Part shown: positions 1-28,505 of the stretch, in pieces
How the letters are laid out: the number at the start of each line of letters is the position of its first letter
Position numbering within the stretch: the stretch's first letter is position 1
Source: a virus
Virus record (IMG/VR): IMGVR_UViG_3300020703_000090
Location: 1 to 28,505 of that record
Reading direction: 5' to 3' (one strand)
DNA length: 28,505 bases
Program-made: the position numbers and the translations under genes
Notes under the pieces: generated by a model
What the model saw: only the letters and a program-made list of their open reading frames with translations
Database searches by the model: none
Told to the model about the DNA's origin: nothing

Positions 1-4
1 GTCA

Positions 5-1372
5 TTAAGCAGCAGCTGAGCCAGCTTGCTGCCCCGCCGCCTTCCCCTTGCTAAGCTCCTTATCAATCTTCTCTATCAAATCATCATCCGGCAATGCAAT
101 GCGCGCAAGCTGCTTGTTCAGCTCTGTCTGCAGCGTTGCTGAATTGATCATCGCTGCCGCTTCCCGTGCCGCCTTGATGAAATTCAAGTCAGCCTGCTTG
201 TCGCGCAGCTCAAAGTGGGTGGGATAGTTCACCTCAAAGCCTGCATTTGCATGGTCGATTCCTTCCCATGCGCAGAAAATCTCAAAGATTCTGTACTCGG
301 TCAGCTGCAGCTGGGCCGCCTTTTCGGCAAGCAGCGTGTTGAGTATCTGGAACTCGGTCTCCATCGCCACAGCCGAAACAACCTGGGCGCGGTAGGTTCG
401 CACCGGTGTGAGGTGCGCCATGCGGTTGACCATTTCGGTTTTCTTGTCAATGGTGTTAAGCAGTCCGGTCAGTGCGCTTGCATCGGCCTGCAGCAGATAA
501 GGAAGCTTGCCTGAAGGTGTGTCGGGATCCATGATAATAACGCCGCCCGCACCGGTCGAGGCCTGGTCATTGAGGTTTTTGACAAGTGTTTTGTGGTTTG
601 CGCCCCTGATCATTTGGGTCAGTTCGGAGAGGTCGTTATAGATGCTGATCTGCACTCCGGCTATATCCTGCAGGTCGGAGGTGGAGAGGCCTCTTGTCAG
701 TGACTTCTTGTTGTAGTGTGGTGTTGCCGGTATGCGGCCAATCGGGTTTTTTATCGTGATTGTTTGCGTGGTTTTTCCAACGGTTGTGCTGGTCACCACT
801 GTATCTTTTGACCATTGGCGGATAATTTTCACGTCGCCTTCTCGTGTTGTGTACTGTTCCTGGACCTCGAACCAGGTCAGCTCATATTCGCCGGAGGGTT
901 TCGGCGTAAACTCAAAATCGGTCACATCAAGCGGGGTGTAAAAGCGCAGGTAGGGCCTTATGCCGCCATTGATTTCATCAGCCTTGGTGTATGCCGCAGA
1001 GCCCGGCTTGTCCACAATAACCCATACCACCCCGTAGACAGAGCCCCATATCAGCACCTGCTTCATGAACTCATTGTATGGAGTGCCTTCGCGGTCGGCA
1101 TCATGCAGCAAGGAGTTCAGCGGCACATTATTGTTCAGCGTTCCCAGATTGCGTTTCGGAGGTTCGCGCCAGATAAAGCCGCTGTATGTCGAGACCACCC
1201 CTTCGCAATGGTTCTCAAGCGGCGTCTGCTTCACCCGCTCCTGCAGTTGCGCTGCACTCTCATTGATATACTGGTAGAGATAGTTCATCTCCTTCCAGGC
1301 CCGCCCGCCCTTGTAAGCCGCTTCAAACATCTTCCAGTCATCTGTATTCGCTGTATAGACACTGTTCGCCAT
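5..1372 (-). CDS. Phage portal protein (DUF4055-like)
   Basis: A 455-residue protein that most resembles the DUF4055 group of phage portal proteins, which form the dodecameric DNA gate at one head vertex. Visible support is the N-terminal stretch around residues 60-75 (TYSGFIWREPP), which matches the group's 'F-R-PP' signature, followed by a segment on a new-bound D-P region (VIVDKPG, about residue 120), and its position directly after the terminase gene. The C-terminal half is rich in Ala, Gln and Glu and helical in character, as in portal crown regions. The stop codon (complement of 5-7) overlaps by one base the ATG of a further minus-strand gene (complement of 3-5), so the operon continues beyond the left edge. 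Family assignment is by recall of motifs; the portal role is also inferred from context. Confidence 0.72.
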   Translation of the reverse strand: MANSVYTANTDDWKMFEAAYKGGRAWKEMNYLYQYINESAAQLQERVKQTPLENHCEGVVSTYSGFIWREPPKRNLGTLNNNVPLNSLLHDADREGTPYNEFMKQVLIWGSVYGVVWVIVDKPGSAAYTKADEINGGIRPYLRFYTPLDVTDFEFTPKPSGEYELTWFEVQEQYTTREGDVKIIRQWSKDTVVTSTTVGKTTQTITIKNPIGRIPATPHYNKKSLTRGLSTSDLQDIAGVQISIYNDLSELTQMIRGANHKTLVKNLNDQASTGAGGVIIMDPDTPSGKLPYLLQADASALTGLLNTIDKKTEMVNRMAHLTPVRTYRAQVVSAVAMETEFQILNTLLAEKAAQLQLTEYRIFEIFCAWEGIDHANAGFEVNYPTHFELRDKQADLNFIKAAREAAAMINSATLQTELNKQLARIALPDDDLIEKIDKELSKGKAAGQQAGSAAA

Positions 1373-1414
1373 TTTCCTGTTCCGGTTGGTTTGAAAAACT
1401 TCTCATCATTATTC

Positions 1415-2650
1415 TTAAACTCTCCAGTGCATCGGCTGCCTGATGTTCATGTCCGGCATCCGCACAGGAAAGAGTTTTTCGATTGCATAGCCTGCAGCGT
1501 CGGATGCATGGGTGAGCGCCTCGTTGCTCTTGTCGATTTCCCCGCATTTCCAGCTTACCTGCTCAAAGTCTTTCACGAGGCGGGGACACCTGGCGCTTAT
1601 CCGCAGCTTGCCTTCGCGCATCAGCTTGTTGACTGCATTCACGCGGGCGCGTTGCGGCGGGTGTGCCGGCCTTGCTTCCACCGTAAAGCCCTTGTCTCGC
1701 AGGATGGTAAAATCAGTTGCATCCGAAGAGCTTTTGCGCGCCCGTCCTGCAGGATCAGGGAAGACGGTTATGCCGGGGTAGCGCTCATGCAGGCGGTCGG
1801 CCAGCTCGTAGGTTGTAGAGTTGTCGATGTGGATTTCGTCATGGAAGCAGACCACCCCGTCCGACATCACCGAGAATATTTCCGCCGTCATGTTGTCAAT
1901 GTTGAAATCAATCCCGGCACGCAGCGGCTGGTTCATCGCACCCTCCTGTATCATGTTCCGCTCAAAATATTTGTAGACCCTGCCAGCCGTCAGGTTGACA
2001 AACTGCCCGTTCAGATAGGCCGCACGCTGATTTTCGTCGAAAGCTTTTTCAAGCATTGTGATAAATTGCTCCGGGAGAAAGGTATTGTCTGCCGTGCGCG
2101 CCACAACAGTGCCAAGATCGTATCGCCCGTCGAGGTTTTGCGCCAGTTCGTATCCCCAGTTGAGTTGTTCGGGGGTACCTGTCAAAAAGAGTTCCCTGTA
2201 GAAGGCCTCCGGGTGGCGCAGCCGGGAGAGCACTACACTGAGAATCTCCTCATGCATGATGAAGGGTTCATCAATTCCTGCCGTGGCGAGGTTGGGCCCT
2301 TTGAGCGATTCCGGTTCGTCTCCGCTTGCAATCCAGATGTATCCATTCCAGTCGGGGATGAAGAATTCGTGGTTGGTCTTGTTGTAGATATAGTTGACAG
2401 TGCCCCGGTCGAGCATCTCCCTGATGGAGACAATGACTGTTTTCCGCGCCTGCTTGTAGGTCGGCGAGACATAGAGGTGGGGGATGGGGGAGTTCATATA
2501 GGAGCTCCAGATGGAGCGCAGGGCACCGATGCGGGTTTTGCCGCACCCGTACCCTCCGACGAGCAGCTTGATAAAGTTCGGCAGCTGCCAGAAGGCACGC
2601 TGGTGCGGCAGCATCAGGCTCAGGTCAATCTTGTAGATCGGCTGGTTCAT
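1415..2650 (-). CDS. Phage terminase large subunit (ATPase and nuclease)
   Basis: A 411-residue packaging motor that cuts concatemeric phage DNA and pumps it through the portal. The ATPase half shows a Walker A at residues 32-39 (GGYGCGKT), a Walker B ending in D127-E128 (AGIDEP) and a coupling motif LTGTPE near 157-162. The C-terminal RNase H-like nuclease half shows the expected spaced acidic residues: D248 in AGIDFN, D299 in VFPDP and D384 in HASDAAGYAI. Length is normal for the family. The ATG overlaps the stop of the upstream lipoprotein gene as ATGA, suggesting translational coupling, and the portal gene follows 42 nt later. No small terminase subunit gene is visible nearby. Confidence 0.93.
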   Translation of the reverse strand: MNQPIYKIDLSLMLPHQRAFWQLPNFIKLLVGGYGCGKTRIGALRSIWSSYMNSPIPHLYVSPTYKQARKTVIVSIREMLDRGTVNYIYNKTNHEFFIPDWNGYIWIASGDEPESLKGPNLATAGIDEPFIMHEEILSVVLSRLRHPEAFYRELFLTGTPEQLNWGYELAQNLDGRYDLGTVVARTADNTFLPEQFITMLEKAFDENQRAAYLNGQFVNLTAGRVYKYFERNMIQEGAMNQPLRAGIDFNIDNMTAEIFSVMSDGVVCFHDEIHIDNSTTYELADRLHERYPGITVFPDPAGRARKSSSDATDFTILRDKGFTVEARPAHPPQRARVNAVNKLMREGKLRISARCPRLVKDFEQVSWKCGEIDKSNEALTHASDAAGYAIEKLFPVRMPDMNIRQPMHWRV

Positions 2651-2949
2651 TGCAGCGATGAAGGCAGCCTGGCACGCGCTTTTGCTTCAGTTGCACCGGG
2701 CCTCTCGAGTGTCAGGTCATTGCGGTAGTATCCACCTTCCAGCAGGTCGGCAACGCCGGGCACAGCAGTACCGGTTGAGTCCTTCACCCACACTTTCACA
2801 TTTCTGACAGTTTCCCGAAGCTGGACCGTTCTTGTTGTGCTGTTGCCAAGATAGACCACGCGGCTGCCGCAGCCCTCAAGGCAGAGCGCCAGCATGGGGA
2901 GTATCACCGCCCCACCCGTCAGCTTTCGCCGAGTTGATAAATGCATCAT
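2647..2949 (-). CDS. Putative phage lipoprotein (possible outer-membrane spanin)
   Basis: About 100 residues starting at a double ATG (2949 or 2946). The N terminus has a basic stretch, a hydrophobic run (GGAVILPMLALCL) and a lipobox LEGC at about residues 24-27, so the mature protein should begin CGSRVVYLG and be lipid-anchored. The mature part is short, with a segment of type LRETVRNVKVWVKD-G that I recall in small lipoproteins of phage lysis cassettes. The open frame extends upstream to 3066, but that part is Cys- and Trp-rich and overlaps the preceding gene, so I prefer the inner start. The gene overlaps the end of the upstream 74-residue gene by 74 nt, an arrangement seen in spanin pairs. 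An o-spanin role is an inference; the lipoprotein signal is seen directly. Confidence 0.6.
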   Translation of the reverse strand: MMHLSTRRKLTGGAVILPMLALCLEGCGSRVVYLGNSTTRTVQLRETVRNVKVWVKDSTGTAVPGVADLLEGGYYRNDLTLERPGATEAKARARLPSSLQ

Positions 2950-3100
2950 CGTTTTTGTCTGGTTTGCCTGCAATAATCTGCCGTGGCGACATTGCCCCAA
3001 GTACGGCATCCACCAGCCCCTGCAGCACGCCTTTTTCTGCAAGGGCCTTGATGGTGGAACGCACAATGACGGCCATCAACCGATCGAAAAAAGTTTCCAT
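2876..3100 (-). CDS. Small phage protein in the lysis region
   Basis: A 74-residue protein starting METFFDRLMAVIV. It has an amphipathic helical first half, a moderately hydrophobic middle (GVLQGLVDAVLGAM, residues 24-37) and a polar, Gly-rich tail. The ATG overlaps the TAA of the preceding 54-residue gene (TAATG), and its 3' end overlaps the following lipoprotein gene in another frame. I do not recognise the family. Its position between a holin-like cluster and a possible spanin suggests a lysis or virion accessory role, but nothing in the sequence proves this. Confidence 0.55.
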   Translation of the reverse strand: METFFDRLMAVIVRSTIKALAEKGVLQGLVDAVLGAMSPRQIIAGKPDKNDDAFINSAKADGWGGDTPHAGALP

Positions 3101-3264
3101 TACTGTTTCGGGTTGAGTGCAAGAGCGTTCAGCACCGCGATGATTTTGGCAAGCATGGCATCATCCGCCTGCGATGGTGTCATCTTGACAATCAGCGAGG
3201 CGAGCGTTACCACACCACCGACAGCCGCCGTGATGTTTACCCAATTCGCCTGAATCCATTCCAT
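3100..3264 (-). CDS. 54-residue single-pass membrane protein of the phage lysis region
   Basis: A very small gene encoding MEWIQANWVNITAAVGG and onward, 54 residues. Residues 9-27 (VNITAAVGGVVTLASLIVK) form one clear membrane segment, followed by a short helical tail (DDAMLAKIIAVLNALAL). The reading frame is bounded by ATG at 3264 and TAA at 3102-3100, and that stop overlaps the ATG of the next gene as TAATG, which strongly supports it as a real coupled gene. Small single-pass proteins in this position of phage genomes are often holin partners or pinholin-like; that function is inferred. Confidence 0.6.
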   Translation of the reverse strand: MEWIQANWVNITAAVGGVVTLASLIVKMTPSQADDAMLAKIIAVLNALALNPKQ

Positions 3265-3400
3265 TATCTGTCTCCGTTTAGTTGTATAAAATCAGCTTCA
3301 TCAGCTGCAAGCCTCTCAGTACATCCTCTCATTATCTTTCGTCTGTCCGGGCGGTATCCGGCCCATCCCTGTCAGCAGTACCCGCCATCTATTGTTTCAG

Positions 3401-3766
3401 TCATGGTTTTTTCGGTTTGTTGTCCTGGTTTGTCATGTTTCTCCTTCTTTCCTGCGGTGTCTCATCATCAATGGTGCCAGCGAAAAAGTTGAAAATCCTT
3501 CTCTCCCTGCGGTAAATCTCACTGATAACCCGGTCACCGAGAGCACCGGAGATATAGCCCACAATAAAGGAGAGGTCTCTCGGCAGCTCCATGTATTCGC
3601 AGAAGAGGTAGGCCGGGCATATCGCCAGCACTGCAACCGTAAAGCGGATCAGCAGATCCCGTTTGCCCAGTATCATATTCTGGTAAAGCCCATGGAAGAT
3701 ATTGGTCAGGGCCCCGAGAAAGCCGCTGATCACCAGTCCAAGTATATCTTCGTTTTTCATCCGCAT
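3401..3766 (-). CDS. Putative phage holin (multi-pass membrane protein)
   Basis: A 121-residue protein with three hydrophobic segments at about residues 7-26, 38-56 and 65-80, then a charged cytosolic-type tail ending NQDNKPKKP. Size, segment number and basic C terminus fit holins of the LydA-like kind, which permeabilise the inner membrane late in infection. It follows the lectin-like gene by 6 nt on the same strand and precedes a cluster of very small genes and a lipoprotein. No endolysin is present in the window, so the complete lysis set must lie further left or be split. Holin identity rests on topology and position, not on a signature motif. Confidence 0.6.
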   Translation of the reverse strand: MRMKNEDILGLVISGFLGALTNIFHGLYQNMILGKRDLLIRFTVAVLAICPAYLFCEYMELPRDLSFIVGYISGALGDRVISEIYRRERRIFNFFAGTIDDETPQERRRNMTNQDNKPKKP

Positions 3767-3772
3767 CTCTTT

Positions 3773-4363
3773 TTAAAAGCTTCTCACCGCCCGAACCGTC
3801 GGATAGTCGCTGTTCTTGATATCATCAAAAGGTGAAGAATCGTAGAATGAGTAGATGCTCACATTTGTTGCATTGACCTCCGTGGAACTCCAGTAGTTGC
3901 CCTCCGGGTCCATCACGCCAATTGCCGTGCAGTTGATGCAGAGCTTTTCCAGCTCCTTCTCGCTCGGCAGGTACCAGTCGCTGAAGCCTCCGCCGCTGTA
4001 GTTGCGGCAGTTCTTTGCCGCGCTTGCCGTATGCCCTGCTTGCGCCATGATCTTCGTTGTGTTCGCTGCACCGCTGCCAAGGTTTGCGCTTGTGCCGGTC
4101 ACGGCAACCGACGTGATGTTGCTCCATGCAGTCACGGCAGCCTGGTCGGCAGTGGCAACAATCAGCCCGTGCGGCGTCGAGGAGCTGTAGCCCGGATCAC
4201 CGGAGAGCAGCAGATAGGCGCATATTCCGCCGCCATAGGCCGCACCGACAACCGGAGCAGCAGAAGCGCTCCATACTGTCGTGCCGTTGCAGATGATCGA
4301 GCTGAGCACAGTACCGTTACAGGTCACAGCAGTCACGGTAGTTCCATTGAAAGTGAGCGGCAT
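3773..4363 (-). CDS. Phage tail-tip or adhesin protein with C-type-lectin-like (DUF1566-like) domain
   Basis: A 196-residue protein in two parts. Residues 3-33 contain three short imperfect repeats (FNGTTV, CNGTVL, CNGTTVW), which look like a beta-structured attachment stalk. Residues about 117-196 match the DUF1566/Lcl C-type-lectin-like pattern: GGFSDWYLPSEKELEKL, then GNYWSSTE, ending YPTVRAVRSF. This fold is common in receptor-binding and surface proteins and is one of the folds diversified by diversity-generating retroelements. It sits at the end of a run of fibre-like genes, 3 nt after the previous gene, so a host-recognition role is likely. No reverse transcriptase or template repeat is visible in this window. 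Confidence 0.65.
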   Translation of the reverse strand: MPLTFNGTTVTAVTCNGTVLSSIICNGTTVWSASAAPVVGAAYGGGICAYLLLSGDPGYSSSTPHGLIVATADQAAVTAWSNITSVAVTGTSANLGSGAANTTKIMAQAGHTASAAKNCRNYSGGGFSDWYLPSEKELEKLCINCTAIGVMDPEGNYWSSTEVNATNVSIYSFYDSSPFDDIKNSDYPTVRAVRSF

Positions 4364-4366
4364 CGG

Positions 4367-4669
4367 TCAGGTTGTTGTCAGTGTCAGGGTCGTCCCCGAA
4401 AGCGAGGCCTTCATTCCGCCATAGACCGTCGCCGTTGCCTTCTGGGCAGCAGCATCGGTTATGCCATAGCCCGAGAGCGTTGTCGGTTTTCCCGTTACAG
4501 CACTCCAGGCCATCGAACCCGGCAGCGTCATGATGTTGCCGCTTCCGTCCTTGGTATAGAGCAGCTTGTCAGCCAGGTTAACGAGCAGTTCTCCGGTATC
4601 GCATTGGGCAGTGGTCGGCACCCGCGCCGCCACCGAAGTCCGTTTTAAAAGTAGCTTGGCCATAATCAA
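4367..4669 (-). CDS. Short tail-fibre-like phage protein
   Basis: A 100-residue protein containing GELLVNLADKLLYTKDGSG near residues 27-45 and GKPTTLSGYGITDA near 60-73. Both motifs are typical of tail-fibre and collar repeats in many phages. The C-terminal portion (TVYGGMKASLSGTTLTLTTT) is Ser/Thr/Gly-rich and beta-prone. It is probably a virion decoration or fibre subunit. The stop lies 3 nt before the ATG of the lectin-like gene, so the two are likely co-translated. Confidence 0.6.
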   Translation of the reverse strand: MIMAKLLLKRTSVAARVPTTAQCDTGELLVNLADKLLYTKDGSGNIMTLPGSMAWSAVTGKPTTLSGYGITDAAAQKATATVYGGMKASLSGTTLTLTTT

Positions 4670-4701
4670 TTATTATCATCTTCAATCTTCTCTACTCTTC
4701 C

Positions 4702-4758
4702 CTCAGCACGCAGCACCCGCAACTCAGCACTCTTTTAAAAAGTCCCTCCGTCCACCAC
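4702..4758. repeat. CTCAGCAC-type spacer repeat, copy with shared gene 3' end
   Basis: The spacer holds CTCAGCAC twice (4702-4709 and 4723-4730). The second instance continues through a TTTTAAAAAG run into the codons for VVDGGTF. The segment 4723-4758 is nearly the same as 5274-5308, differing by two small indels and one substitution. Confidence 0.7.
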
Positions 4759-5193
4759 TCCCACATCCAGCGTCACATAGCCATTCCCGGAGCCCTTCGC
4801 CCAGCTCATGCTTGTGCCCATCCGTACAACACCGTCAGTGCCGTCAGTACCCCAGAGATAGCCCGCAGTGCCGCCGGTGATAATCGCTACCTTCTCGTCA
4901 GTTGAGCCAGCCGGGATGTTCAGCGCGCTCTTGAAGGCATCGAAGGTGATCTTCTTCTCCTTCTGGCCGGTCGTCTCACTGTAGTCGTGCAGCATCACAA
5001 GGTCATTGGGGCCGTCAATCGCCGGAAGCGTCACCAGGGCATCAATGGAAGGAACCACCGGTATTTTTGTTGCTGCGCCTGTTGCAAGATGCAGCGTGCC
5101 GCGATCAAGTGTCACCATCGGTTCACCGGCATTCATCCCGTTCGTCGGCAGCGAAGCATAGTTGCCCCGTTTCAGTTTCAGTATCTGTGCCAT
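4735..5193 (-). CDS. Tail-fibre-like phage protein ending in DGGTF
   Basis: A 152-residue protein beginning MAQILKLKRGNYASLPT, an N-terminal pattern I recall from phage fibre and tail-spike proteins (MAGEPMVTLDRGTLHLATG follows, marking a head-domain-like beta repeat). It ends VGVVDGGTF, the same ending as the 65-residue gene upstream; at DNA level the last codons and the downstream spacer of both genes are nearly identical (4723-4758 and 5274-5308). This suggests duplication of a 3' end or of a whole fibre gene. The function as a virion appendage is inferred from motif and location. Confidence 0.6.
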   Translation of the reverse strand: MAQILKLKRGNYASLPTNGMNAGEPMVTLDRGTLHLATGAATKIPVVPSIDALVTLPAIDGPNDLVMLHDYSETTGQKEKKITFDAFKSALNIPAGSTDEKVAIITGGTAGYLWGTDGTDGVVRMGTSMSWAKGSGNGYVTLDVGVVDGGTF

Positions 5194-5273
5194 ACCCTCA
5201 TTCGTTTAATTATTAATCCTCCACTCATGTCCTTCCGGGTTCCTTCGAGGAATCCATCTTATCTTCCCTTGTC

Positions 5274-5308
5274 CTCAGCACTTTTCAAAAAGTCCCTCCA
5301 TCCACCAC
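5274..5308. repeat. CTCAGCAC-type spacer repeat, second copy with shared gene 3' end
   Basis: This matches 4723-4758: CTCAGCACT, then TTTTCAAAAAG, then the reverse complement of the codons for VVDGGTF. A weaker relative, CTCAGCAGTCAGCAC, lies at 5532-5546 after the leucine-rich-repeat gene. Together with the hairpin at 6967-7006, four consecutive spacers of the operon carry this word just after a stop codon. Confidence 0.65.
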
Positions 5309-5482
5309 CTTCCCGTCAATAGCAGCATTGTCCACCAGCAGACCCGCCACAAGCACAAAGCCGTCATCCCTGATCTTCAGCGCGCCAAGGGGAGCTGCAG
5401 CATCAACCAGCACTGCCGTATGCATCTTCACATGCCCCCCGGGCCCGAGGTAGTCGTCTGCAGCAGGTATCAGATAAGCCAT
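5285..5482 (-). CDS. Small phage structural protein ending in DGGTF
   Basis: A 65-residue protein, MAYLIPAADDYLGPGGHVK onward, ending KVVDGGTF. It has no membrane segment or signal. Its last six residues and its 3' spacer are shared with the 152-residue gene downstream in the same operon. The short length may mean it is a truncated copy of a fibre protein or a small decoration protein. I do not recognise a named family. Confidence 0.5.
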   Translation of the reverse strand: MAYLIPAADDYLGPGGHVKMHTAVLVDAAAPLGALKIRDDGFVLVAGLLVDNAAIDGKVVDGGTF

Positions 5483-5555
5483 TGTTCCCCTTCATGTTTT
5501 ACGGTCATCACCACTCTTCCGGTTTCTCTTTCTCAGCAGTCAGCACGCCGCATTT

Positions 5556-6470
5556 TCAAGCCGCAATCTCCTCAAACCGCGCATTGTAATCTCCGAACGT
5601 AATATCCGCCGAGCCGAAGGTCGCATAGCCGATGACGCAACTGATAGTCCAGCCTCTTGCAAGCAGTGCCGCATGGGCTGCATTGCTGCTTGAGGTGCGC
5701 CGGCCATTCACCCCGCTGATATCAAGCACGCCATTGTGTATTGCCGTTGCTGCCAGGTCATGCAGCAGCTGGTCGATATCCCCGGCAAGGAGGTGCAGGT
5801 CAGCAAGTTTCAGCACAATGCCGTTCGCCCATGCAGGCAGCAGCGCGCCGCTGTAGCTGGCGGCAAGCGTGCCGCTGAGGTCGATCTTCTTCAGGTGCGG
5901 CAGGCGCTGCAATGCCGCAAGGTCGCCGTGCACCAGCGTATGCTGCAATGCGAGCTGCTGCAGCGCAACCGGCAGCGTGGCGATGTCGCCGGTCACGTCA
6001 GAGCCGCTCAGGTTCAGGGTTGCAAGATGCAGCAGGCCGCCAAGCGCCGCGATATCGCCGCATACCGCACTGCCGGCAAGCTGCAGCACTTCAAGCGCAA
6101 GCAGGTATTTGAAGGAGGTTATGCCGCCTTGCAGCGAAGGAGCGGCGAGTGAGTCAAATTCCGTTATCAGCTGCACCTCTCCCTTTATCACAATGTCATA
6201 GCGCCCGGAAGCCGGATAGACCGCAGTATAGTGCTTGTCGATTGCATCAAACTTTACCTGATAGGCCGTGCCCCGTCCCCAGTTCAGGGTTACAAATCCC
6301 GCTCCGTTCAGCAGCAGCGAGCGGCTGCCCGGCTCCTGCACATCATACCAGAGTCCGGAGAGCGTTCCGGGCAGTTGCCGGATCTTCCATTCACCATCCT
6401 GATCGGAAGGACCGGTCATGCACCATCCCTGCTGACTGGTTACTTTCCTTGTTTCGTTGAATGGCAGCAT
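5556..6470 (-). CDS. Leucine-rich-repeat phage protein (probable surface or fibre protein)
   Basis: A 304-residue protein. The first ~110 residues are a mixed beta-type region (GEWKIRQLPG, then YQVKFDAID). Residues about 126-215 hold three to four leucine-rich repeats of roughly 23 residues: LEVLQLAGSAVCGDIAAL, LATLNLSGSDVTGDIATL, LQQLALQHTLVHGDLAAL and a divergent LKKIDLSG. A C-terminal region (residues 240-304) includes a Ser-rich patch and a hydrophobic beta segment. It lies between the connector and the small fibre genes, so a role in the virion exterior, perhaps receptor binding, is plausible. The LRRs are seen directly; the function is inferred. The start at 6470 lies 18 nt after the previous stop. 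Confidence 0.65.
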   Translation of the reverse strand: MLPFNETRKVTSQQGWCMTGPSDQDGEWKIRQLPGTLSGLWYDVQEPGSRSLLLNGAGFVTLNWGRGTAYQVKFDAIDKHYTAVYPASGRYDIVIKGEVQLITEFDSLAAPSLQGGITSFKYLLALEVLQLAGSAVCGDIAALGGLLHLATLNLSGSDVTGDIATLPVALQQLALQHTLVHGDLAALQRLPHLKKIDLSGTLAASYSGALLPAWANGIVLKLADLHLLAGDIDQLLHDLAATAIHNGVLDISGVNGRRTSSSNAAHAALLARGWTISCVIGYATFGSADITFGDYNARFEEIAA

Positions 6471-6488
6471 GGCATTCGGTACCGGTTA

Positions 6489-6944
6489 TTATCGCCGCAC
6501 TCTTGAACGCTCGGCAAGCGGCATGACAAATATCTTCTCATAGACACCATTGATGAGGTATTCAACCCCTTCACCAAAGACCGATTGCATTTCACCCATG
6601 TACTCTCTCTCATAGAAAGCAAGCATTGAGAGGAAGCCCTGTCCGCCCACCGAAGCGGCAAGCCGCGGCAGCACATACCAGCCGAGCACCCGGTAGACCG
6701 AGGCCCTTACCCATTGCGTAGAATTGAGGCTGGCAGCATCGAAGAGCGTTGAATCGGTGGCAAGCAGGCTCATGCTCCTGCGGGCTGGATCGACAAGCGT
6801 GTTCTGCAGCGGCAGCCAGAGGGCTTTGATGTCCCGCACAATGTCCGATGCAGCTTTCACATGGTAACCGGTGAACTCACTGATCCCATGCTCAAAGACA
6901 TAAGGCTGGTATTCCATCAGATCACTGTCAGACGAATAACTCAT
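6489..6944 (-). CDS. Probable head-tail connector or virion protein
   Basis: A 151-residue, largely helical protein (MSYSSDSDLMEYQPYVFEHG onward) with a basic C-terminal end (AERSRVRR). It has no membrane segment. It follows the coat protein gene after a 76-nt spacer that contains a perfect 12-bp inverted repeat. The gene immediately after the coat in tailed phages is usually a head-completion or connector protein, and the size fits, but I see no defining motif and the assignment rests on position. Confidence 0.5.
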   Translation of the reverse strand: MSYSSDSDLMEYQPYVFEHGISEFTGYHVKAASDIVRDIKALWLPLQNTLVDPARRSMSLLATDSTLFDAASLNSTQWVRASVYRVLGWYVLPRLAASVGGQGFLSMLAFYEREYMGEMQSVFGEGVEYLINGVYEKIFVMPLAERSRVRR

Positions 6945-6966
6945 ATCTCAAAAGTTTCGAGTGCGC

Positions 6967-7006
6967 AGTGCTGAGTGCCGGGTTCTTTTGCCGAGCACTC
7001 AGCACT
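6967..7006. repeat. Perfect 12-bp inverted repeat between coat and connector genes
   Basis: The arms AGTGCTGAGTGC (6967-6978) and GCACTCAGCACT (6995-7006) are perfectly complementary, and CGG/CCG at 6979-6981 and 6991-6993 extend the stem across a single unpaired base. The remaining loop is GTTCTTTTG. No T-run follows on the minus strand, so it is not a standard intrinsic terminator. It could attenuate transcription or protect the coat mRNA 3' end. Its core is the same GTGCTGAG word found in three other spacers of this module. Confidence 0.75.
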
Positions 7007-7020
7007 CGCTCCTCAGCTCT

Positions 7021-8160
7021 TTATTTGCGAAGCAGACAGGCCATATTCGGATCCAGGCACTTCACGCCATAGAGCACATCGAGCGCCACCTTGACTGCAG
7101 AGGTATCGGGCGCATACCAGATACGGGAGCGCATGGCAAGCTTGCTTACCGGGTCAGATACCGTTGCAACCCTTGCATTGCCCAGCTGTTCGCCGATATC
7201 GGAGAGCGGAGCCATGGCCAGCGCAAAGGCGTTGTGGTGGAAGGCAATGTTGTTGGTGAAGTTCATGAAACTCATGCTCACCACAGCGTTGTCAGCCACT
7301 GCCTGGGCAAGCGGCGGGTATATCTGCACGCCGGAGAAGGCGTTTCCGGCAGCAGTCACCGCGGTTTCATTGACCACCGCATAGCGCTGACTGTCGCCTG
7401 CAATGCTGAAGGTGTCACCCATCAGCAGCGTGCCGGTCACTGTTGCGGCATCAAGGTTGATGAGCGAGCTGCCTTTCGCCTGAGCGCCATTGACTGCAAG
7501 CGTTGCAAGCGAGCAGGTGCCTTTCGTGTGCGTGCTCACATTCTGGTTGCCGAAAATTTCGAAGCCAAGCCAGTTGCCGATATGGCCGGTTTTCAGCACA
7601 TCCTGCGAGGCCTGTCCGGCAAGGTTGTTGCTGGCAAATACCTTCTGGAATCCTCCCCTCAGCGTAGAACCGACTTCAAGATGCAGCGAGCCGTCATCCA
7701 TTGCCACCTTGTTGTCGAACATCACCTGGCTGAGGTTGGTCAGATCGTCAATCGAGGTTGTCGCCTGGGCATCCACATACCATGGCACGTATGCAGCAAG
7801 CGAGTTCAGTTTCGTGTCGATATCCTTGGCAAGCGCGTAGACTGCAGGACGGATATGATCGGTGATGATCTGGTCGCCGGTAAAGGAGAGCTCCTTGTCA
7901 GTCAGCGAGAACTTCACCTCTTTCCACTGGTCAAGCTTCATCTCAACATAGCTGGTTTCGATGTTCTGGTCAGTCGAAGGGGCATCCTGAGCGGTGAAAA
8001 TGCCAGGCTTCTTGATTTCAATCGTACTTCCTTTCGCCTTCGAATCCTTGTCATAGCCACGATGCACCCTTCCGGACATACCGAGAGAGGATTCAAGTGC
8101 AATCAGCCCCTCGTTTGCATAAAAGAGAGGATCATAAATTCCCAATACATTGGTCGGCAT
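7021..8160 (-). CDS. Phage major capsid protein (P22 coat-like)
   Basis: A 379-residue coat protein resembling the P22 coat family (HK97 fold with an inserted domain). Support comes from the N-terminal region with the sequence TSYVEMKLDQWKEVKFSLTDKEL, the helix with DHIRPAVYALAKDIDTKLN (spine helix position), and the late-coat motif NNIAFHHNAFALAMAPL at about residues 303-319, which I recall as characteristic of P22-like coats. A Gly/Thr-rich beta region at about 215-290 may be the inserted domain. It follows the scaffold-like gene by 31 nt, the usual pairing. The C-terminal 16 residues contain two cysteines (VKCLDPNMACLLRK), a slightly unusual ending. Confidence 0.82.
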   Translation of the reverse strand: MPTNVLGIYDPLFYANEGLIALESSLGMSGRVHRGYDKDSKAKGSTIEIKKPGIFTAQDAPSTDQNIETSYVEMKLDQWKEVKFSLTDKELSFTGDQIITDHIRPAVYALAKDIDTKLNSLAAYVPWYVDAQATTSIDDLTNLSQVMFDNKVAMDDGSLHLEVGSTLRGGFQKVFASNNLAGQASQDVLKTGHIGNWLGFEIFGNQNVSTHTKGTCSLATLAVNGAQAKGSSLINLDAATVTGTLLMGDTFSIAGDSQRYAVVNETAVTAAGNAFSGVQIYPPLAQAVADNAVVSMSFMNFTNNIAFHHNAFALAMAPLSDIGEQLGNARVATVSDPVSKLAMRSRIWYAPDTSAVKVALDVLYGVKCLDPNMACLLRK

Positions 8161-8191
8161 AACTCAATCTCCTTATAGGTTTCTGTTATCG

Positions 8192-8953
8192 TTATCGCTC
8201 TATTTCAACGGTTGTCCCGGCCTTCATGGCAGCATCGCGCGCAGCCCTGTACTTCGCAGGGTCGCGGGCATCCTCCGCACTCAGCTTGTATGCCGCCCTG
8301 CTTCTGCCGTCTCCCGAACCCTGACTGCCAGCGCCACCAGGGCCAGCGGCAAGGAAGTGCGGATTTGCCTCAAGGAACATTTTCACATGCTCAGCCACTG
8401 AGACCGGCTTACCATTTTTGCTTACCAGATTGCCAGCCCCATCAACCACACTCACGCCGGTCAGCGGGTCAAACTTGATTGAGCCCTTCAGGAGAGCCGA
8501 TACCTGCTCAGGCTTCAGCGCCTTGAGCGCGGTTGCTGCAGAGAGCAGCTTCCCGTCAACCTCCGAGCGCTCAAGCATCCCTGCAAGCATCTTTATTTGC
8601 TCAGCTGCCTCGCGCTGGGCTTTCTCGAAAGCCACATCCTTCTCTTTCACCGTATTGGCAAGCAGCTGCTCATACTGTCCCTTAGATTTCAGGACATCCT
8701 CGGCACGCTTCACCTCATCAGCCTTCAGCTTTTCGTACTCATCGATATCAATGCCGGTAAATGGCGCCTTGGCAGCAGCAACAGCAGCGGCAACCTGCTG
8801 GGCAACAGCAGCATCAAGCTCAGCCTGGGTAAAAATCTTTTCAGAAGCGGCAGGCGGTGCGGCGGCAGGTGAAGCGCCGCCGGCAGCATCGCCATCAATG
8901 CCAAGAGGGCGCGGCAAAAGTAGTTGCAGGAATGAGAGCGGGAAGAGTTTCAT
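8192..8953 (-). CDS. Phage capsid scaffolding-like protein
   Basis: A 253-residue protein with an Ala/Pro-rich N-terminal linker, a charged alpha-helical stretch (about residues 41-150, with FTQAELDAAVAQQVAAAVAAAK and many Lys/Glu), a middle segment with VDGKLLSAATALKALKPEQVSALL, and a Gly/Ser-rich tail. This composition and the position directly before the coat gene fit capsid assembly scaffolds. The first 17 residues (MKLFPLSFLQLLLPRPL) are hydrophobic and unlike the rest; the true start may differ, or the gene may have lost its original 5' end, because the upstream DNA changes abruptly to AT-rich. No Shine-Dalgarno sequence is evident before the ATG at 8953. Confidence 0.65.
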   Translation of the reverse strand: MKLFPLSFLQLLLPRPLGIDGDAAGGASPAAAPPAASEKIFTQAELDAAVAQQVAAAVAAAKAPFTGIDIDEYEKLKADEVKRAEDVLKSKGQYEQLLANTVKEKDVAFEKAQREAAEQIKMLAGMLERSEVDGKLLSAATALKALKPEQVSALLKGSIKFDPLTGVSVVDGAGNLVSKNGKPVSVAEHVKMFLEANPHFLAAGPGGAGSQGSGDGRSRAAYKLSAEDARDPAKYRAARDAAMKAGTTVEIER

Positions 8954-9321
8954 GGTTCTTAGTATTTTATTGGCATAAAAAACAATAAAATATAATAAGA
9001 AAAGTAAAGATTTATAAATAAAAAAGATTAAAAATAAATAAGGATGGTAAAGATTTGAGGGGTTGTGGCGGGGGTGAGAGTGTAATAAGTAGTTTTTTTT
9101 AAAGATATATTATTGAAAAACTGTAAATTAAAGTGTGAAATATTGTATGTGATCGAAATGGTGTTTAGCTCTATGGTTCAGCCAGTTTCCAAATGAACCT
9201 CATCGCCGATTTGTTGTGGGGTAATTAATTAATCATATAGCTTGTCTTCCAAGTCTTAAAGAATTAAATCAAATTGTTGATAACATTGAGATAGATATTT
9301 ATTTTCTTAAAAAGAAAATAT
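8954..9321. other. AT-rich intergenic region between the phage module and the membrane-protein gene
   Basis: About 370 bases of strongly AT-rich DNA without a convincing gene on either strand. It must hold the promoter of the phage operon (leftward) and that of the membrane-protein pair (rightward), but no clear -35/-10 pair stands out. Just before the rightward ATG is a perfect AT hairpin: TATTTTCTT at 9300-9308 and AAGAAAATA at 9312-9320, separated by three A. Its right arm covers the place where a ribosome site would be. Confidence 0.6.
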
Positions 9322-9759
9322 ATGGATAATAGAGATGCAAGAGTTACTGAATATAGAAATAATTTATTGACATCTCTGAAAGAGCAGCAGGGTAATTATG
9401 ATAAGTCAGTAATTACACTTTCTGGTGGTGCACTTGGTATATCTTTGACGTTTCTAAAAGAAATTGGGTTACAAAAAGGGATAAATCAGGGTAAATTTCT
9501 ATTGTTTGCATGGGTGTGTTGGGGATTAAGCATAAGTTGTGCTCTTTTTTCATATTATTCAAGTGCCCTTGCTTTTCGTAAGGCAGTTAAACAAACCGAC
9601 CGAGGTATAATTTATACAAATAAAGGTAAAATGTATACAAAACGCCGAGGTGGTATTTTTCAAATATTAACCGATATTTTGAATGCATTTTCAGGGCTAT
9701 TGTTTTTTGTTGGAGTAATTTTAATTGTATTATTTACTTACAATAACATAAAGTTTTGA
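9322..9759 (+). CDS. Small multi-pass membrane protein of unknown function
   Basis: A 145-residue protein. A polar N terminus (MDNRDARVTEYRNNLLTSLK) is followed by hydrophobic segments at about residues 29-46 (with SGGALGISLTF), 59-84 (WVCWGLSISCALFSYYSSAL) and 114-140 (FSGLLFFVGVILIVLF). A basic loop at 86-110 (KGKMYTKRRGG) probably faces the cytoplasm. I recall similar uncharacterised proteins with the NNLL-SLKE and SGGALG pattern but no named family. It is the first gene of a two-gene unit: the proline-rich repeat protein starts 3 nt after its stop. The base composition is far more AT-rich than the phage genes to the left, indicating a different origin. Confidence 0.75.
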   Translation: MDNRDARVTEYRNNLLTSLKEQQGNYDKSVITLSGGALGISLTFLKEIGLQKGINQGKFLLFAWVCWGLSISCALFSYYSSALAFRKAVKQTDRGIIYTNKGKMYTKRRGGIFQILTDILNAFSGLLFFVGVILIVLFTYNNIKF

Positions 9760-9762
9760 ATT

Positions 9763-10257
9763 ATGGTAAATAAAAAAATAGAAATTATTTTTTCTGAACC
9801 TAAATTTCTGAGCGATATTAAAAATATTGACTCATTATTATATAAAAAGCGAAGGAAATCAAAAAATAATAGTCGTAGCGATAATAAAGCAATTTTAATT
9901 AAACGCTCATATAAGCAAAATAAAAAAACTACGGGTGATTGGGTACCACCACCATCACTTTTACCGCCACTAATACCTTGTGTTGTAATAAATAAGCAAA
10001 ATAAAAGTCAGAGCCGAAGGAGGTCAAAAAATAATAGTAGTAGAGTAAATAAAGCAATTTTAACTAAACGCTCATATAAGCACATTAATAAAACTATGGG
10101 TGGTTGGGTACCACCACCATCACCTTTACCACCACCACCATCACCTTGTATTGTAATAAATGAGCAAAATAATAGTCAGAGTCGAAGGAGGTCAAAATAT
10201 AAACGCTTATATAAGCACAATAAAAAAACTAGGGGTGATTGGGTACCACCGCTATAA
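9763..10257 (+). CDS. Basic, proline-rich tandem-repeat protein
   Basis: A 164-residue protein. After a ~28-residue unique N terminus (MVNKKIEIIFSEPKFLSDIK), it is made of a ~55-residue unit: a basic, Asn/Ser-rich part (RRRSKNNS, NKAILTKRSYK), then a WVPPPSPLPPPPSPC proline tract, then VINEQNNSQS. Two full copies and a shortened third are translated; a fourth, decayed copy follows the stop. There is no membrane segment or signal peptide; the protein should be highly basic and mostly disordered. The pairing with a membrane protein 3 nt upstream suggests a common function. Repeat growth by slippage is likely, and it could also be a degenerate product. I do not recognise a family. Confidence 0.55.
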   Translation: MVNKKIEIIFSEPKFLSDIKNIDSLLYKKRRKSKNNSRSDNKAILIKRSYKQNKKTTGDWVPPPSLLPPLIPCVVINKQNKSQSRRRSKNNSSRVNKAILTKRSYKHINKTMGGWVPPPSPLPPPPSPCIVINEQNNSQSRRRSKYKRLYKHNKKTRGDWVPPL

Positions 10258-10390
10258 CTTTATATTGTCATAAATGAACAAAATAATAGTCAGAGTCTAA
10301 GGAAGTAAAAAAATAATATTCAGAGTATTAGTAAGGTAGTTTTAATTAAAAGCTCATATAAGCAGGATGAAAATTTTAATTTGCAATTGG
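9850..10390 (+). repeat. Tandem repeat array, about 165 bp period, four copies
   Basis: Copies begin at about 9850, 10015, 10183 and 10297, marked by CGAAGGA-GTCAAAA. The first two periods are 165 and 168 bp; the third copy is cut to 114 bp by internal loss. Landmark words recur in each copy: AAACGCTCATATAAGCA and GGGTGATTGGGTACCACC, with substitutions in copy 4. The last copy lies downstream of the TAA at 10255-10257 and contains further stops. The array ends abruptly at about 10398, where GC-rich recombinase sequence begins. Confidence 0.85.
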
Positions 10391-10402
10391 TACCACTGAT
10401 AA

Positions 10403-10852
10403 TCAGCACCCGCGCATCATCCGCAGCAGTTTGCACTCTTTTGCTCTTGCAGCAGGCAGCAAGGCTTGCGTGCGCTCCTGAATCAGCCGCCGCTCGAATT
10501 GCGCCAGGAGTGGCAAAGATGTTAAAGATCATTTCACCCGAAGCCGTTGTCGTATCAATGCCGCCATAATTAAGTGAGCGAAACCCGACTCCACTGCTTT
10601 TCAGCTGCTCAACAATATCGAGTTCCGCAGCGATCTGCCAAGCCGGTCAAGCCGCCAGACAATCAGGGTATCCCCATCTTTAAGCTCTTTCAGGCAAGCG
10701 TTCAAGCCAGGTCGCTCAGTCTTCGAGCCGCTTGCCTGGTCCGTGTAAATAAGCTGCTTTTTGCAGCCGGCCTGTTTGAGTGCATCAAGCTGCAGGTTCA
10801 GTTCTTGACCTGAAGTTGATACCCGAGCATAACCGATCAGTCGTCCTTCCAT
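10403..10852 (-). pseudogene. Serine recombinase (resolvase/invertase family), frameshifted
   Basis: The N-terminal catalytic part is intact for about 75 residues: [21 protein letters not shown], with the nucleophile at S12, then [15 protein letters not shown] and [11 protein letters not shown]. The frame is lost near 10619-10628, where one missing base after GRSLRN would restore [16 protein letters not shown] and IDTTTASGEMIFNIF. It is lost again near 10505-10513, where one extra base would, if removed, restore LAQFERRLIQERTQALL. The product would be non-functional. A C-terminal helix-turn-helix is not recognisable; the last restored frame stops at 10403. The gene is much more GC-rich than the repeat array on its left, so it probably marks the end of a decayed transposon or a separate insertion. 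Confidence 0.85.
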
Positions 10853-11142
10853 TCATTCTCTTGCTAATCTTAAAAAGCACCAATTTTAACGGATTACTGA
10901 AATATAGAAATACGACATGGTTTTATAAGACAAATAGCGCCCGAAAAGAGGGGTGTTTCGGCCCCCTTTTCCGCGTCTCATCAAACGACCGTTTTTTGAG
11001 ATAGTAAAACCGTGTTCGGCATCGCAAACTAAATCATTTGTCCCACCCCTAAGTGATACAATTATTCTGGCTATAGCCCGTCGGGGATGATTAGTGGGTA
11101 TTTTAATGATTATTGGTAGCCAGTTAATGAAGTGAACTTAAG
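10853..11142. other. Non-coding spacer between resolvase remnant and DUF6236-like gene
   Basis: No open frame of interest on either strand. A short hairpin, CCGAAA at 10941-10946 and TTTCGG at 10956-10961, is followed by CCCCCTTTT and might terminate rightward transcription weakly. The perfect palindromes GGCTATAGCC (near 11070) and AACTTAAGTT (near 11137) are too short to interpret. I see no confident transposon end. Confidence 0.4.
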
Positions 11143-12240
11143 TTAGTCATTAACATATTCTTCCATGCAATTGTAAGCATGATAGTTGATATCTCCACCA
11201 CCTCTTGCACTTGTATATGCTTTGAACGACTTACGCATCTCGACAAGAAACGACGCTGGATTCTTCTCTCTCAGTTTCCTGACATCTTCTTTAGTGCTTA
11301 AAATATTGAACATGCCTCCAATAGCGAGCCAAGCCGCACCAAAAGGTAAAGCTTGATCTATAGGAATAGAAAGCAGTTTACTAAAGAACATTGGCGCTGG
11401 AAAAGCCGTCAAAGAGACTCCAAACCATCCCTTTACATTTATTATATCGGCACTTTTCTTATACTGTTCTTGAGCTTTAATAAGCTCTTTAACTTTATCC
11501 ATCAAGGTCTCGATTTTTATATCATATGATTCTAACTGAATAAGCTCAGTTCTAAGATCATGCATACATGAACGGAATTGTGAAATTTCTTCCCTTCTTT
11601 TTTCACGAAATTTAAGGATTTTTTCGGCCGGGATTTCAGAAATATTTAAGGGTACTAATTCGCTAACAATCAAACCGAATAGCCCGAAGCTCTCTGCATT
11701 TTCATCTGCAAACTTATCGTCTCCAATACACATAATAAACTCATCTACATCACCGTCTATGGAAAAGTAATTTGTTCCGGTCCAAGCACTCCAATCGCTG
11801 GTGATGAGGGATAACTTATTTTTTTTTGCTATCTCAGTTGCCATGTAGAGCATAAATTGAGATGCTATAGCAGTCGGAACATATATCCAATTGTTATCCG
11901 TTGGATATCCTGCTTCGAGGAACAACTCCCTAACACGTTCATCTATTTTATTGCTGTGTAGCTTCATAATCATTTCTTCACCATCTTCTCTGTACATAAG
12001 AGCAGCTGCATTCCAATCTTTCGAAAGAAAGTCTTCTGACGCTTTCTTTGAATAATTCGCTGGATCAATCATTCTTCCGATAGACCCTTCTTCCAGCAGA
12101 GGAGCTAAGTCTTCAGAATCATCTGGTATTACGTTGTCCGGCACTATGCGATAAATATTATCATAAAACAAAGCCATCGCCTTAATCCAAGATGAATTAT
12201 GTAGGCCAATATGAGGGTAATAAAGTGCGTTTGATTGCAT
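11143..12240 (-). CDS. DUF6236-like protein with coiled coil and hydrophobic region
   Basis: A 365-residue protein starting MQSNALYYPHIGLHNSSWIK; the ALYYPHI opening is the hallmark I recall for DUF6236. The first ~200 residues look like a soluble alpha/beta domain (YDNIYRIVPDNVIP, then ASQFMLYMATEIAKK). Residues about 207-265 form a charged, heptad-like coiled coil. Residues 271-314 are hydrophobic (GWFGVSLTAFPAPMFFSKLL, then AAWLAIGGMFNIL) and may insert as one or two membrane segments. It lies on the same strand as the BREX operon, 228 nt downstream of brxL, and is more AT-rich, so it probably has its own promoter. No enzymatic motif is visible. A defence accessory role is suggested by the location only. 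Confidence 0.7.
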   Translation of the reverse strand: MQSNALYYPHIGLHNSSWIKAMALFYDNIYRIVPDNVIPDDSEDLAPLLEEGSIGRMIDPANYSKKASEDFLSKDWNAAALMYREDGEEMIMKLHSNKIDERVRELFLEAGYPTDNNWIYVPTAIASQFMLYMATEIAKKNKLSLITSDWSAWTGTNYFSIDGDVDEFIMCIGDDKFADENAESFGLFGLIVSELVPLNISEIPAEKILKFREKRREEISQFRSCMHDLRTELIQLESYDIKIETLMDKVKELIKAQEQYKKSADIINVKGWFGVSLTAFPAPMFFSKLLSIPIDQALPFGAAWLAIGGMFNILSTKEDVRKLREKNPASFLVEMRKSFKAYTSARGGGDINYHAYNCMEEYVND

Positions 12241-12253
12241 GGTGTTAGTATTT

Positions 12254-12259
12254 ATTATA
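12254..12259 (-). promoter_or_regulatory. Possible -10 element for the DUF6236-like gene
   Basis: The minus strand reads TATAAT here, a perfect -10 consensus, 13 bases before the ATG at 12240. No good -35 is seen at 16-18 bases upstream; the nearest candidate, TTTACA (12282-12287), is 22 bases away. If used, the mRNA leader would be very short and would lack a Shine-Dalgarno site; none is visible before this ATG in any case. Confidence 0.3.
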
Positions 12260-12468
12260 AAGCTGCAATAAGGCGCCGAAGTGTAAATTGTATATTATCA
12301 ACTGTATGGGACGTGCCCCCCTCTTCTTGAATTCAATGTGATTCAGACATCACTTATTTTTTACTCAGAAAATGAGCATCGTTTTAAACAAACAACTATA
12401 AAAATGTTCATCGGCAATTATTTTTCGCAGTTTAAAATTGTAATTATCGTTCATCATTCCCTTATATA

Positions 12469-14577
12469 CTATGCACGAAAAATATCAACCTTTGTTTCAA
12501 GGCACTTCCTCAAACTGAGGTCGTTGGCGCCCACCTCATACCAGCCACCTGGCTTTTGATAAAAATCGAGACCTCGCCCAATCTTTATGACCCAGCCGTT
12601 ATCGATTCTGATTTCACGATCATGCATCTTGACGTTAAGTTGAACATCAAGCTCAACATCCAATTCAAGCAGACTCTGCTTGAGTTCATCCAGCTTTTCT
12701 GAAATTTCAGCTAACGGTGTATTGTCGTCATATCCCGTGATGAGGGTGATCTTTTTTACCGTATTTGATTTCACGACAGTTTCGCAAAACCTTACGAAGT
12801 TCTGTATCTGATGCGGCAAGCGCATGTAGGGATCTTCGATAACGATAGCCTTTGCGCCAAGTAAATAGGTGCCAATAATTGTCTCATAACTGTAACCAGT
12901 ATCTCCATAAAGGATTGTAAAGTGCTGCTCACTAAGCTCCACCGGATTTGGGACAATCACGGCAGGAACAGGAGGTGCAATCGATGTCGTTTTCGGTAAA
13001 GGCTCTACCTCTACTACAATAAGAGCTGGTTGTTTGGCTGGTTTTGGGTCGATAACTGAACCAGACTGATCATCCGATTTACTTAATCGGCGTCGGACTG
13101 GTTGTTGTGTAGCGTTGGCATTCTTCGATTCCGGACAGTAAACAATTATTTCCTCACCATTATTCTTGAAAAAAGAGAGGTTAATAAGAGCGAACTCATC
13201 ATCCGGCTTTCGTTTATTCATCTGTTCCTTAACACGGCGCCGGCATTCTGTGGCATAAGCGACGTACTCTTCAAATTCATCATCCGTCGGTGTCCCTGAC
13301 GGGTGCAGGATTTTCAAAAAAGCACAAATTGTTTTCTTGATGCCCTTTTCGTCGCGTCCTTCGATTGATTTACCAAGACGGACACGTTTGTTAACTTCCT
13401 CGTACCTGTTCGTGTGTTTGAACTGGTAGTGAAATGCTTCAGCCAAATAATCTGTGATGAACCCATAGCTGTTCGTCAAAAAATCACTACTATTTTTGGG
13501 CATTTCCCAACCTGGGATATAGGCTGCTATTCGATCCAATATGGCAAGATCAAATTCACTGGGCAGCGGTAAAAAAAGATCATGCTCGGTTGAATTGACC
13601 ACCTGCTGCACCGATTCATTAAAATTTCCGACAAAACTGAGGCTTGCATCGGCAATGACTTCGACACCACGTGAAAAACGGCCGTTAGCCATAAAATCTT
13701 TCATGATCTGCATAGTATCAGGATCGCGTACCTTGATGCCTCCAACTTCATCGAAAGCGACGGTATCCCAAAAACCAACAAGCCCCACCTTCCTACGCTG
13801 ATTGTTGTAAAACAGAGTTGCCTTAGTTGCTTGACCACCTGAAACCAATGTTGCATAGGGAGAAAACTCGCTGAAAAAATAGGACTTACCTGTCCCACGT
13901 GGCCCAAGCTCTATGTAATTGTAATTAGGCTCTACCAGGGCTGCAAGCCGTGCAATGAAGTGCATCTTCACCCTTTGTGAAAGCTTTGAGGGTTCTAACC
14001 CAACGGAGCGGATAATAACATCAATCCATTCATCCCGAGTAAAATCAGCGCGGCCATTTGCGTAGCGCTCGAAATCAAAGCGCGACAACTGGATTGGGCG
14101 CATATCTTCTATATAAAACGCATAATCATCTTCCTCAATGTCATTGTGCGAAAGCGTCACTTCAGCCCAGATGCCCCCCTCAAGAAGGCGATCGTTATCG
14201 CGGTAAAACTTCTCGCCAATTGCAATGCGCTGCGAATTGAAATTTTCCAGTGAAGCCCAGTGACGCTTTTCTTTCTCAACGTATCGGACATGAACTTTGT
14301 CGATAAAACGATGCTTCCCTTTGGTGGCAACCTTCGACTGTGCAGCATTTGCTTCATCTGGACGAACATAATTTTCCTGAAGCGTTGCCAGTACAGCCTC
14401 CATGCCCGCGTCCATCTCTGCAGGATCATCACTTGCACAAAATCGTGCAAGGAGAAACTCAAGTACAAACGTTGGAATGTTTGTGCCCTTTTTGATACGG
14501 TGAAGCAGATCTTTTCTTAACACCTTACCATCAAAGGCCGCAATCAGTTTATTGTCCAGCTCATTGATCTCATTCAT
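12469..14577 (-). CDS. brxL: BrxL, BREX AAA+ (Lon-related) protein with C-terminal MIT_C-like domain
   Basis: A 702-residue protein. The N-terminal ~130 residues match the DNA-contacting part of BrxL-type proteins (KVLRKDLLHRIKKGTNIPTF, then FIDKVHVRYVEKEKRHWASL). The AAA+ core has a Walker A at 225-232 (GPRGTGKS), a Walker B ending D276-E277 and the helical lid up to about 455. A proline-rich linker (about 485-545) joins a last domain, residues about 548-700, with HDREIRIDNGWVIKIGRGLD at 652-671 and VDIF near the end, matching the MIT C-terminal domain of eukaryotic MITD1. A Lon-type Ser-Lys protease domain is not seen. From the family, BrxL is a DNA-binding AAA+ ring that restricts phage and is dispensable for methylation. 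The ATG overlaps the pglZ stop (ATGA). Confidence 0.9.
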   Translation of the reverse strand: MNEINELDNKLIAAFDGKVLRKDLLHRIKKGTNIPTFVLEFLLARFCASDDPAEMDAGMEAVLATLQENYVRPDEANAAQSKVATKGKHRFIDKVHVRYVEKEKRHWASLENFNSQRIAIGEKFYRDNDRLLEGGIWAEVTLSHNDIEEDDYAFYIEDMRPIQLSRFDFERYANGRADFTRDEWIDVIIRSVGLEPSKLSQRVKMHFIARLAALVEPNYNYIELGPRGTGKSYFFSEFSPYATLVSGGQATKATLFYNNQRRKVGLVGFWDTVAFDEVGGIKVRDPDTMQIMKDFMANGRFSRGVEVIADASLSFVGNFNESVQQVVNSTEHDLFLPLPSEFDLAILDRIAAYIPGWEMPKNSSDFLTNSYGFITDYLAEAFHYQFKHTNRYEEVNKRVRLGKSIEGRDEKGIKKTICAFLKILHPSGTPTDDEFEEYVAYATECRRRVKEQMNKRKPDDEFALINLSFFKNNGEEIIVYCPESKNANATQQPVRRRLSKSDDQSGSVIDPKPAKQPALIVVEVEPLPKTTSIAPPVPAVIVPNPVELSEQHFTILYGDTGYSYETIIGTYLLGAKAIVIEDPYMRLPHQIQNFVRFCETVVKSNTVKKITLITGYDDNTPLAEISEKLDELKQSLLELDVELDVQLNVKMHDREIRIDNGWVIKIGRGLDFYQKPGGWYEVGANDLSLRKCLETKVDIFRA

Positions 14578-17114
14578 ACTGTATAATCCGTTTCCAGGTT
14601 AATACAACCATAACTTGCCAGTGTTGTAGGATTAAGTACCTTAACCGTAAACTTGCCCTCAAAATCCGGATCCATTCTTAGTGCGATTTGCTTCCGCTGA
14701 CCATGGACCAACATCACTGTGCGTGTTGCAGGATTCACTTCACCACAAGGTCGGGGTTCCCCGACGACATTCCCCTTGCTATCCTGAGCCTCAATCAACA
14801 CCTCAATACCAGGAACTTCAAATAAGTTCAAGGTATTGAGGCCGCCAGAAGTTAATTCCACATCAATAACAGGAATTCTTGTTGTGATACGCTTTGCCCC
14901 ATTCTTATAAAAAAGTTCAACATTTAGCTTTCGAACCTCTGCATGAACCACTGTATCAAGCCTCGCCACCAATACGGGCACCACTGCTTCAGCGAGTGAC
15001 GCTCCTCCATGAAAGTACAAATGACCTGATCGGTAAGGTGCCATGCTGCGAGGGAGTGCTACCTGTGCAAAATCCCCTCGTATACCAACTTTTTCTGCAC
15101 TAATGACGATACTATGGCTGTCTCCAGTACCACTTCCGAGCATCATGCGATCATGCGCATTGACTGGCCAGTTACCTTGCGGCTTAACACACACATCACC
15201 CGCTTCTGCATGAGCGTTAAGAAAAAAACCATGGTCAGTCACAATCACAGCTTCCTTGAATTTCATACTACTCAACTTGTGAAGAGCCCTACGAATCAGT
15301 TTGAGCGTACCGGGGATAAGGCCTATGGTTGTTTCTGGATTACTCTCCAGTTGGCTGTCGATTTCTGTTGAACGCAAAACCAAAAGATCGATAGTTTCAG
15401 CAATTTTTTGCTTACCACGCACAAAATCATTCAGCGCCATCGACTCAAAACGGTCACCGAGGTGCTTTTTCAAAACCTCCATCCGTTGATTAACATTGTT
15501 CACTGGCATACCGGCCAACTTCGGAACCAGGGAATTGTCTACCAATGAAAAGGTTAAATTATGACTCGCTCCAGGCAAGAGGCTTGCCATCCCTACCGGG
15601 GTGATGGTAGGCAATTGAGCATAGGCAGCGTGCAATTCCACAGGACCATCTTCGGCAAGTAGTTTTTCGAGTGCAACACCCAGCTCGTACCGTAACGCAT
15701 CAACCATCAGGTAAGCGACCTTACCTCCACGTTCCTTGAGCCGACTTGCAACCAAACTATCAAACACATCGGCATTAGCCATGCGTCCGGTCGGTGGCCA
15801 ACCTGAACTCTCTATATGTTTTATAAAAACACCCTGTACTTTTTCTGCAAGTCGACGATAACGGCCTCGGGCCTGATTAATAACTTCTTGCATGAAGTCA
15901 TGTTGTTCAGGAAAATCACCAACAGCTTGTTCGAACTCCCTTTGAAGACGGTCTACCTCCCGTAAACTTCCAAGATAAAAGTCAAGCAGATCAGCCTGTG
16001 AACGGGCATGATCTGGAAGTTGACGATCGTAATCATCACAAGCTTCCACTAAACTGAGCCCGGAACGAACCAACTCCCACTGCGCTACACTCTCTCCTTT
16101 GCCGAGCCAGACAGAACTCTTATAGCGAGTCAAAAGAGTTCGCGTCGTATCAGTATCATTGGATGTTATGCCTTTAATGGCGTTTCGCAAAAAGGTACGC
16201 TCTTCAAATGGAAAGGTATCCCTGACGCCCAAGTCGTCGATATCAGCGCACAGCTCCGCCATATTCAGTTCGGCTTCAATCGTCTCAGCCCGCTCAATAA
16301 ACGTAATACGCAACTTCTGGTCACTGCGTAATCTGTCACAAACGTCATCTATAATTGGTCGTGCTTCTATCGGGGCATGAGGCACTCCCTTCAGCGGGTT
16401 AGGCAATGCTCCCGGTAGATCAAAAACAAATTCACTGAACAACACATAGCGCCAAAGCTCATCAGCAACCGTTGACCACGTTTTACCGCGTGTTTTCAAG
16501 TGCAAGGATAGAGTCTTCTGCAAAAAATCTCGGGCTTCTTGCACCCAACCTTCTTGAGCTTTCAGTGCCTCTATCTGGAGTGAGGTAGGCGCCATCAATG
16601 CCACAAGTATTTCTCGGCCCGACTCAACTTTCAATGTTGCACGCAGTTGCGGCCAACTCACACCACCACCAATAGCATCAATCACGGCAAACGAAGGCTC
16701 CATAGCCGTTCGAGCAAACAACTGCCGAATCTCCGTGGCGTGATCAGGCCTGGCACGTAAGCATAAGCTGAGGTATTCGTCACCATCATCTTGAGGAAAG
16801 AGAGCGCCACACCCTGCATAGAGTGCAAAAGGGTCTACCTGTTTCTGCTCATCCGTTTCTGAACGTTTAGCTGGCACATAGATCAATAATGCTTCGACTT
16901 GTGAATTCGACTGGCCAACATCCCTGAGTGCAAACAACGCGGCCTCCCGGCTTTCGATACTGCTTTCACCTGCATCAATGACGCAAACCTTTTCGCTGGC
17001 CAGGTCGAAGCATTGCTGGCGATAACGTTTTTCAGCGTCGTACACAACCAAACAGCCTGCCTGTTTCAAGCGCGGTCGCAGGACACTCTCTCGGATAAAT
17101 TCAGCAATGCTCAT
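14574..17114 (-). CDS. pglZ: PglZ, BREX alkaline-phosphatase-superfamily protein
   Basis: An 846-residue protein, close to the usual length in type 1 systems. The N-terminal ~430 residues are helical with no obvious motif. The PglZ domain follows: metal-site D472 in YLMVDALRYELG, the likely nucleophile T505 in TITPVGMASLLPG, D627-H628 in VIVTDHGFF, and H702 in YFHGGASLAEAVVPVLV. All metal-binding positions expected for the superfamily are present, so the enzyme should be active as a nuclease or phosphatase. A beta-rich C-terminal domain occupies about 715-846. The ATG overlaps the pglX stop by 4 nt, and the stop overlaps the brxL start by 4 nt, so translation is coupled on both sides. In known systems PglZ is needed for both methylation and phage exclusion. 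Confidence 0.94.
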   Translation of the reverse strand: MSIAEFIRESVLRPRLKQAGCLVVYDAEKRYRQQCFDLASEKVCVIDAGESSIESREAALFALRDVGQSNSQVEALLIYVPAKRSETDEQKQVDPFALYAGCGALFPQDDGDEYLSLCLRARPDHATEIRQLFARTAMEPSFAVIDAIGGGVSWPQLRATLKVESGREILVALMAPTSLQIEALKAQEGWVQEARDFLQKTLSLHLKTRGKTWSTVADELWRYVLFSEFVFDLPGALPNPLKGVPHAPIEARPIIDDVCDRLRSDQKLRITFIERAETIEAELNMAELCADIDDLGVRDTFPFEERTFLRNAIKGITSNDTDTTRTLLTRYKSSVWLGKGESVAQWELVRSGLSLVEACDDYDRQLPDHARSQADLLDFYLGSLREVDRLQREFEQAVGDFPEQHDFMQEVINQARGRYRRLAEKVQGVFIKHIESSGWPPTGRMANADVFDSLVASRLKERGGKVAYLMVDALRYELGVALEKLLAEDGPVELHAAYAQLPTITPVGMASLLPGASHNLTFSLVDNSLVPKLAGMPVNNVNQRMEVLKKHLGDRFESMALNDFVRGKQKIAETIDLLVLRSTEIDSQLESNPETTIGLIPGTLKLIRRALHKLSSMKFKEAVIVTDHGFFLNAHAEAGDVCVKPQGNWPVNAHDRMMLGSGTGDSHSIVISAEKVGIRGDFAQVALPRSMAPYRSGHLYFHGGASLAEAVVPVLVARLDTVVHAEVRKLNVELFYKNGAKRITTRIPVIDVELTSGGLNTLNLFEVPGIEVLIEAQDSKGNVVGEPRPCGEVNPATRTVMLVHGQRKQIALRMDPDFEGKFTVKVLNPTTLASYGCINLETDYTV

Positions 17115-20100
17115 TTATCTACTCCAGCATTTTTTTTATTGCGCACTTTTTTCACTTTACCCACAGGTTCGATATAAAGTTCTTCCAAACCATGAGCTAT
17201 GGCAAGGGATTTGTCGGTCTTGCATTTCAGGCGCACGCGTTCCGGCCAGTAGTTTATTGCCAAATGAGCCCAGTCGTAATCACCCTTTTCCAACTTTTCC
17301 CAGGTCTCTTTCAGTACCTTCTGCCAGGGCTTGTGCCTAAACAAAGGCCATAGAGGTGCTGCACTAATTTGCACACCGTCATCAAGGTTGGGTTTGTAGG
17401 TGGGGGCGAGTTTGAGGAGTGTGTCACGCAGTTCAATCAACTCGAGTTCGAAGGCTTGCAATGATTCGAATTGCTTTTCGTCTTTGCTCGTGCGAGCAGA
17501 GCCTTTGTTGCGTAACGCCGTCACATCATCACCGACTTGCTTCAGCTTGGGCTCAACAAAGTCGTTGGTGGCAGTATATAGCGTCTGGCTAGTGAGGCTG
17601 GGGTAATAGACCCACAGCGTGTAAAGACCTGAGGTCGTACCAAATGGCCAGTAAATAGGTGCTTGCTTGCGACCTTTTGAATATTTGGCTAAGTGATCCG
17701 AAAAGAACCCAACGTGATTGCGCAAGTATTCGATTTCACTTCCTACGCCCAAAAGCGATAACATTTGAACCTCTACGCCTTCTGAATTGTGTCCAAAAAT
17801 ACTCGACATACAGCTCTGTATACGACTTTCAAGATCAACCTCGGAGAGAAAGGAAACTGTATTCTCGTGAGTCACCCTCGACATTGCTGGGGACTGGCTT
17901 GGAATTGGCAATCTCGGATCAAATGATGCTTCGACTGGCTGGCCACTAAACGTTGCATTAATACTCCATCGTAGAAAAGTAGCTCCAACCAGGTAGCTAA
18001 AAAGTTCCGCAGCGGCTTCTCTACCCCCTCCCACCTGTTGCAGAAAGCCATACTGTTCATTAAGCTCTCCGCCACCGAGATATTTGTCAAGCTGATGCGA
18101 TATACAATCTCGATCTATTTTGCTGATCCCGTATAGAGCTTCTACAGCGACAGCGAGATCGCGCTCTAATGCTTTAATCTGAAAACCTATCTGTTGAGTA
18201 AAAGCTAAGCGAACATCAAAATATTTTGCTCCCGCCTCAACAGCAGAAGCTAACAAGCCAGAAAAGTATCCAGACAACTCATTCAAATGCTCAATTTTCA
18301 ATCGCAGTTGAAATCCTGCCCTTGAGATATTTGCAACTGTAACATGAGTAGGCAAATTTGGTAATGGAGCTGGAATGGGTAACAGGTTCACGTACCCTGC
18401 ATGCTTATGCTGACCGCAATACAGATTTAGTATTACGGAAGTCAATGGCGCATTGAGGACACCAAGGTAGTACCAGATGTCGTCAAATGATTCTGGAAGT
18501 ACAAAAAGACCCTCAACGGTGAAAACATGGCCAACTGGAACTACGTGAGCATCCAAAACCTCCCCTCGTTTGCCGTATCCGATTCCCGGAAGATGCTGAT
18601 ATTCAGAATTGCTCCAACGTGTAGATGGGTGGTGTTTAAGGAATAGGCCATCTTCATTCCACCGAGCAATTTCCACTGAAGGCATTCCGAATCTTGAAAA
18701 GGGCCCACCATTATACATGCGCGTCCAACGACCATTTACATCAATTGAATGCGGGTCAACTTCCCACCAAAGCCTACCATACCAGTCCATTTTGATTGCA
18801 TGCCCCTGAAGGGCGCGCGCACCTGAAGCTTGCAATGGTGGAAGGGACGAAAAGAAATTAAGCACAAAGTTTGGTATGTCATATGCTATTGAAGCATGAG
18901 GGATTCTGTTGAATATTGCAGGGGCCAGCCAGCGAATGTCTACCTGGTGCCGGATTGCTCCAATAAGTCGGACATCCTTGTTGTTGTCATTGCGGCAGTC
19001 AATAAATCCCTGTGTTGAGTCAATATCTCCATCACAAGAAAAGACTGCGGCAGTGACCTCGACATTGGCGGCATCAAGAACGCCCCATCCTAAATCTGCG
19101 AGCGGTCCAATCGTCGCCTCCCCCAAGGCACAGCTTTGACGGAATGATTCATAGCTGGATTTAATCAGGATTGTTTTGTCGGTCACACAACCAATGCATG
19201 CCCCGCTGCGCAAAAGCATCTTCATTCTGACAATGAATGCTGCAGCAAGGTTCTTGCACCAATCAGGTGTTGCGTAATCCAGATAATCTACCGTGCTGGA
19301 AGATGTGTCCCCAAAAGGCGGATTCATCACCACGACATCAAATACCTCGCTGCATAGGTCAATAAGTCGCAATCCTTGCAAAGCGTCTTGCGCAAACAGG
19401 CGTCCTTGATATGTTGATTTTGCTGCGGTAGCAAAATCTGTTAAAGCTTCACGCAACCGAATTTCTGCTTTTTCCCATATACCCTTGTCTTGCGCAGTGA
19501 AGAGGTCTTCCTCTTTACCTCCTCCATAAACCTCACGAATTAACTTTGGCAACTCTCGCTCCACCTGGAGCAGCACACCCAATTCCGGCAATCCTTTCAA
19601 CAGTTGCAGCGTCTTTTCAAACAGCACGGCATCACGTTTATCCATAGATGCTGTGAGTTGCTGACGGAGTTCCAATTCAGCGGGAGGGGCTACAGCAGCA
19701 ACCACATGCCCCACACCAATCAATGGCCGATCTTTGGCTTTCACCCCTGTGTCGTGCCAGGCTCGCTGTGCCCGCAACCAAAGTGCCAAAGAGGCAATCT
19801 GCACGGCACGGGGATCGATATCCACCCCATAAATATTGTGTTCGATAATCAAACGGGGTACGTCACGGAGGTATTCACCCTCGTCAGTGTAGGTTAGGCT
19901 CAGAGGTTGAAAGCCTGCCTGTGGCGAAGTAGATAAATCCAATGCGCCTGGGCCATATTGCTGTTCCCAGATCCAAGCTTCTCGGTATATCTCGATAAAG
20001 AGGTCAAACGCATAAAGACCAAAGTGCATGGAACCACATGCAGGATCAAGTAATTTCAGCGTGCGTGGATCGCGAAGTTTGGTCCCTACCACGGGTGTTT

Positions 20101-20920
20101 CGTCAGGTTTCACAAGCAGATATTGGCAACGATCACGCAACGTCGTTTTTCCTCCCGTCGCGTTGAACCACAACCTGCCCAAGGTATTATCCACCAAAAA
20201 CTCTACGACATAGCGTGGGGTAAAAAACTGGTTCCGCACGGCCAATTCGCGGCTATTGCGAGGTGCCGGCGAGGCATCCCGCATAGATTTACGCTCTTCT
20301 TTTGAGTTGAAATATTGATAGATCCAGCCAATGGTTTCATCTTCACTCCATAGTGGCTCGATATCAGCACTGTTAATCAGGTTGAGCAATGGCAAAAGCG
20401 CCGACTCACGCGGAAACAAGCGACCTTGGGGTGAAAATCGGTAAAAGAGTCCCGGAAGCTCTTGAGCCAGTTCGTCGAAAACGCTGAATAGGTAGATGCG
20501 GTAAGCTTCGGCTGTTTCACCAAGGCCAGTGCCCGATAACCGGCCATACAACTGAAACCCCTTGGCCTGAAAGCCACTGCCAACCGACTCGACAAGGAGT
20601 CCGCGAGCTTCGGCCATCCGTAGAGCGGCTAAACGATTGAGGACGGTGAAGGCCTGTTCACGGACAATTCGATCAAGAGCTTGTTTTCCATCCATATCCC
20701 CACTTGCGCAGTAGTGCGATAAGGTGTCGCGCAAGATGCGGGCGGTTTCACGCTGTGCATCATTAAGATGCCGCAAGTTCTCAAGCCCAGTTATAGATCC
20801 TGAGATCGGGTCTAATCCATAGTCGTTCTGGAGTTGCCGGATAAACTCCTCTTGCAGCACTTTACGTGCATCGTTGACAAAACGTTGAAGTCGATTTCTT
20901 GTTGATTGATCAAAGGCCAT
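17111..20920 (-). CDS. pglX: PglX, BREX adenine-specific DNA methyltransferase
   Basis: A 1269-residue N6-adenine methyltransferase. The family's entry motif QFFTPRYVVEFLVDNTL is at about 231-247. The S-adenosylmethionine motif is D292-PACGS, followed by NIYGVDIDPRAVQIA at about 362-376, and the catalytic NPPF is at 533-536. The remaining ~700 residues hold the target-recognition and spacer regions, for example around 690-850 with many aromatic residues. In BREX it marks a non-palindromic host sequence on one strand, giving self/non-self discrimination. The frame is uninterrupted, with no phase-variable homopolymer noted. It is separated from brxC by 78 nt, the widest gap within the operon, and overlaps pglZ. 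Confidence 0.95.
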   Translation of the reverse strand: MAFDQSTRNRLQRFVNDARKVLQEEFIRQLQNDYGLDPISGSITGLENLRHLNDAQRETARILRDTLSHYCASGDMDGKQALDRIVREQAFTVLNRLAALRMAEARGLLVESVGSGFQAKGFQLYGRLSGTGLGETAEAYRIYLFSVFDELAQELPGLFYRFSPQGRLFPRESALLPLLNLINSADIEPLWSEDETIGWIYQYFNSKEERKSMRDASPAPRNSRELAVRNQFFTPRYVVEFLVDNTLGRLWFNATGGKTTLRDRCQYLLVKPDETPVVGTKLRDPRTLKLLDPACGSMHFGLYAFDLFIEIYREAWIWEQQYGPGALDLSTSPQAGFQPLSLTYTDEGEYLRDVPRLIIEHNIYGVDIDPRAVQIASLALWLRAQRAWHDTGVKAKDRPLIGVGHVVAAVAPPAELELRQQLTASMDKRDAVLFEKTLQLLKGLPELGVLLQVERELPKLIREVYGGGKEEDLFTAQDKGIWEKAEIRLREALTDFATAAKSTYQGRLFAQDALQGLRLIDLCSEVFDVVVMNPPFGDTSSSTVDYLDYATPDWCKNLAAAFIVRMKMLLRSGACIGCVTDKTILIKSSYESFRQSCALGEATIGPLADLGWGVLDAANVEVTAAVFSCDGDIDSTQGFIDCRNDNNKDVRLIGAIRHQVDIRWLAPAIFNRIPHASIAYDIPNFVLNFFSSLPPLQASGARALQGHAIKMDWYGRLWWEVDPHSIDVNGRWTRMYNGGPFSRFGMPSVEIARWNEDGLFLKHHPSTRWSNSEYQHLPGIGYGKRGEVLDAHVVPVGHVFTVEGLFVLPESFDDIWYYLGVLNAPLTSVILNLYCGQHKHAGYVNLLPIPAPLPNLPTHVTVANISRAGFQLRLKIEHLNELSGYFSGLLASAVEAGAKYFDVRLAFTQQIGFQIKALERDLAVAVEALYGISKIDRDCISHQLDKYLGGGELNEQYGFLQQVGGGREAAAELFSYLVGATFLRWSINATFSGQPVEASFDPRLPIPSQSPAMSRVTHENTVSFLSEVDLESRIQSCMSSIFGHNSEGVEVQMLSLLGVGSEIEYLRNHVGFFSDHLAKYSKGRKQAPIYWPFGTTSGLYTLWVYYPSLTSQTLYTATNDFVEPKLKQVGDDVTALRNKGSARTSKDEKQFESLQAFELELIELRDTLLKLAPTYKPNLDDGVQISAAPLWPLFRHKPWQKVLKETWEKLEKGDYDWAHLAINYWPERVRLKCKTDKSLAIAHGLEELYIEPVGKVKKVRNKKNAGVDK

Positions 20921-20998
20921 TTTGACTCATTTTATTGTCATCTCGACATGGATGGAGCTGAAGTATCGGACACTTATCGAACAGTTACTCTTCAAAAC

Positions 20999-23900
20999 TC
21001 ATTGAGGCGCTTCAGTAATAAATGCAAAGGTAATCTCAAGCTCTGCATAGAGAGCGAACTCTGCCTTAATCTCGTTAAGTTGCTGGATGATTAAGTCGAT
21101 ATCAGAGACCGTCTGAATTTTTACTGGTACCGCGATGGACCTCGATAGCTTTGCCGCTTCTTTAGTGCTTTTCTTGGCACGCTCTTCATCCACTTTTTGA
21201 CGAAGACGCTCACGACCCTGACGCTGAATAGATCGCTTAAGCTCTTCCATAGTGCTATTGATATCGAAATCCCGGGCCAGTAGCTTCTTGAGTCCAGCCA
21301 AGTCTGGTTTGACTTCGAGCATCAAGTCATCTATCCGAGTTACAGCGATCCCTTGTTCTTCTTGAGTGAGTTCCTTCCATTCAGGAAGGCGCTGCAAGTC
21401 TTCAATGCAAGCCGTCAACCGTTGTGTTTGCTGGTTGGCTAATTTAGTGACCGCATCGGTTACAAGACTTTTTATACGTGTAAGCTGTGACTGAAAGTCG
21501 GCACTGTATGTATAAAAATCTTCTCGTCCTAAACGATCCACCAAAAGTGTCAACTCTTCGCTTGACTCATGGCGCAATTCACTAGGCACGCCAGTATCGG
21601 GCAGTACATCAATATCGCTACGATGAGCCTGGAGATTACGTAACGTATCGTCAAGCCCGTTGTCAAGCACCCGCTTCACGTCGTGGGCCCACTTGAGATT
21701 GTCGAAGATAGCGGAGGTTTCGGCCCCCAATCGCTGCGGCGCATCCGAAGCATCGGTAAACAAGAGATCGGCAATATCTTGGTTCAGGGTGCAAACTCGA
21801 TCACTGCCTGCCAACCCAAGGCCGCTGAGCTTCTCCGCAAGAGAGCCATAGTCATGCTGAAAACGCGGAAAATTCTTTAATGCTGCTTTACCGATATCCT
21901 GTTCAAGCGGAAATACGGTATCCCCGATTAACTCTGTAAGCCGCTCTGCTGCCCGGCTGAGCGTTTCTATTGAGGGGCGCTCATCGCGTAAGGCAACACC
22001 AATCGGCTTGAATGAATTATTGGTTTTCAGGGCATCAATTGCTTGCTGGCCAGCAACGGTGACCTCTCTTCCTGAAACTTTGAGTTTGATTTCACCTGCC
22101 ATCAACATGGCTGCGATAATGTAGCGTGTAGTGTCCGGCGACCAACCAAACGGATCATTACTGAAGTCATCTATAAGCCTTTTTCCATCAACAGTTCCGT
22201 GTTTGTCGATGTAATCACGAATACTGATCATCGCTTTATGATCAGTAGTAAAGGAAGCCCTTCCGGCAATCGTCTGCACCAGTCCGAGTGGATCGAGGCT
22301 GCTACCGATAGCAGCAGGGTTCGCTACTTTCAATAATTTTTCGGCCGTATCAGTGCCAGCTCGAACCGGGGCTTCAGCGTAGCGATCAAAAACCTGACCG
22401 GCAACATCCATGAGTAGCTTTTTATGCGCTTCAAGCAAATCACCATCCAAAGCGGCTATTGCTGTAGCCTGCCCTCTGAAAACAAAAGAGCCTGCCTGTA
22501 ACGTCTGCTTGATCTTGCTTTTTAGCTGACTGGCAAGTTTGGTCGCACGATCAACCTGACCTGTACAGTAATCCTTGACCTCTTGGTCTGGTTCATTGCG
22601 ATGAAGTTCCGCAATACGCTGGCAACGATAAATTTCATTTGCCATATCATCAAGTTCATTATTGCGCCTAGCCAGTAAACCAATGATATTACGATTTGAG
22701 CGACTGCGTGAGTCATCAAGCATACGATTTTTTGCTGCTTCGTAATCACCTGTATCGACAAATTCAACAATACTCTGTACTGGATTTTGATCCCCTGCCA
22801 AAGGAGTGATGGTGCTACCCGATTGCACTTTTAATCCAGTGGTAACAACCATCGTGGTGTGGAAATTGACGCGTGGCAACGGATCAAAAGATTCGCGTAG
22901 GGCATCATTAGATATACGCTTCAAATCTACGGTACGCAATGCTAAATCCCCACGCTCTTGTTCGATGTCGCGCAGTTTCTCACTGAGGAAAACAAGATTC
23001 CCCCCTTTCTCGCCAAGGGGCACATACACATCACCCAACAACTCATCAACAGCTTTGCGTACCGTTTCGAGCATTGAGGGTGCGGTGATGGAGGGGTGCA
23101 TCAGACTTGCAACATTCTGGAGTGAGACCGGTAAGTTTGAAAGTATCTGCAACACGGCGATAGACTTTGCTATGTCCTGATGGAGCGGCGAGTCGAAGAA
23201 GCGATTTTGAACTTTGCCAACAGCTTGATGGATAGAGGTAAATGCGCGTCGAATATCCTTTTCTAACTCATCGTACAGGGTAACCGTCGTAGCAAGCCAG
23301 CCTACAGGTTGATCCGCCATCGCTATAGAACCACCTTCACCCTTCAGTACATCCTGAACTACCTTGATTGCGGAACGCAACCCAATACCGCCAGTAGATT
23401 TTGCCAAGGCTCCCAGCAAATGCAACAAGATATCAAAATGGGCCGGGAGGAATGGGTAGAGGTTGATGAAGCTCGTTTTGCTAAAATCGGCGTCATAGTA
23501 CTTGGCGTCTTGCAATTTGGTGTTGTGCCTGAGTGCCTGACCATGAGCATCGAATAGCTTGCCAAGCTCTGCTTCTCCCTGGAGTGATTTGCCAAGCAAA
23601 CGGCGATAACAGATCTCTTTAATATCGCTCGATTCCAGGTCTATTTGAATCGGAAACCGATCTTTCAGTTTGTAGAGCTTGTCCGAGTTCAATGCCGCCC
23701 GCGGGTCATCTTCGGTGAGGGTCTGCTGTGCTGTGGAAATAATCCAGGCCTTGCCATCACCAATCCGTTTGAGGTTTTTAGCCAGACCGTCAAGATTAAG
23801 AATCAAATTATCACGGTCAGCAACATATTGGCCAACTTCATCAATGATAAAAATGATATGTTGCTTGCCACTTTTTTCGCGTACAATATCAATCATCTCC

Positions 23901-24631
23901 TGAACACGCTGGTTTTCGAACTGGAAAAAACCGTCCGTGCGGGAAGAAAATGACTTTGTGTCCGGGAAGAGTGCCGGGTACATTTCATGAGCGATGTTGG
24001 GAATCAGCCCGTCAATAACAAGAGGGTTATTCTGAACTCGATCCCATGTTGCTCCCGGCATGATAGTTGAAACACGCTCGTGTAGTTCAGCTGTTCGACC
24101 CTCTTTTTCGATCATGCGTTCGAAGGCGGCAACCTTAAGGTTTCTGGAGTATCCAGCCCACTGGAGCACCTTAAAGTAGAGTACCGTAGAGACATCTTCC
24201 ATCGTTGCCCCAGCAAGCATTTCACTTGCAAGATCAAGCATGACGACAGCCGCCGGGAATTGTTTTGCGACCGTATTGAGAAGCGCCTTTGTCTGCGGCT
24301 TATTGAGCCGATCATAGAGATAATTGATGAACGGAGTGCCGTTAATGGTACATTTATCATCAAAAGCCAAGCCGAGATACTTGGTAAATGAGCTTTTACC
24401 TGAACCGTAAAATCCTGATACCCAGACACCTACCTCATTCTCTCCACCCGTCTCCATCGCAAGTTGCATACGATCAAGTAACTTGCGAAACTGCTCTTCA
24501 ATACTTTCGGTAACCACGTATTCTGAGATCTCAGCCCTTAGTCTCTCTTCTTGAGATACGCTATAGGTGATAACCTTCTCTATATTTCGGTAGATGTCCT
24601 TACTTGGGTCGAAGAGTGATCGGATGGTCAT
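20999..24631 (-). CDS. brxC: BrxC, large BREX P-loop ATPase
   Basis: A 1210-residue protein that opens MTIRSLFDPSKDIYRNIEKV, the standard BrxC start. Walker A is at about 73-81 (GFYGSGKSS) and Walker B ends D264-E265 (IIFIIDEVGQY). The middle and C-terminal parts are helical, with several charged coiled-coil stretches toward the end (about residues 1080-1160, many Arg, Lys and Glu). BrxC is required for both methylation and defence in known systems and probably powers assembly or DNA scanning by the complex. It follows brxB by 20 nt. Its length is typical, and no lesion is seen. Confidence 0.95.
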   Translation of the reverse strand: MTIRSLFDPSKDIYRNIEKVITYSVSQEERLRAEISEYVVTESIEEQFRKLLDRMQLAMETGGENEVGVWVSGFYGSGKSSFTKYLGLAFDDKCTINGTPFINYLYDRLNKPQTKALLNTVAKQFPAAVVMLDLASEMLAGATMEDVSTVLYFKVLQWAGYSRNLKVAAFERMIEKEGRTAELHERVSTIMPGATWDRVQNNPLVIDGLIPNIAHEMYPALFPDTKSFSSRTDGFFQFENQRVQEMIDIVREKSGKQHIIFIIDEVGQYVADRDNLILNLDGLAKNLKRIGDGKAWIISTAQQTLTEDDPRAALNSDKLYKLKDRFPIQIDLESSDIKEICYRRLLGKSLQGEAELGKLFDAHGQALRHNTKLQDAKYYDADFSKTSFINLYPFLPAHFDILLHLLGALAKSTGGIGLRSAIKVVQDVLKGEGGSIAMADQPVGWLATTVTLYDELEKDIRRAFTSIHQAVGKVQNRFFDSPLHQDIAKSIAVLQILSNLPVSLQNVASLMHPSITAPSMLETVRKAVDELLGDVYVPLGEKGGNLVFLSEKLRDIEQERGDLALRTVDLKRISNDALRESFDPLPRVNFHTTMVVTTGLKVQSGSTITPLAGDQNPVQSIVEFVDTGDYEAAKNRMLDDSRSRSNRNIIGLLARRNNELDDMANEIYRCQRIAELHRNEPDQEVKDYCTGQVDRATKLASQLKSKIKQTLQAGSFVFRGQATAIAALDGDLLEAHKKLLMDVAGQVFDRYAEAPVRAGTDTAEKLLKVANPAAIGSSLDPLGLVQTIAGRASFTTDHKAMISIRDYIDKHGTVDGKRLIDDFSNDPFGWSPDTTRYIIAAMLMAGEIKLKVSGREVTVAGQQAIDALKTNNSFKPIGVALRDERPSIETLSRAAERLTELIGDTVFPLEQDIGKAALKNFPRFQHDYGSLAEKLSGLGLAGSDRVCTLNQDIADLLFTDASDAPQRLGAETSAIFDNLKWAHDVKRVLDNGLDDTLRNLQAHRSDIDVLPDTGVPSELRHESSEELTLLVDRLGREDFYTYSADFQSQLTRIKSLVTDAVTKLANQQTQRLTACIEDLQRLPEWKELTQEEQGIAVTRIDDLMLEVKPDLAGLKKLLARDFDINSTMEELKRSIQRQGRERLRQKVDEERAKKSTKEAAKLSRSIAVPVKIQTVSDIDLIIQQLNEIKAEFALYAELEITFAFITEAPQ

Positions 24632-24651
24632 GGTTTGATTCAGTTATCAGT

Positions 24652-25227
24652 TTAGCCGCCAACGTGGACGGAACGGTAATTGCCATCTTCAGGGTAAAAG
24701 CCAAGAAATTTTAAACGGGTCTTTCCTGTCCGAATGCCAGGGTAGAGAAAAATTGTCGACACATGGAACTGGCCATGAAGTTGGCTTTCAATCGCACCTA
24801 TGCGCATAAATGGGTGAAGTGCCTCAAGGTCAGTGACTAAAAGTAAAGCATTTTTCTGTCCTTCAAGCTGTTGCAGCGAATGTTCCAGACGCTTTAGTAA
24901 CCCATTATCCGAAGATAAAATATCCGCCAATGCGTTGTTGGTTCGCGGCCAATCTAAGGGGGCTAGCTTGTCTTCCGTCACACAGAGCGACCAAAAGGGA
25001 TCTTCCTTAAGCAGAGTCCATATCTGTTCTGCAATGGAAAACGTGTGGACGTCCCAACCTTCCTGATGAAGCTTTGATAACCATGCTGGCGTCTGCCGTT
25101 TTACTTCAAGTATCTGATCAGGAGAGAATACGAGGTAGTAAATAGGCTCAAAACTCGCATGACCGAGTTCTCGCCCAGATCGAATGCGCTCGCGCAGTTC
25201 GTCAAAATCAGCTTTGAGAGAGGACAT
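24652..25227 (-). CDS. brxB: BrxB (DUF1788)
   Basis: A 191-residue protein matching DUF1788: FDELRERIRSGRELGHASFE at about 8-27, then YYLVFSPDQILEVKRQTPAW, VHTFSIAEQIW near 55-65, ALLLVTDLEALHPFMRIGAI near 128-147 and FLYPGIRTGKTRLKFLGFYP near 160-180. Its biochemical role is not established; it is needed for BREX function in model systems. The gene overlaps the end of brxA by 20 nt and precedes brxC by 20 nt, so it is tightly bound into the operon. Confidence 0.92.
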   Translation of the reverse strand: MSSLKADFDELRERIRSGRELGHASFEPIYYLVFSPDQILEVKRQTPAWLSKLHQEGWDVHTFSIAEQIWTLLKEDPFWSLCVTEDKLAPLDWPRTNNALADILSSDNGLLKRLEHSLQQLEGQKNALLLVTDLEALHPFMRIGAIESQLHGQFHVSTIFLYPGIRTGKTRLKFLGFYPEDGNYRSVHVGG

Positions 25228-25996
25228 CGCAGAGGGTCTCCATGTCTTGTAGTTTCCAACTAATCCTGATCACATCACCGGCTGCCTGAATAATGAGGCT
25301 GCCCTTCAAAGAGAGTTTTTTCATCTCGGCAAGGACATCTTCTCGCGCTAAACCGAATAACTCCCAATTTTCGTTCGTAAGCAGGGCATTATCACCAACC
25401 CCGCTAAAGTGGAGTTCATACGCGAGGTATGCTACTACAACCGATGAGATTCGAAACGGCAGAATGCTTCGACTTATACGTTGCCCACGCTCCAGTAGCC
25501 CGTAGTCAGCGCAACAACCAGTCAGATAAGCAGAGACATGCTGCACCGTGGATTCAGACCACCGCTTCACACTCTTCCCGTCGTCGATACCTCGCTCAAC
25601 AAATGCCCGAGCATCCTCATTGGTGATCTGCGTATAGCCACCTGCATACCGAGTCCAATAAACGTGACGTACGAAATCGCCAAGGATTGGGTTCGCTCGG
25701 CATGTAAAAACGAGCATGAGTTGGGTCAGGTCAGCAGAACAAATATTTGAAGCCAACAACTTAAGATGTGTGGCGGGGACTCCCTCTGCAACAAGGTAGC
25801 GAGGTGCGAAGCATTCAAAGACAATGTTTCGCAGCCGCCGTGCTGTGACTGCTGGAAATCGACCAGATTCTAATGCCACCTGATACAACTGAATTGACGT
25901 CATACCGAGTGACCACAAGTCAAGTAGTGTCTTGGTTTCATTGACGAGTCCAAGGCCTGCTCCCAATTTAGTTGTGTAGGGTTTGTTTTCTGACAC
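25208..25996 (-). CDS. brxA: BrxA (DUF1819)
   Basis: A 262-residue protein of the DUF1819 family, which in characterised examples is a small DNA-binding protein required for BREX. The N-terminal pattern YTTKLGAGLGLVNETKTLLDLW, then ALESGRFPAVTARRLRNIVFECFAPRYL, is typical. The middle region (FVRHVYWTRYAGG, about 110-122) and the end (SLIIQAAGDVIRISWK) are also family-like. It is somewhat longer than the ~200 residues usual for BrxA, mainly in the C-terminal part. It begins 2 nt after the stop of the brxE-like gene, which implies a shared transcript and coupled translation. Confidence 0.88.
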   Translation of the reverse strand: MSENKPYTTKLGAGLGLVNETKTLLDLWSLGMTSIQLYQVALESGRFPAVTARRLRNIVFECFAPRYLVAEGVPATHLKLLASNICSADLTQLMLVFTCRANPILGDFVRHVYWTRYAGGYTQITNEDARAFVERGIDDGKSVKRWSESTVQHVSAYLTGCCADYGLLERGQRISRSILPFRISSVVVAYLAYELHFSGVGDNALLTNENWELFGLAREDVLAEMKKLSLKGSLIIQAAGDVIRISWKLQDMETLCDVLSQS

Positions 25997-25998
25997 GA

Positions 25999-26550
25999 TT
26001 AATTTACTAAATATGGATACGTTCTAATGTCCTGCAAGAACGCTGACAAGTAAGTGCCTGCTATTACCGCCAAGGTATCATGAGACTTGATATTCTTAAT
26101 GTTGCCCAACGCTATTGGGCCCTCACCAGCAAGTATTTCAGTTGAGGGCATGCTGTTCAATGCGTCCAACGCTGCATCTTTGCTTTTGGTCACTTGACCA
26201 GTAAACTCTTCACCGACGGTGCTTTGCATAAGATTGTGAAGATCCTGCTCGATCTCTTCTGGCAACCGAAACAAGTGATAGCTGCCAACGCTTAAATGTT
26301 CATCATGCAAACGTCGGGCGGCTTCAAGGACACCGTGATATTGAGCTAACTGAGAAGTTTTCGTAAAAACCGGCTCAAGAAAAAGTCTGCTTGATGTTTC
26401 ATAAAAAGCTGTTGGCCACCAGGCAAAATGAGAGCGCTCTCCAAGAAAGCCGATCAAGAGCCTCATTCGCAGCAACGTTGGTAAATACGATGCAATCATT
26501 TCATTATTTGTTGAACTCCTTTTTAGGAAGACCCTTTCCTTTGACTGCAA
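25999..26550 (-). CDS. brxE: BrxE-like protein, first gene of the BREX operon
   Basis: A 183-residue helical protein. I recognise a BrxE pattern: LLRMRLLIGFLGERSHFAWWPT (about 26-47), FLEPVFTKTSQLAQYHGVLEAARRLHDE (about 56-83), then VGSYHLFRLPEEIEQDLHNLM. BrxE is a small protein of unknown activity described as the first gene of type 6 BREX. The longest frame starts with TTG at 26550 without a ribosome site. The in-frame ATG at 26499 (residue 18) begins MIASYLPTLLRMRLLIG and fits the family start; a GGAG site lies 16 nt before it, which is long. I therefore think 26499 is the likelier start. The name rests on recall of the motif and operon position. Confidence 0.65.
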   Translation of the reverse strand: MQSKERVFLKRSSTNNEMIASYLPTLLRMRLLIGFLGERSHFAWWPTAFYETSSRLFLEPVFTKTSQLAQYHGVLEAARRLHDEHLSVGSYHLFRLPEEIEQDLHNLMQSTVGEEFTGQVTKSKDAALDALNSMPSTEILAGEGPIALGNIKNIKSHDTLAVIAGTYLSAFLQDIRTYPYLVN

Positions 26551-26864
26551 GATTATCCGGATATTTCACCCAGCGATTCTCAGTATTTCTTTTTTATCGA
26601 CAGCCGCAAAACATTGTCTAATATGAAGATAATAAATGATAAGCCTATTCCGAAAAATCTCTATTTTTTCTCTTTTGTTTTTTATTCCAAATGATGATTT
26701 AAAATGCAGACTCGCTTTTGAATAACAATTCATGCCCAAAATTAATAATAAGTCCGTCTGAGGGTATAAAACCTTTTCAACCTCCAAAGTATTCCTAGTA
26801 GCACGATTTCTCCGTGTCAAAAAACCTTCCTTTTTTAAGACACATTCCGCCTCCCCAGTTTCCA
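26551..26864. other. AT-rich upstream region of the BREX operon
   Basis: About 310 bases that should contain the BREX promoter (leftward). Neither strand holds a convincing gene; the 115-codon minus-strand frame here is discussed among rejected items. A/T runs are dense, and no clear operator or -35/-10 pair can be named. No gene for a BrxR-type WYL regulator, often found just upstream of BREX operons, is present between the operon and the umuD remnant. Confidence 0.5.
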
Positions 26865-26866
26865 CC

Positions 26867-26974
26867 TGCTTTCCTTTGCTTGCCAATGCCGAATACAAGC
26901 CCATCAAAATCACCGAAGAAAATCATTTTCTTGTCTGGTGAATGCTTGCCTATATTGTCCACAAGCCGAGATAA
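26867..26974 (+). pseudogene. umuD: C-terminal remnant of umuD
   Basis: The plus strand encodes CFPLLANAEYKPIKITEE, then NHFLVW, a TGA (26939-26941), then MLAYIVHKPR and a TAA at 26972-26974. This matches the end of UmuD-like proteins (NxxYxPI, followed by W/FGVVTxVIHK). The TGA sits where a conserved glycine is expected; GGA to TGA is a single change. The rest of umuD, about 100 codons, is absent: upstream DNA is AT-rich and unrelated. The 24-nt spacer to the umuC fragment, including GGAGG, has the normal umuD-umuC layout. Confidence 0.75.
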
Positions 26975-26997
26975 CTCCGCATCCGGAGGCTTTTCAA

Positions 26998-27069
26998 ATG
27001 TTCGCCCTTGTCGACTGCAATAACTTCTTCAACGCCCATATTGTTCAATATAATCTAAAAGATTTATGA
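26998..27069 (+). pseudogene. umuC: 5' fragment of umuC, now a 23-codon leader
   Basis: This ATG is preceded 8 nt upstream by a strong GGAGG site (26985-26989), in the normal position after umuD. It encodes MFALVDCNNFF, identical at DNA level to the first 26 bases of the full umuC at 27425, then diverges (NAHIVQYNLKDL) and stops at TGA 27067-27069. That stop overlaps the ATG of the inserted 105-residue gene as ATGA. The fragment can thus act as a translated leader for the inserted gene. Confidence 0.75.
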
Positions 27070-27383
27070 AAGTAACTGCTTGGAATAATGGCTCTTACAG
27101 TACAACGGGAGCAGGCTATGGCTTTAAGATATCCTGTAAAGAAGATCGTGATAAGTATTTCAAAAGAGAGTTCTCACCGATTTGTATTGTTCTGCCAGGA
27201 CAGCAAAATCCAATCAAAGTTAATATTGATAAAGATTCGTTTTGGAAGAATTGTAGGGAATTAATTTGTAAAGAAATTGGTCTTTGGCTTATTTCCCAAG
27301 GCCATTCGAAATGGACAAAAAACAGTCCACCAGTTTTTGAATTAGAATTTAAGGATTTTACCTCCTTCAAATTATTACCATAA
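27066..27383 (+). CDS. Small uncharacterised protein inserted at the start of umuC
   Basis: A 105-residue soluble protein: MKVTAWNNGSYSTTGAGYGF, then KEDRDKYFKREFSPICIVLPG, then SFWKNCRELICKEIGLWLIS and a C-terminal PPVFELEFKD. I recall similar small proteins (AWNNG, GAGYG, RDxYF, FW-CxEL-KEIG-WL) widely scattered in bacteria with no known function. The well-formed frame and family-like pattern argue for a functional gene. It is AT-rich relative to umuC, and its ATG overlaps the stop of the umuC fragment, so it should be translated by coupling from the umuC ribosome site. It is not related to UmuC or UmuD by sequence. Confidence 0.7.
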   Translation: MKVTAWNNGSYSTTGAGYGFKISCKEDRDKYFKREFSPICIVLPGQQNPIKVNIDKDSFWKNCRELICKEIGLWLISQGHSKWTKNSPPVFELEFKDFTSFKLLP

Positions 27384-27424
27384 TCTCAGTTTTACAGGAC
27401 ACAGTATCTGAATAAAGGATTATT

Positions 27425-28505
27425 GATGTTCGCCCTTGTCGACTGCAATAATTTTTACGCTTCATGCGAGCGCACCTTCAGGCCTGAGCTGCGCTTGCGC
27501 CCCGTTGTTGTTCTCTCGAACAATGACGGCTGCATCATCGCCCGCTCTGAAGAGGCCAAAGCGCTCGGTATCCAGATGGGTACGCCGGAATTCAAGTGCC
27601 GCCCACTGCTCAGGCAGCATAATGTTGCAGTCTTCTCCTCGAACTATGCGCTTTACGGCGATATGTCCTCACGGGTAATGGCAACGCTGGCCGCTCTTGC
27701 CCCAGAGATCGAAGTCTATTCCATCGATGAAGCGTTTCTCGATATGTCGAGCTTCAGCCGCTTCGACCTGCCAGACTATGCCAGGCAAATGCGCAAGACG
27801 GTCCGCCTGCATACCGGCATTCCCGTTTGCGTCGGCATTGCGCCGACGAAAACGCTTGCCAAGATTGCCAACCGCTTAGCCAAAAAGAACCCGCACTATC
27901 AAGGCGTCTGCGTGCTTGCAACCGCTGCAGAGATCCAGGCCGCACTTCTGCGCACCAAGGTTGAGGATATATGGGGCATCGGGCGGCAGTGGAGCAAGCT
28001 GCTGCAGGCAAAGCGCATAGAAAGCGCCGCTGACTTGGCCGCTGCATCAGCTGCTTGGGTGCGCAAGCATCTGCACATCGTCGGCGCAAGAATTCAGGCA
28101 GAGCTGCAGGGCACATCATGCCTGCCGATGGAGCTGGTGCGGCCTGCAAAGCAAAGCATCTGTACCTCGCGCTCATTTGGCCGCAACGTCAGCACGCTTG
28201 CCGAGATGCAGAAGGCAGTGGCAACATTCGCCGGCAAATGCGCCGTAAAGCTGCGCAAAGAGGATTCGCTTGCCTCAATGCTGACGGTCTTCATTGCGAC
28301 CAGCCCGTTCGATGAATCAGGCAACCGCTACTGGGGAACCCGCACTGCAGCACTGCAGCATCCGACGCAGGATTCCATAGCAATTCTCAGGGCAGCAGAG
28401 ACTATTCTTGCCGGTATATTTCGTGATGGAAAAGTCTATAAAAAAGCGGGCGTTATGGTGAGCGGCATTGTGCCAAGAGCATCATGCAGCACAACGCTTT
28501 CGCTC
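27425..28505 (+). CDS. umuC: UmuC-type Y-family DNA polymerase, cut by the window end
   Basis: The first 360 residues of an error-prone translesion polymerase (full family length about 420). Catalytic residues are present: D6 in MFALVDCNNFY, D101-E102 in VYSIDEAFLDMSSF, and the RPVVVLSNNDGCIIARS nucleotide-binding loop at 25-41. The helix-hairpin-helix region (VCVGIAPTKTLAKIANRLAKK, about 135-155, then VEDIWGIGRQWSKLL) and the little-finger region (SICTSRSFGRNVSTLAEM) follow. No lesion is seen in the visible part. A weak site, AAAGGA, precedes the ATG. It would normally need UmuD as partner, but the neighbouring umuD is destroyed, so it must rely on another copy or be inactive in SOS mutagenesis. 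Confidence 0.93.

What the first reader, a model, noticed from the sequence alone, without database searches (positions are those of the whole stretch)
12469..26550. Intact BREX operon combining a BrxE-like first gene with the type 1 core and BrxL
The order brxE-like, brxA, brxB, brxC, pglX, pglZ, brxL is seen directly. In the published scheme brxE belongs to type 6 with brxD and brxHI, whereas brxL as terminal effector belongs to types 1 and 4. This locus has brxE but brxL instead of brxD/brxHI, so it looks like an intermediate or hybrid subtype. All frames are open and closely spaced, so it is probably functional.
Basis: partly seen in the sequence, partly recalled or inferred. Interest (0 to 1): 0.65.

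Follow-up and report, generated by a model that had tools for sequence, protein, structure and literature searches.

The report
BrxE-bearing BREX operon with BrxL
This is an intact bacterial anti-phage operon whose unusual mix of genes is not a one-off hybrid but the standard layout of a widespread BREX lineage that the published naming scheme does not describe.

Summary
The operon is real and intact: brxE-A-B-C-pglX-pglZ-brxL, minus strand. The first gene is a genuine BrxE-family protein (BrxE_fam 165 bits, cut-off 40; BREX-6 BrxE 31, cut-off 80); its start is more likely ATG 26499 than TTG 26550.

The "hybrid" reading fails in its literal sense. In 80 related loci from many phyla, brxE lies upstream of brxA in 73; six of the other seven are cut by contig ends. 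BrxL was found in 43, a BrxD/BrxHI pair in none. BrxC and PglZ trees place the window in a deep lineage (EL) apart from classical type 1 and nearer type 6 (SH-aLRT 95-99, long branches). All 17 classical loci examined lack BrxE. So BrxE is not type-6-specific: it accompanies BrxL-PLD (here), BrxL-Lon, or BrxD/BrxHI (type 6).

BrxE is closely coupled to brxA (77 of 79 within 25 nt); its confident model (pLDDT 93.6) matches no solved or viral structure. I read it as a small core subunit acting with BrxA (inferred). NCBI already labels the family; my literature searches found no description of this lineage.

The parts
   Evidence: NF033447 165.8 bits (cut-off 40), NF033448 31.5 bits (cut-off 80); start choice; AlphaFold pLDDT 93.6
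25208..25996 (-). brxA, long form (262 aa): BrxA fold 3-216 plus extra C-terminal winged helix ~183-262
   Evidence: PF08849 88.5 bits; model pLDDT 94.3; VIA-align Z 16.6 to BrxA 7zge, Z 13.6 to SspB over 2-262
24652..25227 (-). brxB (191 aa)
   Evidence: PF08747 36.5 bits, cut-off 26.8; PADLOC BrxB 369 bits
20999..24631 (-). brxC AAA+ ATPase (1210 aa), P-loop GFYGSGKSSF
   Evidence: NF033441 841.7 bits, cut-off 400
17111..20920 (-). pglX/brxX adenine methyltransferase, single gene (1269 aa), NPPF motif
   Evidence: NF033452 BREX-1 PglX 612.5 bits (cut-off 500); BREX-6 PglX 338.6 (cut-off 900)
14574..17114 (-). pglZ (846 aa)
   Evidence: PF08665 45.3 bits; NCBIfam best is BREX-6 PglZ 154 bits, under its cut-off 400; PDB 9nv3 PglZ E 1.6e-7
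12469..14577 (-). brxL (702 aa): BrxL_N, MCM-like AAA+ and C-terminal PLD/HKD-type (MIT_C) domain, HxRx4D motif HDREIRID
   Evidence: PF20442, PF13337, PF16565 all over cut-off; BrxL 8emc E 4e-124 over 5-474; C-terminal domain vs MITD1

Best explanation
It is an intact phage-defence operon of a distinct, old BREX lineage (called EL here) whose constant gene set is brxE-A-B-C-pglX-pglZ-brxL. By analogy with characterised type 1 BREX (inferred), PglX marks host DNA by adenine methylation at a short site. BrxA, B, C and PglZ form the sensing and targeting complex on unmarked DNA. BrxL, an AAA+ ring with a PLD/HKD-type C-terminal domain, plus PglZ, act as effectors. BrxE is a small core subunit, made together with BrxA and most likely working with it as an adaptor or scaffold in the complex (inferred). 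It is kept whichever motor or effector is used: BrxL-PLD, BrxL-Lon, or BrxD/BrxHI in type 6.
For: Gene identities and intact frames. brxE upstream of brxA in 73 of 80 related loci; 60 of 60 BrxE proteins tested match BrxE_fam. BrxL in 40 of 40 loci whose held DNA goes past pglZ, 25 of 25 full-length ones of the PLD type, and 3 more when whole records of five further loci were searched. 5 of 5 plasmid loci carry both genes, in Gammaproteobacteria, Bacteroidota and haloarchaea. EL forms one lineage in PglZ (46 rows, SH-aLRT 99) and BrxC (31 rows, 100) trees, grouping with type 6 at 95-99. brxE-brxA spacing within 25 nt in 77 of 79, median -4. BrxE distances track the other five proteins, rho 0.72-0.79 over 39 loci, 0 of 300 permutations as high. 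EL and type 6 BrxE are homologous: hhalign probability 92, E 5e-7, and type 6 BrxE also passes BrxE_fam.
Against: No experiment was done; defence, methylation and the role of BrxE are all inferred. BrxE's distances follow the others less closely (0.72-0.79) than those follow each other (0.82-0.95), so it could be more accessory. The scan was seeded with BrxE-positive BrxC proteins, so 73 of 80 is not an unbiased rate. Two haloarchaeal BrxE+BrxL loci fall on the type 1 side of the trees with weak support. L041 has a truncated brxB and no brxE, and L057 lacks pglZ and brxL in its whole record.
Confidence: 0.72

Rival explanations
1. A recent hybrid: a type 1 operon that picked up a type 6 brxE (or a type 6 operon that swapped BrxD/BrxHI for brxL).
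For: Mixed label by the published scheme; PglX scores best as BREX-1 while PglZ scores best as BREX-6.
Against: Same gene set in loci down to 38% BrxC identity across many phyla; BrxC and PglZ trees agree on one lineage; BrxE of EL is well apart from type 6 BrxE (31 bits against the BREX-6 model, cut-off 80); BrxE co-varies with the other proteins.
Confidence: 0.05
2. BrxE is a regulator of the operon (first gene, like the WYL regulator beside some type 1 loci) rather than part of the defence complex.
For: It is the first gene; no other regulator was recognised upstream: ORF 26566-26913 (PADLOC, NCBIfam) and ORF 27066-27383 (Pfam) match no family.
Against: The confident model has no winged-helix or other known DNA-binding match; coupled to brxA rather than divergently placed; kept across effector types.
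Confidence: 0.17
3. BrxE is an enzyme (for example a nucleic-acid or nucleotide hydrolase) using its invariant or near-invariant E, H, D, R and Y residues.
For: Alignment A2 has invariant L19, W27, E84, Y150, P162 and near-invariant E21, H65, D66, H75, R78.
Against: No match to any enzyme fold; residue geometry could not be inspected; BrxE is the most divergent of six compared proteins (36% mean identity).
Confidence: 0.13
4. It is simply classical type 1 BREX, with BrxE an optional accessory gene.
For: PglX passes the BREX-1 model and the six type 1 core genes are all present; Rakesh & Krishnan fold types 5 and 6 into type 1.
Against: 0 of 17 classical loci have BrxE, and the EL lineage is separate in both trees.
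Confidence: 0.12

Closest known systems
BREX type 6 (brxE-A-B-C-pglX-pglZ-brxD-brxHI), e.g. Pseudanabaena plasmid pPg_02 (L149)
   Same: brxE as first gene, long BrxA, gene order, BrxC and PglZ nearest in the trees
   Different: BrxD and BrxHI in place of BrxL; the window's BrxE, PglX and PglZ fall below the BREX-6 cut-offs
Classical BREX type 1 (brxA-B-C-pglX-pglZ-brxL), e.g. E. fergusonii pEFER (L150)
   Same: Six core genes in the same order with BrxL; PglX passes the BREX-1 model
   Different: No brxE; BrxA mostly short (about 200-220 aa); separate lineage in BrxC and PglZ trees
BrxL with C-terminal HKD/HRD nuclease-like domain (Rakesh & Krishnan 2026, PMC12839542)
   Same: PLD-type C-terminal domain with HxRx4D
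   Different: Here it is fixed (25 of 25 full-length EL BrxL), not one of several options
NCBIfam NF033447 'BrxE family protein'
   Same: 60 of 60 tested proteins match; NCBI already names the gene in the plasmid records
   Different: The model names the protein; no operon type goes with it in the outputs seen

Membership tests
BrxE family (NF033447) | Score over the curated cut-off of 40 bits | tested here: met
   165.8 bits
BREX type 6 | BrxE of the BREX-6 equivalog (NF033448, cut-off 80) | tested here: not met
   31.5 bits
BREX type 6 | brxD and brxHI in the operon | tested here: not met
   brxL follows pglZ; no BrxD/BrxHI hit in the window with profiles from L149 and L151
BREX type 6 | PglZ and PglX over the BREX-6 cut-offs | tested here: not met
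   154 of 400 and 339 of 900 bits
BREX type 1 | brxA, brxB, brxC, pglX, pglZ, brxL in order | tested here: met
BREX type 1 | PglZ of a BREX-1 model (TIGR02687 type A or NF033450 type B) | tested here: not met
   93.9 of 270 and 59 of 400 bits
BREX type 1 | PglX over the BREX-1 cut-off | tested here: met
   612.5 against 500 bits
BREX type 1 | Core proteins group with classical type 1 in trees | tested here: not met
   long branches, so moderate weight
BrxL-HKD variant | BrxL AAA+ core with PLD-type C-terminal domain and HxRx4D | tested here: met
BREX (function) | Phage restriction and site-specific host methylation | not testable with these tools
   needs experiment

The most novel reading that the evidence does not exclude
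BrxE marks a major old branch of BREX that includes the EL lineage and type 6. Within it the motor/effector slot has been exchanged (BrxL-PLD, BrxL-Lon, or BrxD-BrxHI) while BrxE, a fold without match among solved structures, stays as an obligatory subunit paired with a long BrxA. A side possibility: the PLD-type domain of human MITD1 has its nearest bacterial relatives in this lineage's BrxL.
Probability: 0.4. Interest if true: 0.65.

Novelty: new variant of a known kind. Interest (0 to 1): 0.5.

Why it matters
BREX subtypes are named by gene content, with BrxE taken as a mark of type 6. Here BrxE is constant in a widespread lineage that uses BrxL, so subtype calls based on BrxE are unsafe; the PADLOC BrxE model matches only 24 of 60 of these proteins at E 0.01. 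It also turns BrxE from a rare oddity into a candidate core protein without a known fold, and makes a clear test possible: delete brxE from a BrxL-type operon and see whether methylation, restriction or both fail.

Tried and rejected
Hybrid by recent recombination: rejected on the trees and on recurrence. BrxE as a chance or false call: rejected. BrxE hidden in classical loci: hmmsearch --max of two BrxE profiles on 17 type 1 loci plus one type 5 locus gave nothing above 6.8 bits; room upstream of brxA was short in four of them (483-809 nt).

A function for BrxE from its fold: Foldseek against PDB gave no match with E <= 0.001 (best E 3.9), VIA-align of the 17 chains offered gave none with Z 2 or more, BFVD none. 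PDB sequences and Pfam gave nothing usable. This does not prove a new fold.

Unbiased rate: in 394 genomes of the same phylum BrxE_fam passes its cut-off in 3, Pfam BrxA in 42, BREX-6 BrxE in 0. The sample is heavy in the window's own genus. The fourth BrxE_fam genome (G348, 23.8 bits, inside a 936-aa frame) showed no BREX gene in the stretch fetched (L013) and I treat it as a false hit.

Loci without brxE (7 of 80): L022, L029, L043, L070 and L093 are cut by the contig end before brxE; L042 has only 214 nt before brxA; L041 has a truncated brxB joined to signalling genes (real loss or misassembly). Loci where pglZ was not seen: 30 of 80, most too short. Five long ones were followed up: L034, L038 and L085 have pglZ and brxL beyond the held DNA on what I take, from the coordinates, to be the same contigs; L080's contig seems to give only a weak PglZ match (21.9 bits) and no brxL there; L057 has neither in its record.

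The profiles were iterated on the same loci, which is circular; searches are the independent check (59 of the 73 relatives after removal of near copies, plus the window). Trees are 'quick' with long branches; the type 5 locus (L143) and the haloarchaeal rows are poorly placed. The AU test does not reject all BrxE-bearing rows as one side (p 0.188), which is not proof.

The founding paper (Goldfarb 2015) is not held; its scheme is taken from PMC12839542 and from recall.

Full report
WHAT IS THERE. The window holds seven adjacent minus-strand genes from 26550 to 12469. Family libraries name them BrxE family, BrxA, BrxB, BrxC, PglX, PglZ and BrxL. Each of the six core proteins has one PADLOC model matched almost end to end at 369 to 2026 bits, so close relatives of this set were already in that database. 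Frames are intact and spacing is tight, with 4-nt overlaps at X-Z and Z-L (coordinates). The BREX stretch equals the held genome base for base.

THE FIRST GENE. BrxE_fam (NF033447) gives 165 bits against a cut-off of 40; the BREX-6 BrxE equivalog (NF033448) gives 31 against 80. True type 6 BrxE proteins (L149, L151, L152) pass both models, so BrxE_fam unites the two groups. hhalign of 60 EL BrxE against 3 type 6 BrxE aligns 162 columns, probability 92, E 5e-7. The start is probably ATG 26499, because relatives begin at the matching methionine.

HOW COMMON IS BrxE WITH BrxL. tblastn of BrxE on 72,556 plasmid records found 5 records. All 5 have brxE, brxA, brxB, brxC, pglZ and brxL in that order: Thioflavicoccus, two Hymenobacter (one broken by many frameshifts), Halobaculum and Natronosalvus. 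A genome-contig scan with a BrxC alignment of the window and four of these loci kept the best 80 of at least 277 relatives. They span Pseudomonadota, Chloroflexota, Cyanobacteriota, Bacteroidota, Thermodesulfobacteriota, Verrucomicrobiota, Planctomycetota, Acidobacteriota, Spirochaetota and others. brxE is upstream of brxA in 73 of 80; six of the seven others are cut by the contig end or nearly so, and one (L041) has a broken brxB. BrxL was seen in 40 loci; 10 more end inside pglZ; 30 do not show pglZ in the held DNA. Following up five long ones of those 30 added three with BrxL, one unresolved (L080) and one without PglZ or BrxL in its record (L057). All 25 full-length BrxL proteins have the PLD-type C-terminal domain, none the Lon type. 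No BrxD/BrxHI pair was found; one weak BrxHI-like hit (36 bits) lies far upstream in L051.

CONTROLS. In 394 genomes of the window's phylum BrxE_fam passes in 3, BrxA (PF08849) in 42. Of 20 stretches fetched around those BrxA hits and the plasmid pEFER, 17 classical loci have no BrxE: 13 of the short-BrxA kind and 4 with long BrxA and a PglZ of about 750 aa. The other four fetched stretches were a contig end of the window's own genome (L129), another short contig end (L130), a BrxE-lineage locus cut by its contig end (L142) and a type 5 locus (L143). Three type 6 loci have BrxE, long BrxA, BrxD and BrxHI and no BrxL.

TREES. PglZ (69 rows) and BrxC (54 rows; 28 rows) agree. The window lies in a deep lineage of BrxE+BrxL loci (SH-aLRT 99 in PglZ, 100 in BrxC). 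This lineage, the looser members L012 (both proteins) and L142 (BrxC) and type 6 group together at 95 (PglZ), 95 and 99 (BrxC), apart from classical type 1. Haloarchaeal BrxE+BrxL loci (L008, L009) sit on the type 1 side with weak support. The AU test does not reject all BrxE-bearing rows as one side (p 0.188). The EL label needs 3 changes in each of the two larger trees against a shuffled mean of 16-18. For one search I gave 54 of 103 BrxC rows, thinning near copies.

WHO GOES WITH BrxE. BrxE occurs with BrxL-PLD (EL), with BrxL-Lon (L008, L009, L012) and with BrxD/BrxHI (type 6). brxE and brxA are spaced within 25 nt in 77 of 79 loci, median -4, the pattern expected of translational coupling. 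BrxE pairwise distances follow those of the other five proteins (rho 0.72-0.79, 39 loci), less tightly than those follow each other (0.82-0.95). BrxA in 70 EL loci is 258-270 aa. The window's BrxA model (pLDDT 94.3) matches BrxA 7zge over 3-216 (Z 16.6, rmsd 3.0, 196 aligned) and SspB over 2-262 (Z 13.6, rmsd 4.4, 248 aligned), with a further winged helix at about 183-262. This looks like the tripartite BrxA described by Rakesh & Krishnan 2026. Long BrxA also occurs without BrxE (L144-L147), so the pairing is one-way.

WHAT BrxE MIGHT DO. The model is confident (pLDDT 93.6, pTM 0.89) and mostly helical. Nothing in PDB or BFVD matches at E <= 0.001. Conserved residues include E21, W27, W28, H65, D66, H75, R78, E84, Y150, P162. 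Coupling to brxA, constancy across effector types and the absence of a known enzyme or DNA-binding fold make a structural subunit acting with BrxA the best guess, about 55-60%; regulator and enzyme are the rivals. Shown: presence, spacing, co-inheritance. Inferred: everything about action.

WHAT IS KNOWN. A search for 'BrxE' with 'BREX' found 3 papers: PMC12839542 (abstract, section 12, section 15 and passages read), PMC9716671 and PMC12926258 (passages read). PMC12839542 retells the founding study as having BrxE 'exclusively in Type-6' and mentions BrxE once. Further searches ('BrxE family'; type 6 with brxHI and brxL; new subtype; BrxL with HKD; brxE or defence island; listings seen, with passages of PMC10117892 and PMC10164562 read) brought no description of a BrxE-BrxL lineage. 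The library lacks most subscription papers and Goldfarb 2015, so this is no proof of absence. NCBI annotators evidently met the family, since their model exists and the plasmid records carry the name. I therefore rate it a new variant of a known kind: the parts are known; the lineage and its constancy appear undescribed.

Noticed in passing
12469-12912 (-), BrxL C-terminal domain: This domain matches human MITD1 (PDB 2ymb, 4a5z) at 127 bits, E 5e-36; a Chloroflexota EL BrxL (L035:22202-22651) gives 131 bits and a classical type 1 BrxL (L139:15375-15824) only 73. MITD1 has N where the window has the D of HxRx4D. The human domain may share ancestry with this BREX lineage; recalled: MITD1's domain binds membranes, a caution for calling the BrxL domain a nuclease.
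   Followed up: partly
L016-L095, L006-L009, L011, L012 and the window: PglX is split into two genes (methyltransferase about 630 aa and specificity part about 650 aa) in 26 loci and single in 37, of 87 examined (the rest too incomplete); in 20 of the 26 the two open frames overlap, like HsdM and HsdS.
   Followed up: partly
5-8953 (-): Prophage head and packaging genes: portal, large terminase, holin-like, major head protein, scaffolding protein.
   Followed up: partly
9763-10257 (+), repeats 9850-10417: A small open frame made of repeated units ending in a proline-rich 'WVPPP' stretch; the DNA repeats run on past its stop. No PHROGs match.
   Followed up: no
10601-10852 (-) and 11143-12240 (-): N-terminal fragment of a serine recombinase, and a DUF6236 protein (PF19749 42.8 bits) directly downstream of brxL.
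   Followed up: no
26998-27026 and 27426-27454 (+): A 29-nt copy of the 5' end of a umuC-like gene lies 428 nt upstream of the gene itself (27426 onwards), with a 105-aa orphan frame between; it may mark where the BREX island joined.
   Followed up: partly
own genome G000: C10:371065-371598, C1:44157-44690, C44:281-811: Pieces of further BREX-like genes near contig ends: a short classical BrxA, an 848-aa PglZ and a PglZ fragment; no second BrxC over the cut-off.
   Followed up: partly
PADLOC model PDLC02495 against alignment A2: The PADLOC BrxE model matches only 24 of 60 EL BrxE proteins at E 0.01, so loci like this are easily typed as plain type 1.
   Followed up: yes

Follow-up and report, generated by a model that had tools for sequence, protein, structure and literature searches.

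The BREX operon and its surroundings

The window, that is the whole 28,505-nt stretch analysed here (IMG/VR record IMGVR_UViG_3300020703_000090), carries on its minus strand a complete BREX operon in the order BrxE-family gene, brxA, brxB, brxC, pglX, pglZ and brxL (Table 1). Each BREX gene is one unbroken open frame, and neighbouring genes overlap or nearly adjoin. Beside the operon lie phage genes (1415-8160), among them those for the terminase large subunit (1415-2650) and a P22-like coat protein (7021-8160). A 365-aa DUF6236 protein is encoded directly downstream of brxL on the same strand (11143-12240). Also downstream of the operon is an apparently truncated, 83-aa piece of a serine recombinase (10601-10852; Resolvase domain, E 1e-24). 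A 165-bp tandem repeat (2.1 copies, 9850-10202) is found within a small ORF (9763-10257) that encodes proline-rich repeats.

Table 1. Genes of the BREX operon and parts of the BrxL protein, in window positions
Feature	Position	Strand	Size or evidence
BrxE-family protein	25999..26550	-	NF033447, E 1.5e-48
brxA	25208..25996	-	profile match, PADLOC
brxB	24652..25227	-	profile match, PADLOC
brxC ATPase	20999..24631	-	family match and PADLOC
pglX, BREX-1 adenine methyltransferase	17111..20920	-	protein family match
pglZ	14574..17114	-	PADLOC PDLC02561 over all 846 aa
brxL	12469..14577	-	702 aa
BrxL_N (PF20442), BrxL residues 14-143	14149..14538	-	Pfam, E 4e-43
BrxL AAA+ ATPase (PF13337), BrxL residues 154-463	13189..14118	-	Pfam, E 3e-120
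Proline-rich variable linker, BrxL residues 485-548 (64 aa)	12934..13125	-	17% Pro; low identity to relatives
MIT_C (PF16565) PLD-like domain, BrxL residues 561-701	12475..12897	-	Pfam, PDB sequence search, predicted fold and Foldseek
HxRx4D motif, H652-D659 (HDREIRID)	12601..12624	-	alignment of non-redundant tails

An MIT_C domain replaces the Lon-like domain of BrxL

The brxL product contains both BrxL_N and the BrxL ATPase, and its gene shares an operon with those for PglZ, PglX and BrxA, BrxB and BrxC. Acinetobacter BrxL (8emc/8emh) has the same N-terminal and ATPase regions (matching residues 5-474 of the window protein, E 4e-124), whereas its C-terminal domain is Lon-like and that of the window protein is MIT_C. 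Matches to Pfam, to NCBIfam and to the cryo-EM sequence 8emc all end around residues 463-485, that to 8emc at 474, and a Pfam search of BrxL returned no Lon_C domain (PF05362), while LonP-type BrxL proteins of the same phylum, used as controls, were positive. From these two observations we conclude that the Lon-like domain is absent, as the original prediction held; having neither PF05362 nor a match to the 8emc C-terminus, the protein falls outside the LonP subtype.

The same prediction had read an MIT_C domain from residues 652-671 (HDREIRIDNGWVIKIGRGLD) and from the LETKVDIF close to the C-terminus, both of which are present in the 702-aa translation. The profile search bore this out: PF16565 matches residues 561-701 with an E of 3e-50 in the whole protein and 1e-51 in the tail alone, at 170-175 bits against a cut-off of 25 bits and over profile positions 1-142 of 142. 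The predicted proline-rich linker is there as well, with 17% proline in residues 485-548 as against 4.6% across BrxL overall. Pfam found in the window BrxL no MIT domain, the N-terminal, ESCRT-III-binding domain of MITD1. The protein is a type-1 BREX BrxL in which an MIT_C domain of the PLD superfamily, borne on a flexible linker, replaces the catalytically dead Lon-like domain.

Kinship with MITD1, also claimed at the outset, was evident both in sequence and in structure. A PDB sequence search with the tail retrieved human MITD1 (4a5z/2ymb) at E 4e-36. The fold predicted for the tail alone, together with 27 relatives (pLDDT 84, pTM 0.79), is that of the PLD superfamily, and its top five Foldseek matches in the PDB are MITD1 chains (E 7e-17 to 5e-16, TM about 0.8, 44% identity), followed by human PLD3, PLD1, vaccinia F13, Streptomyces PLD and the NgoAVII R-protein. 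The 50 PDB matches listed for this model include no Lon structure, and further matches in a viral fold library were distant PLD-like ones only. The full-length prediction was poor (pLDDT 49).

The tail and the C-terminal domain of MITD1 have in common the fold and family, the motifs HDREIR-x-NNGW or DNGW and IKIGRGLD, and 44-50% identity. Unlike the window protein, MITD1 acts in eukaryotic cytokinesis, has an MIT domain preceding the shared one and carries Asn at the position of D659. The NgoAVII R-protein (4rct) likewise combines a PLD fold with a role in restriction (Foldseek probability 1.00, TMq 0.55); however, it is only 11% identical and NgoAVII lacks an AAA+ ring.

The MIT_C match is far beyond chance: the Pfam E value, the PDB sequence match and the fold match rule out a chance or low-complexity hit. 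That the tail might instead be a diverged Lon domain has practically nothing to recommend it, given the full profile coverage at E 1e-51, the fold match and the clean Lon_C matches of same-phylum LonP-type BrxL, which the window tail does not give; we regard this reading as refuted. Designer pentatricopeptide proteins also appeared as candidate relatives in phmmer, weakly (E 1e-4 and worse) and with no stretch passing alone, and were discarded as composition effects.

Conservation of the HxRx4D motif and of the tail

The PLD signature is HxKx4D. In the tail the corresponding residues are H652-D-R654-E-I-R-I-D659, that is HxRx4D, the HKD signature with Arg in the place of Lys. The PLD catalytic residues looked for in the original prediction are thus there in part: the His and Asp positions are occupied, whereas the Lys is replaced. 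The tail therefore lacks the canonical HxKx4D, which does not in itself exclude activity. In PLD enzymes the Lys-to-Arg mutants PLD2 K758R and PLD1 K898R are the usual inactive forms. At the corresponding three positions human MITD1 carries H, R and Asn.

Of 55 non-redundant BrxL tails, with identities down to about 30%, 54 retain H652, all have R654 and 50 have D659, where the other five carry Asn. Eight further residues (D582, P583, R586, Q590, W662, G669, L670 and D671) are invariant, which together with H652 and R654 points to a conserved pocket. Mean identity across 20 relatives is 88% in the N-terminal part, 85% in the ATPase and 76% in the tail, as against 30% in the linker (485-548). 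Compared with the closest tail (L002), that of the window has a dN of 0.013 and a dS of 0.205. The tail is under purifying selection and is maintained; the linker drifts.

Distribution of MIT_C tails

In a sample of 394 genomes of the window's phylum, MIT_C was present on 24 of the 45 near-complete BrxL ATPase matches. Twelve others were long frames without MIT_C (all five of those scanned have Lon_C), and nine were shorter frames of 477-577 aa, likewise without it; this split was counted by hand after pairing the MIT_C and ATPase searches by contig and position. The closest tail, at 97%, is L002, on a contig labelled Chlorobiaceae. Tails also occur on contigs labelled Pseudomonadota, Geobacteraceae and Actinomycetota, on 24 plasmids, where the genes are mostly annotated brxL, and in 17 matches on IMG/VR contigs. 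The "phages" collection gave no tail matches. These genome, contig and plasmid surveys rule out a tail unique to the window, and they equally set aside the concern that every BrxL has this C-terminus: the MIT_C tail is a widespread BrxL variant, though not on every BrxL. A tree of the BrxL core does not separate the LonP forms and the two groups bearing MIT_C from one another; BrxL may have acquired MIT_C once or more than once.

Some MIT_C domains were seen in other settings. In a 947-aa protein from a plasmid of Candidatus Thiodictyon syntrophicum (L127:5640-8483), a dynamin GTPase domain at the N-terminus (PF00350, E 3e-20) is followed by MIT_C at the C-terminus (E 3e-21), so that in a bacterium MIT_C is joined to a GTPase of the membrane-remodelling type. 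A genome of the family to which the window belongs encodes a protein that combines MIT_C with 11 Sel1 repeats (L087:790-3414), and a 349-aa protein from a Paenarthrobacter plasmid combines it with IF2_N (L134:1961-3010). On a Hymenobacter plasmid (L126:6439-8480), brxL is annotated in several short frames with MIT_C as a separate gene, and looks decayed.

The tail belongs to a published class

The suggestion that such a tail was new did not hold. Roughly half of the near-complete BrxL proteins sampled in the phylum carry it, and the PADLOC BrxL model PDLC02508 covers residues 5-701 of the window protein, tail included (951.6 bits), with no difference seen. A paper by Rakesh & Krishnan (NAR 2026, PMC12839542) describes an "HKD-endoDNase" with an HRD motif that replaces LonP in 1030 of 2913 type-1 BrxL-bearing taxa; the HRD form "likely preserves" activity, and an earlier report of a BrxL HKD tail is credited to Li et al. 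2025. As in the window, LonP there is replaced by a PLD-superfamily H-R-D domain in type-1 BREX with PglZ; unlike the present analysis, the paper does not use the name MIT_C. PF16565 figures among BREX domains in another paper (PMC12715929), which cites an earlier defence survey. The window tail is a member of the published BrxL HKD-endoDNase class, to which we assign it by common architecture and motif. Since the same K-to-R change is used to inactivate PLD1 and PLD2, the activity that has been suggested for the HRD form is to be taken as putative.

A possible DNA-directed role of the tail inside the BrxL ring

BrxL is required for restriction in several BREX systems, and single-motif PLD nucleases act as dimers. 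In Acinetobacter BrxL, the N-terminal and ATPase parts build rings, the C-terminal domains, Lon-like and without a protease motif, hold a pair of rings together tail to tail, and dsDNA lies in a chamber that is widest at the ring-ring equator (PMC10164562). By analogy with that ring on DNA, the window BrxL would assemble on unmodified phage DNA into a ring driven by ATP. Its MIT_C tails would pair across the equator, in place of paired Lon-like domains, and so unite two single HxRx4D motifs, as in single-motif PLD nucleases. The composite phosphodiester site formed in this way would be turned towards the DNA within the wide central chamber, where it would grip the backbone and possibly nick it. 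The long flexible linker would also permit other arrangements of the tails.

We think it probable that the tail's action is directed at DNA, by binding or cutting, inside the BrxL ring. Several lines of evidence argue for this: the MIT_C and fold matches, the latter including the nuclease PLD3, PLD1 and the NgoAVII R-protein, a restriction enzyme; the conserved pocket, purifying selection and retention of the tail while the linker drifts, in an intact BREX operon; the solved BrxL, in which the C-terminal domain joins rings around a chamber that holds dsDNA; and the assignment of the HRD-bearing BrxL tail as a nuclease by independent authors. The Asn at position 659 in five of the 55 tails speaks against it. 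That the tail cuts DNA is a more tentative proposal, for which we would allow somewhat less than an even chance, because Arg stands for Lys in all tails and K-to-R is the standard inactivation of PLD1/2. In either form, the tailed BrxL class offers a directly testable handle on how BrxL stops phage.

The doubt over catalysis is also what favours a purely structural part, in which the tail would be a non-catalytic assembly module, making the ring-ring contact in place of the dead Lon-like domain, and the HRD pocket a relic or structural only. Pairing of rings by a Lon-like domain without protease motif (PMC10164562) is a precedent; the inactivating effect of K-to-R, the D/N toggle at 659 and the existence of related short BrxL forms without any tail (L107, 477 aa) would fit as well. 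However, an invariant R, a nearly invariant H and many conserved polar residues at about 30% identity exceed what a dimer contact needs, and we consider this reading unlikely.

The tether to membrane or nucleic acid put forward in the original prediction fared differently in its two halves: a nucleic-acid role fits the context better, while membrane binding has no direct support here. In the membrane case the tail, like MITD1, would hold BREX restriction at the inner membrane, the site of phage DNA entry. The 44-50% identity to the MITD1 domain and the MIT_C of the bacterial dynamin-like protein (L127) are in keeping with this, as is the membrane binding by MITD1 that is reported in the title of Hadders 2012 as cited in PMC9477494. 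Yet BrxL forms a DNA-binding ring in Acinetobacter (PMC10164562), no gene of the BREX operon is annotated here as a membrane protein, dynamin is just one partner of MIT_C beside Sel1 and IF2_N, and PLD folds bind both kinds of phosphodiesters. Membrane tethering is less likely than the DNA-directed role and, taken by itself, quite improbable.

Relation of MITD1 to the BrxL tails

A literature search for MITD1 together with BrxL or BREX found no link among the papers listed; the kinship was examined here on a tree of tails. In that tree, whose root is not known and which holds one eukaryotic sequence (letters from the PDB alignment) and few non-BrxL bacterial MIT_C domains, human MITD1 and the window's BrxL tail class stand together against 19 other MIT_C rows, with support of 99/94 when all rows are included and of 100/99 once long or partial ones have been removed. 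The tree program warned that long branches meet at the MITD1 grouping. MITD1 comes out beside rather than inside the window-class tails at a support of 78/47, which does not settle its place.

A BREX BrxL tail of the window's class might be the ancestor of the PLD-like, membrane-binding domain in eukaryotic MITD1, an antiphage part having been taken over for cell division; on balance we hold this descent doubtful. The kinship may represent another bacterial defence part reused in eukaryotes. In pairwise comparison, MITD1 is mostly 43-50% identical to the window's tail class, as against 29-37% to other tails.
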